A model generated the notes under the pieces. That model was given only the letters and a program-made list of their open reading frames with translations, did no database searches and had not been told where the DNA came from. A stretch of 64,000 bases of DNA, taken from positions 47,765,286 to 47,829,285 of the forward strand of contig NC_077245.1 in NCBI RefSeq assembly GCF_947179165.1, read 5' to 3'. Below are positions 1 through 64,000 of this stretch, one piece after another; position 1 is the first letter of the stretch, and every line of letters starts with the position of its first letter. This stretch comes from Solanum dulcamara. Taxonomy: Eukaryota > Streptophyta > Magnoliopsida > Solanales > Solanaceae. The translations under genes were made by a program, and so were the position numbers.

Positions 1-197
1 CATGGTCCTTTATCGTGGTATTCTCCTTGAAAGTCTGAACCTCTAAATCTCTACCACGGTTGCTCACCACGGTCCATGCTTCTCACTACGGCCTGTGATG
101 GCTTCCGTGGTCAACCCCTGTGCCAGTTTCTGCAACTTTCTTAGATTTCCTCCTTTGATCCTTGGTTAAGGAATTTCCAAATTTTTGAGGTCTTACA
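1..197 (-). repeat. 3' LTR of element E (partial, U3 end)
   Basis: The stretch ends with ...gaggtcttaca, the reverse complement of the LTR start TGTAAGACCTC. It is nearly the same as the far end of the other E LTR (about 17620-17811). The rest of this LTR lies outside the window. It contains several short CACGG/CCGTG palindromic words typical of the E and C LTRs. Confidence 0.88.
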
Positions 198-212
198 ATA
201 TCTCCCCATTGG
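198..212 (-). promoter_or_regulatory. Polypurine tract of element E
   Basis: On the minus strand the sequence reads CCCAATGGGGAGATAT immediately before the 3' LTR start TGTAAGACC. Position and purine content fit the plus-strand DNA primer site used in reverse transcription. Element C has a matching tract at 54532-54547. Confidence 0.75.
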
Positions 213-531
213 GAATATTCATCCTTGAATGTGAACCGTTAGCATAAAAAGAACACGGCATGAGGACTAGCAATCCAACATGAATACAATGACAATTGAT
301 ATGCATCAACCATGAGATCTTTAAACTTAAAAATAAAACATAACTTTAAAATTCAACTTCATGAACATGTATGCATATAAAGACTTAGGAAAAATTGAAA
401 CATACGAGTCTTAAACATTTGAACATGAATGACTTACTACCTTAGGCTTGAGTAGAATGAAAGAGATGAGGATAACGTTTAATCATATCCGCTTTCTCTT
501 CCCATGTAGCACTCTTGAATTGCTGATTCCT

Positions 532-1626
532 CTAAAGGACTTTAACGGAGGCAACTTCTTTGTTCTTCAACCTTTTGACTTGCCCGTCCAAAATTTCAAT
601 CGGGACTTTTTCAAAGGTCCCATTCTCCTCAACATTCACTACCTTTAAAGGAACAATGGAGTTAGGGTCTCCCACACATTTTCTCAACATTGACACATGG
701 AACATTCGGTGAATCATGGTCATTTCCAAAGATAATTCCAACTCATACACAAATTTGCCAACTCGCTTTAGGATTTTATTAGTCCCTAGATACCTAGAGA
801 TCAATTTCCTTCTCTTACCAAAATAAACCACACCTTTCATGGGTGAGACCTTCAAATACACCATATCATCTACATTAAATTCAAGATCCCTTCTTCTAGT
901 GTCAGAATATGACCTTTGACAACTTTGAGCCATCTTCAACCTTTCCCTAATTATCTTCACCTTCTCCAAATAATCAAGTACCAAATCAAGACCTAACAAG
1001 GTCATCTCACCTACTTCAAACCAACCAACTGGGGATCTACATTGCCTCCCATACAAATGCTCAAACGGCTCCATCTCAATACTCGAGCTATAACTATTAT
1101 TGTAAGCAAATTCAATGAGCAGTAGGTAATCATCCCAAATCCCTTTGAACTCCAACACATAAGCCCTTAATATATACTCTAGGGTTTGAATTGTCCTTTC
1201 GACTTGCCCATCAATTTGAGGATGGAATGCGGTGCTTAACTTTACTTTAGTACCGAGACCCTTTTGAAATGATCTCCAAAAGTGAGAAGTGAATTGAGTA
1301 CCACGATCCGAAATAATTGACAATGGAGCACCATTAAATATCACCAACTCCCAAATATACAAGTTTGCATAATCTTCGGCCCTATAGAAAGTCTTAATCG
1401 GTAGGAAGAGAGCCGACTTAGTCATTCTATAAACAATCACCAAAATCGAATCATGTCGCTTCCCAGTGTAAGGAAAACCCACTGCAAAATCTTTATTCAC
1501 ATCTTCCCATTTCCAAGTAGGGATTTCAATATCTTGGGCTAGACCACCCGACCTTTGATGTTCGGCCTTCACTTATTGACAATTCGCACATTCGGACATG
1601 AATCTTGCTATGTCCTTCTTCATGCT
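532..1626 (-). pseudogene. Element E integrase core, C-terminal domain and chromodomain-like tail (fragment)
   Basis: This open stretch of 346 codons starts within the integrase zinc-binding/core boundary (MKAEHQRSGGLAQDIEIPTW) and runs through the catalytic core, the GPY/F-type C-terminal domain (about residues 245-300, ending FHVSMLRKCV) and a chromodomain-like tail (about 325-346). Of the three catalytic acidic residues, the first is lost: the sequence reads VIVYRMTKSA where the family has Asp in place of Tyr. The second (SIISDRGTQF) and third (GQVERTIQTLE) are present. Upstream coding sequence was separated by the insertion of F at 1627; it resumes at 11421. The fragment cannot make an active integrase. 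No host function is implied. Confidence 0.88.
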
Positions 1627-2189
1627 TGTAACATCCCCTAAAAACGTTGTATTTGATGTTCCAATTCTTGATAAAATTGATACAACTTCTGTATTTTAGG
1701 CATAAATTTTTGTAGGATAGTCCAAATTAGGTGATTCAAATTTCTAAATAACCCAACATCATTATCTACAACTTTTGTGAAGGCCATATTTTAAGTTTCA
1801 GAGGTTAAGTAGGTTAAATAAATTAATTATTATAAGAAAGGTTGCTGTGATGAAATGGAGTATTTATAGAAGAAAAATTATATCTCACTGTAGGATGCTC
1901 CAAATCGGTTAATTCTTGAATAAAATAAAAGTAGACTTCTAGAGAAACAATTCATGTAAGACACTAAATCCTAATGAAGAAGTTATCTTATTCAAATTCA
2001 TCTCCGAAAAAGGGTATTCCGTTAAAAGAAAGTTCATCTCACCAACCATGGAAAGATCTAGATATATTTGACATCACTCATGACATCAATAGTCCTCCAT
2101 TTGACATCACCCATGACATCACAACCTTTTATTAAATTATTAGATTTTTCTTTATAATTATTTTAATTATTGTTAGGTCCCTCTTTCAC

Positions 2190-2201
2190 ACCTATAAATA
2201 C
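2190..2201 (+). promoter_or_regulatory. TATA box of solo LTR F
   Basis: The motif cctataaatacccacc lies about 565 bp into the LTR and is followed by pyrimidine-rich sequence (caactcttctctct). This is the normal layout of a plant LTR promoter at the U3/R boundary. Element A's insertion lies about 150 bp downstream. Confidence 0.6.
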
Positions 2202-2706
2202 CCACCTTAATTCATCATTTTGTTCATCAAGCTTTCTCAAGCAACTCTTCTCTCTATACACTTCTTTACTCATTCTCAAAATATAGTTTTAGTTCTTAGT
2301 AGTATCGAAATACTATTTCGGTGATTGATATACTCTGGATAGTACACATGTTAAACCCCATACTTTGGTACCTTGGAATGCTTCTTAAGTTTCTGAGAAG
2401 GCTCTTAAGTTTCTTAGAAGTCGTCATGTGAGTCGGGTAATCTATAACGCTATCAAATAATCCTAAGGAAAGGAGAAGAAGATACTCCATAAGAGAGAAG
2501 ATTGGAAATAGGGTTATAAGAATCCAAAAGAAGTTGTAGGTTAAGTAGTGAGTCGTAGGACTCGACTTACTTGTGAAAGCTATTATTTGGGACATTTTAC
2601 ATACTAAGATACTTGAGTACACGTCGAGCTTAAGTAGCAAGAAATACATAGGCTCTTGAAGTGAGACGAGATTACGAGCTCACGAAAGAGAAATAAGGAA
2701 ACGACG

Positions 2707-2794
2707 CACCTACTCGAAGTAAGTAGGTGATGCAACTACTTGGACCAACATGTGATGCACCTACTTAGGGTCAAGTAGGTGACACACCTACTTG
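2707..2794 (+). repeat. Inverted-repeat cluster of AAGTAGGTG / CACCTACTT in the A LTR
   Basis: Five copies of the word or its reverse complement occur in under 90 bp. The last two form a perfect 10-bp inverted repeat, caagtaggtg (2772-2781) and cacctacttg (2785-2794), separated by only 3 bp. The same hairpin is at 7213-7235 in the 3' LTR, and a 9-bp-arm version is in both LTRs of B (46083-46103 and about 53155-53175). Confidence 0.85.
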
Positions 2795-2851
2795 AGGTGG
2801 ACCCCACTTCCATTTGGCAGCATATGGGAGGCTGCATGGCGTGAGGTGGCA

Positions 2852-2920
2852 CCCTAGGGGGCTTCCACGTATCACCCCTAGGGGGCTTCCACGTGTCACC
2901 TCCAAAAGTGAGATATATAT
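2852..2920 (+). promoter_or_regulatory. Candidate LTR A promoter: duplicated 24-bp element, G-box/ABRE-like site and TATA box
   Basis: Two 23-bp near-identical copies at 2852 and 2876 (ccctagggggcttccacg core) end in ccacgtatca and ccacgtgtca. The second holds ACGTGTC (2891-2897), a plant bZIP/ABRE-like word. A TATA-like gatatatat follows at 2912-2920. The 3' LTR has the same arrangement (ACGTGTC 7331-7337, TATA 7353-7360). In element B, ACACGTGTC-like words and a TATATATA run are also present on the minus strand near 46011 and 45945. Function is inferred from spacing and conservation only. Confidence 0.55.
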
Positions 2921-4635
2921 GCTGAAATTATGACTAAGGAAATCATTTTTCAGCATCTACACTTAAGGAAAATTGGAGAAAACTTGAGGAAGAGAAGAGA
3001 GAGTCACGACAGTCACAAGAACAAGGTAGGCCCTCCAATTTCGTTCCTTGAATTAATTATTTAAGGTATATTATGGATATCGATGGGGTTTAACAACATA
3101 AAATTAATATTTGGGGAAGCAAAGAAGGGACACGAACAGTCCACAACTTTCAGCATGTTAAGGAGTTTCCGAAGTTAATTTTTAACACGTTTGGAAAGCC
3201 GTTTGTTAAGGTATGACTTGGTTCTCTTCTCCCATGTTTTAGTAAGGGTTTGTAAATGATATGAAGGTGTTAATAATGTAAAATCATGGCTTGGAGCATC
3301 ACCAAATGGATAACAAGGAGTCCGCACAATTTCAGCAAGTTTGAAGAGTTTCCGAGGCGCGATTTGGCAAGTTTGGGCCAATTTCGAGTAAGGTAAGGTC
3401 TTTGATTCCAATTTGAAGTTTATGGGGTTGTTATAGGTTTTATTACACACCTTTTATGCTTCTGGAAGTGTAAAAATGTCATAGAAATATTTAACGTTCG
3501 AAGCAAGCTAATTGGAGTCGCTATAGTTAAATTGTAGTCGAAGCAAGGTGGTGTGCTGCTGCAGGTGTGAGGTGGTGTGTTTCAGGGCCTAAAAGTATTC
3601 CAAAAGAGGTGTGGGGGCTTCTGGTTTCAGCTACACGACCCTTCGTTTCGTACAATCAAAGGTTTTGCAAAATAAGGACTAGAAACCCTATTTTGGTATC
3701 GTAATTTTTAGCAAGTGGTTTGGAGCTTATGTTGTGTAATGTTGCCATGTTTTAGTTGTATATGAGATGCAGGTTGTTGTTGTTGGTTGTATTTAGTAAT
3801 TATGGATCTAATTGGAAATTCGGATAGGGCATGATATAGGGGAGGTGTTGCCCGATTTCCGTTAACTCCTTAACTAACTAAGGAACTAGTCGAGAAGGCG
3901 AGTGAGGAGATGAGTTCTATGAATACTCATATGTAACTTAAGACACTAGAAAGTCAAGGGTTGTTGATGATCATATTTATTTCATGTTAAATAGGTTCAA
4001 GAGACGATGAGGCGAACGTGTTAAGAGTAATCCGTAAGAGGTATGTAAAGCTAACGTTTCCTTCTTTTGGCATGTTTTTGGCATAAGTATGTAAGGCTTA
4101 GACTTTCGTCTGGCATGTATTTGGCATAAGTGTATTAAGCTTATTCTATCTCTTGGCATGTTTTAGGCACAAATATGTAAAGCTAATCTTCCTTGTTGAC
4201 ATGGTTTTTATGAACCAAGTATATGACTTTTATATGATTCCAAGGAAGTTCCTATTCGTAGAGCCGCTAGGATGGCCAACTTCTGGATTTTCCAAAAGAT
4301 ATTTGTTATGCCTTGATATGTGTATATGATTATCAAAAGTTCTATTTTGATATAACCCATAGTAACTTTCAAAAGGTACTTGATATGACTATTGTCTCAA
4401 TTTTGAATGAAAGCTCATTTTAATTATTCTGTCGAGTCTCAAATATGATTTAAATTGCATATAGTTTCTCACTACTCCACTCGTGGATGCCTCAATTCTT
4501 CTTTCACCAAGCCTGAGTCAGGTTTTGTTATCATGCGTACTTCTCTGCATTGTTAGCCGTGTCCCGATGTGAGGGGGTAGGTATGACCTATACATGGGTT
4601 TGATTTGTGGAGTTATGATGTTCCATGTACATCTA

Positions 4636-4690
4636 TGATATGATATGATCTGATATGACCATTTGATATGATCTGATTTGTTATGGAGAT
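4636..4690 (+). repeat. GATATGAT-rich low-complexity patch in LTR A
   Basis: Short reiterations of tgatatgat occur here and at 9075-9120 in the other LTR. The corresponding part of B (43560-43690, 50700-50820) is a longer run of atcatcgtat words, so this is the family's unstable microsatellite-like stretch. Confidence 0.7.
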
Positions 4691-5373
4691 ATTCCCTACT
4701 CTCGAGTTATAATGTGCTGTGGCACCGGTGATGGGGCGACGACCATGATTTGTTCACCGAGTCCCATAATGGGGCCGGATATGGCATATATTTGTCCGCA
4801 TACCTTATCTGTGGTTATGATAAGCATTTTGATATTTCTGGATACTTTGCTCATTTTTGCATATTCTGCTCTGGTAATGACTTTACTTATTATAGTCCAT
4901 GCTTTACATACTCAGTACATATATCGTACTAACCTCCATTCTCTGGGGGGCTGCATTTCATGCCCACAGGTACAAATGTTCATTTTGGGGGATTTAGCGG
5001 CGTAGGATGTCCACTCAGCAATGTTGGAAGTGCTCCACTATTTTGGAGCCTAACTTTTAACGCTGGTCATTTGATTATATATTTGTTTATTCAAGGGTAC
5101 GGCGGGGGCCCTGTCCCGCCATATGATTATTTTATCATTTTGTAGAGGTCTGTAGACTTGTGTGGTGAGTTCTGTATATGTGTTTTGGGCTTGTGTTCAA
5201 CGATGGCCTTAACATCCTCCATGTGCTACATCTGTTTTTGTACGCCCTCTAGCGACACTTTTTTGGATTTCTATTTTTGTTTATTCTGCTAACACACTAA
5301 GTGGGGCTAATAGTACGTATGGGTGCCCACTTAAGCACCAGTTATGGCCTACGGAGTTGGGTCGTGACAAAAG

Positions 5374-5387
5374 TGGTTTCAGAGAAG
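5374..5387 (+). promoter_or_regulatory. Primer-binding site of element A
   Basis: tggtttcagagaag starts 5 bp after the LTR end. It matches the initiator-Met-tRNA type site TGGTATCAGAGC with a few changes; element B has the unmutated-looking TGGTATCAGAGCAG. This fixes the orientation of A as plus. Confidence 0.8.
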
Positions 5388-6485
5388 TTTGTCCTTGGAG
5401 TGTCTATAGACCGTGTCTAGTAGAGTCTTGTTTATCGGTGTTTTGTGCACCACATCTATAAACAGGAGGCTACAGGACATTTAGAATGTTACCTTTCTTT
5501 CATATCTAAGATTGTGCGATAGAGCCGAGTCATAGGGAATGAAATTCCTTATACTAACCTATGGTTTCAGTAGAAGGACAACAACGATAGAAGAAGGTGA
5601 CTGACAATATTGGAAGTTACAAAGCACGTAGTTAAGCAAAGGCATGAAAGATATATGTCAGGTGAGGTATTAAAGTACGATAGATATGAAAAGTTAAAAA
5701 TGGAAAGGAAAAGTAGACAGGGCAGGGTAACAGGTGCAGTTTGAGATAGGCAGATGAGGTAAGTCCATCATTTTTTTACAGTTGCTGATATTGGGCGCCC
5801 TGTATAACTGTGGTATTATACGATATGAATATATATGTTGGCCCTGTGAGACATTATTAGCATTTTCTGCATGCCGGTGTTGAGATAGTAAGAAATACAG
5901 AGGTAACTTTGCCCAAATTTTCCTAGAATTAAAAGGAGAATGAGATATAGGATTGTAATATATCTTGAAAGGTCGATACTGGTATAATAAAATGAAGTTG
6001 GAAAAGACTTGTGATCCTAAGAAGATGATTTAGAGATGACACCTAGATTTGGATAGAACGACATATTAAGGCACCGACTGAGTTGATACACCAGAATAAA
6101 TGGTGACGAGTTAATTACTGATTGGGGTGAATGGAATATGGCTTTAAATGCACTGCTACATTAAAGATATTACTCGAGTAATAGTGTTCAAGACTGGAGT
6201 TGGTACTATATATTGAGGATTCTAAGCACCTCATGATTGTATTAAGGTTTCATACAGGGGTAACCTAAAGTATAGGTGATGTAAAAGAAGATATAGAAAT
6301 AACGCAGTATACTAAATAGGTTGGAAAGGACTCATATGCATTTGGAAAGTTAGAAATAAACAGACAATGACATGGATACACCCTAAATGGGGGAAGTGGA
6401 CAAGATCAATCATAAGAAAAAATCAACCGACGCTATTATATGTAAATGAGAACACTTAAACTTCAAACAAGATCTCATAAGGGGT
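5388..6485 (+). other. Non-coding interior of element A, upstream part
   Basis: This 1.1-kb stretch has no open frame of note. Its first few hundred bases are recognisably homologous to the PBS-proximal interior of B (about 49680-50000 on the minus strand), for example the block around tctataaacaggaggc and the words near gacatatatc. It therefore belongs to the family and is not random filler. Confidence 0.7.
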
Positions 6486-6587
6486 GGATACGATTATACC
6501 AGCACTAATGCACTGGATCCCATCAGAACTGTGAAGTTAAACATGCTTCGGCAAGAGTAGTACTAGGATAGGTAACCCCCAGGAAGC
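6486..6587 (+). rRNA. 5S rRNA-derived segment inside element A (decayed, 3' end missing)
   Basis: The sequence follows plant 5S rRNA from its first nucleotides: ggatacgattataccagc, then actaatgcactggatccc, catcagaactg, agagtagtactaggata and ggtaacccccaggaag. About the first 100 of 120 nucleotides are represented. In the internal promoter the intermediate element agtagt is intact, while the A-box and C-box regions carry several changes (aaacatgcttcggca, ggataggtaacc). The last part of 5S is not recognisable. It lies in the sense direction of the element, 1.1 kb after the primer-binding site and about 190 bp before the polypurine tract. It is not part of a 5S tandem array and is probably not a working 5S gene. 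Element B has a second copy. Confidence 0.9.
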
Positions 6588-6775
6588 GAAAGAGGAAAGG
6601 AAACGCAAGTATCCATACCTATTCCCTACGTCGACAAGTAATCCTAACCTTTAAAACTCTGATATTGATTGCTCGATGAAAGTATATGTTATGGCAAAGG
6701 GATAGAGGAACTATCCATATAGTCGGTATAAGATCCGAAGGAAGGTTTTGGTTCACATTCGAGGACGAATATTCT

Positions 6776-6789
6776 AAAGGGGGGAAGGA
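6776..6789 (+). promoter_or_regulatory. Polypurine tract of element A
   Basis: aaaggggggaagga directly precedes the 3' LTR start TGTTACACCCC. The upstream words cattcgaggacgaat are a familiar lead-in to the tract in plant gypsy elements, and B has the same arrangement in reverse at 46509-46545. Confidence 0.85.
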
Positions 6790-9700
6790 TGTTACACCCC
6801 GTACTTTGGTACCTTGGAACACTTCTTAAGTTTTTGGGAAGGCTCTTAAGTTTCTTAGAAGTCATCATGTGAGTCAGGTAATCTATAACACTATCAAATA
6901 ATCCTAAGGAAAGGAGAAGAAGATACTCCATAAGAGAGAAGATTAAAAATAGGGTTATAAGAATTCGGAAGAAGTTGAAGGTTAAGTAGTGAGTCATACA
7001 ACTCGACTTACTTGTGAAAGCTATTACTTGGGACATTTTACAAATTAAGATACTTGTGTACACGTCGAGCTTAAGTAGCAAGGAATACATAGGCTCTTGA
7101 AGTGAGACGAGATTACGAGCTCATGAAAGAGAAATAAAGAAACAACGCGCCTACTCGAAGCAAGTAGGTGATGCACCTACTTGGACCAGCAGGTGATGCA
7201 CCTACTTAGGGTCAAGTAGGTGACACACCTACTTGAGGTGGACCCCACTACCATGTGGCAGCATATGTGAGGCTGCTGGCGTGAGGTAGCACCCTAGGGG
7301 GCTTCCACGTATCACCCCTAGGGGGCTTCCACGTGTCACCTCCAAAAGTGGGATATATATGCTGAACTTATGACTAAGGAAATCATTTTTCAGCATCTAC
7401 ACTTAAGGAAAATTGGAGAAAACTTGAGGGAGAGAAGAGAGAGTCACGACAACCACAAGAACAAGGTAGGCCCTCCGATTTCATTCCGTGAATTAATTAT
7501 TTAAGGTATACCACGGATAAATGATGGGGTTTAACAGCATTAAATTAATATTTGGGGAAGCAAGGAAGGGACATGAATAGTCCTCAACTTTCAGCATGTT
7601 AAGGAGTTTCCGAAGTTAATTTTCAGCAAGTTTGGAAAGCCGTTTGTTAAGGTATGACTTGGTTCTATTCTCCCATGTTTTATTAAGGGTTTGGAAATGA
7701 TATGAAGGTGTTAATAATGTAAAATCATGGCTTGGAGCAGAACCAAATGGATAACAAGCAGTCTGCGCAATTTCAGCAAGTTTGAAGAGTTTCCGAGGCG
7801 CGATTTGGCAAGTTTGGGCCAATTTCGGGTAAGGTAAGGTCTTTGCTTCCAATTTGAAGTTTATGGGGTTGTTATAGGTTTTATTACACACCTTTTATGC
7901 TTCTGGAAGTGTAAAAATGTCATAGAAATGTTTAACGTTCGAAGCAAGCTAATTGGAGTCACTATAGTTAAATTGTAGTCGAAGCAAGGTGGTGTGCTGC
8001 TGCAGGTGTGAGGTGGTATGTTTCAGGGCCTAAAAGTATTCCAAAAAAGGTGTGGGGGCTTCTGGTTTCAGCTACACGACCCTTCGTTTCGTACAATCAA
8101 AGGTTTTGCAAAATAAGGACTAGAAACCCTATTTTGGTATCGTAATTTTCAGCAAGTGGTTTGGAGCTTATGTTGTGTAATGTTGCCATGTTTTAGTTGT
8201 ATATGAGATGCAGGTTGTTGTTGTTGGTTGTATTTAGTGATTAGGGATCTAATTAGAAATTCGGATAGGGCATGATATAGGGGAGGTGTTGCCCGATTTC
8301 CGTTAACTCCTTAACTAACTAAGGAACTAGTCGAGAAGGCGAGCGAGGAGATGAGTTCTATGAATACTCATATGTAACTTAAGACGCTGGAAAGTCGAGG
8401 GTTGTTGATGATCATATTTATTTCATGTTAAATAGGTTCAAGAGACGACGAGGCGAACTTGTTAAGAGTAATCCGTAAGAGGTATGTAAAGCTAACGTTT
8501 CCTTCTTTTGGCATGTTTTTGGCATACGTATGTAAGGCTTAGACTTTCGTTTGGCATGTCTTCGGCATAAGTGTATTAAGCTTATTCTATCTCTTGGCAT
8601 GTTTTAGGCACAAATATGTAAAGCTAATCTTCCTTGTTGACATGGTTTTTATGAACCAAGTATATGACTTTTATATGATTCCAAGGAAGTTCCTATTCGT
8701 AGAGCCGCTAGGATGGACAACTTCTTGATTTTCCTAAAGCTATTTGTTATGCCTTGATATGTGTATATGATTATCAAAAGTTCTATTTTGATATAACCCA
8801 TTGTAACTTTCAAAAGCTACATGATATGACTCTTATCTCAATTTTGAATGAAAGCTCATTTTGATTATTCCGCCAAGTCTCAAATATGATTTAAATTGCA
8901 TATAGTTTCTCACTACTCCACTCGTGGATGCCTCAATGCTTCCTTCATCAAGCTCGGGTTAGGTTTTGTTATCATGCATACTTCTCCGCATTATTCGCAG
9001 TGTCCCTATATGAGGGGGCAGGTACGACCTGTACATGGGTTTGATTTGTGGAGTTATGATATGCCATGTACACCTATGATATGATATGATCTGATATGAC
9101 CATATGATATGATTTGATCTATTATGGAGATATTCCCTACTCTGGAGTTATGATGTGCTATGGCACCGGTGATGAGGCGGCGACCACAATTTATTCACCG
9201 AGTTCCATAATGGGGCCGAATATGGCATATATTTTTCTACATACCTTATCTGTGATTATGATAAGTATTTTGTTATTTCTGGATACTTTGCTCATTTTTG
9301 CACATTCTGCTCTGGTAATGACTTTACTTATTACAATCCATGCTTTACATACTTAGTACATATATCGTACTAACCCCCCATTCTCTAGAGGGCTGCGTTT
9401 CATGCCCGCAGGTACAAATGTTTATTTTGGGGGATCCACCGGTGTAGGATGTCCACTCAGCTATGTTGGAAGTACTCCACTATTCTGGAGCCTAACTTTT
9501 AATGCTGGTCATTTGATGTATATATTTGTTTATTCAGGGGTACGACGGGGGCCCTATCCTACCATATGATTATTCTATCATTTTATAGAGGTCTGTAGAC
9601 TTGTTTGGTGGGATCTGTATATGTGTTTTGGGCTTGTGTTCAGCGACGGCCTTAATGTCCCCGTGTGCTATATCTGTTTTCGTGCACTCTCTAGCGACCC

Positions 9701-9812
9701 TTTTTTCGATTTCTACTTTTGTTTATTCTGCTAACACGCTTAGTGGGGCTAAGGGTACATATGGGTTCCTCACTCGGGCACCAGTCACGGCCTACGGAGT
9801 TGGGTCGGGATA
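6790..9812 (+). repeat. 3' LTR of element A
   Basis: Begins TGTTACACCCC and ends gggtcgggata, where the 5' copy reads gggtcgtgaca, so its terminal CA has decayed. Length 3023 bp compared with 3021 bp for the 5' LTR. The hairpin, the 24-bp duplication, the ACGTGTC word and the TATA box are all kept. Confidence 0.9.
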
Positions 9813-11420
9813 ATACAAAATGCTCCGGCAAGGAGAAAAGGCTAGGATTCAAGTGTATTCATTAAGTCCTTCAATTCTAAGTAATGCTTTGTTTTCCAAG
9901 TATGTAAGGCTTCAATGAGAGTATTTGTTTCACTCTCATGCCTAAATTATTTAATTATATGATAAATTATATTTATTTTCATTAAGTTTTACTCTAAGTT
10001 AAGTGGGTGTTTATCAATGGGTTCTTCCACCCATATAGCCCAAAAACTATTTCAATTAAGTCTCTTGATTTCAAGTAATGTTTTCTTATTGATAATTCTT
10101 ATTTTTACTTAATAGCATGAATTATGGTTAAACTAATGATTATTGGTCTATTTTGATGCACATAATTTCATATGTATGAATTGATGGTTTGCAAGTAATT
10201 TCTCTATTTATCTCTTTAAAGGTTCTTGAAATTCATGGTGAGTTTTTTAAAGCATGATTTTTAATTAATGGATTTCAAAGTATTTATGTATATTTATTTA
10301 CATACATGTTTGGAAGTTAAAGTGATTTGAACTCACTTAGTTTTACTATGTTTTCAATAAAGTTTGACTTGGAAGCATCGACTCCAAATGAATGTTTATG
10401 AAAGCAATATCTATGATCAAAAGGGAGTCTTATGAAATGAAAGAATGATGAAATGATATGAATGATGGATTCTTTATGCAATAAGGACAATTATTGCATT
10501 TTTGAATTACCAAATGTTTTAATGATCTATTCTACCGAATATGATGTCTGAATTCTCAAGCTATATGTTATGACTATTTTGAAGTATTAAACTATTCTGT
10601 GGGTTGACTTAGCACCGAATGGGTCATTGAGGTGGGATTCGGTAAGTGAATCCTAGTAGCAACCCCTTGTCTCATTAACTATGTGCCAACATAGGAGACC
10701 TTGTAGGCTTAGGCTAATGGATCCATGAAAGCCCTTAAAGTTAAAGTTAAAGAAATAAATGAAGTTGACGGAGTTCTACCTGGAAAGTAGTCTCCCTGGC
10801 CAATGTAGGGGGTTATGTTGGATTCCATGTAATAGATCGCATGGTCTTAAATGTTGGTTATGGTAATCTTCCCACAAAATGAATGTTTTAAAGGATATCT
10901 ATATGATTTATTATGCATGCATTACATTATGTTCTATATTACATAAATGTTTTAATGTTTTCTCAATATTCATGCATCCTTACATACTTAGTATATTCAA
11001 AGTACCAACACATACTCTTTTGCCTACATGATATCACCATGTAGGGACCGGTGCTCCTCCTCGTCCTCCTCCATGTGGCTAGTTGATATTTCGTTTGAAG
11101 ACTACTTTTGGTGAGTTCCCATGTTTCGGGAACAATACTCCTTTATATTTCTAGTTTATGATATATTGAGATCTTTTACTCTGACATTTTTTCTATTATG
11201 ATTGAGGGTGAGCTAGAGACTTGTCTTAGCCCCATTAAATCTAAAAGTTAGAGGTATTGTTAGACATATGTAAGTTGAAGATTTACTATTATGATTTCCG
11301 CTTGTTCATTTATCGTCATTACCTATGAAAGGCTAAAAGAATGCTAAGAGGCTTGTTTGAGGTACTTTTGGGTTCCTCATTCGCCATGTCACGTCTAGGC
11401 CCTAGGCTTGGGTCATGACA

Positions 11421-12930
11421 ATGCCACCCCACAATACAACTCTTTCAAGCCTCAATACATTTTCATTGAACCGCGGTGAATAGAGTATGCAGAATTATTT
11501 GCCTCCATCAACATCAAACTCCTTCGACATTCCACATGTAAAACACATAACCGACCTTGGTAATATAACACCCCATCTCCCCCTTGGGAAAAGACCTCTA
11601 CCTTCTTTTCGTTCATCAACTTCTTTAACTCGACAAGTGTCGAGTCAATGTCTTGTTTCGACTTAACATCCACCCCCAAGGAGGATTCAGATCCATTTTG
11701 GACAACCATACCACCATCATTAGTACCACACAACTTTATCCCTAGTCTAGCCAACCTGTGAACATCTCTTACCAACTCTCTCTTTCCTTCATCAACATGG
11801 GCCACACTCCCTGTAGACACTCTACTAAGTGCATTAGCAACCACACTGACTTTACCTGGATGATAATGCACACTCATGTCATAGTCCTTAAGGAGCTCTA
11901 GCCACCTTCTTTGTCTTAGATTGAGGTCATTTTGGGTAAACACATATTGAAGACTTTTATGATTGATATACATATCTATATGTACCCCATAGAGGTAAAG
12001 CAACCAAATTTTCAAAGCAAAATGAATGACCACCAACTTAAGATCATGGGTAGGGTATTTACGCTCATTCACTTTCAATTTCCTAGAAGCATAGGCTTTG
12101 AACTTACTGTTTTGCCTTAAGACACAACCCAAACCAATCTTCAAAGAATCAGAATAAACCACAAACCATTCTAATCCTTCTGGTAGAGTCAAAATATGAG
12201 TAGAAGTAAGTCGATCTTTCAAAGTTTGGAAACTCCTTTCACACTCATCTGTCCATATGAATTTCTCCTTCTTTTGAGTCAACTTTTTCATAGGAGAAGA
12301 GATGGAAGAAAACCCTTCGACGAATCTTCTATAGTAACTGGCTAGACCCAAGAAGCTTCTAATGTCCAAAGGAGACAATGGTGTAAGCCAATTATTGATC
12401 GACACCGCTTTCTTAGGATGAACCTTAATTCCTTCGCCGGACACTATGTGACCAAGAAAGGCCACCTCCTTCAACCAAAACTCATACTTGCTAAATTTTG
12501 CAAATAATTGCCTATCCCTCAATGTTTGGAGCACAACTCCCAAATGATCCTTATGTTCTTCCTCACTCTGAGAGTAGATCAAAACGTCATTAATGAACAC
12601 CACGACGAAAGTATTAAGGTAGGGTTTGAATAACCTATTCGTTAGGTCCATGATCACCACCGGCGAATTCGTCAACCCAAAAATCATTACCATAAACTCA
12701 AAGTTACCATACCTTGTCCAGAATGCCATCTTGGGAATGTCACACTCTCTCACCCTTAGTTGGTGATAGCTGGATTGAAGGTCAATCTTAGAGAAGTGAC
12801 TTACCCCTATTCAATTTCCAGTAGTCTATATATATTCAAAATGACCCATCCTTCTTTCTTGCAAATAGCATAGGAGCACCCCATGGCAAAATACTAGGCC
12901 TTATGAGCCCCTTTTCTAGCAAGTCTTTCA
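11421..12930 (-). pseudogene. Element E reverse transcriptase, RNase H and start of integrase (broken)
   Basis: The longest open part (12753-11452, 433 codons) begins inside RT palm ([20 protein letters not shown]), continues through the active-site region, thumb, connection and RNase H, and ends in the integrase zinc-binding start ([11 protein letters not shown]). The RT active-site box reads FIND where the family has two adjacent aspartates, so one catalytic residue is lost. RNase H keeps the first acidic residue ([15 protein letters not shown]) but reads HDLKL where a glutamate is expected. RT finger sequence between 12753 and 12930 is in other frames and has stops. The frame stops at 11452, just before the F insertion site. 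Confidence 0.88.
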
Positions 12931-12931
12931 A

Positions 12932-13210
12932 TTACTCTTTCAACTCTTTCAATTCCGCTAGGGCTATTCGGTAAGGAGGGATAGAGATATATTGGGTATC
13001 AAGGAGCAGATCAATACCAAAATTAACTTCTCTTTCGGGAGTGACACTGGGAAGGTCATCGGGAGAGACATTGGGAAACTCATTGACTACAGGGACCAAC
13101 TTAAGAGGAGGACTTTCGGAGTCGACATCCCTAACTCTCACAATGTGGTAAATACAAGCCTTAGCAATTAATTTTTGGGCCTTAAGACACGAAATGAACC
13201 TACCCTTCAC
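12932..13210 (-). pseudogene. Element E protease-RT linker
   Basis: Ninety-two codons covering the segment between protease and RT. The motif VVNEFPNVSPDDLPSVTPER, then VNFGIDLLLDTQYISIPPYR, is the standard entry into gypsy RT (EFP.VFP.DLPG.PP.R type). It is separated from the protease frame by a stop-rich stretch at 13211-13267. Reading into RT is lost after ELKELKE. Confidence 0.82.
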
Positions 13211-13267
13211 TATCGAATCATGAACCTCCTATTTAAGAATGAACTCATTTAGGAATGAAAACTTGAC

Positions 13268-13573
13268 TCAACGAATCCTATAATCTATGGAAGCATAAGA
13301 TGCATGTAACCAATCCATCCTAAGAATGACATCAAAATCTACCATGTTAGGCTCTATAGGATCACAAGGAACGAATTTATGCAAGATGGAGATAGAAAAA
13401 CCCTTATAGACCTTTATAGCCACAATCGACTCACCCACGGGGGTTAGCACCAAATAAGACTCTACTAGCATTTCAGGTAATGTATCAAACCTATTAGCTA
13501 AGAATGGATTAACAAATGACAAGTTTGCACCAGGGTCCAATAATGCATACACATCAAAAGTAAATACCTTCAA
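13268..13573 (-). pseudogene. Element E aspartic protease domain
   Basis: About 100 codons show the retropepsin-like fold signature used by plant gypsy elements: the catalytic motif ALLDPGANLSFV near residue 10 and the C-terminal block FDVILRMDWLHASYASIDYR. A Gly expected in the ILGMDWL block is Arg here. The protease would cut the Gag-Pol polyprotein inside virus-like particles. It lies directly after the gag zinc-knuckle frame with a short overlap in a different frame, so the original continuous gag-pol frame has been broken here. Confidence 0.85.
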
Positions 13574-14025
13574 CGTACCAGTAACAAATTAGGTGCTTCC
13601 TCAACTTCTTGCCTCCCATGCAAAGCATAGAAACGATAGGGGCATTGGCCACCTCCTTGAGTTTGAGTCCCATGAACAACTTGTCCTTGAGGATTACAAC
13701 CACTACCATCTCTATAATCCCGAGCATAATGACCCAGTTTGCCACACTTGAAGCACATATTTAAGCCCGCCAAACACTCCTTTTTGTGGGTATTCCCACA
13801 CTTTTTACATGGGGGAAAAACATGGGTGCCAACATTATATCTTGGGACCATTTGATTAGGACCCTTATCCTTGTTGAACTTGGAAGGGAGAGTGTTAGTG
13901 GAACCTTGTCCTATAAACCGTTTCCCACCTTGACCATTGTCATTGCTACCATAACTGTACCTTTGAGGGTTGGACCCTCCACCATCTACTCTAGCTTTCT
14001 TGAACCCTCTAGACCTTTCCCTCAA
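13570..14025 (-). pseudogene. Element E gag C-terminal part with zinc knuckle
   Basis: A basic, glycine- and asparagine-rich stretch (RERSRGFKKARVDGGGSNPQ) is followed by two cysteine clusters, PPCKKCGNTHKKECLAG and CFKCGKLGHYARDYRDG. The second is a CCHC knuckle whose final cysteine is replaced by Tyr. This region of Gag binds and packages the element RNA. It ends in a different frame from the protease that follows. Confidence 0.85.
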
Positions 14026-14040
14026 CTTCTCGTATTTGAT

Positions 14041-14283
14041 TTATTTGGTATAAGTCATTAATCGGGAGATGTCCATCTCCTTGATAAACATGGATATTTT
14101 ACACTTCTTAGACACTAAGCTTGAGACACCAAAAATAAACTTACTCATCCTTGCCCGAGGGTCGGAGACCATGAAGAGAGCATACTTGGACAATTTTGTG
14201 AACTTGAGGGCATACTCCCTCACACTCATACTCCCTTGATGGAGGTTGATGAATTCTTGGATTTTGGCCTCCCTAAGCTTCAA
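14041..14283 (-). pseudogene. Element E gag middle part
   Basis: Eighty codons containing IQEFINLHQGSMSVREYALK and FTKLSKYA, the second half of the retrotransposon gag domain (the L.QG.MSV.EY...F..LS block). It is cut from the N-terminal part by a stop and frameshift at about 14284-14364 and from the zinc knuckle at 14026-14040. Element C has the matching block at about 58700-58930. Confidence 0.82.
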
Positions 14284-14364
14284 CGAGAAAAAATGGTCTA
14301 GGAAGGCACTTTTGAACTCTTCCCATTCTATTTATCCCTTTTATTCATTCCTCTCAACAATTTA

Positions 14365-14742
14365 TTACTCATACCTCACTCGAGCCATGCCTTTTAGTTG
14401 GTAAGTTACTAGTTCAACCTTTTCATTCAGTAGCACATCCATGATAGCCACAATCTGGTACACCTCATTGATAAACTCAATAGGGTCCTCATCTAGCTTA
14501 GAACCATTGAACTCGGACGGATTCATCCTTTGAAATCTTGAATCTGAGAGGCTAGATTTTTGCACTCGAGGAGGAGGGACACCTTGATGCCCTTGCTGGG
14601 TTATATCTTGAGCCAATAAAGCGACGATGTTGCAAAAATCAACATGAGTTATCCCTTCCTCATGATGTGGGATATCCAAAACTGAAGGAGTTTGGTCCTC
14701 ATTGTCAAACCTTGCTCTTAGAGGTGCTCTTCCACAAGGCAT
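14365..14742 (-). pseudogene. Element E gag N-terminal part
   Basis: The start MPCGRAPLRARFDNEDQTPS lies about 215 bp downstream of the LTR on the element strand. The frame then runs through FLALAQ-like and MNPSEFNGSKLDEDPIEFIN motifs, which resemble the start of the gag domain (NP..F.G....P..F). It ends at MARVRYE, where a stop interrupts gag. The start codon choice is supported by the closely similar MPTRKVPPPKARVDAEDKAP start in element C. Confidence 0.82.
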
Positions 14743-14940
14743 TATCTAAAGAATATAAAATCGATTGTTAGTAAGAGGAAAACTTAGGATACTCTAGGGT
14801 ACGACATGAATTGAAAGAAGTGAAGACTTTCTTAAACGTACCATAGTCTCTTATTCATAGTTGTGGCATACTTCACAACCATGAACAAGACTCTATTTGA
14901 CGCGGTATGTTGGACTCCGAGTACCATTTCCAAACTTTAT

Positions 14941-14952
14941 GCTATGATACCA
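14941..14952 (-). promoter_or_regulatory. Primer-binding site of element E
   Basis: On the minus strand TGGTATCATAGC lies 4 bp inside the 5' LTR end at 14957. It is an initiator-Met-tRNA type site with one change from TGGTATCAGAGC. Confidence 0.82.
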
Positions 14953-14956
14953 TATT

Positions 14957-17811
14957 TGTCACGACTCAAGCCTAGGGCCTAGACGTGATACGATGAATGA
15001 GACATCCGGATGTACCTCACCCAAGCCTCTTAACATTCATTAAGCATTTCATTGGTAATGATAAAAAAATCAAGCAAAAACATAAGGGATACAGGGAATA
15101 ATAGGCTTCACATTTAATAAGAGTCAAAGACAACCTTACATCTTTTTCTATGTCCAACTATACCTTCTACATTAAAAACTTGGCGGAGGCTAAGACAAGT
15201 CCCTAGCTCACCCACAAAATTTAGTCAAAAATACCAAAACTCAATGTAAGAGTCTAAACATAACATAAGATAGATAAGATAGGGGTGCCGTTCCTGGAAC
15301 TTGGGAACTCACCAAAGTGGTAGCCTTCATTGATCAACTTAGCCACAGGGAGGAGGGTGAGAAGCGACGCTAGTCCCTACAGGGTGATATCATATAAGCA
15401 AAAGTATGCATTAGTACTTTGAATGTACTAAGTTTGTGAGTATGCTACGAAATAAAGAACATAAGAGAGAGACATGAGTAAGCAATATGCATAAGTGAAT
15501 GCATGCATGAGACATCATCATATGAAACCTTAAAACATTCATTTTGTGGAGAAGTGACCATAACCGACATTTAAGATAATGCGAGCTATTACATGGAATC
15601 CAACATATCCTTCTATGTTGGCACAGGGAGACTACTTACCAGGTAGAACTCCAATCAACTTTAAACATTCTTTAACTTTAAATTTAACATTTGATGGCTA
15701 CAAAGGCCTAGTCGACAAGGGCTCCTATGGTGGCACATTTTTAATGCAACATGGGAATTTACTTAAAAAACCTTTTGGTTGAGTCCCATCTACATGCTAC
15801 ATTCGGTACTAGGTCAAATCCCACATAATAACATTTAAACATCAATATAGCATAAGCATTATATAACTTTAGCATTAAAAAATCAAATAATGGAATAGCT
15901 TATTAAAACCTTTGGTTTATAATATCATCATGACTGTCATACCCTATTTACCATCCTACTAATAAACCTTGATTTATAAGAAAATTAAATCTATAATCAG
16001 TGTTGGTATTTCAGGTACCATGCTAATCGGGCCTACCTTTTCGAAAAAAATGTTCAAAAGCATTGACAGCATATAGGAATGTCATACATATCATATCATA
16101 ATCTTAAGCATATCATTTGATTCAATGTGAGGATTTTCCTTTCACATTGAGACCTTACTTTGGATAAGAGGCCTTTTCATCAATCAAATTATTTCATAAA
16201 GCCTCCCCTTCATAAGCATTTGCTTCATAACATTCATTTGGAGTCAAACTTCATTTCAACTTTGCTTTATCCTAAGAAGCTAGGTGGGTTCATTTCGTAA
16301 AAACCTTTCAATGCCTTTGAAGATTTCTTGCATGCATTAGAGTAATGAAAATAGATTAAAATACACATTCTTAAAGCAACCCACCATATATGTCTTAAAA
16401 CTCTTTTCAAGCCTTCATATAGGTACTTTAAGAAAATCATAACTTCATGAAATCAAGAGTCAATATCCATCAATATATGTAAAGAAACTTCAAATATATC
16501 ATAATGTATGCATTTAAAGTCATCATATGAAAGCCCATAAAATTTTATCATTTTAAATTAAAATGATAGGTTGAAAAAAAATTCAGGCTCCATGGGTGGA
16601 AGGACCCATGGATGAAAACCCACATACCGTGGGGAAACAAAATCCCTAAGAATACTTGAGGAAGAAAGGAGACTTGAATGCCTTGAATTTGAAAACCCTA
16701 GTCTTGGCTTGGAGCCCTTGGAAGAACTTGAGAGGAGAGGATTTGTGTTGGAGAAGAAAGAGTGAAAGAAATGAGGGTTTTGAAGGGTGTAGGGTCTTTA
16801 TATAAGAGAATTTAGTCCTCAAAAAGACACTATTTTGATTTAAAACTTAGGGAAAGTATAGAATGACCCTTTAAAAATCTGGCTGGAACTGGACTTCACG
16901 GGGGACCTTCACGGTCTATTATGCGCACCACATACCATGGTGGGGTCCTATGGTAAAATACTTGGAAAAATATTTTTGAAAGTGTCGCAGAGAAGTTTCT
17001 AAACCTTCTTCATGGACGGCCAATATGGTCAACCACCACGTGTCGTGGTGCTCACCAGTGATCGCAGGGCTTAAAATGGTTGAAAAAGTGGATTTCACAA
17101 ATGGCCACTACGGACCATACTTATTTTTACGGAAGGCCACTATGGGTCATGGTCCTCTCCTATCTGAGCAGCTTCACTAAAATGCCCATAACTTTTTATT
17201 CCGAAATCCAAATGCGGCAAACCTGGTGGCTTTGGAAAGAGGATTCTGAGATTTTTGATTTTGTAGGTTATGGGTCACCTGATTCCATATATTCAAGGAT
17301 TGATGATAGGTTAAAGTTGACCTATACAAAATCTTACATCGAAACTCAATCAGTACGGAAGCTTTCAACTTAACTTTGTGTTTAAGGATTCTTTTGACCT
17401 TAAAACATCTACAAATATATTCACACCCTAAACAATTAACCTTAAATTCCATAAGATAGAATTAATGGACCCCTGGATGGACCATCTTCACAGTCCATGA
17501 AAAGCTCCATGATCTGTGGTGGTAGTTCGTGGCCCTTGCCTTGAGATGTTTCCTGAGGGTTTTTAGGAGGGGTCACTATGGAGGTCTTCACGGCCCGTGG
17601 TTCTTACCATAATCCGTGGTCCTTTATCATGGTATTCTCCTTCTAATTCTGAACCTTTGAATCTCTACCATGGTTGGTCACCACGTTTTGTGGTTTTCAC
17701 CATAGCCCGTGATGGCTTTTGTGGTCAACCCTTGTGCCAGTTTCTGTAACTTTTTGAGATTTTCTCATTTGATCCTTGGTTAAGGACTTTCCAAATTTTT
17801 GGGTTCTTACG
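14957..17811 (-). repeat. 5' LTR of element E
   Basis: Runs from TGTCACGACTC at 14957 to gggttcttacg at 17811 (the reverse complement of the LTR start, with the last base changed). About 2.85 kb. The far end matches 1-197. Two zones rich in CACGG/CCGTG palindromic words are at 16890-17160 and 17460-17730. Confidence 0.9.
16797..16805 (-). promoter_or_regulatory. TATA box of LTR E
   Basis: On the minus strand the sequence reads cttatataaagaccctac, a good plant TATA box in the expected middle part of the LTR. The equivalent site in element C reads like ttggtatagtcttaggg and has lost the TATA core. Confidence 0.6.
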
Positions 17812-18127
17812 TTATTCTATTGAGGACATGAATTTTCTTTCTCATTATTTACTTGATTTTTCTTCATATAATTTGGGTGAGCTAGGATCTTGTCCTAATC
17901 CCCCATCAAAGACTAGTATAGAGGCATACGATATTTGGATATAGTCCATATTAGCATTGATTGAGTATTTCTATCCCTTAGAACCATTTCCTTGAGTTAT
18001 TACTTTCGCTTATTTTTATCATATTTCTGTACCTTATGTATGATATTTATTCTTAGATGGCTTGGTTGGGATCCCTCATAATTCCGACCACCGTGTCACC
18101 TCTAGGACCTATGCTTGGGTCATGACA
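17811..18127 (+). repeat. LTR remnant interrupted by element E (F-like family)
   Basis: The block ggtgagctaggatcttgtcc through to gcttgggtcatgaca matches the last 300 bp of solo LTR F (about 11205-11420). It is in plus orientation and stops exactly where E's 5' LTR ends, so E was inserted into this older LTR. Its other part must lie left of the window. Confidence 0.8.
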
Positions 18128-18497
18128 TAATCACTTCTCACTAAAAAGGATAGGAGGGCCCGCGATCTTAAATGTCTATGTCACTAGCCATCGCAAAAAC
18201 AAATGAGGGTCGGCGATCGCGGAAGTCAAATTCCCAGGCCTTTGCAAAAGCAGTCCAGGTTTCATGAACATGAAGGAACAATTTCATGGCTACCTTAATT
18301 GACTAATAAATGAAAATTAAATAATCAAGAGATTGCCTCCGAACGCAAAGAGGTCTCACCAAAAGTAGAAAGGAAGCTGATCTTCAATGATGTGCCTGTT
18401 GTGGATATCTATCACCTGTATTTGCATCATCAACTGATGCAGTGCTGAATGTTGTCAGTACATGGAATGTATGGTATATGTAAAATAGAAAAAAAAA
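18128..18497. other. Unclassified non-coding stretch between LTR remnant and element G
   Basis: About 370 bp with no open frame of note. It contains gcgatcgcgg and tttgcaaaagc words like those in the G LTR, and a block (ggtctcaccaaaagtagaaa, then gatgtgcctgttgtggatat) that has the feel of repeat-derived intergenic plant DNA. I cannot assign it to a family. Confidence 0.4.
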
Positions 18498-19871
18498 TAA
18501 TGAGTGGGTGATTTTCACTCATTTGGAGTTTCTCATGATTTTGTATTTTTATCTAAAGATTGAGGTTAATTGTTCTTTAAATTTTGTTTATTTCAGGTAT
18601 TTGTGGCTTTCAAAGAGTTTTGATGAAATGTAAAAGAATTTAGGAGAAAAAAGTGAAAAATAGAGCTGAAACAAGGGGAAATGGAGGCTTTGATATCATA
18701 AAAGCAACACAAGATCCTCTTTTGCGGATGGTCAACAACAAATAAGTGTTGCTTTAGTGAGCAGGTAGAGTTTTATTTAGAGACATGGTCAACAAGGTCA
18801 AAGTTTTCTTTGTCGATCAAGACCTTGCTTTAGTGAGGTTTGCTTTAGCGATAGTGTAGTCGCTTTAGCAACTGGCGCGACAGTGTCATGGGAAATTATG
18901 AATTTCATACATTTGGACTCCAAATTCTCACAAAAGATTATGGGGAGTTGATGGGAAAGACATCTTTGAACATCTTTAGACACCTTGGAATCTTGAATAA
19001 CCCTCGATAGCTTGGGCTTAGTTTTTTCATAGCAAGTTTCCTTACAATTCACTTATGGATTGAAGATTGAACTCTCATTTGTAATTATTTTTATCCTTTC
19101 TTTATTTACATTCTTTGTATTGTATGAATTATATGTATAATTGATCATAGTTGGATTGGAGTTTTGTGCTAGAAATAGACAATTGATTGGATTGTTGATT
19201 TTTATTCTTTTGCTTATGTAATTAGTTGAATATTTTCTCATTTATGAAATGGGTTTCTGATTGTCTAATCGATTTCATGATTTAAATGCTTTCATATAGA
19301 TTTGATTACTCCTTGGACTTGCCTATTTTATTTGATTGAACTTGAGAGAGTCAATTGAGGTTGGAAAAAGTTGATTAGTGCATAATTTGAAGTTTAGCAA
19401 CTTATACATCAGATTTTGGCTATAAATAGTGAATCCATGCAGTGCCTATAATTGGAATATTTGGCTTGTCACTTAACTAGATCCGAGAGAAATAGTTGGG
19501 AAATATTTTTCTATATTCGAAAGAAGTAGATGGATAAATTTAGACTAGCGCATATATGAGATTAAGGTGCAATGGATCATGTGAATGTTACTTTATATCC
19601 TATTCTCAAAATCCCTTTCATTCCTTACTTGCAAAGACTATTGCCTTCATTCTCGTTTTCGTTTCTCTCATCATTTATTGTTACTCATTCCTTCATATTA
19701 TATCAAAATTATATTTCTTAATTGGGATTCAAACTAGTAGCTTGTAATTCTTTATTTCTTCAATTGGCTACACATTATTTCTTGTGAGATTCAACTTCGA
19801 CTCTTAGTTGGGTTTATATCGACAATGATTGCCTATACTTCAATTTATAAGGATATAGTTGAGCATTATCA
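18498..19871 (+). repeat. 5' LTR of element G
   Basis: About 1.37 kb, starting taatgagtggg (first G decayed) and ending agcattatca before the primer-binding site. Its first 670 bp align with 63326-64000. It contains reiterated words such as gctttagtgag and cgctttagcaactggcg near 18740-18880. Confidence 0.85.
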
Positions 19872-19875
19872 AAAA

Positions 19876-19893
19876 TGGCATCATTGCCAGAGA
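19876..19893 (+). promoter_or_regulatory. Primer-binding site of element G
   Basis: tggcatcattgccagaga lies 4 bp after the LTR. It is a degenerate form of TGGCGCCGTTGCCGGGGA, the site typical of plant Athila/Tat elements and usually attributed to a tRNA-Asp primer. This distinguishes G from the Met-tRNA primed elements A to E. Confidence 0.75.
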
Positions 19894-19976
19894 ACAATTT
19901 GGCGTATTTATTTGATTTAGAATTTATAGCTTACTAGTTTCTATTGAAATTGTGAATAGTTGTTTATGGTTGGTTT

Positions 19977-20417
19977 TTGTTTTGTTCAATTGATTCTTAT
20001 GAAGGAACAATGTTTGGTGGTTGTAATCCCTATGTTGATGACCCATGGCCTTGCTGTGGAGAACTTCAAGTTGGGGATAGTTATGTGAAGGCTTCTCTTG
20101 ATGAACAAATATTCAAAATATTGGATGTGGTGAGTCAGTCTTGGCTCATAATCTTGGCGCAAAAGCTTGGACATGGTGAGAAGATACAACATCCAATGCT
20201 CAAAATGAGGGATGATTTCCAAAATTTGCACCTAACTCAGTGCCATGAAATGATCCAATTTAAGTTTAAAATAGAAAATTTGAAGACCAATGTAAGAAAA
20301 AGAAGTGGAGTAAGTGATGCTCCTTATCAAGTGGTCAAAAATACCAAATTGGAGTTGGAGTCTAAGGAAAAAAGGGTTATGATTAACATGGATGAAATCT
20401 TGGGTGTTTACAACTGA
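19977..20417 (+). CDS. Unrecognised 146-codon reading frame downstream of the G primer-binding site
   Basis: The frame starts 84 bp after the primer-binding site; an internal ATG (FGGCNPYVDDPWPCC...) near residue 12 may be the real start. The product is mildly acidic at the front (DPWPCCGELQVGDSYVK) and charged and helix-prone at the back (KNTKLELESKEKRVMIN). I see no zinc knuckle, protease or RT motif and no signal peptide. Position suggests a 5' gag or leader reading frame of element G, possibly a remnant. Similar frames follow the primer site in some Tat-type elements, but I cannot name a family. It could also be a chance open frame in a decayed gag. Confidence 0.35.
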   Translation: MFCSIDSYEGTMFGGCNPYVDDPWPCCGELQVGDSYVKASLDEQIFKILDVVSQSWLIILAQKLGHGEKIQHPMLKMRDDFQNLHLTQCHEMIQFKFKIENLKTNVRKRSGVSDAPYQVVKNTKLELESKEKRVMINMDEILGVYN

Positions 20418-22080
20418 GCCAAGCTAATAAAATTCCAAGATGTCGAAATCAAAGAAATTATACTAAAGTTGAAAGAAAAAGTCAAAAACATTTTTTATGG
20501 AAACTTGTTCATTTGGAAATCAGAGTGTCTTTCATTTGAAGGACAAAAGTTATGAAATTCAATGTTCGAAAGGCTTATTAATCCTCTCACTTATTTCCAA
20601 TGATCCTCAAAGAAAGAACGATTTGAAATTAGGTAAGAAATTCAAATCGTGAAAGTCGAGAGATCGAGTGATATTTTTGATGCTCTCAATTTGTCCCCTT
20701 GATTTTTGAATAGAAATTGATTTGAAGTTGGGAAAAGGTTTTTCGCTTCAAAAAAAATAAAGGGTAATGAAACCGACATTGTGTCACGATGTTAAATTTT
20801 GAGCTTGATGGGAGTCAACCCATCGGTATCCATTTTTTTTAATTCTTAGTTTAATTTTTGAGTTTTTTTTATTTTAAGAATAGATTAGAGTTTTTATTTA
20901 AATTGTTTTGAGTTAACTTGAACAGGTTTAGAGGCAAGAATTTTGAGGAAAATGAAGTACGGGGCTAAAATACCTTAAAAATGAGGCACAAAGTACTTTT
21001 TGAGCACTCAAGCTCGCCAGACCTAGCTGCGCGAATCTCAAAAGGGATACTGACTTTCCCTAAATTTTCAAAAAAAATTCACCAGCTGAGCACACTCTGA
21101 TATCGCAAAAGCAATAAGAGTTTCACTTAAGTGTAGCCCGTAAAAGTGGTACCCTCTCACTAAAGTGAATATCCCTTAAGAGGAGAGGCACTTGCAAAAG
21201 CCAACTCCGTATTTTCATTAAAGGTTGCAAAAGCGACCACAAAGCCACGTGAGCAGAAGAGACAACTTTAAAAGTCCCATGGCAGTGAAGCCAAACAGTC
21301 TAAAGGATAAAAATTAAAGGCTCTCTCTTGCTATCCTAAATTCCGTTCAAACTTTCTCCACACTTGTGAATCTCCTTTCACAATCCAATATGTGTCTTCC
21401 ACTTTATTACTCTCTAGATGGTAAATCTACCCTTTTATTTTCTTATGCTTTGTTTGAAAGTTGGGAGATATTTTTTGGGGTGAAAACTTCGTATCTTAGG
21501 GCGTATTGTTTGAAATATTTTGATTGTATGTGTGCGAATTGATTTATTGTGATTGGGGAAGTCTTGACTACCCATTTTATATTCAAATTGTTGACAAAAT
21601 AGGTAGCCCACCTTCTGTTTGATACAATGCTCATGAGAACTCAAAATGGTTTCATAAATTTTGGTGATGATATGAGTGAGCTTTCAAATTATTGGTTGTT
21701 TTTATTAGAATAAAATTCATAGGGATTAATTTTTGTGTGTAATAATTGAGTGGTAAAATTTGTGTCATGAAGTTGGGACAATAGGCCGCAAAAGTGAGCC
21801 TTCTTTTGCAAAAGTGATGTCCCATCACTTTTGCAATTTCCACTTTTGTGGGCACCCTATCGCTAAACCGACGTTCGCTTAAGAAAACCTCTGGTCGCTT
21901 GTGTGACATCAGAAGCTTTTTATGCAGTTTTCTTAAAGCTGAAATGGAATAGTTTGATCCCAAATATGTTTCTTATCCCATTTCGTTGACTTTAATCAGT
22001 AGCATTGTATTTGTTTAACACATGTTTCTTACATTATCATGATATTGAGATTTTCATATTTTCAAAAAGTCAAGAATGGC
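20418..22080 (+). other. Element G leader, non-coding
   Basis: No convincing frame. It includes the block gatgggagtcaacccatcgg (about 20807-20827), a short stem resembling the gggaggcaaccc element often seen in Athila/Tat interiors. Two zones rich in ttttgcaaaag, tcgctaaa and aaaagcgacc words (about 21100-21280 and 21780-21900) echo words in the G LTR. T-rich runs occur at 20835-20870. Confidence 0.5.
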
Positions 22081-25000
22081 AAGGCACCTTATTAATGAAG
22101 AAAAAAGTGTGGTCAACTACGACAAAATTGATTTATATCTCTCTGGATGCAAGAAAGCTACTATTGGGATCTAATGCACATGAAGTTATTCCCCAAGAAA
22201 GGCATTGCACTTGAGAAGGTGACCAGAATGCTTCCAAATTTCTACCAAAGATTGAAGCCATCTGTATGGATTTGCTTCGCTCTTGAGCCTTGCAAGGAAT
22301 ACGAGCAATAGGTGCGAGAATTTTATGCCAATCTCATGGAGATAAACATGACATAAAAGCTAATAACCATTCGGAGTAAAGTGGTCAATTATAGTCCGGA
22401 GGCAATAAATGCAGTCTATAGGTTGCTAAATTATGACATTTATGCCTTCATGGATAAATATTGTGCCCTGGGCACTTGGTTTGCAAAGAAACTATGCCTA
22501 GAAAAGAATGTACGTTAGGCTACTACAAAAGCTAGAATTATGTCCTCTAATTTCACGATCGAAGAAAGAATGTGGATGTCAATTGTGTGCAACCGAATCT
22601 CTCCTAGTGGGAACATTAGCAACATTTTGGTGTTGAGGGTTAAAATTATGGCATGCATACTTGATGTTCCATTGAACTTTGGGCACTTGATAGTGAATGA
22701 GTTTTGTGAATTCAAGCTTCATTATGGCCCATCACTCATTGTCCCTTCTTTGATCACAGAATTTTGCAGCCGGTTGATAACGCTTAGTTATACCTCTTGA
22801 AAGATATATAGTCGATCATTAGCAGTATATTTTACCCAACCAAGAGTCAGGATCGAACCCATAGGGAATAGGTTGAAACAGGTTCTATTAGCTATCACTA
22901 TTAAGTTATAATTACTACTTCCCAAACATAAACTTGCATAAAGTAAAATGGAGAGTTTTGTTATTTAAGCCCTTTTTTATTAGTAAGGTATAGGTTGGTT
23001 GGGGAAAACTCCAAAACTAGGGTTCCAAAGAAACTAGGGTAAACCAATGTGATCATGACATTATAGGTGCTTGCGATGGGACAGATGCTTGGAAGAAGAA
23101 ATAGGAGCAACCACGCTAGTTGTAATGCTTATTTGGACCCATGATTCAATAGTTCCATTTTCCGCTGATGTAGGCCGATTGGGAAATGTTGAATGAATTA
23201 ATCATAAATTATGAGATTTGAAAATCTTTTTGTCTTCAGAATCAAATCTTTCTGTTGGGTTTCCCAATCCATTTGTGAATAATAATTCACTTTATGTTTT
23301 ATCAAAGTAACTAATAATTGCGTTGTGAACAATATGAGAATTTATCAGGGATTCTGTTCCCCATGACATGTTACTTTAGAGATAATTTGTATTCACGATA
23401 TCGTTCAATCCATTTCATGCAAAATGTAGTGAGTTAGGTAACATATAATTCACGTCCTGGTCCTTCTTAGATGTATCTGATACATCTCCTCCCAGTCTCA
23501 GAATGTGTTCTTTACTAAGCCTCACTCTATATCTAAGAGTATTATCTCCTCCCGGTCTAAAGTAACTTAGATGAAGTTTATTCCTTCTTTTGAAGTCAGA
23601 CTCTTCGAATTATTATTGTGATAGTCTTTTCATAATCACTACCTCCATCCTGGGCAAACAATGAATACAAGAAATTTCTTAATGCGTGCACCCACTAAGA
23701 AAGACTTTTAAATGAAGAAATCATGATATATGAAAAAATAAATCACGAATATCAATCTTACGTTGTGCCTATATTAGTTAAGTTGTCATGGTTCCCACAA
23801 CACTAGTTGTGGGCTTAACTACTCATAATTGTCAGTAAAAGAACAAGAATTTGTGTAGAATTCATGAATCAATACCTACACAAATGAAGAAGTGAACCTT
23901 GAATAAAACACATGAACCATGAATCAAGATTTAAAACCAAAATCATATTTCAAGAATCAATCTCAAAAAGTAGTAGTCGTGGTCATCTCCTTTGAAAATC
24001 TCCTGCATGGATAACATCTTCACAGGGGAACTTTCATGATCCTTTCAAAACACCAAGATCCGTGAACTGTACCATTGACATCTCCTTAAATTTTTTCTTT
24101 GAATTTCTGTCTTCTTCAAGGGCACTATTGACGATCCGTGAAACTATAAATGACCAATGAATGGGATCATGGCGTCTTCCTTGACATTTTCCTGGATCCA
24201 ATTTTCCTCACCATTCACAGAACCTTTCATGGCTCGTGCAAACCTACACACCCCATTAAGGGTGTCGTGGGAACGCACTTGACACAATTTCTTCAACACG
24301 GTCTTCAGTAACTTCTCACAAGGCCCTACCATGGAGGTTTCACTAGTCTATGATCCGTAAAAGCTTACGTGAACCCACACTTAGTCAGTTTTTGCCACAA
24401 CAACTTGTCGATCAGTCCAAAAACCATGTGCGACTCCAATTTCCTATAAAACAAACAAACCACACATTATATCTACTAAAACATGCTTGTAACGTACACT
24501 AATCCACCATTTTAAGCATCAAAAGTGTCATAAATATGCAAAACATCTGTTGGTCGAAGTTGAAGAGTACTCGACTGACAATTGGGTGAGTCCCAAAAAT
24601 CTATCTTCCCTCTTAAAATTCAAGGTGAGGGCACCTTGGTCAAAAGAAAAGAAAGGTAGATTTTGGAAAATCGGTATGTGTGTGGGTGAGCTCTTCTAAG
24701 CCATCCGAGACTGGACCATTTGAGATATTGACCGGCGAGTTAAGGGTGGTTCGATACTTTGTGAAAAATCTAGCTCAAGGGCTAGGCGAGCTATCTAGGG
24801 GACTTCATTATTTTGTCCCACAAAAATAGTTTGATGTGTACTTGGAGGATTAATGAAAGTAAAAGGTTTAATTGACTAACTTGGAAAAGGCTTACGCCGA
24901 CTTGGATAAGTCGCACAATGAGTTGAGGAGATCCCATGATAAGATGAACAAGAGGGAGAAGAAAAGAGACAGAATTTTCACCCACATGTGGAAAGGGTTT

Positions 25001-25143
25001 AAAGGGTTGTGGAAGTCCTTAAGGATAATGAACCAATTCCTTCATCGAGACCGGATGAACATGAAGATGTACCAGCAGAGTGGTATGATGATGATGATGA
25101 TGAGGATAGAGAGGCCACTGATAGTTAGGAGGAGCGATGCAGC
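22081..25143 (+). pseudogene. Decayed putative plant transposon protein (PF20167-like) of element G, interrupted by a solo LTR
   Basis: Read across frames, the stretch shows the conserved order of the putative plant transposon protein domain common in Tat/Athila-derived genes. REFYANLMEINMT near 22310, then KVVNYSPEAINAVYRLLNYD, then YCALGTWFAKK, are followed by the open part 22540-22800 (MSSNFTIEERMWMSIVCNRI, HYGPSLIVPSLITEFCSR). The frame then breaks at an insertion (22775-24545) and continues in the same frame as LVEVEEYSTDNWVSPKNL at 24551. The 3' part has a basic, helix-prone stretch (ADLDKSHNELRRSHDKMNK, 24890-24950) and an acidic Asp run near 25090. Several in-frame stops make it dead. 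The role of this domain is not established; association with retroelements is known. Confidence 0.62.
22775..24545 (+). mobile_element. Probable solo LTR of an unknown family inside the element G reading frame
   Basis: The insert starts TGATAACGCTTAG and ends ATGCAAAACA, about 1.77 kb, flanked by ccggt (22770-22774) and tctgt (24546-24550), an imperfect 5-bp duplication. Removing it with one copy of the duplication rejoins the interrupted frame (CSR then LVEVEEY). It contains the phrase aggatcgaacccatagggaa near its start, common near LTR ends in these genomes. There is no coding content. Orientation is not certain. Confidence 0.6.
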
Positions 25144-25686
25144 ACAGGGAGCCCCTTGTATTCTCTTTGATATTTTTGTATTTATATTATTCCTTGTATT
25201 CTCGATATCTTCATATGTATATTATTTGGACACAATAATGCTTTTAGTTGGGGTGGTCCCCTTTGGGTTGTTATTGTTTTTTTTCTTGTTACTGATTGAT
25301 GTTTTGATTCCCTTTGTTGGCTTAGATTATTAATATGATATTATGTTGGATTGTTCTGTTTCATTTAGTTTTGATTCGTGGTTTAGAACTTCTTTGTTTT
25401 TATTGTGATATAAGACACAAAATGATGTTGCCGAATGATAGATAGAGTGACGACTTTCTTAAGGAAAAATAGTCTTGGTTGTGTGATTGTTCTTCTATGT
25501 TCACGCTGAAGTCTGAGTAACCATTGTGTTCCTTTGAGTAGGGGAAATCTGAGTACCCATAGCTAATGAGAATTGGGATTGTCCTTGGTAAAGTTTAAGT
25601 AGCCGGTTAATGTTTCTATGGTGAAGTTTGAGTAGCCGATTATTTTTTTATGGTGAAGTCTGATTAATCGTGACATTATTGACCTT
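25144..25686 (+). other. Element G 3' untranslated interior, left part
   Basis: T-rich non-coding sequence after the decayed reading frame. Between about 25500 and 25680 the phrase (g)gtgaagtttgagtagccg is repeated with variation four times (for example at 25590, 25620 and 25650), a short degenerate tandem repeat. It ends at the C insertion site. Confidence 0.5.
25590..25675 (+). repeat. Short degenerate tandem repeat, about 35-bp unit
   Basis: ggtaaagtttaagtagccgg, ggtgaagtttgagtagccga and ggtgaagtctgattaatcgt follow each other with similar spacing and T-rich spacers. An earlier, more diverged copy is at about 25508 (gctgaagtctgagtaacc). Confidence 0.65.
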
Positions 25687-26561
25687 TGTCAAGACCCAAA
25701 CCTAGGGCCTAAATATGACATAACGAATGAGACACCTAAAGGTACCTCACCCAATTCTCTTAGCAATCATATAGCTTTTCATAGATAATGACATTTAAGA
25801 ACAAGCAAAAATAAAAGAGGAAAACCAGGACTAAGGGGAAACATTAAAATGAGAACCAAATTAGTCAAACCTTGCTTATACATGTCAAACAATACCTCTA
25901 CATCATAGACTTGAAAGGGGATAAGACATGTCCCTCAATCAATATAAAATGAAAGTCAAAATATAATGTCTAGAAGTCTCAACATTTAATAAGCTAGAAA
26001 TACAAAGGAAGATTGTTCCCGAAATATGGGAACTCATCCAAACATAGCTTTCAACAATCTCTACTAGCCACATGGAGGAGAATGAGGAGAAGGTTGGTCC
26101 CTACATGGTGATATAATGTAGGCACAAAGTATGCATTAGTACTTTGAATGTACTAAGTATGTAGGCATGCATTAACATTGAAGAAAACATTACAACATTT
26201 ACATAGTATGGAACATAGTACAATGTATGCGTGATCAATCAAGTAAATAACATTTGAATTGTTCATTTGTGGGAGAGTGACCATAACCGACATTTAAAAC
26301 CATGCAAGCTATTACATGGAATCCAACATAATCTCCTACATTGACACGGGGAGACTACTTACCGGGTAGAACTCTGTCAACTTCATTCATTTCTTTAACA
26401 TTTAGGGCTATTTCTGGATACACTAGTCTAAGCCTACTAGAGCTCCTATATTGAGACATAGTTAATGAGACAAGGAATTGCTACTAGGATTTCCAAACCA
26501 AATCTCACCTCAATGCCTCATTTGGTGTGAAGTCAATACCACAGAGTAGTTTAATATAGAA

Positions 26562-28926
26562 TGTAGCGACCTTCTTGGGAGGATGCTACTACTAAACAAG
26601 AGAACTTATATAATACTTGTGACATTTAAAGTTCTTAACATAAGAAATATTTATATAATCTAGTAGTGAAACTTGGCTCATTCAAAATAGTTAAAAGTAT
26701 AAAATTTTGCCTTTTAAAAATGTATTTGACCTCAATTGAACCAAATAAAAGTTCCAATTTTTGACGGGGCGACTTTTCAAAATAATTACAGAAAATTCGT
26801 TACAAGACTTCCATTTATCATTCCATAGTACTACAGTTCACATTATAAAATATTACCAACTTAAGAGTACAAAAGTTAACTAGTTCATGCTTCATACAAC
26901 TATTTCAACTCAAACAGTAAATTTATTATACTAAAAGACTTGGATTTATACGCCCTAAACCAACAAAAAAAGCAACAAAATTTAAGTTACAACCCATGGT
27001 GTCATGAATGGATCAGCTCTCAAAACTAAATAAATAAATACATATACATAAGCACCCCATAGATCATATACATATCCAAAACTACTACAAAATATAAATG
27101 CCTATATGCAAATGTGATCTTCCTTAAAGCTTCCAAAACTTTTATCACCAATGGCCAACTTCAAGCATCTTCTTGGACATTTCCTACGATAGAAACAACT
27201 ATATCTAAGCATAAAGCTTTGTGGTGTTAAACTACAAGTTTGAAGAATTTAGATTCTGCAATTTCTCCTTTAAGGTCATGAGTAGCACAAATACAAGCAT
27301 AATAGTTAAATCAAGTAAGAAAATATATCACGAGTATTAAGTTCGATATTTAAAAGTTTAAGTGTCAAGAATTCAAAGAACCACATTTACAAGAGATTTA
27401 ATAACAAGTTTTGCCCAATATGTACGTCATGCCGTCACACCAAACATGATAAAGTACCAAGAAGGAACGGAGCCTTGTATCAAGAAGGGTAAAGACCCAA
27501 TAATCAAGAGAACCAAGAACCATATTAAAAATGGCTTACTAGTTAGTACTCAAAATGGACAACTTCCATACTTAAGACGAACCAAAAATCCATATAGAAG
27601 ATGGAAAAGGGTCCAAATCAAGAGGTATTCCAATTGTGAAAAAGTCACAGCCACTAGAAGGACAAAGTCCACAAGAATGTCAGGTGATCGAGCAATCCAT
27701 ACAAGTGGGTGAGTTAAACAAGTGGCCTGAAAGTCTCACACGATACTAACAAGACAATACAAAGTAACAAGAAATAACAAATGTACCCAGATAGGCTTTC
27801 AAATATACCAGAAGGTAATAAGAGTAAGAGTACAAGTTTATATACATACCTAAGCCTTTTAGTATGCAACCAGTCCAACACAACTTCAAGTTTTCAAACC
27901 ATAGACCCACCAAAATATCAAGTTCCTCAACTTGTACATGAGTATAAACCACCTTGAAAATATAATTAAATACCCTCTTTAATTTCTTGTATCTTCTTAA
28001 TATTGAAATAAAAAAATAGTTATCATCAAAAGTGAGCCTAGAGAGTGTAAACATGACTATGCTACCAAAATAGTTAAACCAGACAGCTTAGTACCTCATG
28101 TTGTAACTGAATTTTAAAAATGCAAATGGAAAAACTGGACTTCATACCCTCATAAAAGTTGTATCTATATGTCTTAAGTTTGAAAACTATCAAGAATCAC
28201 CACAAAATAAGTTTTGTAAAAAATGATATAATCAAAACACTAACAGTTGTATATATGGAATTTTTAAGTCAAGAATCTGAACAGAACTTGTCATCTGTTG
28301 CATCCTCTTTTTTGACTCGATAACAACAGAATAAGGATCCAACATAAATATAAGAGTGGTAGGTATGTATGTTATCTTTTCAAAACATATTTCTTTACTA
28401 AAGAAAGTCTAAAAAATGAGATATTCAAGAATTACTAACAACTACACAATTCCAAAAATAGATTTGATCATTTACCAAGGGTTAGGATGTGTCTTGAGTT
28501 TTAGCTATGTGAAACCTATTTTTCTTGTGATTTTGTCAAACAAATCATTGTAAGAGACTTATAAATGTCCCTTAGTCTCAAATAATTAACCTTATTATTG
28601 GAGCTTCATTAATATAAAGTATAAAAGTAATATCTGTCATTAAAGTTACTGGAAACAAAGGTAGGCTTTCCAAAAAGTCACTAAGGGCTGCCCAAGTCCT
28701 AAAATAAAACACTTTGATTCTATTATTAGAAGGATATTTAGGTCTCATGGAAATTTACTAATCTACCCTGATAGACTTCTGTATAATACCATAAGGATCT
28801 AATGAAGTCGAGTTCTCCCATGTCACAAAGTTCGAGTCAAGGAACTGTAAAGGAGGAGATGATCCTATAATCAAGAAATAACCCCTTGAAGTATGGAAAT
28901 AAGCTTAATTAATAAGGGGCGTTACA
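26562..28926 (-). repeat. 3' LTR of element D
   Basis: Starts TGTAGCGACCTTCTTGGGAG and ends aaggggcgttaca. It aligns along its length with 40135-42475, with scattered substitutions and small gaps. Open stretches inside it (for example 27362-27712 and 27746-28054) have no recognisable protein character and differ between the two LTRs. Confidence 0.9.
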
Positions 28927-28941
28927 AATCTTTCCCCCTTA
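28927..28941 (-). promoter_or_regulatory. Polypurine tract of element D
   Basis: On the minus strand the sequence reads TAAGGGGGAAAGATT directly before the 3' LTR. Confidence 0.8.
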
Positions 28942-29020
28942 ATAAATTTCATCTATAAATTTACCTTATTCTAGTCCGAAACAAGTGTGAATATTGGATC
29001 CTCATGTCTTCTTCTCGCTC

Positions 29021-29500
29021 TCAGGTGGCTTCTTTTCCAAAATGGTTCCTCCAAAGTACCTTTACTAAAGGGATTTTCTCTTTTCTAAGTTGCTTTATTT
29101 CATGAGCTTGGATCAGGATAGATTCTTTGTTATACGTCAAGTCTAGATTAACCTCAATAGATTCAACCGAAAGAACATGAGATGGATTAGAAATATATCT
29201 TCTGAGAATTGAAACATGGAAGACATTGTAGATTTTATCCAACTCAGGTGGAAAGGCTAATTTATATACAACTGGTTCCACTCTTTCAAGTATATCAAAG
29301 GGTCCAATAAATCGAGGACTAAGTTTTCCTTTTTGGTCAATTCTCATAATTTTTTTCCATGGAGATACCTTTAAGAATACTTTATTGCCAACTTGATGCT
29401 CAATATCACACCTTTTCAGGTTAGCGTATAACTTTTTCCTATCCGAAGTGATCTTTAGATGATCCTTTATTACTTTTACCTTGTCTTCCGCTTGATGCAC
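29021..29500 (-). pseudogene. Element D integrase C-terminal domain and chromodomain-like tail (single copy)
   Basis: An open stretch of 159 codons that looks undamaged. It contains the helical region HQAEDKVKVIKDHLKITSDR, the GPY/F-type block KGKLSPRFIGPFDILERVEP, the phrase VFHVSILRRYISNPSHV and a chromodomain-like tail (AHEIKQLRKEKIPLVKVLWR). Such tails direct chromovirus integrases to chromatin marks. It is the only copy of this region in D, because the repeated units stop at its upstream edge (29479). Without a connected integrase core it cannot act. It ends about 80 bp before the polypurine tract. Confidence 0.85.
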
Positions 29501-29539
29501 AATGTCCGGACCAATGAGTTTTCTTTCTCCAAGTTCACT

Positions 29540-29962
29540 CTAACAAAGAGGGGTTCAATATTTTCTTCCATATAAGGCTTCATAGGGAGGCATTCCAATA
29601 CTCACTTGGTAGCTGTTATTGTAAGCAAACTCTATCAAGGCCAAGTGTTTGTCCAAACTACCTCAAACTCAATAATGCAAGCTCGAAACATATCCTCCAA
29701 AATTTGTATCACCCTTTCCAACTGTTCGTCCTTTTGGGGATGTAATGCTAAACTTCAACTTATTATTCAACGATTCCTGTATGCTACCCCAAAATCTAGC
29801 ATGTGCTTCATTCAAGATTTCTCTCCTTAATTTGTCATCATTAGAAATGTATAACCTATTTTGGAAAAACAAGACACCATCCTCCTTTAATGCAAAATCA
29901 ATATTTTCCCCATTTTGAACTTCTTTGGTCAATATTATGAGTTTCTCATCTAGCTTTTGCAC
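29540..29962 (-). pseudogene. Element D unit 1 integrase, with a 409-bp internal deletion
   Basis: The segment holds the start of integrase (FALKEDGVLFFQNRLYISND, DKLRREILNEAHA) joined directly to the region after the catalytic core (FWGSIQESLNNKLKFSITSP). Compared with unit 2, about 409 bp are missing between 29800 and 29805, which removes the zinc-binding region and the first two catalytic acidic residues. The next frame (VIQILEDM... region, 29660-29730) is shifted. It cannot encode an integrase. Confidence 0.82.
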
Positions 29963-30600
29963 TTATTTCATCTTTTCAAGCAATATTGGCTTGACTTGAA
30001 AATTAGCAATAACCAAACCATATGAATCAAGTGTAAAACGTACATTCATGACTCTTAACTCCAGAAGCAACAACAACTGATTCAGAGATAATCTTGCGAA
30101 GGATTTGAGGCTTAAGGCATCTGCAATAACATTGGCTTTACTTGAATGATAGTCAAACATGTAGTCATAATCTTTTATGAGTTCAATCCATCTGCGTTGT
30201 CTTAATTTTATCTCTTTAAGCATACCCAAGTATTTTAAAATCTTATAATCAGTGAATATACAACATTTTCTACATACAAATAATGACTCCATATCTTTAA
30301 GGAAAACACTATAGCAGCAAGTTCTAGATCATGAGTAGGATAATTTCATTCATGTGGTTTTAATTTCCAAGAGGTATAAGAAATAAATTTCCCTTCTTGT
30401 ATCAAAACACATCCCAAACCACGATGAGAAGCATCATTATATATCACATACTCCTTCCCCTCCATTTGTAGAGTAAGTATAGGAGCTTGTGTCAACAAGG
30501 ATTTGAGCATTTAAAAGCTATCTTTGGATTTGTCATCCCAAGTAAACTTTACTTCCTTCTTCAAGAGTTTAGTCAAAGGAGAGGCTATAATGGAAAAGAC
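29963..30600 (-). pseudogene. Element D unit 1 RNase H region (broken)
   Basis: The open part 30292-29963 shows the connection and RNase H tail: [20 protein letters not shown], then [20 protein letters not shown], a standard end of gypsy RNase H. Upstream (30300-30600) the frame is broken by stops around the acidic-residue region. A short insertion in the middle (ACAACAACT words) adds residues in LLLLLELRV compared with unit 2. Confidence 0.8.
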
Positions 30601-30862
30601 TTTCACAACCTTCTTTAATATCTAGCTAACCCCAAGAAACTTCTTACCCTAGTAGGACTATTGGGGGGTTTCCATTCAGTAATTGCTTCAATTTTACTAG
30701 GATCTACCTTCACACCTTCGGTTGACACAACATGTCCCAGAAAAGCTACTTTCTTAAGCCAAAATTCACACTTGGAAAGTTTAGCATAAAGTTATTTCTC
30801 CTTCAAAATTCACAAAACAATTCGAAGGTGTTTATCATGATCTTCGCTATTCTTGGAATATA

Positions 30863-31276
30863 TTAAATATCATCTATGTAGATCACCACAAATTGATCAA
30901 TATAAGGCTTTAATATAAGATTCACTAGATCCATGAATATTGTAGGAGCATTAGTCAATGCGAATGGCATCACCAAAAATTCATAATGATCGTATCTAGT
31001 TCTAAAAGCAGTTTTAGGAACATTTTTCTCTCTAACAAGCAGTTGGTGATACCTAGATCTTAAATCAATCTTTGAGAATAAATTAGCACCCTTCAGCTGG
31101 TCCAATAAATCATCTATCCTTAGCAGTGGATATCTATTTTCTATTGTTATTTTGTTCAATTGTTTGTATTTAGTACAACGTCTAAAAGTGCCATCTTTCT
31201 TCTTTACAAACAAAATAGGAGCTCCCCAAGGAGAAACACTTGGACGGATAAAACCTTTCTCAAGAAGTTCTTGCAA
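30863..31276 (-). pseudogene. Element D unit 1 reverse transcriptase fingers and palm
   Basis: The open stretch of 137 codons covers [20 protein letters not shown] (entry), [20 protein letters not shown], the first catalytic block [13 protein letters not shown], the block [14 protein letters not shown] and the active site VVIYIDDI. The catalytic aspartates are kept. Directly after YIDDI a one-base deletion shifts the frame into a stop. The same deletion is present in units 2 and 3. Downstream RT thumb sequence (30610-30860) is recognisable only in other frames. Confidence 0.87.
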
Positions 31277-31894
31277 TTAAATTTTTAATTCCCTTAATTC
31301 TTTCGGATCCATTCTATATAGAGTGATAGAAATAGGGGTCGATCCAGGAATAAGATCGATAGCAAATTCAACTTCTCTTTCCGGTGGCAACCCAGGAAGA
31401 TTTTCTAGGAATACTTTAGGAAAATCACACACAATAGGTATGTCATTAAGACTAGGACTCTCCAAATGGGTATCAATTATATGACCAAGATATGCACCAC
31501 AACCATGACGAATCATCTTTCTTTTCAAGGCCGCAGAAATGATATTAGATGTCAATGACCATTCACCTAATATAACAATGTGAGAGAATGAAGGATTCTT
31601 AAAAGTCACATGCTTAGATCTATAATCTATGACGGCATGATATTCATAAATCCAATCCATCCTAATAATAATATTAAAATCTTAGAAAGACATTTCAATA
31701 AAATTAGCAAGGAAGACTAGGTTTTGAATCACGATGGGACAAATTTGGTAAATTCGATTACAAACAACTTGGTGACTCAAAGGACTTTTAGCTAGCACAT
31801 CATATTTAAGTCTCACAGATTTTACGCTTTCGAGAAGAACAAGTGATGAACAAATATAGGAATGTGTAGAATCAGGATCAAATAGAGTAAACAC
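31277..31894 (-). pseudogene. Element D unit 1 protease and protease-RT linker
   Basis: Two open stretches, 31894-31682 (MFTLFDPDSTHSYICSSLVL) and 31660-31277 (MDWIYEYHAVIDYRSKHVTF through LPGLPPEREVEFAIDLIPGS), are split by a stop. The catalytic motif reads LFDPDST where units 2 and 3 read LFDLGST and LFDPGST, so the conserved Gly is lost here. The linker ends with a stop (codon after ELRELKI) that is shared by all three units. Confidence 0.83.
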
Positions 31895-32149
31895 AGATAA
31901 GCCAAATAACTGAAATTTATAGACAACTATGTCCTGTCCCTATTGATCATCTCTATTCCTCATAGCATAAGCTCGTGCAGTAGCTCCTGAACCTCTAGCT
32001 TGATTTTCTCCACTTACCTTCGCTGCTCAGGTGTTTTTAAGCCTTGCACCTCTATTGGTTTGAGTAGGGTTATTAGAAGGCTTCTGAACTGAGTTTTTAG
32101 TATGCAAGGAAAGAACATTATTAGAATTAGGAAAATCCTTCATTTTATG

Positions 32150-32460
32150 ATCAAGCTCCCATAATTAAAGCATGCACTAGATGCTCTCCTACAAGCACCA
32201 TAATGATTTTTTCCACATTGTACACAACTGAGAATGCGATTCTTGCCCTGACTATAACCCTGTGTGAGAGCTGTAGAAAAATCCAATCTGGTTTGCTTCT
32301 ATTTAGCTGACTTGTTGACACTACCAGCCTTAGAAAAATCAAACCTTCCACTTTTTATGGACCTCCAAATTTGACCTAGGCTTTCGTAATCTGTTCTCAT
32401 GTCTACTAGCTTCTTTCTTATCAAGTCTTTCCCAAGTAAAAAGAGGCAGAAACTAATTTA
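32150..32460 (-). pseudogene. Element D unit 1 gag zinc-knuckle remnant
   Basis: Matches the unit 2 sequence at 35541-35850 almost base for base. The cysteine cluster CVQCGKNHYGACRRASSACF-type can be read, but unit 1 has a frame break. The gag sequence ends at 32460 and runs straight into integrase of unit 2: this is the tandem joint. Confidence 0.8.
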
Positions 32461-33323
32461 CCTTGTCTTCCGCTTGTTGTACAATGTCAGGACCAATGGG
32501 ATTTCTTTCTCCAACTTCACTCCAACAAAGAGGGGTTCAATATTTACTTCCATATAAGGCTTCATAGGGAGGCATTCCAATTCTCACTTGTTAGATGTTA
32601 TTGTAAGCAAACTCTATCAAGGCCAAGTGTTTGTCCAAACTACCTCAAACTCAATAATACAAGCTCGAAATATATCCTCTAAAATTTGTATCACCCTTTC
32701 CGACTGTTCGTCCTTTTGGGGATGTAATGCTAAACTTCAACTTAGTATTCAAGGCTTCCTGCATGCTACCCCAAAATCTAGATGTAAACCTTGGGTTTTT
32801 ATTAGATACAATAAAATCAAGGATCCCATAAAGTCTTACAATCTCATTAATGTACAATTCTGCTAAACGCTCAAGTAGGTAATCCATTTTGACTACCAAG
32901 AAGTGAGAACTCTTTGTTAGTCTATCTACTATTACCCATATTGCATCATGATTTATTTGACTGCAAGGAAGTCCACAAACAAAGTCCAAAGTTATGTTCT
33001 CCCATTTCCATTTCCGTATTGACAAGGGTTGTAGCAAACCAGCTAGAACCATATGTTCTGCATTTATCTGTTGACACACCAAAAATTTTAAGATGAACTC
33101 CGCAATGTCTTTCTTCATACAATTCCACCAATAGCATTCTTTGATGGTTTGATAACTTTGTACCTCCAGGATGCGTTGCATATGGTGAATCATATGCTTC
33201 ATTCAAGATTTCTCTCCTCAATTTGTCATCATTAGGAATGTATAACCTATTTTGGAAAAACAAGACACCATCCTCCTTTAATGCAAAATCAATATTTTCC
33301 TCATTTTGAACTTCTTTGGTCAA
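32461..33323 (-). pseudogene. Element D unit 2 integrase zinc-binding and core region
   Basis: Two overlapping frames, 33323-32946 (MTKEVQNEENIDFALKEDGV to the zinc-binding region) and 33202-32651 (MKHMIHHMQRILEVQSYQTI to the core), carry the integrase. HHCC residues are recognisable around YWWNCMKKDIAEFILKFLVC. The first catalytic Asp is present (AIWVIVDRLTKSSHF); the second is Asn in the sequence (LDFIVSNKNPRFTSRFW). After KLKFSI the frame shifts; the third block (EQSERVIQILEDI) is readable in another frame. Unit 3 is virtually identical, including these changes. Confidence 0.85.
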
Positions 33324-33353
33324 TATTATGAGTTTCTCATCTAGCTTTTGTGC

Positions 33354-33995
33354 TTATTTCACCTTTTCAAGCAATATTGACTTGACTTGGAAATTAGCAA
33401 TAAAAAAATCATATAAATCATGTGTAAAACTTACATTCATGACTCTTAACTCCAGAAGCAACAACTGATTAAGAGATAATCTTGTGAAGGATTTGCGGCT
33501 TAAGGCATCTATAACAATATTGGCTTTACCTAGATGATAGTCAAATGTGTAGTCATAATCTTTGATGAGTTCAAGCCATCTGTTTTGTCTTAATTTTATC
33601 TCTTTCTGCATACCCAAGTATTTTAAACTCTTATAATCAGTGAATTTACAACATTTTTCTACATACAAATAATGACTCCATATCTTTAAGGCAAACACTA
33701 TAGCAGCAAGTTCTAGATCATGAGTAGGATAATTTCATTTATGTGGTTTTAATTTCCAAGAGGCATAAGAAATAAATTTCCCTTATTGCATTAAAACATA
33801 TCCCAAACCACGATGAGAAGCATCATTATATATCACATACTCCTTCCCCTCCATTGGTAGAGTAAGTATAGGAGCTTGTGTCAACAAGGATTTGAGCGTT
33901 TCAAAGCTATCTTGGGATTTGTCATCCCAAGTAAACTTTACTTCCTTCTTCAAGAGTTTAGTCAAAGGAGAGGCTATAATGGATAAGCCCTTCAC
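33354..33995 (-). pseudogene. Element D unit 2 RT thumb and RNase H region
   Basis: Open parts 33995-33783 (MKGLSIIASPLTKLLKKEVK, TLPMEGKEYVIYNDASHRGL) and 33698-33354 ([40 protein letters not shown]). The first RNase H acidic residue is present (VIYNDAS). A stop lies between the two parts at about 33780, also present in unit 3. The tail reads NIVIDALSR here and NVVADALSR in unit 3, one of the few differences between these two units in this half. Confidence 0.85.
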
Positions 33996-33999
33996 AAAC

Positions 34000-34666
34000 C
34001 TTCTTTAGTATCTAGCTAAGCCCAAGAAACTTCTTACCTTAGTAGGACTATTGGGAGGTTTCCATTCAATAATTGCTTCAATTTTACTAGGATCTACCTT
34101 CACACCTTCGGTTGACACAACATGTCCCAGAAAAGCTACTTCCTTAAGCCAAAATTCACATTTGGAAAGTTTAGCATAAAGTTATTTTTCCTTCAAAATT
34201 TGCAAAACAATTCGAAGGTATTTATCATGATCTTCACTACTCTTAGAATATATCAAATATCATCTATGTATATCACCATAAATTGATCAAGATAAGGCTT
34301 AAATACACGATTCATTAGATCCATGAATATTGTAGGAGCATTAGTCAATGCGAATGGCATCACCAAAAATTCATAATGACCGTATCTAGTTCTAAAAGCA
34401 GTTTTAGGAACATCTTTCTTTCTAACATGCAGTTAGTGATACCTAGACCTTAAATCAATCTTTGAGAATAAATTAGCACCCTTCAGCTGGTCCAACAAAT
34501 CATCTATCCTTGGCAGTAGATATATATTTTCTATTGTTATTTTGTTCAATTGTTTGTAGTTAGTACAATGTCTAAAAGTGCCATCTTTCTTCTTTACAAA
34601 CAACACAGAGGCTCCCCAAGGAGAAACACTTGGACGGATAAAACCTTTCTCAAGAAGTTCTTACAA
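34000..34666 (-). pseudogene. Element D unit 2 reverse transcriptase (broken)
   Basis: All RT blocks are recognisable, from tccaagtgtttctccttggg (entry, minus strand) through [11 protein letters not shown] to the active-site YIDD at about 34258-34270, but stops and frame changes leave no long open frame. It shares with units 1 and 3 the stop before LQEL (about 34662) and the one-base deletion after YIDDI. It has private differences, such as tatttttcc and acatctttctttc, not seen in units 1 and 3. Confidence 0.8.
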
Positions 34667-35320
34667 TTAAATTTTTAATTCCCTTAATTCTTTCGGATCT
34701 ATTCTATATTGAGTGATAGAAATAGGGGTCGATCCAGGAATAAAATTGATAGAAAATTCAACTTTTCTTTCCAGTGGCAACCTAGAAAGATTTTCTAGGA
34801 ATACTTCAGGAAAATCACACATAATAGGTATGTTATTAAGACTAGGACTCTCCAAATGGGTATCAATTATATGAGAAGGATATGCACCAAAACATTGACG
34901 AATCATCTTTCTTTTCAAGGCTGCAGAAATGATATTTGATGTCAATGACCATTCACCTAATACAATAATATGAGAGAATGAAGGATTCTTAAAAGTCACA
35001 TGCTTAGATCTATAATCTACGACTGCATGATATTTATAAAGCCAATCCATCCCAATAATAATATTAAAATCTTGGAAAGATATTTCAATCAAATTAGCAA
35101 GGAAGACTAGGTTTTGAATCATAATGGGACAAACTTGGTAAATTTGATTACAAACAACTTGGTGACTCAAAGGACTTTTAGCCAGCGCATCATAGTTAAG
35201 TCTCACAGATTTCACGCTTTCAGGAAGAACAAGTGATGAACAAATATAGGAATATGTAGAACCAAGATCAAATAGAGTAAACACTAATAAGCTAAATAAC
35301 TGAAATTTATAGACAACCAC
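34667..35320 (-). pseudogene. Element D unit 2 protease and linker
   Basis: The longest protease frame in D, 217 codons. It begins in the gag-protease spacer (MVVYKFQLFSLLVFTLFDLG) and shows the catalytic region LFDLGSTYSYICSSL, where the family's Pro is Leu, then IIIGMDWLYKYHAVVDYR and the linker (DIPIMCDFPEVFLENLSRLP). It stops after ELRELKI like the other units. The frame being open over this length while RT is broken suggests it simply escaped mutation. Confidence 0.85.
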
Positions 35321-35540
35321 GTCCTGTCCCTATTGATCATCTCTCTTTCTCATAGCATAAGCTCGTGCAATAGCTCCTGAACCTCTAGCTTGATTTTTTC
35401 TACTTACCCTCGCTGCTCAGGTGTTTTTAAGCCTTGCACCTCTATTGGTTTAAGTAGGGTTATTAGAAGGCTTCTGAACTGAGTTTTTAGTATGCAAGGG
35501 AGGAACATTATTAGGATTAGGAAAATCCTTTATTTTATGA

Positions 35541-35850
35541 TTAAGCTCCCTCAATTAAAGCATGCACTAGATGCTCTCCTACAAGCACCATAATGATTTT
35601 TTCCACATTGTACACAACTGAGAATGCGATTCTTGCCCTGACTATAACCCTGTGTGAGAGCTGTAGAAAAATCCAATCTAGTTTGCTTCTGTTCAGCTGA
35701 CTTGTTGACACTACCAGCCTTAGAAAAATCAAACCTTCCACTTTTTATGGACCTCCAAATTTGACCTAGGCTTTCGTAATCTGTTCTCATGTCTACTAGC
35801 TTCTTTCTTATCAAGTCTTTCCCAAGTAAAAAGAGGCAGAAACTAATTTA
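35541..35850 (-). pseudogene. Element D unit 2 gag zinc-knuckle remnant
   Basis: The frame 35814-35551 reads MIRKKLVDMRTDYESLGQIW, then SGRFDFSKAGSVNKSAEQKQ and the cysteine cluster CVQCGKNHYGACRRASSACF, a variant of the nucleic-acid-binding knuckle common in this clade. At 35851 the gag sequence joins integrase of unit 3, the second tandem joint. Confidence 0.85.
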
Positions 35851-36713
35851 CCTTGTCTTCCGCTTGTTGTACAATGTCAGGACCAATGGGATTTCTTTCT
35901 CCAACTTCACTCCAACAAAGAGGGGTTCAATATTTACTTCCATATAAGGCTTCATAGGGAGGCATTCCAATTCTCACTTGGTAGATGTTATTGTAAGCAA
36001 ACTCTATCAAGGCCAAGTGTTTGTCCAAACTACCTCAAACTCAATAATACAAGCTCGAAATATATCCTCTAAAATTTGTATCACCCTTTCCGACTGTTCG
36101 TCCTTTTGGGGATGTAATGCTAAACTTCAACTTAGTATTCAAGGCTTCCTGCATGCTACCCCAAAATCTAGATGTAAACCTTGGGTTTTTATTAGATACA
36201 ATAAAATCAAGGATCCCATAAAGTCTTACAATCTCATTAATGTACAATTCTGCTAAACGCTCAAGTAGGTAATCCATTTTGACTACCAAGAAGTGAGAAC
36301 TCTTTGTTAGTCTATCTACTATTACCCATATTGCATCATGATTTATTTGACTGCAAGGAAGTCCACAAACAAAGTCCAAAGTTATGTTCTCCCATTTCCA
36401 TTTCCGTATTGACAAGGGTTGTAGCAAACCAGCTAGAACCATATGTTCTGCATTTATCTGTTGACACACCAAAAATTTTAAGATGAACTCCGCAATGTCT
36501 TTCTTCATACAATTCCACCAATAGCATTCTTTGATGGTTTGATAACTTTGTACCTCCAGGATGCGTTGCATATGGTGAATCATATGCTTCATTCAAGATT
36601 TCTCTCCTCAATTTGTCATCATTAGGAATGTATAACCTATTTTGGAAAAACAAGACACCATCCTCCTTTAATGCAAAATCAATATTTTCCTCATTTTGAA
36701 CTTCTTTGGTCAA
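35851..36713 (-). pseudogene. Element D unit 3 integrase zinc-binding and core region
   Basis: Same frames and same residues as unit 2 (36713-36336 and 36592-36041). The second catalytic Asp is again Asn, and the same frame break follows KLKFSI. Over the first 1.5 kb of the unit I see only a handful of differences from unit 2 (for example gttagatg versus ggtagatg at 32595/35985), so this half was copied recently. Confidence 0.85.
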
Positions 36714-36743
36714 TATTATGAGTTTCTCATCTAGCTTTTGTGC

Positions 36744-37385
36744 TTATTTCACCTTTTCAAGCAATATTGACTTGACTTGGAAATTAGCAATAAAAAAATC
36801 ATATAAATCATGTGTAAAACTTACATTCATGACTCTTAACTCCAGAAGCAACAACTGATTAAGAGATAATCTTGTGAAGGATTTGCGGCTTAAGGCATCT
36901 GCAACAACATTGGCTTTACCTAGATGATAGTCAAATGTGTAGTCATAATCTTTGATGAGTTCAAGCCATCTGTTTTGTCTTAATTTTATCTCTTTCTGCA
37001 TACCCAAGTATTTTAAACTCTTATAATCAGTGAATTTACAACATTTTTCTACATACAAATAATGACTCCATATCTTTAAGGCAAACACTATAGCAGCAAG
37101 TTCTAGATCATGAGTAGGATAATTTCATTTATGTGGTTTTAATTTCCAAGAGGCATAAGAAATAAATTTCCCTTATTGCATTAAAACATATCCCAAACCA
37201 CGATGAGAAGCATCATTATATATCACATACTCCTTCCCCTCCATTGGTAGAGTAAGTATAGGAGCTTGTGTCAACAAGGATTTGAGCGTTTCAAAGCTAT
37301 CTTGGGATTTGTCATCCCAAGTAAACTTTACTTCCTTCTTCAAGAGTTTAGTCAAAGGAGAGGCTATAATGGATAAGCCCTTCAC
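36744..37385 (-). pseudogene. Element D unit 3 RT thumb and RNase H region
   Basis: Open parts 37385-37173 and 37088-36744, matching unit 2 apart from a few bases. The final motif [11 protein letters not shown] is the normal end of RNase H. The stop between the parts is shared with unit 2. Confidence 0.85.
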
Positions 37386-37639
37386 AAACCTTCTTTAGTA
37401 TCTAGCTAAGTCCAAGAAACTTCTTACCTTAGTAGGACTATTGGGAGGTTTCCATTCAGTAATTGCTTCAATTTTACTAGGATCTACCTTCACACCTTCG
37501 GTTGACACAACATGTCCCAGAAAAGCTACTTTCTTAAGCCAAAATTCACACTTGGAAAGTTTAGCATAAAGTTATTTCTCCTTCAAAATTTGCAAAACAA
37601 TTCGAAGGTGTTTATCATGATCTTTGCTACTCTTAGAAT

Positions 37640-38095
37640 ATATCAAATATCATCTATGTAGATCACCACAAATTGATCAAGATAATTCTTAAATATAAGA
37701 TTCATTAGATCCATGAATATTGTAGGAGCATTAGTCAATGCGAATGGCATCACCAAAAATTCATAATGACCATATCTAGTTCTAAAAGCAGTTTTAGGAA
37801 CATTTTTCTCTCTAACATGCAGTTGGTGATACCTAGATCTTAAATCAATCTTTGAGAATAAATTAGCACCCTTCAGCTGGTCCAATAAATCATCTATCCT
37901 TGGCAGTGGATACCTATTTTCTATTGTTATTTTGTTCAATTATTTGTATTCAGTACAACGTCTAAAAGTGTCATCTTTCTTCTTTACAAACAACACAGAG
38001 GCTCCCCAAGGAGAAACACTTGGACGGATAAAACCTTTCTCAAGAAGTTATTGCAATTAAATTTTTAATTCCCTTAATTATTTCAGATCCATTCT
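37640..38095 (-). pseudogene. Element D unit 3 reverse transcriptase palm
   Basis: The open stretch 37939-37643 (98 codons) begins [20 protein letters not shown] and runs through [20 protein letters not shown] and [16 protein letters not shown] to [10 protein letters not shown]. The catalytic aspartates are present. The one-base deletion after YIDDI is shared with units 1 and 2. Finger sequence upstream (37940-38095) is out of frame. In this half unit 3 resembles unit 1 more than unit 2 (for example gctactttcttaagcc). Confidence 0.85.
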
Positions 38096-38204
38096 ATATG
38101 GAGTGATAGAAATAGGGGTCGATCTAGGAATAAGATCGATCGAAAATTCAACTTCTCTTTTCGGTGGCAACCTAGGAAGATTTTCTAGGAATACTTCATG
38201 AAAA

Positions 38205-38621
38205 TCACACACAATAGGTTATATCAATTATATGAGAAAGATATGCACCATAACCTTGACGAATCATCTTTCTTTCTAAGGCCGCAGAAATGATATTGGA
38301 TGTCAATGACCATTCACCTAATACAATAATGTGAGAGAATGAAGGATTCTTAAAAGTCACATGCTTAGATCTGTAATCCACGTCTGCTTGATATTTATAA
38401 AGCCAATCCATCCCAATAATAATATCAAAATTTTGGAAAGACATTTCAATCAAATTAGGAAGGAATGCTAGGTTTTGAATCACAATGGGACAAACTTGGT
38501 GACTCAAAGGACTTTTAGCCAGCGCATCATAGTTAAGTCTCATAGATTTCACGCTTTCAAGAATAACAAGGGATGAACAAATATAGGAATGTGTAGAACC
38601 AGGATCAAATAGAGTAAACAC
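38205..38621 (-). pseudogene. Element D unit 3 protease (two small deletions)
   Basis: The frame reads MFTLFDPGSTHSYICSSLVI with an intact-looking catalytic motif, then IIIGMDWLYKYQADVDYRSK. About 27 bp are missing after LSHQV and about 33 bp near the end, compared with units 1 and 2. The frame ends early (HIIDITYCV) because of the second deletion. Confidence 0.83.
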
Positions 38622-38879
38622 AGATAAGCCAAATAACTAAAATTTATAGACAACCACATCCTGTCCCTATTGATCATTTCTCTTTCTTATAGCATAAACT
38701 CGTGCAGTAGCTCTTGAACCTCTAGCTTGATTTTCTCCACTTACCCTCGTTGCTCAGGTGTTTTTAAGCCTTGCACCTCTATTGGTTTGAGTAGGGTTAT
38801 TAGAAGGCATCTAAATTGAGTTTTTAGTATGCAAGGGAGGAACATTATTAGGATTAGGAAAATCCTTCACTTTATGATC

Positions 38880-39188
38880 AAGCTCCCACAATTAAAGAAT
38901 GCACCAGATGCTCTCCTACAAGTACCATAATGATTTTTTCCACATTATACACAACTGGGAACACGATTCTTGCCTTGACTATAACTCGGTGTATAGCTAT
39001 AGAAAAATCTGATCTATTTTGTTTCTATTTAACTGACTTGTTGATGCTACCAGCCTTAGAAAAATCAAACCTTCCACTATTTATGGACCTCCAAAGTTTG
39101 ACCTAGGCTTTCAAAATATGTTCTCATGTCTATTAGCTTCTTTCTTATCAAGTCTTTCCCAAGTCAAAAGAAGCAAAAACTAATTTAC
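38880..39188 (-). pseudogene. Element D unit 3 gag zinc-knuckle region, continuous with gag N-terminus
   Basis: Homologous to the two other zinc-knuckle copies but more diverged (acaactgggaacacg against acaactgagaatgcg). At 39188 the sequence continues naturally into gag (aactaatttacaaaagttc), which identifies unit 3 as the original gag-linked copy. Confidence 0.82.
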
Positions 39189-39934
39189 AAAAGTTCTCAT
39201 ATTATAGGATTGCCACATTCTTCCTGATGGAATCATTCAAGACGTCTTCAAATCTCCAGCACTTGTCTTTTTCCTCATTAATAATACCTCCTACATAACG
39301 AGAAAGTCTAACAAACTTTTGTTGATACTCAACGATAGACATGCCTCGTTGTCTTAGATTCAAAAACTCTTTTTTCTCAACATCTTAATACGTAGGCGGG
39401 ACGACATATTTCATACGAAATTATTTAACAAAATCATTCCAAGGAAAAACTAGAGGTTTTAGTTTTGCATTTGGCACACTTATCCACTAGTCATAAGCAT
39501 CTTTCTATAACAGTGAAATGAAATACTTGAATTTGGAAACATTTGAACACTCCAACTGCTCAAATACCCTCTCCATGCGCTCAAGCCATTGTTCAGCATC
39601 AGTGGGATCAACAATGCCTTCAAAGTCAACTCCACCCATTTTCCTCATCTTTTCAAAGTTTATCCCATTGGGATCATGCATAATTTCAGCCATGCGGTGG
39701 AAGAATTCAGTAATCTGTTGGAAAGAAGGATTCATAACTTGAGTATCATGACTTATGTGAGGATGTGGACCGACTGCTACTCCTTATTGGTTTCCCCTTC
39801 AGACCCACTAATACGGGGAACATATTAATCTAAGGAATGCTCTTTCTATTTCGTTCTGGTGCATGAGGTTGGGAATAAGAGTCACCTATGCCTTCATGAG
39901 CAGCATCCAGAGGTCTATTAGAAGAAGAGGCCAT
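39189..39934 (-). pseudogene. Element D gag N-terminal half (single copy, broken)
   Basis: The probable start codon is at 39934 (MASSSNRPLDAAHEG), about 200 bp after the LTR. After a stop the frame resumes at 39735 with MNPSFQQITEFFHRMAEIMH and continues GGVDFEGIVDPTDAEQWLER, the typical gag-domain opening (F.G..DP..A..WL..ME..F). Further gag motifs (LNLRQRGMSIVEYQQKFVRL) follow at about 39320-39380 with stops between them. The product would form the virus-like particle shell. It is present once, while everything from the zinc knuckle on is in three copies. Confidence 0.83.
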
Positions 39935-40120
39935 AACTTAATTCCTTCAAAATGGAAGATCTCATTGCATTAGGGACATGTATATGATGCAGATGCAACC
40001 TTCATGCATTAAATATAGTATTTACCATATAGTGAGCAAATAATATATTCCAAACCTTCAAAAAAGAGATAAGTATGCAAGCAAATCAGAACAAAAGTCC
40101 TAGAACCACAAACCTAAAAT

Positions 40121-40129
40121 CTAATACCA
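40121..40129 (-). promoter_or_regulatory. Primer-binding site of element D
   Basis: On the minus strand TGGTATTAG lies 5 bp inside the LTR end. It resembles the initiator-Met-tRNA type site TGGTATCAG with one change. Confidence 0.7.
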
Positions 40130-40134
40130 ACACT

Positions 40135-42475
40135 TGTAGCGACTTTTTTGGGAGGTGCTACTACTTAACAAAAGAACTTATATAATACACGTGACATTTA
40201 AATATCTCAACATAAGACATATTTATATAATCTAGTAGTTAAATTTGGCTCATTCAAAGTAGTTAAAGGTATAAAATTTTGAATTTTAATAATGCATTTG
40301 ACCTCAATTGAACCAAATAAAAGTTCTAATTTATAATGGTGACTTTTCAAAATAATTAAAGAAAATACCTTACAAGATTTCCATATACCATTCCATACCA
40401 CTATAGTTCACGTTATAAAATATTACCAACTTACGAGTACCAAAGTTAACTAGTTCATGCTTCATGCTTCATACAACTATTCCAACTCAAATAGTAAATT
40501 TAATACATTACAAGACTTGGATTGTACGCCCTAAAAAACAAAACAATCAACCAAATTTAAGTTACAACCCATGGTGTCATGAATGGATGAGCTCTCAAAA
40601 ATAAATACATAAATACATATACAAAAGCACCCCATAGATCATATACATGTCCCAAAACTTCTACAAAATATTGATGCCTATATGCAAATGTGATCTTCAT
40701 TAAAGCTTCCAAAACTTTATCTCCAATGGCCAACTTCAAGTATATCCTCGGACATTTCCTACGATAGAAACAATTATCGCTAAGCATAAAGCTTAGTGGT
40801 GTAAAACTAAGAGTTTGAAGCCTTTAGATTCTCTAATTTCTCTTTTTAGTTCACGAGTAGCACAAATGTAAATATAATAAATAAATTAAGCAAGCAAATA
40901 TATCACGAGTATCAAGTTCCATATTTAAAAGTTTAAGTGCCAAGAATTCATATAACAACATGTACAAGATATTTAATAACAAGTTTCACTCAATTTATAT
41001 GTCATGTCGTCACGCCAAACATGATCAAGTACCAAGAAGGACCGGAGCCCTGTATCAGTAAGGGTAAAAACTAATAATCAAGAAACCCAAGAACTCTATT
41101 AAAAATGGCTTTCTAGTTCGTACTCAAAATGGAAAACTTTCATACTTAAGACGAACCAAAAATCCATAATCAAGATGAAAAAGTGTCCGAATCAAGAGGC
41201 ATGCCAATTGTTACAAAGTCACATCTACTGGAAGGACAATATCCACAAGAATGTCAGGTGATCGAGCAATCCATACAAGTGTGTGAGTTAAACAAGTGGC
41301 TTGAAAGTCTCACACGATACCAACAAGGCAATACAAAGTAACAAGAAATAACAAATGTACCAAGAAAGGCTTTCAAATATACCAGAAAGTAACAAGAGTA
41401 AGAGTAAAAGTTTATACACAAACATCAGCCTTTTAGTATATAACTAGTCCAACACAACTTCAAGGTTTCAAATCGTAGACCCACAAATATTTTTAGTTCC
41501 TCAACTTGTACATGAGTATAAACCACCTTGAAAATACAATTAAATACCCTTTTTAATTTTATCTTTTTAATATTGACATAAAACAATATTTATCATCAAA
41601 AGTAAGCCTAGAATGTGTAAAGCTAACTATGCTACCAAAACAGTCAAATTGGCTAGCTCAGTACCTCATGTCATAACTGAATTTTAAAAATGCAAATGGC
41701 AAAATTGGACTTTATACCCTGCATAAAAGTTGTAGATATATGTCTTAAGTTTGCAAAATTCATGACTCACCTAAAAAAAGTTTTGTACAAAAAGATATAA
41801 TCAAAACACTAACAGTTGTACATATGAGATTTAAAATGAAGAATTTGGACATAACTTTTCCTATGTTGAGTCCCATTTCTTGACTCAATAACAACAAAAT
41901 ATGGCTCCAACATATACATAAGAGTTGTAGGTATGTGTGTTATATTTTTAAAATATATTTATTTAATAAAAGAAAAGGTCTACACAATGTGATATTCAAG
42001 AATTACTAACAGCTAATAGTTCAAAAAATGTATTTGATTACTTACCAAGGGTTAGGGTATGTCTGGAGTTTAAGATATGCGGAACTTGTTTTTCTTGTGA
42101 TTTTTGTGAAAAAAATCATTGTAAGAGACTTATAAATATTCCTTAATCTCAAATAACCGTTCTTCTTAGAGGATCTTCGTTAATATATAATGTAAAAGTG
42201 ATATTTATCTTTAAAGTTGCTGAAAAAAAAGGTAGGCTGCCCAACTTCTAAAATAAAACATCTTGATTCTATTATTAGAAAGATATTTAGGTCTCATGGG
42301 AATTTACTAATCAAATCCAATAGAATTCATTATAATACCATAAGGATTTAAGGAAGTTGAGTTCTCCCACATCACAAAGTTCAAGTCAAGGAATTGTAAA
42401 GTTGGAGTTGATCCTATAATTAAGAAATAACCACTTGAAGTGTGAATAGTAGCTTAATTAATTAGGGGCGTTACA
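40135..42475 (-). repeat. 5' LTR of element D
   Basis: Starts TGTAGCGACTTTTTTGGGAG and ends ttaggggcgttaca. It is colinear with the LTR at 26562-28926. Both LTRs contain near-identical segments through the middle (for example aggtgatcgagcaatccata in both). Confidence 0.9.
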
Positions 42476-42892
42476 TAGAGTAAGAACATAATCATTTACA
42501 TAGCTTTAAATCATCAAATCATCATTAGGTAGAATAGCTCATTAAAACTCTTCTTTGATTTACACAAGTGAGAATTTTGCCTTTCACAAGTGGAATACAT
42601 CATTTCATAAATATTTCATCGTTGTTTCATTCATAAAACTCCCTTTGATCATAGATATTTTATTTCATGAACATTCATTTTGGAGTTGAAGCTTTCAATT
42701 CAAACTTTATTATAACATAGTATAACTAAGTGGGTTCTATTTAATCAAATTTCGAATCATCTAAATCAATGATAGAATGCATGAGAGAAATGTAATACAT
42801 CAATTAAACAAGCTTGAGACAACCCATCAATTTATATTAAAATCCTTTTCATACTTTCATATAAGGACACTTGATAAATAAACCATCTTATG

Positions 42893-45800
42893 TGTAACGA
42901 TCCAATCCTGTAGGCCGCGACTAGGGTCTGACCTGGACCTCCTTGTGCGTATCTATCAGCTACACTTAAGTTGAACCATGTGTGATGTGATACTATACAC
43001 AAACTCCAATGGGTCAAAAACCTTTTTCATAAATCTATAGCCTCATTCACCTGTATTATAACAGAAAAGGGCACACGAGCCGACGAGGTTGCCATACCAC
43101 GAAAACATTTGCAATACGTCGTATGAGCACAACTGAAACAAACTTACAAATAACCCACATACACATGTCTACAGACCTCTAAGAGTAATAACTACATCAT
43201 ATGGCGGGACAGGGCCGCCGCCGTACCCCTGAATAAATAAATATGTACATCAAATGACCAGTATCAAAAATTAGGCTCCAGAACAATAGAGCACTTTCAA
43301 CATAGCTGAGCGGAAATCCTAAGCTGACGGATCTCCAAAATGACATCTGTACCTGCAGGCATGAAATGCAGCCCCCCGAGAAAAGGGAGGTCAGTACAAT
43401 ATATGTATTGAGTATGTAAAGCATAACACATCATAACTGAGACCATAACTGAAATAGGGATGCAGGGGACAAGTATAATAATTAACAAATTACTGTACCT
43501 GCACCTTAGGACACGTAATCATATATATCATCATATACTGTGCTCGACCCTCTAGTGAACTCGGTGTCATAATCATTTTATCATATTCACATGTCATCGT
43601 ATCATCATGTATTTTACTTCATCATATCATCGTATACGACAGCATATCATCGTATACGGTATAATTTTATCGTGTATGTCATCGTATTACATCCGATTCA
43701 TTATGGGGATTGGGGTCACAAATGTATCACTCTAATCTTATATGCATGCTTATATAAAGTATTCGACCCTTTAGTGAGGGACTCAGTGAATGGAGTGGTG
43801 TACGTCTATAGAGTACCATCATAATATACATACCGTACCCGTCCCTCTAGGGAGGGAATCGGTGTTTCTTCCTTATTTCGCCACCCATACTATCATATTA
43901 TAGCTGTCCTGGGACTCGGTGAATAACCATATCGTCATAATATATATCACACCTCACGTACGGAATCGTGTCCTCATACGTGGAACTCTACACCTCCAAC
44001 CCGGGATGTGGTGAAAGAAGTAGTAAAGCTGTGCCCGACATAATATCCAGCCCATCGTGGGATGCGAAGAAAGAAGGGTTACAACATGCACGAGTAGAGT
44101 AGTGAGAAACTATATGCAACTAAGTCACCCTCTGAGACTCAATGAAACAGTCAAGTGAACTGTCACCTAAAGACAAGAAAGGTAATTATCCGAAGTGCCC
44201 TTTAGATTTCATTAGGGATTACATCAATTTGGGCCTCAGAATCACATACATGCATCACGACAATACCATATATCTCATGCAAACAAAGACCCAACTTATG
44301 CAATCAGAAGCAATTATCACCATAGAGCCTTTAGGAAGAGGAACTGGCATCTCCACTTATCATTCACTATATAGAAGGCTTGAGAATAGTAGTTTGACTA
44401 CTTTCAGACTCTTAATGTTCAGAAGTGACTACAAGTCGCGAGTTATACTCAGAGCTCATAATTGGAATTACCTCTAAATCCATATCATATATCATTTAAG
44501 TTTTCATTCTGTACATGCCAGATCATGAATTAGTAACTGCTTCCAATTTCCAAAAAATTTTCACTTAAAATTAAGCCATTCCAAAGGAAAGAAGAGATAG
44601 GCTTTACATGTACTACTTTTCATCACATAAAAGAATTAAAGGCAACAACTCAACTATTGCAGAAGTTCTAACATCAAGAAGTGGACAAGACTTATGAATC
44701 ATACTTGGAGTTTTATGAGTGGAATTATCCCCACATTTCATATACAAATCATTCATAACTTATACCTAAGACATTCCAAAAGAAAAGAAGGATAGCTCTA
44801 CTACCTGTTATGGGTTAGTCATATCCAGACTCGCTTCGGTACTCCTTTAACCTATTTAACATGAAAGTAATACTAAGGTTAGTGAATTTAGAATTTCCCA
44901 TTCCTAAATCCAAAACTAAGCACCCATAGGAATCAATTCCTTACTCGCCTTCCTCGACTAGTCTTTTAGTTAGTTACAGAGTTAATGAAAATTGGGCAGC
45001 ACCTCCCCTATAACGTGCCCTATCCGAATTTCCAATTAGATCCCTAATTATGACATCCAACCAAAAACAACAACTTGAATTTCATATATAAACAAAAATG
45101 GCAACATTACACCACATAAGCTCCACACAACTTGCTTAACATTACGATACCAAAATAGGGTTTTTAGTCGCTATTTCATAAAACCTTTAACCATACGAAG
45201 TGGGGGATTGTGTATCTACAACCAGATGCTCCCACACCTATATTATAATGCCTTTAGGCCCTGAAACACATCACCATACACCTGTAGCAACCTCCACATG
45301 CACAACGCCTTATTTCAACTATAATTTAACTATAGTTATTCTAATTTAGTTTATTTCGAACGTCGAGCATTTCTACGACATTCTTACACTTACAGAAGCA
45401 TAAAAGGTGTTTAATAAACCCTATAAAAACACCATAAACTTCAAATTGAAAGGAAATACCTTACCTTTTCCGAAATTGGCCAAAACTCGTCAAAACCCAC
45501 CTCAGAAAACCTCTTGATGTGCTGAAATAGAGTGGACCATTTGTTGTCCATTTGGTGATGCTCCAAACCTTAAATTTATATTATTAACACCCTCATAACA
45601 TTTAAAAACCCTTAACAAAATGTGGGAGAGGAGAATCAAGCCATAACTTATCAAACGGCTTCCCAAACTTGTTGAATATTAACTTCAGAACCTCCTTAAC
45701 GCGGCTGAAATTGTATGGCTGCTTGTTACTCATTTTTTATGTCCCAAATTGGTAAGTTACGTTATTAAACACCTCCACTTGATAGAAGAATACCTTATAT

Positions 45801-46508
45801 AATTAATTTATGGAGCAAAATCAGGATGTACCTCTTTTCTTTCTCCTTAAGCCGTTACCCTTTTCCTTTAGCTTTTAGGGTTTCTTTTCCTTTGCTTTTG
45901 CTACAAATTTTTGGATAGGAACTGAAGTATAAATCCCTCTCTCTATATATATACATATATAAGTGGTCTTAGGAGGTGACATGTGTCATCCCCATAGGGG
46001 GACACGTGTTCAGCCCCTATTGGGCCACAGATCTATGCCATCAAAGAGGGGCTGCCACGTGTCCTTGGTGGGGACCACCTCTAAGTAGGTGGGTCACCTA
46101 CTTGACCCTAAGTAGGTGGGTCACCTGCTTGCTTGAGGTTATGCCATGTGTCGCTCCTCCATTGGTTGCCATATTTCATCTTCTCCTCTTCCTCGTGGGT
46201 TCGTAATCTCGTCCTATTTTAAGAGCCCATGTAATCCTTACTACGCAAGATTGGTGTGTACTCAACTAGTTTAAGTATGTAAGACTTCTAAATTAGTAGC
46301 TTACGTAGGTAAATTGAGTCCTACGACTCATTACTTGGCCTCCAACTCTTTTTGACTTCTCTTGACCCAATATCCAACCTTTCCTAATATGGGGTATCCC
46401 GTTCTCCATTTCTTATATTTGTTTGATAGTGTCGTAGCTTATGAGGCTCACATGATAACTTCGAAGAACTTAAGGGACATTCCGAGCTCAAAAGTATAGG
46501 GTGTAACA
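42893..46508 (-). repeat. 3' LTR of element B
   Basis: Starts TGTAACGATCCAATCCTGTA and ends agggtgtaaca. Longer than the A LTR by about 600 bp, mainly in the atcatcgtat-rich and ctagggaggga-type zone at 43500-44100. It has the aagtaggtg hairpin at 46083-46103. Confidence 0.9.
43560..43690. repeat. ATCATCGTAT-rich microsatellite-like zone in LTR B
   Basis: Reiterated atcatcgtat, atcatcatg and gtatacg words. The same zone in the other LTR is at 50700-50820. It corresponds to the tatgatatgat patch of element A LTRs. Confidence 0.75.
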
Positions 46509-46524
46509 TCCTTCCCCCCTTTAG
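46509..46524 (-). promoter_or_regulatory. Polypurine tract of element B
   Basis: On the minus strand TAAAGGGGGGAAGGA precedes the LTR start TGTTACACCC. It is the same tract as in element A (6776-6789). Confidence 0.87.
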
Positions 46525-46741
46525 AACATTCGTCCTCGAATGTTAATTAATCTTATGAGGTCTTACCAGGACTTTGGTAATTCTCTATACTAGTTGTCAT
46601 CCATAGGCCTCTTAATCGCCGACACCATTGAGTTAGGAGTTTAGATTACCTGTAGACGTAGGGAAACCATACGGATATTTCTTCTCCATCTTTATCTCAT
46701 TACTTGCTTTGATAGGAGCCACGTCCTTAGTTTGCAACCTT

Positions 46742-47195
46742 CTAATTGCCGACCCATGATGGTGATAGGTTTCTCCTCATAGGATAACTCCCTGTTACGT
46801 GGACCTCCTCTATAGAAAATATTCTGGGAAGGTCATTTATATACTTGCGGAGCATTGACCCGTAAAAAATTGGATATATTGCTTCCAAATCCGCTGGTAG
46901 GTCCAACTCATAGGTAGTTTTTCTTATATTACAACTGATTTGATAAGGTCCAATGTATTTTGGGCTAAGTTTCCCTTTCTGGCTGCATCTTTTTACTCCT
47001 TTCATTAGTGAGGCTTTTAAGAACTCCCACTCACCTACTTCAAACTCTACGGGTCGACGTTAATTATCTGTGTATGACTTTTGTCGACTCTAGACTGTTA
47101 ATAGTTTTTCCTGAATAAGCTTTACTTTATCAATAATTTAGTGGACCATATCTAGGCCTATCCAGTTCCAAGTCGGAATTTCTATCTCCTGTAAT
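46742..47195 (-). pseudogene. Element B integrase remnant with an internal deletion
   Basis: Reading on the minus strand: QEIEIPTWNW (start of the integrase core) is fused directly to a helical stretch (GLDMVH, IIDKVKLIQEKL) and then to the C-terminal GPY/F-type block, open from 47005 (MKGVKRCSQKGKLSPKYIGP) to SMLRKYINDLPRIFSIEEV. The whole catalytic core between these parts is missing. The start has stops. This shows that the family descends from a chromovirus with a normal pol that has been deleted. Element A has lost this fragment as well. Confidence 0.83.
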
Positions 47196-47199
47196 TGGT

Positions 47200-48700
47200 C
47201 ATTCAACTTCTGATATCCGATCTTATTCAAGCTATTTCACAATTTCTCTTATGCCAACTTGTAATACTCTAGGTATATTCCACTGTGCCTTTACTCAGAT
47301 TTTCTTTCTAATTCTCTTACCCCACATCATATCGCAATCCTTACATGAGTATGTGTAGGTGATTAGTCAGTTTCAAAGATGTCGTAGCATAGCTATACTA
47401 GTCTCTTACCTTCTTCAGTTGAGGTCAGGGCTCCACTATGGCTTTTATCCTTAATACTGATTATATCTTAATAGTTCTACCTCATCTTATACTTTTTTAA
47501 TAGATTCTAATTATGGCACTCATATTGCTATTACTGACTTCTTTTTATCGAGTAATCACTTGATCTTACTCTTAGTATGCCAATGTTCATAAGCCGCACA
47601 ACTATTCTTGTGCAATTTACACGAAGTGCATTCCATTTTAGTCATAGTCTTTCCTGCTCTTGGCTTACTCTGTTCTATATGTGTTATTGTACTAGCACAC
47701 ACTTACAGTACTAGCACACACCTACACTCTCTTTTGTCATACTTGTTTTGCTTCCTTCACTTACTCTTAAGTCCTCTCGTATTCCAATATAGGAGAGATT
47801 TCTTATCCTTTCTCTTTTGCTACTTGTATATCACAATGTCAGTAGCCAGTAACTCTATTACCAACATCCTAACCTTTAGTCAAGTGTAGCCTGGCTATCC
47901 CTTATAATATCTTCAAGTTCTCATTGTGATTCTTTTGTTGTATTCATCCCTTTTGTATGCACTCATCCTTTGATGTCATACTATTCAAGGTCCTTACTAA
48001 TAATTCTCAACACTATCTCCGGTATCATGGCTTCTATTCGTTCATTATTGGCTTTTAAATCTTGTTAACTTGTACCAGTATGGGATATCACCTGAAACCA
48101 CTTCCCCCCTTTAAGGTGTTCCCATGTCACTATCTGTTTGTGTTCTACCTTACGACCCTATTTCAAATTTCAAACGCGTATGATTCTTTCCCAACACATT
48201 TAGTATATTGCACTATATCTATGCCTTCCTTTATATCATCCATACCTTTGGTTGCCCATATACGATATCTCAACATAATCGTGAGGTGCTATTCCAGTCT
48301 AATTGTTGGTATTCGAGTCATGTAGCAATAAATATACAAAGCCACCTCCTATTTGTCCCCACCAGTGACTAGCTAGCGGTCATAATCATTTCAACTTCTC
48401 CATTCGGAAGTACTTGTACTCCAGTGACCCATCCTCCTAGCTCTTCTATGAAACTATCTTCACCCCAATGGGTACCACTTGTTCCTCTTAATAGACTCGC
48501 AACGAATCAATGATTTTGTAGGGCCACCTCCCTCATCCTTGAGGGGTCTTTATATTTTCTATGGCGGAACCATATATCCATAATACTTCTTTACACCAAC
48601 AATACCATATAAGGCTAATGTATATATATATGTATATCATCTCATATCACAACCACAATGCTTCACAAGCCTAATATATACGTATGTTCACAGCATCTCA
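47200..48700. other. Element B interior without recognisable coding
   Basis: T-rich sequence on the plus strand with many short open stretches that differ in character from known retroelement proteins. No pol, gag or host-gene motif recognised on either strand. Its reverse complement is A- and purine-rich, like the leader regions of large non-autonomous elements. Confidence 0.5.
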
Positions 48701-48704
48701 TATC

Positions 48705-48813
48705 CCAGCAGCACAGGGATTCCCAGGGGGTCATCCATCCTTTTGCTATTCTCTCCCAAGCACGCTTAACTTCTGATGGGATTCAGTGCGTTAGTATTGA
48801 TATGATTATATCC
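48705..48813 (-). rRNA. 5S rRNA-derived segment inside element B (nearly full length, small deletion)
   Basis: Read on the minus strand it starts ggatataatcatatcaatac, continues gcactgaatcccatcagaag, ttaagcgtgcttgggagaga, aaggatggatgaccccctgg and ends near gtgctgc, following plant 5S rRNA to about its last 10 nucleotides. About 7 bases are missing after catcagaa (the ctccgca region). The A-box is well kept (aagcgtgcttggga), the C-box has one or two changes (ggatggatgacc) and the intermediate element reads aatagc. Orientation is the same as the element. It lies about 1.2 kb after the primer-binding site, close to the distance in element A. Confidence 0.9.
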
Positions 48814-50004
48814 TGCCCCGTAGGGCGTATAGCTTCCAACAAAGATGATGACCCAGTAGCTGATCCGGTAGGCCAAGCTGCACCGCCCAAGTTACCCTTA
48901 TATTCTTATTACACGGACCACATCCCATCTTTAGCCACTTTCTCACTAGGATTTACTTATTTTCATAACGATCCTCGTTATATTCACATTATATCCTATT
49001 CGTATTCTACCCCATCGTATAATATTTCTCAACCTTTTTCACGATTCTGACTATGGGTTACTTACCTTTCTTAGTTAGTCTTATCCTTAATGTCTCACCA
49101 GCTGTCTTATTAATACTTCATATCCGTCACAATTCTATTTCCCTTGTACCCTTATCTTAATCATATTGTTACTTTTCTTAATTATAGCTCATCACAGTTT
49201 ATACCTGTGTATCAATTCTGCCGGCGCCTTAATATATCATTCTATTCAGATCTATCAGTCTTTCCTAATTCATTTTCTTAGGGTCACTAGTTTTTTCCAA
49301 ATTCATTCTACCATACCAGTATGGACCTCCAAGTTTCTATTACCGTCAATTCAGCAATTAATTTATTTCTAGGGGTCAGCCACAGTCGTAGTTTAATCAA
49401 ATCTCATTATTGTTGTGGGCACAACCTTTAAAGACATACTACAACCCTATATCTCATTCTCTTCTTATTTCTAGGAAAATTTGGATAGAGTTTCCTCTGT
49501 ATTTCTTACTACCTCAACACCTGCACCCAGAAAATGCCAACATTGCCTCACAGGGCACGCATGTATATATTCAGATCATATCAAACAACATCCACACGGG
49601 GCACCCATAATTAATAATATGGAAATGGACTTACCTCATATATCCACTCGAACTACACTTGTTACACTCTTCCTGTATACTTTTTCTTTCACTTTTTAAC
49701 TTTATATGTCGATCGCATTTCAACACCTTACCTGACATATGTCTTTCGTGCCTTTGCTTACCTGTGTACTTTGCAACTTCCAATATCGTCAGTTACTTGC
49801 TTCTACAGATGTGGTCCTCCTGCTAAAATCACAGGTTAGTATGAGGAATTTCACTTCCTATGACTCAGCTCTATCGCACGATCTTAGATCTGAAAGAAAG
49901 TAACATCCTAAATGTCCTGTAGTCTCATGTCTATAGATGTGGTGCACAACACACCGATAAACAAGACTCTACTAGACACGGTTTGTAGACACTCCAAGGA
50001 CGAA
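48814..50004 (-). other. Element B non-coding interior between primer-binding site and 5S segment
   Basis: No gag reading frame. The last 300 bp before the primer site match the equivalent zone of A (shared ctataga, gtgtctagtagagtcttgt-like words). Sequence closer to the 5S segment is not clearly alignable with A by eye. Confidence 0.6.
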
Positions 50005-50018
50005 CTGCTCTGATACCA
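50005..50018 (-). promoter_or_regulatory. Primer-binding site of element B
   Basis: On the minus strand TGGTATCAGAGCAG lies 4 bp inside the LTR. It is an unmutated-looking initiator-Met-tRNA type site. Confidence 0.88.
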
Positions 50019-50022
50019 CTTC

Positions 50023-53000
50023 TGTCAAGACCCAACCCCGTAAGCCGCGACTGGGGTCTGACTTGGAACCCCTCGTGCGTATCTATCAGCTACACTTAAG
50101 TTGAACCGTATGTGATGTGATACTATACACAAACTCCAATGGGTCAAAAACCTTTTCTTAAACCTGTAGCCTCATTCACCTGTATCATAATAGGAAAGGG
50201 CACGCGAGCCAATGAGGCTGCCATACCACAAAAACATTTGCAATACGTCATATGAGCAAAACTAAAACAAACTTATAAATAACCCATATACATATGTATA
50301 CAGACCTCTAAGAGTAATAACTGCATCATATGGCGGGACAGGGCCCCCACCGTACCCCTAAATAAATAAATATGTACATCAAATGGCCAGTATAAAAATT
50401 AGGCTCTAGAACAGTGGAGCACTTCCAACATAGCTGAGAGGAAATCCTAAGCTGACAGATCTCCAAAATGAACATCTATACCTGCGGGCATGAAACGCAG
50501 CCCTCCGAGAAAAGGGAGGTCAGTACGATATATGTAGTGAGTATATAAAGCATAACACATCATAACTGAGACCATAACTGAAATAGGGATGCAGGGGACA
50601 AGTATAATAATTAACAAATTACTATACCTGCACCTTAGGACACGTAATCATATATATCATCATATACTATGCCCGGCCCTCTAGTGAACTCGGTGTCATA
50701 ATCATTTCATCATATTCACATATCATCGTATCATCATGTATTTTACTTCATCATATCATCGTATGTGGCATCATATCATCGTATATGGTATAATCTTATC
50801 ATGTATGTCATCGTATTACATCTGGTTCATTATGGGGCTCGGGGTCACAAATGTATCACTCTAATCTCATATGCATGCTTACATAAAGTATTCAGCCCTT
50901 TAGTGAGGGACTCGGTGAATGGAGTGGTGTACATCTGTAGCGTACCATCATAATATACATACTGTACCCGGCCCTCTAGGGAAGGACTTAGTGTTCTTTT
51001 CTTATTTCGCCACCCATACTATCATATTACATCCGGCCCGGGACTCAGTGAATAACCGTATCTTCATAACATTTATCACACCTCATGTACGAAATCATCT
51101 CTTCGTGCATGGAACTGTACATCTCCGGCCTGGGATGTAGTGAAAGAAGTAGTAAAGCTGCACCTGACATAATATCCAGCCCATCGTGGGATGCGAAGAA
51201 AGAAGGGTTACAGCATGTACGAGTAGAGTAGTGAGAAACTATATGCAACTAAGTCACCCTCTGAGACTCAATGAAACAGTCAAGTGAACTGTCACCTGAA
51301 GACCAGGAAGGTAATTATTCGAAGTGCCCTTTAGATGTCATTAGGGATTACATCAATTGCGGCCTTAGGAATCATAGACATGTTTTAAGATAATACCACA
51401 TAGCTCATGCAAACAAAGACCTAACTTATGCAATCAGAAGCAATTATCACCATAGAGCCTTTAGGAAGAAGAGCTGGCATCTCCACTTACCATTCACTAT
51501 ATATAAGGCTCGAGAATAGTAGTTTGACTACTTTCAGACTCTTAATGTTCAGAAGTGACTACAAGTCACGAGTTATACTCAGAGATCATAATTGGAATTA
51601 CCTCTAAACCCATATCATATATCATTTCACTTAAAATTAAGCCATTCCAAAGGAAAGAAGATATAGGCTTTACATGTACTACTTTTCATTACATAGAAGA
51701 CTTAAAGGCAACAACTCAGCTATTGCAGGAGTTCTAACATCAATAACTAGACAAGACTTATGAATCATACTTGGAGTTTTATGAGTGGAATTATCCCCAC
51801 ATTTCATATACAAATCATTCATAACTTATACCTAAGACATGCCAAAAGAAAAGAAGGATAGCTCTACATACCTGTTATGGGTTAGTCGCATCCAGACTTG
51901 CTTCGGTACTCCTTTAACCTATTTAACACGAAAGTAATACTAAGGTTAGTGACTTTCGACTTTTCTGTTCCTAAATCCACAATTAAGTACCCATAGGAAT
52001 CAATTCCTTACTCGCCTTCCTCGACTAGTCTCGACTAGTCTTTTAGTTAGTTACGGAATTAATAAAAATCGGGCAGCACCTCCCCTATAACGTGCCCTAT
52101 CTGAATTCATAATTAGATCCCTAATTACTATAGACAACCAAAAAAAACAACCTTTAGATCATATACAAACAAAACATGAAAACATTACACCACATAAGTT
52201 CCACACAACTTGCTTAATATTACGATACCAAAATAGGGTTTTAGTCGCTATTTCATAAAACCTTTAACCGTACGAAGAAAGGGATTGTGTGTATGCAAAC
52301 AGAAGCTCCCACACCTATTTTAAAATGACTTTAGGCCCTGCAACCTACCACCACACACCTGCATCATCCCCCACATGCACAATGCCTCATTTCGACTACA
52401 ATTTAACTATAGCGATTCCAATTTAGTTCATTTTGAATGTCGAGCATTTCTATGACATTATTACACTTCAAGAAGCATACAAGGTGTGTAATACACCCTA
52501 TAAAAACACTATAAACGTCAAATTTAAAATAAATACCTTACCTTTCCCTAAATTGGCCAAAACTCGCTAAAACCCTCCTCGGAAAACCTCTTGATGTGCT
52601 GAAACGGAGTGGACTGTTTGTTGTCCGTTTGGTGCTGATACAAACCTTAAATTTACATTATTAAAACCCTCATAACATTTACAAACCCTTAACAAAATGT
52701 GGGAGAAGATAATCAAGCCATAGCTTATCAAACGGCTTCCCAAACTTATTGAAAATTAACTTCGGAACCTCCTTGACGCGGCTGAAATGTTGTGGCTGAT
52801 TGTTACTCATTTTTTCTGCCCCAAATAGGTAAGTTACATTATAAAACACCTCCACTTGATATAAGAATACTTTAGATAATTAATTTACGGAGAAAAATTA
52901 GGATGTACCTCTTTTTTTCTCCCTAAGCCGTCACCCTTTTCCTTTAGCTTTTAGGGTTTCTTTTCCTTTGTTTTTGCTGCAGATTTTTGGATAGGAACTG

Positions 53001-53581
53001 AAGTATAAGTCCCTATTATATATATATATATATAAGTGGTCTTATGAGGTGACATATTTCATCTCCATAGGGTGACACGTATCCAGCCCCTATTGGGCCA
53101 CAAATCCATGCAATCAAGGAGGGGCTGCCACGTGTCCTTGGCGGGGCCCACCCCCAAGTAGGTGGGTCACCTACTTGACCCTAAGTAGGAGGGTCACCTG
53201 CTTGCTTGAGGTTCTGCCACGTTTCTCTCCTTCATCGGCTGCCATATGTCGTCTTCTCCTCTTCCTCATGGGTTCGTAATCTCATCCTATTTTAAGAGCC
53301 CATATAATTCTTGCTACGCAATCTTGGTGTGTACTGAACTAGTTTAAGTATGTAATACTTCTAAATTAGTATCTTACGTAGGTTAATTGAGTCCTACGAC
53401 TCATTAATTGGCCTCCAATTCCTTTCGACTTCTCTTGATCCTATTTCCAACCTTCCCTACTATGGGGTATCCCATTCTCCCTATCTTAGATTTGTTTGAT
53501 AGTGTCGTAGCTTATGCTGCTCACATGATAACTTCTAAGAACTTAAGGGACATTCCGAGATCAAAAGTGTGGGGTGTCACA
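50023..53581 (-). repeat. 5' LTR of element B
   Basis: Starts TGTCAAGACCCAACCCCGTA and ends gggtgtcaca, about 3.56 kb. It is colinear with 42893-46508. It has the hairpin aagtaggtg-ggt-cacctactt near 53155 and a TATATATA run near 53018-53034. A small tandem copy of cgactagtct is at 52020-52040 (ctcgactagtctcgactag). Confidence 0.9.
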
Positions 53582-54531
53582 TCATGAAATTGAGAGCCAA
53601 TATGAGCTAAGATAGATAAATAAACTTAAAATATTCAAAAATCTATATAGTTGAAATCATAATATGAAAACCTATAAAATTCACAATTTGAAATGAGCTA
53701 TTAGGTTTAGAAAAATACTTGGTCTGCATGGGTGGAAGAACCCATGAATGAGACCCACATACCTTGGGGAATAAATTCCAATGCAAGCTTGAAAATGGAG
53801 GCTTGAAGATCTTGGAATGAAACCCTAGCTTTCCTTTGTGAAGAAGAAGATCTTGAGAGGAGCTTGAGAGATTAGGGTTTTGAGTCTTAGGACTTGAGTG
53901 AGAATAAGAGTTGGTATAGTCTTAGGGTCATTTAGATAGGTTAGATTCAGTCCCCGAAATGACCTCACTTTGCTAATAAAACCTTGGAAAAGACCAAACT
54001 ACCTTTCTTAAAATTGGGCAGACTGGGGCTTCACGGAGTACCCCTCACGGTCTGTGATAATCACCATTGCCCATGGTGGTGTTCTATGATAACATACTTG
54101 GGGGAAAAATCTCTGGGTTTGTACATAAAGTCTTAGTACTTCCTCCAAGGAGACCTTCATGGTGCATGGAGACCGTGGTCGTGGTGCAGGACCTACAAAA
54201 GTGGACACCACGGTACACACCACAGTCCTTGAAGAGCAACACAGCCTATGGTTGTCTATCGTGGTCCCTGCATTGGAATATTTTCTGAGGGCCTAATAGA
54301 AGGGGTCACCACGGAGGGCACTATGTTCCATAGTGCTTACTACGGTCCGTGGTCCCTTCCCTGCAGGACTAGATTTTAGAACCATCACCACGGTGGCTCA
54401 CCACGAGGCATGGTACGGACCACGGACCGTGATGCCCTTCGCGGTCATCACTTGGTGCCAGTTTCTGCATTTTTATAGAATTTTATCATTTGTTTTTCGT
54501 TATAGGACTTTCAAACATTCGGGGTCTTACA

Positions 54532-54547
54532 ATATCTCCTTTTTGGG
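54532..54547 (-). promoter_or_regulatory. Polypurine tract of element C
   Basis: On the minus strand CCCAAAAAGGAGATAT directly precedes the 3' LTR start TGTAAGACCCC. Confidence 0.75.
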
Positions 54548-54959
54548 AACATTCATCCTCGATTGAGATTTGACCATCATAAAAAGGACACAAAACGAAG
54601 ACTAGCAACCAAACATGAATGCAAAGACACATAAATATGCTTAAACCATAAAACTTTCATACTTATCGTAAAACATGACTTTAAACTCAATTCTATGAGC
54701 ATGCATGCATACGACAGACTTAAGAAAATCTGAAATGTAGGAGCATTAACAATTCGAGCATAATATAACTTATGCTTGAGTAGAATAAAAAAGATGAGGG
54801 TATCGCTTCATCATATCCGCTTCCGCTTCCTATGTAGCACTTTCAACTTTTTGATTCCTCCAAAGGACTTTAACAGATGCAACATCCTTGTTCCTTAATC
54901 TCTTGACTTACCGTTCCAAAATTTAAACCCGAACTTCTTCATAGGTCAAGTTTTCTTCA

Positions 54960-55400
54960 ACATTTAGTACTTCCAAAGGAACAATGGAACTAGGGTCACC
55001 CACACATTTTCTCAACATAGACACATGGAATACTTGGTGAACCATGGCCATTTCCAATGGTCACTCCAACTCATAAGCAACCTTACCAACACGCCTCAAG
55101 ATTTTATAAGCCCCTAATACCTAGGGCTCAATTTCCCCTTCTTACCAAACTGAACTACACCCTTCATGGGTGAAACCTTCAAGTATACCCAATCATCCAC
55201 ATTAAACTCAAGATCCCTTCTCCTAGTATCAAAATAGGACTTTGGACGACTTTGAGCCGTCTTCAACCTTTCTCTAATGACTCTCCCTTTCTCCAAAACA
55301 TCATGCACCAAATTGAGACCTAAAAAGGTCATCTCAGCCACTTTGAACAACCTAATCAGAGCCCTACATCATCTCCCATATAGAGCCTTAAATGGTGCCA
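54960..55400 (-). pseudogene. Element C integrase C-terminal domain and tail
   Basis: The open part 55350-55114 reads MFKVAEMTFLGLNLVHDVLE, RVIRERLKTAQSRPKSYFDT and VVQFGKKGKLSPRY, corresponding to residues about 180-270 of the E fragment at 532-1572. A frame change at 55114 separates the rest of the GPY/F-type block (matching 55000-55110) and the tail (54960). The order is as in E. Confidence 0.82.
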
Positions 55401-55965
55401 TCTCAATACTTGAGTGGTAGCTATTATTGTAGGCGAATGCAATGAGAAGTAAATGGTCATCCCAAATCTATTTGAACTCTAAAAAACAAGCACTTAACAT
55501 ATCCTCTAGTGTTTGAATTGTCCGTTTGGCTTTCTCATCGGTTTGAGGATGGTATTTGGTGCTTAACTTCACCTTAGTACCAAGACCCTTTTGAAATAAT
55601 TTCCAAAATGATAAGTGAATTGGATACCATAAAATGAAATAATTGATAAAGACACACCATACGACCTTACCAATTCTCGAATATATAACTTAGCATAATC
55701 TTCGACACTATAAGAAGTCTTGACCAATAGAAAGTGAGCCAAGTTTGTCATTCTATCAACTATCACCCAAATATAGTCATGATATTTCTGACAACGAGGC
55801 AAAACCACTACAAAATCCATGTTTACATATTCCAACTTCAAAGTGGGAATTTCAATGTCTTGTGCTAGGCCACCTGGCCTTTGGTGTTCAGCCTTAACTT
55901 GTGGGCAATTTTGGCATTCGGCCACGAACCGTGCTACATCCTTCTTCATTCGACCCTAACAATAA
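55401..55965 (-). pseudogene. Element C integrase core
   Basis: The open part 55949-55569 begins MKKDVARFVAECQNCPQVKA, the second half of the zinc-binding region (cysteines of CQNC present), then IEIPTLKLEYVNMDFVV. The first catalytic Asp is present (IWVIVDRMTNLAHFLLV). The region of the second reads SIISFYGIQF, where E has SIISDRGTQF, so that residue is lost. The rest (55401-55568) is out of frame. Confidence 0.84.
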
Positions 55966-56200
55966 AGGTCTTTTAAGTCTTGGTAAATTTAGTTGAACAA
56001 GGATGAATAGAGTATGAAGAATTATGAGCCTCCTTAAAAATCAAACCCCTTAGGCTATCCACATCCGGAACACATAAACGGCCTTGGTAGGTAAGTACCC
56101 TATCTCCCCTTGTGAAAAGACTTCTACTTCTTTTTATTTCACCAACTTCTTTAGCTCTATAAATATCAGGCTAAGTTCTTATTTTGACTTAACATCCACC

Positions 56201-56363
56201 AATAAAATTATTCGGACGTACCTGTTCTGGCCAGGGAGAATAGGATATTCAACAGGGAGATTCTGAAATTGTAGAGGCTTGGTTCGATCAAGCCACTGAG
56301 TATTGGAAACAAGCTATAGTGCTTACTCCTAGTAATTATATTGAAGCACATAATTGGTTGAAC
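56201..56363 (+). other. ycf3: Plastid DNA patch: end of ycf3 (pafI) last exon inside element C pol
   Basis: On the plus strand, opposite to the element, one frame reads [20 protein letters not shown] then [20 protein letters not shown]. This follows the end of the plastid photosystem I assembly protein Ycf3 (the TPR-type region before its C-terminus), with a stop in place of one residue near the start (agggagaatag). Bases before it (ggacgtacctgttctgg) also look like the preceding exon sequence, more diverged. In element E the same point of pol has about 60 bp of ordinary pol sequence between aacatccaccc and ctttatccctagtctagcc, so the patch replaces native sequence. It is a nuclear plastid-DNA insertion, not a working gene. 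The match is from memory of the family. Confidence 0.82.
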
Positions 56364-56403
56364 CACTCAACTTCACCCCTAATCTAGCCGACCGGTGAAC
56401 ATT

Positions 56404-56983
56404 CTATACCAACTCTCTCTTCCCTTCATCAACATAAACTATACTCCCCATAGATACCCTACTAAGTACATCGGCAACCACATTATCTTTACTTGGATGA
56501 TAATGCACACTCATGTCATATTGAAGAGTTCTAGCCACTTTCTTTGCCTTAGATTGAATCCTTTTGAGTGAATACATATTGGAGACTTTTGTGATTGGTG
56601 AACATATCCACAAGTACCCTATAGAGGTAATGCCACAGAATCTTTAGGAAAAATACAAAGGCCACTAACTCAAGATCATGAGTTAGGTAGTTATGTTGGT
56701 TCACCTTCAATTGCCCAGGAGCATAAGCTACAACCTTGTTGCTTTGCATCAAGAAACAACCCAAACCAACCCTCGAAGCATCACAATACACCAAGAACCC
56801 TTCTAACCCTTCTAGTAGAGTCAAAATAGGAATGGAGTTAAGTTGATCTTTTAAATTTTGGAAACTCTTCTCATACTCATCCATCATTAGGAACTTTGCC
56901 TTCTTTTGAGTCAATTTCATCATAAGAGATGAGATGGAAGAGAACCCATCAATGAACCTTTTATAATACCCGTCTATACCCAA
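56404..56983 (-). pseudogene. Element C RT thumb and RNase H
   Basis: Open parts 56983-56549 (DGYYKRFIDGFSSISSLMMK, LLEGLEGFLVYCDASRVGLG, KVVAYAPGQLKVNQHNYLTH) and 56613-56404 ([20 protein letters not shown]). The first RNase H acidic residue is kept (VYCDASRVGLG) and HDLELVAFVF has the glutamate that E has lost. The two parts are in different frames near 56560. Downstream, pol is replaced by the plastid patch. Confidence 0.84.
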
Positions 56984-56999
56984 AAAGATCCTAATGTCT

Positions 57000-57525
57000 G
57001 AAGGAGTTAATGGTTTAGGAAATTATTGACCGCCTCCATTTTCTTAAGATCAACCTTGATTCCATCACTGGACACTATATGACCAAGAAATGCCACCTCT
57101 TTAAAAAAAATTACACTTACTAAGTTTTGAAAATAGTTTCCTATACCTCAAGGTTTCAAGTACAACTCTCAAGTGATATTTATGTTCTTCCTCACCCCAA
57201 GAGTAAATCAAAATGTTATCAATAAAGACCACCACAAAAGTATCAAGGTAGGGTTTGAACACCCTATCATTAGGTCCATAAACACCGCCGGCTCATTCGT
57301 CAACCCAAATGATATTATTACAAACTCAAAGTGACCATACCTTGTTCGAAATTTCATCTTGGAAATGTCATGCTCCCTCACCTTTAGTTGATGATAGCCG
57401 GACGGAAGATTGATCTTAGAGAAATGACTATATCCTTGCAATTGATCAAACAACTTATCTATCTTAGGGATTGGGTACTTATTCTTAATGGTCACCTCAT
57501 TCAATTGACGGTAATTTATGTACAT
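57000..57525 (-). pseudogene. Element C reverse transcriptase fingers and palm
   Basis: The open part 57525-57208 reads [60 protein letters not shown]. The first catalytic Asp is Asn (SKINLPSGY). After FMDL a frameshift follows; in the next frame the active-site box reads FIDN, so the second Asp of that pair is also changed. The thumb is broken at 57000-57200. Confidence 0.85.
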
Positions 57526-57925
57526 TCAAAGCGACCCATCCTTCCTCCTCACAAACAACACGGGAGAACCCCATAGTGAAATGCTTGGCCTTATGAATCC
57601 TTTCTCCAACAAGTCCTTTCATTATTCCTTTAACTCCTTTAATTCCACCAAGGCCATTTGGTAGAGAGGAATAGAGATAGGTTTGGGTATTGAGGAGAAG
57701 ATCGATACCAAAATCAACTTCCTTTTTCGAAGGGACATTAGGAAGGTCATCGAGAATGACATCGAAAAATTCATTGACCATGAGAATCGAATCAAGAGAA
57801 GAAATTTCAGAGTCGACATACTAATCCTTACAATGGTAGATACAACCTTTAGCAATCAACTTTTGGGCCTTAAGAAATGAAATTAACCTACCCTTCACTA
57901 CCGCATCGTGACCCTTCTATTCAAG
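57497..57925 (-). pseudogene. Element C protease-RT linker and RT entry
   Basis: Two overlapping frames: 57781-57497 (MVNEFFDVILDDLPNVPSKK, VDFGIDLLLNTQ) and 57855-57622. Together they cover the spacer between protease and RT found in E at 12932-13210. RT entry residues ([20 protein letters not shown] region) are frame-shifted. Confidence 0.78.
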
Positions 57926-57931
57926 AATATA

Positions 57932-58250
57932 CTAATTTGGGAATTGAAACTTGACTCTACGAGTTCTACAATCTATGAAAGAATAAGATACATTTAACCA
58001 ATCCATTCTAAGAATAACATCAAAATATACCATGTCAAGCTCTATGAGATCACAAGGAACAAATTTATGCAAGATAGACATAACATAACTCTTATAGAAC
58101 TTTCTAGCAACAACCAACTCACCAACGGGGGTAGACACCAAACTCCATTAAACTTTTGGTAACATATCAAACCTATTAGCAAGGAATGAAGTAACAAATG
58201 AAAAATTGGCACCTGGATCTAATAATGCATGCACATCAAAAGCAAAGACC
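57932..58250 (-). pseudogene. Element C aspartic protease
   Basis: The catalytic region (about 58200-58245) reads HALLDPGANFSF on the minus strand, interrupted by a stop before the open part 58141-57932 (MVSTPVGELVVARKFYKSYV, FDVILRMDWLNVSYSFIDCR). It is the same domain as E 13268-13573, with the same Arg in VILRMDWL, so this residue is probably a family feature rather than decay. Confidence 0.82.
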
Positions 58251-58259
58251 TTTAACATA

Positions 58260-59207
58260 TCGGTAACAACATTGGGTGCTTCCTCAACCTCTTGTCTCCC
58301 ATGCAAGGCATAAAAGAGGTTGGTATGTTGGCCACTTCCATGAGCTTTTTGACCATGAAAATTTTTTCATTGAGTCCTACCACCACCACCTCTAGAATCT
58401 CTAGCGTGGTGACTCAACTTACCACACTTGAAGCATGCATTAGAGCTAGATAACCTTTCCCTTTTATGAGTTCTCCCAGACTTCTTACAAGCGGGGAAAT
58501 CTTGAGCACCAATATTCTCTCTAGAAACCATCGAGTTAGCACCCTTGTCCTCATTTAAACTTTGAGGAGCATTGATGATACCTTGTCCCTAAAAAATGTT
58601 GCCCACCTTAGTCCTTTTTACTACAGCCATAACCGGACCTTTGAGGATTGAACCCTCCCCCATCAAATCTAGCTTTCTTAAACATTGTTGACCTCTCCCT
58701 CAACTTCTCTTCCTTAATTTTTTCTGCATATGTCATAAGTCAGGAAATGTCCATCTCTTTGACCAACATAGCTGTCTTGCATTCCTTGGACACCAAACTA
58801 GAAAGGCCAGAAATAAACTTGATCAACCTTGACCTTGGACCGAAGACCATGAAAGAAGCATATTTGGATAATTTTGTGAACTTAAGGGCATGTTCCCTCA
58901 CACTCATGCCGCCTTGGCAAAGGTTAATGAAATCTTGGATCCTTGACTCCCTTATCTCTAAAGGAAGAAAGCGGTATAGGAAGGCACCTTTGTATTCTTC
59001 CTATCCTATAGGATCCATATCTTCACATCTCTCAATAACCTATTGCTCATACCGAACCCTTGCCACACCATTGAGTTGAGAGGCCACTAGCTAGGCCTTC
59101 TCATTTGGAGGCACTCCCATGACAGCCACAATACAATAACTTTCCTTAATGAATTCCATAGGATCCTCATCTACTTTAAAACCATCAAACTCGAGTAGAT
59201 TCATCCT
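58260..59207 (-). pseudogene. Element C gag middle and zinc-knuckle part
   Basis: Readable on the minus strand in pieces: FDGFKVDEDPMEFIKES (59140-59190), FINLCQGGMSVREHALKFTK (about 58875-58935), MDISRLMTYAEKIKEEKLRE (about 58700-58760) and a knuckle CFKCGKLSHHARDSRGGGG (about 58385-58440), in which the last cysteine is Ser. Many stops lie between. It aligns in order with E gag. Confidence 0.78.
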
Positions 59208-59429
59208 CTAGAAGTTCTGAATCCTAGAAGCCAGAGTAGGCACTTTAGGAGTAGGAGGAATAATGTCTTGGCTAATTTGGTTGGTTACGGCTTGGGCCAA
59301 GAAAGTGATGATGTTATGAAATTCCGCATGAGTCATTCCTTTCTCATGATGTGGATCTTTCAAAATCGGAGGAGCTTTGTCCTCAGCATCAACCCTTGCT
59401 TTAGGTGGAGGTACTTTTCTTGTAGGCAT
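59208..59429 (-). pseudogene. Element C gag N-terminus
   Basis: MPTRKVPPPKARVDAEDKAP then HHEKGMTHAEFHNIITFLAQ, matching E (MPCGRAPLRARFDNEDQTPS, HHEEGITHVDFCNIVALLAQ). The start lies about 215 bp after the LTR in both, which supports this start codon. The frame stops at RIQNF. Confidence 0.82.
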
Positions 59430-59629
59430 GATCTAGAAGACATTAAAATAATTTCTTAGTTAGAGGAAGTTTTAGGACAACTCTAAGGCATGACATAAAT
59501 CATGAAAAAAGGGAAAACTTTCCTAAAGTCTCATAGTCTCCTACTCATAGTTGTGGCATGCTTCACAACTATAAATAAGACCCTATTCAATACGGTATGT
59601 TGGACTTTGAGAACTATTCAAAACCTCGA

Positions 59630-59643
59630 GCTCTGATATAAAG
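59630..59643 (-). promoter_or_regulatory. Primer-binding site of element C (degenerate)
   Basis: On the minus strand CTTTATATCAGAGC lies next to the LTR end. It is a mutated form of the Met-tRNA type TGGTATCAGAGC. Confidence 0.65.
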
Positions 59644-59645
59644 TT

Positions 59646-61895
59646 TTTCATGACCCAGGCTAAGGGCCTAGATGTGACACAATGAAAAAGACACCTAGAG
59701 GTACTTCACCCAAGCCTCTTAGCATTCATATAGCTTTTAATATGTAATGACATTTTAGAATAAGTAGAAATAAAAAGGGAAAACTAGTACTAAGGGGAAA
59801 TATTTAAATGAGAACCAAATTAGTTAAACCTTGCTTATGCATGTCCAACAAAACCTCTACATCATATACTTGGCGAACTAAGACATATCTCTAGCTTACC
59901 CTCGATCAATATAAAATGAAAGTTAAAATATAATGTCTAGAAGTCTCAAAATTTAATATTTTAGAAATACAAAGGAATATTATTTTTGGAACACGGGAAC
60001 TCTCCCAAAAGTAGCCTTTAATAATCTCTACTAGCCATGTGGAGGAAAATGAGGAGGAACGACGATTCCTACATGGTGATATCATGTAGGCAAAAGATTA
60101 TGCGTTAGTACTCTGAATATACTAAATATGTAGGCATGCATTAACATTAAAGAAAGTATTATAACATTTACATAGTATGAAACATAGTGCAATGCATGCG
60201 TGGTCAATTAAGTAAATAACATTTGAAACTTTCATTTGTAGGAGAATTACCATAACCGAAATTTAATACCGTGTGAGCTATTACATGGAATTTAATATAA
60301 CCTCCTACGTTGTCACGGGAAGACTATTTGCTAGGTAGAACTCTATCAACAACATTCATTTCTTTAACATTTAGGTCTATTTGTGGATCCAATAGCCTAA
60401 GCCTACAAGGGCTCCTATGTTGGCACATAGTTGATGAGACAAACGGTTGCTACTAGGATTCCTTTACCGAATCCCACCTCTATGCCTCATTAGGTGCTAA
60501 GTCAATCCCACAAAATTGTTTAATATAGCATAAGAACATAATCATTTGCATAGCTTTAAATCATCAAAGAATCATTCTGTTCTTTAATTCACACAAATTA
60601 GAATTGGCTTTTCATAAGTGGAGTACGTCATTTCATAATCATTTCAGCATTTTTTCATTTCATAAGACTCTCTTTGATCATAAAAATTTTCTTTTACAAA
60701 TATTAATTATGGAGTCAAAGATTTTAATTCAAACTTCATTGTAACAAGTGAAACTAGGTGGTTTCTATTCAATCAACTTTTGAATCATCTAAATCAATGA
60801 TAGCATGCAAGAGAGAAATGTAATGCATCAATGAAACAAGCTTGAGACAATCCACCAATTCATATTAAAATTCTCTTCATACTTTCATATAAGGACATTT
60901 GATAAATAAACCATCTCATGAAATTAAGAGCCAATATGAGCTAAGATTGATAAATAAACTTCAAATACTCACGAATCTATACATTTGAAATGTTAATGTG
61001 AAAACCTGTAAAATTCACAATTTCAAATGAGCTATTAGATTTAGAAAAATACTTGGGCTCCATGGTTGGAAGAACACATGAATGAGACCCACATACTTTG
61101 GGGAATAAATCCCAATGCAAGCTTGACAATAGAGGCTTAAACATCTTGGAATGAAACCCTAGATTTCCTTATCTAAGACGAAGATCTTGAGAGGTTATGA
61201 TTTTAAGTCTTAGGACTTAAGTGATAATAATAAGTTGATAAAGGCTTAGATTCATTTAGATAGGTTAGATTCAATCCCAAAAATGACCTCGCTTTGATGA
61301 TAAAACCTAGGAAAAGACCAAACTACCCTTCTTAAAATTAGCCAAACTGGGGCTTCACGGAGGATCCATCACGGTCCGTGTTCATCACCATGGCTTATGG
61401 TGGTGTTCCATGATAACTGACGTGGGGGAAAAATCTTGGGGTTTGTAGGGAAAGTTTGAGTACTTTCTCCTTAGAGACCTTTACGGTCCTTGGAGGGCAT
61501 CACAGTCCTTGAACTGTAGTCGTGGTATAGGACCTGTAGGAAGGCCTGTAGGAGTGAACACCATGGAACACAACACATTCCGTGAAGAGTTACACAACCC
61601 ATGATGGTCAATCGTGGTCCCTGCCTTGGAAAGTTTTCTTTGGGCCTTAGGGAAGGGGTCCCCTTAGAGGGCACTACGGTCTGTGGTGCTCACCATAGTC
61701 CATTGTCCCTAAGTTTTGTCCCTTTCTTGTATGAATGGGTTTCAAAACCACCACCAAGGTGGATCACCATGTGGCATAGTGCAGACTATAGCTCGTGATT
61801 CCTTTGTGTTTGTCACATGTTGCAGTTTTTGTAATATTTTGGAATTACATCCTTTGTTCTTCATTTTAGAACTTTTCAACTTTCGAGGTCTTACT
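59646..61895 (-). repeat. 5' LTR of element C
   Basis: From tttcatgaccc (decayed TGTCATGACCC) to gaggtcttact, 2.25 kb. It aligns in order with the three pieces of the 3' LTR. CACGG/CCGTG words lie at 61350-61800. Confidence 0.88.
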
Positions 61896-63312
61896 GCCTT
61901 GTAGGAGATTAAAGTGAGATTGTGACTTGTTTGGTACTAATAGATTTAGTTAAGCATTGTGAATCGTTGAAATTAACATACCCTCCTAAAAATTTGCATG
62001 AAAGGTAGAGTTTTGAATTGAATGATGTTGTGACAATGCCTTCTCTTTTTGTGACTCTTTATTCATTAGGTAGTGAATGTGAAAAATGATTCCTTTGTTC
62101 TTGGATATAAAGTAAAATTGATTCATTCAGAATAGTTTGCATGTCATGTGTGGTGAGTCGTTGAAATAATTTTGTGTGTTCATTTGTGCTAGCTATAACT
62201 TGCTCGGTTATTCCTTTAATATTGGCCTTTATTGATTTTTGTTGGAGAAATGATCATAGGCTTTATTTGTCATTCATGGTAGTCCACTTGACCTAAAAAG
62301 CCTAATTTTACACTAAATAGACCCCTAGTTAGCCCCTTCGAGCTTAATATCATTTTCTTGGCAACCTCATTACAAGCCTTTATCATTTTGAAAAGGTGAC
62401 CCCCTTTTGAACCCTTCCCTCCTTGAACATTGAAATTGTGTGAATTGAGATTAAAAGCCTAAGTTGGGGGTGTTGGTGGAAACCCATAGAGGCGATGCTA
62501 ATCACATGATGGCTTGAAATTGAGCAATGAGATTAATGAATCGAAGAAAGGAGAAAAAAGTGTTAGATGAAAAAGAGCTTTGAAAAAGAAAGAAGAGATT
62601 AAAAGAAAAATAATTCATCCAAAGTTTTTTAAAAAAAATTGTTGCATGTGGGGCATTTTGTTTGAAATAAGAAAAATTGTGCATTGACTTGAAAAAAGAA
62701 ATGAAGAAAAATGGTGATGAGGCATAATATTATTGTGGGTAGTGTTCAAGGAGGGTGTAGTCACTTTATCCAAAATGATATCCTAACCTTCCCTAAGCCT
62801 ACATTACAAGCTTGTTAAAATATCTTTGTGATCTCCGACCATTTGATTTTGAGACAATGATGATTAAAAATAAGGGCAAGTCTATGGTGTGGTACTTGCG
62901 TTTATGAGATGTTCTTTGTGAGTATGAGTGTTTGTATCTTTGTCCCTTGCTTTAAAAATACTTTGTGAGTGTTTTGGGACATTCTTTCTTATGAGGGAAT
63001 GCATATTAGGATAGATTGGTGAAGTTGATAGATTTTGGAGTTGAGTCAAGCGAGTTTATTTGGTTGACAAGTGGTTTTGAGTCAGTTCTTGAGAATTTGA
63101 ATTGTTTCTTGATCATTCTTGAAAATTCCTTTTGTTTTTTAAAGTGTGTTTGAAATAGAGGGAGTTGCTTGGATAGAAAATCACATACTAGCTTACTACT
63201 ACCAACCAAAGTCATAATCATGATCTTTAGTTGGAATGCAAGTGTGTTATGCTTAACTTGATTTCCTCTTGTCATTTTGATTTTGTTTTGCTTGAGGACA
63301 GACAAAGTTTCT
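61896..63312 (+). other. Element G 3' untranslated interior, right part
   Basis: Non-coding sequence resuming after C. It has a purine-rich zone (62530-62720, with gaaagaagagattaaaag) and a second polypurine-like word aagttgggggtgttggtgg at 62461. Apparent open frames here (for example 62502-62684 and 63006-63350, minus) are low-complexity and not convincing. Confidence 0.6.
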
Positions 63313-63325
63313 AAGTTAGGGGTGT
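63313..63325 (+). promoter_or_regulatory. Polypurine tract of element G
   Basis: aagttaggggtgt directly before the LTR start TGATGAGTGGG, a form typical of Tat-type elements. Confidence 0.78.
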
Positions 63326-64000
63326 TGATGAGTGGGTGATCTTCACTCATATGGAGATCTTTTCAATGATTTTATGTTGTTAATCTAAAGATTGAGGCCA
63401 ATTATCCTTTGAATTGTGTTTATTTCAAGTATTTATGGCTTACAAAGAGTTTTGATGAATAATAAACGAATTGAGGAGAAAAGAGTGAAAAGTAGACCTG
63501 AAATAAGGGGAAATGGAGGTAATGATGTCGCAAAAGACACAAGAGTTGCTTTTCCAGGTGGTCAATAATAGGTCAGCATCGCTTTAGTGAGTAGGCGGAG
63601 TTCTATTCAGTGAAAAGTTCAACAGAGTAAGTGTTCACTTTTGCTATCAAGATCTCACTTTAGCGAGGTTCGCTTAAGCAATACTCTAGTCGCTTTAGCG
63701 ACTGGCGTGGCAGTGTTAGGGGAAATTGTGGAAGTTTACATGTTTGGACTCTAAATTCTAACAAAAGATGATGGGGAGCTGATGGGAAAGATATCTTTGA
63801 CTATCTTCAGACACCTGGAAACCTTGAAGAACACTTGATAACTTGGGCTAAGGTTTTCATAGCAAGTTTCCTTACAATTCACCTTTGGATTGAAGATTGA
63901 ACTCTCATTTGTAACTATTTTTATCTTTTCTTCATTTCCTTGCTTTGTATTGCATGAATTGCAGGTATAATTGGTCATAGTTGGATTGGGGTTTTTTGCT
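63326..64000 (+). repeat. 3' LTR of element G (partial)
   Basis: Starts tgatgagtgggtgatcttca and follows 18498 onward to the window edge (ending at the equivalent of about 19170). It has the same word set (cgctttagcgactggcgtgg near 63690). About 700 bp more should lie outside the window. Confidence 0.85.

Follow-up and report, generated by a model that had tools for sequence, protein, structure and literature searches.

Sense 5S rRNA segments between the LTRs of non-autonomous, long-LTR retrotransposons in Solanum dulcamara: probable captures of 5S RNA by template switching

How does a piece of ribosomal RNA come to lie between the long terminal repeats (LTRs) of a retrotransposon? The question is raised by a 64,000-nucleotide stretch of DNA (the window; C9:47765286-47829285), studied here within one genome only, of 942,432,443 bases (942 Mb). 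At 6486-6586 on the forward strand, the window carries a 5S rRNA segment—5S positions 1-102, in the sense orientation—between the 3-kb LTRs of a retrotransposon of ~7.5 kb (element A). The original prediction had placed a sense 5S match of about 100 nt inside this element, at 6486-6587; the match and its start hold exactly, and the end lies one base earlier, at 6586. A total of 1115 bases separate the 5' LTR from the 5S, with the 3' LTR 0.3 kb further on.

The match rests on several comparisons. In a 2-kb search, the Rfam model RF00001 matches 6492-6613 with 37.0 bits (E 1.7e-05); because this is one bit under the cut of 38, a whole-window scan at gathering cut-offs is empty. Comparison by blastn with a 5S query (not taken from a database record) gives 81/93 identities (E 2e-28). 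The local alignment score is 145; when the A interior was shuffled base by base 200 times, no score exceeded 33, which rules out a chance match. A genuine 5S array was found on contig C7 with a 5S query, with many neighbouring units 341 bp apart (40 of 1474 candidates scored); the reference 5S gene sequence and its edges were read from twelve units of this array. Aligned to the genome's own 5S genes, as the original prediction had proposed, the A segment is identical at 88/101 positions over 5S positions 1-102. At 87% identity to the genuine gene, element A's own 5S is the lowest among the 22 segments of its type that were studied, and the family is therefore better judged from the other copies.

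A second 5S segment, at 48813-48707 on the minus strand (Rfam 30.1 bits, E 0.002), lies inside a related element, B, and carries a private 7-base deletion. The features of both elements are collected in Table 1. Element A is about 7.5 kb long, with an interior of 1.4 kb; element B is about 10.7 kb, with LTRs of about 3.6 kb and an interior of 3.5 kb. The primer-binding site of A is one that we take to be of the initiator-Met type, and element A was not found to be flanked by a target-site duplication.

Table 1. Coordinates of elements A and B and their parts in the window.
Feature	Position	Strand	Basis or remark
5' LTR of A	2348..5370	+	93.5% identical to 6789-9813
Leader of A, starting with primer-binding site	5371..5973	+	81% identical to B 50021-49424
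"Mid" segment of A, before 5S	6225..6399	+	Homologous to B 48290-48098; in 20/20 fetched copies, partial in L012
"Pre5S", 86 bases, in A-type copies	6400..6485	+	In 20/20 fetched copies; no match in B interior
5S rRNA segment, positions 1-102, sense	6486..6586	+	Rfam, blastn, shuffles, own 5S genes, junction counts
"Post5S", element sequence directly after 5S	6587..6752	+	6589-6740 matches B 46693-46552
Polypurine end of A interior	6753..6788	+	A 6752-6788 95% identical to B 46546-46510
3' LTR of A	6789..9813	+	Pair of 2348-5370
5' LTR of B	50024..53581	-	Ends read by eye
Leader of B with primer-binding site	49424..50021	-	Homology to A leader
Second 5S segment, position 1 to about 114	48707..48813	-	Rfam, shuffles, alignment to 5S gene
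"Mid" segment of B, after its 5S	48098..48290	-	Homology to A mid
Gypsy-type integrase C-terminal remnant, 105-aa open frame	46742..47059	-	Pfam PF24626 SH3_Tf2-1, E 9.9e-17
3' LTR of B	42893..46508	-	Ends read by eye

The interior of A holds no frame of at least 70 aa wholly inside it, save one antisense frame of 111 aa, and B retains a 105-aa integrase remnant that matches the SH3 domain of Tf2-1-like integrases; given this match to PF24626, the group derives from gypsy-type elements. Relatives of the remnant were sought across the genome, and 150 of 33544 candidates were scored. The 14 closest share 77-100% identity and span 105-112 aa, as frames either open or broken; nine are stop-free, with no longer frame surviving there; the other 136 are 53-69% identical, some in frames of up to 1631 aa. 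With close matches short and long ones distant, no close autonomous partner was identified among these 150 of 33544. Long LTRs, a primer-binding site and a polypurine end—among the features by which LARDs are recognised—are all present in the A/B family. As judged from these sequence features, the element behaves like a non-autonomous, LARD-like, long-LTR retrotransposon and is not a Cassandra.

The window holds three further structures. Within the B interior, at 48113-48092 (minus strand), a stretch resembling a polypurine end passes into one resembling a primer-binding site, each matching its counterpart in A exactly (13/13 for the polypurine end, 12/12 for the primer-binding site); this is perhaps a fused remnant of two elements. 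A short leader-like fragment at 14812-14924 (minus strand; 72% to the A/B leaders) points to yet another relative within the window. Finally, a unit of about 3.39 kb occurs three times head-to-tail at 29475-38800, many of its blocks being 89-96% identical.

Across the genome, and with up to three mismatches, the A-type left 5S/element junction occurs at 558+563 = 1121 places and the right junction at 384+417 = 801, where reversed-pattern controls for both give 0. The B-type left junction occurs at 64+61 = 125 places (control 0). Pattern scans of IMG/VR and GTDB contigs returned no matches. A 211-base query around A's 5S yielded 2076 candidates; the best 40 scored match all or nearly all of the query, and the 39 other than A are 87-89% identical to it. 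Twenty of these 39 were fetched, at about 9.9 kb each. In all 20, the order is mid, pre5S, 5S, post5S (mid is partial in L012), which bears on the question, raised with the original prediction, of whether most copies of the family carry the 5S at the same position. The start of an LTR follows post5S in 19/20 (it is missing in L016, and that of L014 is matched only from LTR base 55 onward), and a leader lies upstream in 19/20 (partial in L016, L018 and L025, absent in L028).

From these data two samples were drawn: (i) an A-type sample of 22 segments, consisting of A and 21 segments from the 20 loci (themselves from the best 40 of 2076 candidates), and (ii) a B-type sample of 16 of the 41 matches scored, among 508 candidates. 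Both are biased to query-like copies whose members are related, and the p-values given below are therefore rough and overstate significance. Some loci are compound. L024 is a tandem of three LTRs and two interiors with a 5S in each, and at C5:54416113-54427759 three B-type 5S matches follow one another at intervals of about 5.7 kb. In L016 there is a further, antisense 5S-like segment (3112-3000, minus to the oriented locus; positions 5-116, 78%), 52 bases outside the 5' LTR of the A-type copy. It is neither A- nor B-type, and is perhaps a Cassandra.

Searched alone, at equal length and tolerance, the post5S motif occurs at 330+349 places; this count gives no sign of a large 5S-less population, with the proviso that motif conservation may differ. 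Two leaders related to those of A and B stand without a sense 5S in the sequence fetched (L014 8508-9901 and L016 335-3163). An exact empty A-type site was found at 0 places genome-wide (up to three mismatches); template switching does not require one.

The A-type and B-type 5S segments occupy different placements. The mid segment lies upstream of the 5S in A but downstream of it in B, so that the two arrangements are non-colinear, and about 1.4 kb of B sequence is absent at A's 5S position. The post5S of A matches the end part of the B interior (score 74, reached by 0/300 shuffles, the highest being 71), whereas pre5S has no match in the B interior, its score being reached by 275/300 shuffles. 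Compared with the flanks in A, those of the 16 B-type segments show no alignment (local scores of 12-22, taken without a shuffle control). The right ends also differ: 5S position 102 or 103 in 22/22 A-type segments, and alignments to 106-114 in 16/16 of the B-type. So do the substitutions. C47T, at a site in a CpG, is carried by 20/22 A-type segments and also by 3/16 B-type segments (L031, L048 and L050), and the B-type shares C14T, G31A and G72A (each in 11/16) and T76C (12/16), all four of which are lacking in a second B-type clade (L053-L056). The best identity to today's 5S gene is 97% for the A-type and 94% for the B-type; the backbones of A and B share about 71-83%. Read from these placements, ends and substitutions, the simplest account is probably two captures, of which that of the B-type is probably the older.

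The ends of the segments bear on whether the source was an RNA or a gene. The left end lies at 5S position 1 in 18/22 A-type and 14/16 B-type segments, and at position 2 or 3 in the others; by comparison with genomic 5S units, no rDNA spacer is attached to either type. Were the 341-bp rDNA unit cut at random, the odds of two left ends falling exactly at +1 would be about 1 in 100,000 (by hand arithmetic). Abutting direct repeats of at least 4 bp are absent in 37/38 segments, including all 22 A-type; for the B-type this test of target duplication is weak because the right junction is blurred by divergence. A boundary at an RNA end without target duplication, the combination by which template switching is judged, is thus found, the B-type right end being uncertain. 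The original prediction had named as its alternative a chance later insertion, confined to one or two copies and flanked by its own target duplication; the 1121 and 801 junction places, the fixed site in 20/20 copies and the lack of flanking duplication rule this out.

On this evidence, we consider it probable that A and B are related, non-autonomous, gypsy-derived groups with long LTRs in which 5S RNA was captured at least twice by template switching, with amplification and exchange to follow, and that the 5S is now most likely a passenger. Reverse transcriptase, while copying element RNA, would switch onto a co-packaged 5S rRNA, copy it as far as the 5' end, run off, and resume on another stretch of RNA. 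A minus-strand switch of this kind, ending in fall-off at the 5' end, would give what is seen: an exact +1 left end, a right end that differs with each event (102 in the A-type, 106-114 in the B-type), no duplication, and possibly some loss of sequence. There would have been at least two separate events; the 5S-bearing module would later have been amplified and swapped among LTR backbones, and the 5S in present copies would most likely be a passenger. PMC4997597 describes the packaging of 5S rRNA in murine leukaemia virus and the uptake of host RNA by template switching, and PMC13317346 describes template switching in plant LTR retrotransposons. Against capture, the packaging of 5S RNA in particles, known from retroviruses, would have to carry over by analogy to plant elements, and capture does not account for the 86-base pre5S.

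Individual copies are consistent with the swapping of modules. In L018, leader and mid resemble those of B (83-91%) but are joined to an A-type pre5S-5S-post5S module, and L012 has a leader and mid of 73-77% identity to A beside a module of 87-90%. For the 22 segments, identity averages 78.8% over the initial 500 bases of the LTR next to them, versus 88-90% for the interior modules; LTR distance shows no correlation with 5S distance (r = -0.14) but does with post5S distance (r = 0.52). These chimeric copies, and the mismatch between LTR and interior, fit recombination during replication, to which unequal rates of change could add. LTR pairs were obtained for 18 of 21 loci (the 20 fetched plus A), with K2P distances of 0.030-0.137 and a mean K/2 of 0.039; those of L012, L016, L021, L024 and L025 are partial or come from tandem or nested copies, and L014, L018 and L028 have no LTR pair above 80%. 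Of three target-duplication hits, that of L023 alone has TG..CA ends. The divergence of the 5S does not track that of the LTRs (r = -0.09).

Does selection keep the 5S? At 0.899, the mean pairwise identity of the A-type 5S lies within the range of its neighbours (0.857-0.925), and changes at C/G sites are equally frequent in the 5S (131/1231) and post5S (161/1496). Changes at A/T sites are fewer in the 5S (7/990) than in pre5S (56/1186; p 4e-9) and mid (90/2374; p 9e-8, or p 0.06 without L012 and L018), but not clearly fewer than in post5S (27/2111; p 0.20). Between the B-type clades, the 5S (0.816) is less similar than the upstream flank (0.853) and more similar than the downstream flank (0.735). 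In the A-type, 117/147 changes are C>T or G>A, an excess that is the usual mark of decay in methylated DNA. For the boxes of the internal promoter, the positions of box A and IE in the 5S segments are those we assume for them. Pooled, all boxes change at C/G sites much as the rest of the 5S does (45/374 vs 97/871); box A (22/154) and IE (16/88) lie above the rest, and box C (7/132) below it (p 0.045, uncorrected and with non-independent copies). Box C (AGGATGGGTG, the motif being taken from PMC10853983) is intact in 16/22 A-type segments and all three boxes in 2/22. In 19/22, a TTTT is first reached 257-261 nt from +1, and would allow a short putative Pol III transcript. Taken together, this mixed evidence points mostly to a decaying passenger, Pol III promoter use being putative; the low A/T change relative to pre5S and mid, and the few C/G changes in box C, speak against a pure passenger.

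Other origins have to be weighed against capture from RNA. A single ancestral capture, later relocated within the interior by rearrangement, could have given both types: their backbones are related, both segments are in sense and begin at +1, L018 shows that modules recombine, and C47T, lying in a CpG, recurs in the B-type. On the other side stand the absence of a common flank, the unlike right ends and the unlike shared substitutions, and we regard one relocated capture as unlikely. Joining of a 5S rDNA stretch into the element at the DNA level (by recombination, through circular DNA or during repair) is plausible in general, such routes being proposed for Cassandra in PMC10853983, yet both types start at base 1 of the RNA without any spacer, which makes this origin improbable. 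A derivation of the segment from a Cassandra element is scarcely tenable. Cassandra is widespread in plants according to PMC10886601, and the L016 flank holds a 5S-like segment of neither type; however, the A-type segments span positions 1-102 and reach 97% identity to the 5S genes of this genome, as against the ~70-bp core shared by Cassandra elements in PMC10853983. Cassandra is set apart here by such published descriptions.

Three further proposals give the 5S a function. The original prediction had offered, beside capture of 5S RNA during reverse transcription, a Pol III promoter once used by the element. The 5S may indeed have been adopted as an internal Pol III promoter, used now or formerly, as in Cassandra; its sense orientation, complete 5' end, largely intact box C and downstream TTTT would all suit this role. 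Lying after the primer-binding site, however, it would start an RNA that is no full template for replication; the boxes together change like the rest, and conservation of the entire 5S does not exceed that of its neighbours. Capture is the better supported of the two origins, and we hold promoter use to be improbable. As part of the element's RNA, the segment might instead act as a 5S mimic that binds L5 or TFIIIA. Plant TFIIIA pre-mRNA contains such a mimic, bound by L5 (PMC5568362), and most of the 5S length is kept in the B-type. The A-type, with more junction places, stops at 102, without the 3' strand of the terminal helix, and we hold a mimic to be very improbable. Finally, the repeated captures and their spread may be no accident: the cassette could be advantageous, for example by drawing 5S-binding proteins to the element RNA to aid its export, localisation or packaging, and so form a selected module moving between LTR backbones. 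We think this improbable.

Under our preferred reading, capture by template switching, these elements preserve in their sequence the entry of a structural ribosomal RNA into LTR retrotransposons, probably on two occasions or more; the source indicated by the junctions is the RNA, not the gene. This makes two questions testable: the choice of small RNAs packaged in particles of plant retrotransposons, and the origin of new non-autonomous groups. In practice, when "5S" signals turn up scattered through plant genomes, in FISH or in small-RNA data, their source may be a retrotransposon copy and not rDNA or Cassandra.

In the literature searched, which leaves most subscription journals outside, we found no published 5S segment lying between the LTRs of a long-LTR element and no LARD with a 5S segment. 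Small-RNA sequences are described in the LTRs of miniature elements, namely Cassandra, Ajax and Helenus (PMC10886601, PMC10853983 and PMC7215508). The original prediction's claim that the present placement differs from that of Cassandra agrees with Cassandra as these papers describe it: there the 5S lies in the middle part of short LTRs, in elements under 1 kb (565-860 bp in PMC10886601), whereas here one 5S per interior lies between the 3-kb LTRs of A, as it also lies between the LTRs of B (about 10.7 kb, to A's 7.5 kb) and of 20/20 fetched A-type copies. The nemertean TRIM Ajax is likewise a non-autonomous LTR element with 5S rRNA-derived sequence, but is an animal element of 421-434 bp that carries it in the LTR. 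SINE3 shares a 5S rRNA-derived segment with the present retroelements; it has no LTRs and uses the 5S as a 5' promoter head (PMC10886601), and is ruled out here by the position of the segment inside LTR elements and by the lack of flanking duplication in 22/22 A-type segments. LARDs, as PMC7215508 describes them, have long LTRs, a conserved non-coding interior and need of a helper; the A/B family shares the long LTRs and may share the other two features. Similar in the proposed manner of origin are the template-switch chimeras of the plant LTR retrotransposons Veju and BARE-2, in which foreign RNA sequence was joined during reverse transcription (PMC13317346); there the donors were an unknown sequence and another retrotransposon, and here the donor would be a structural rRNA.
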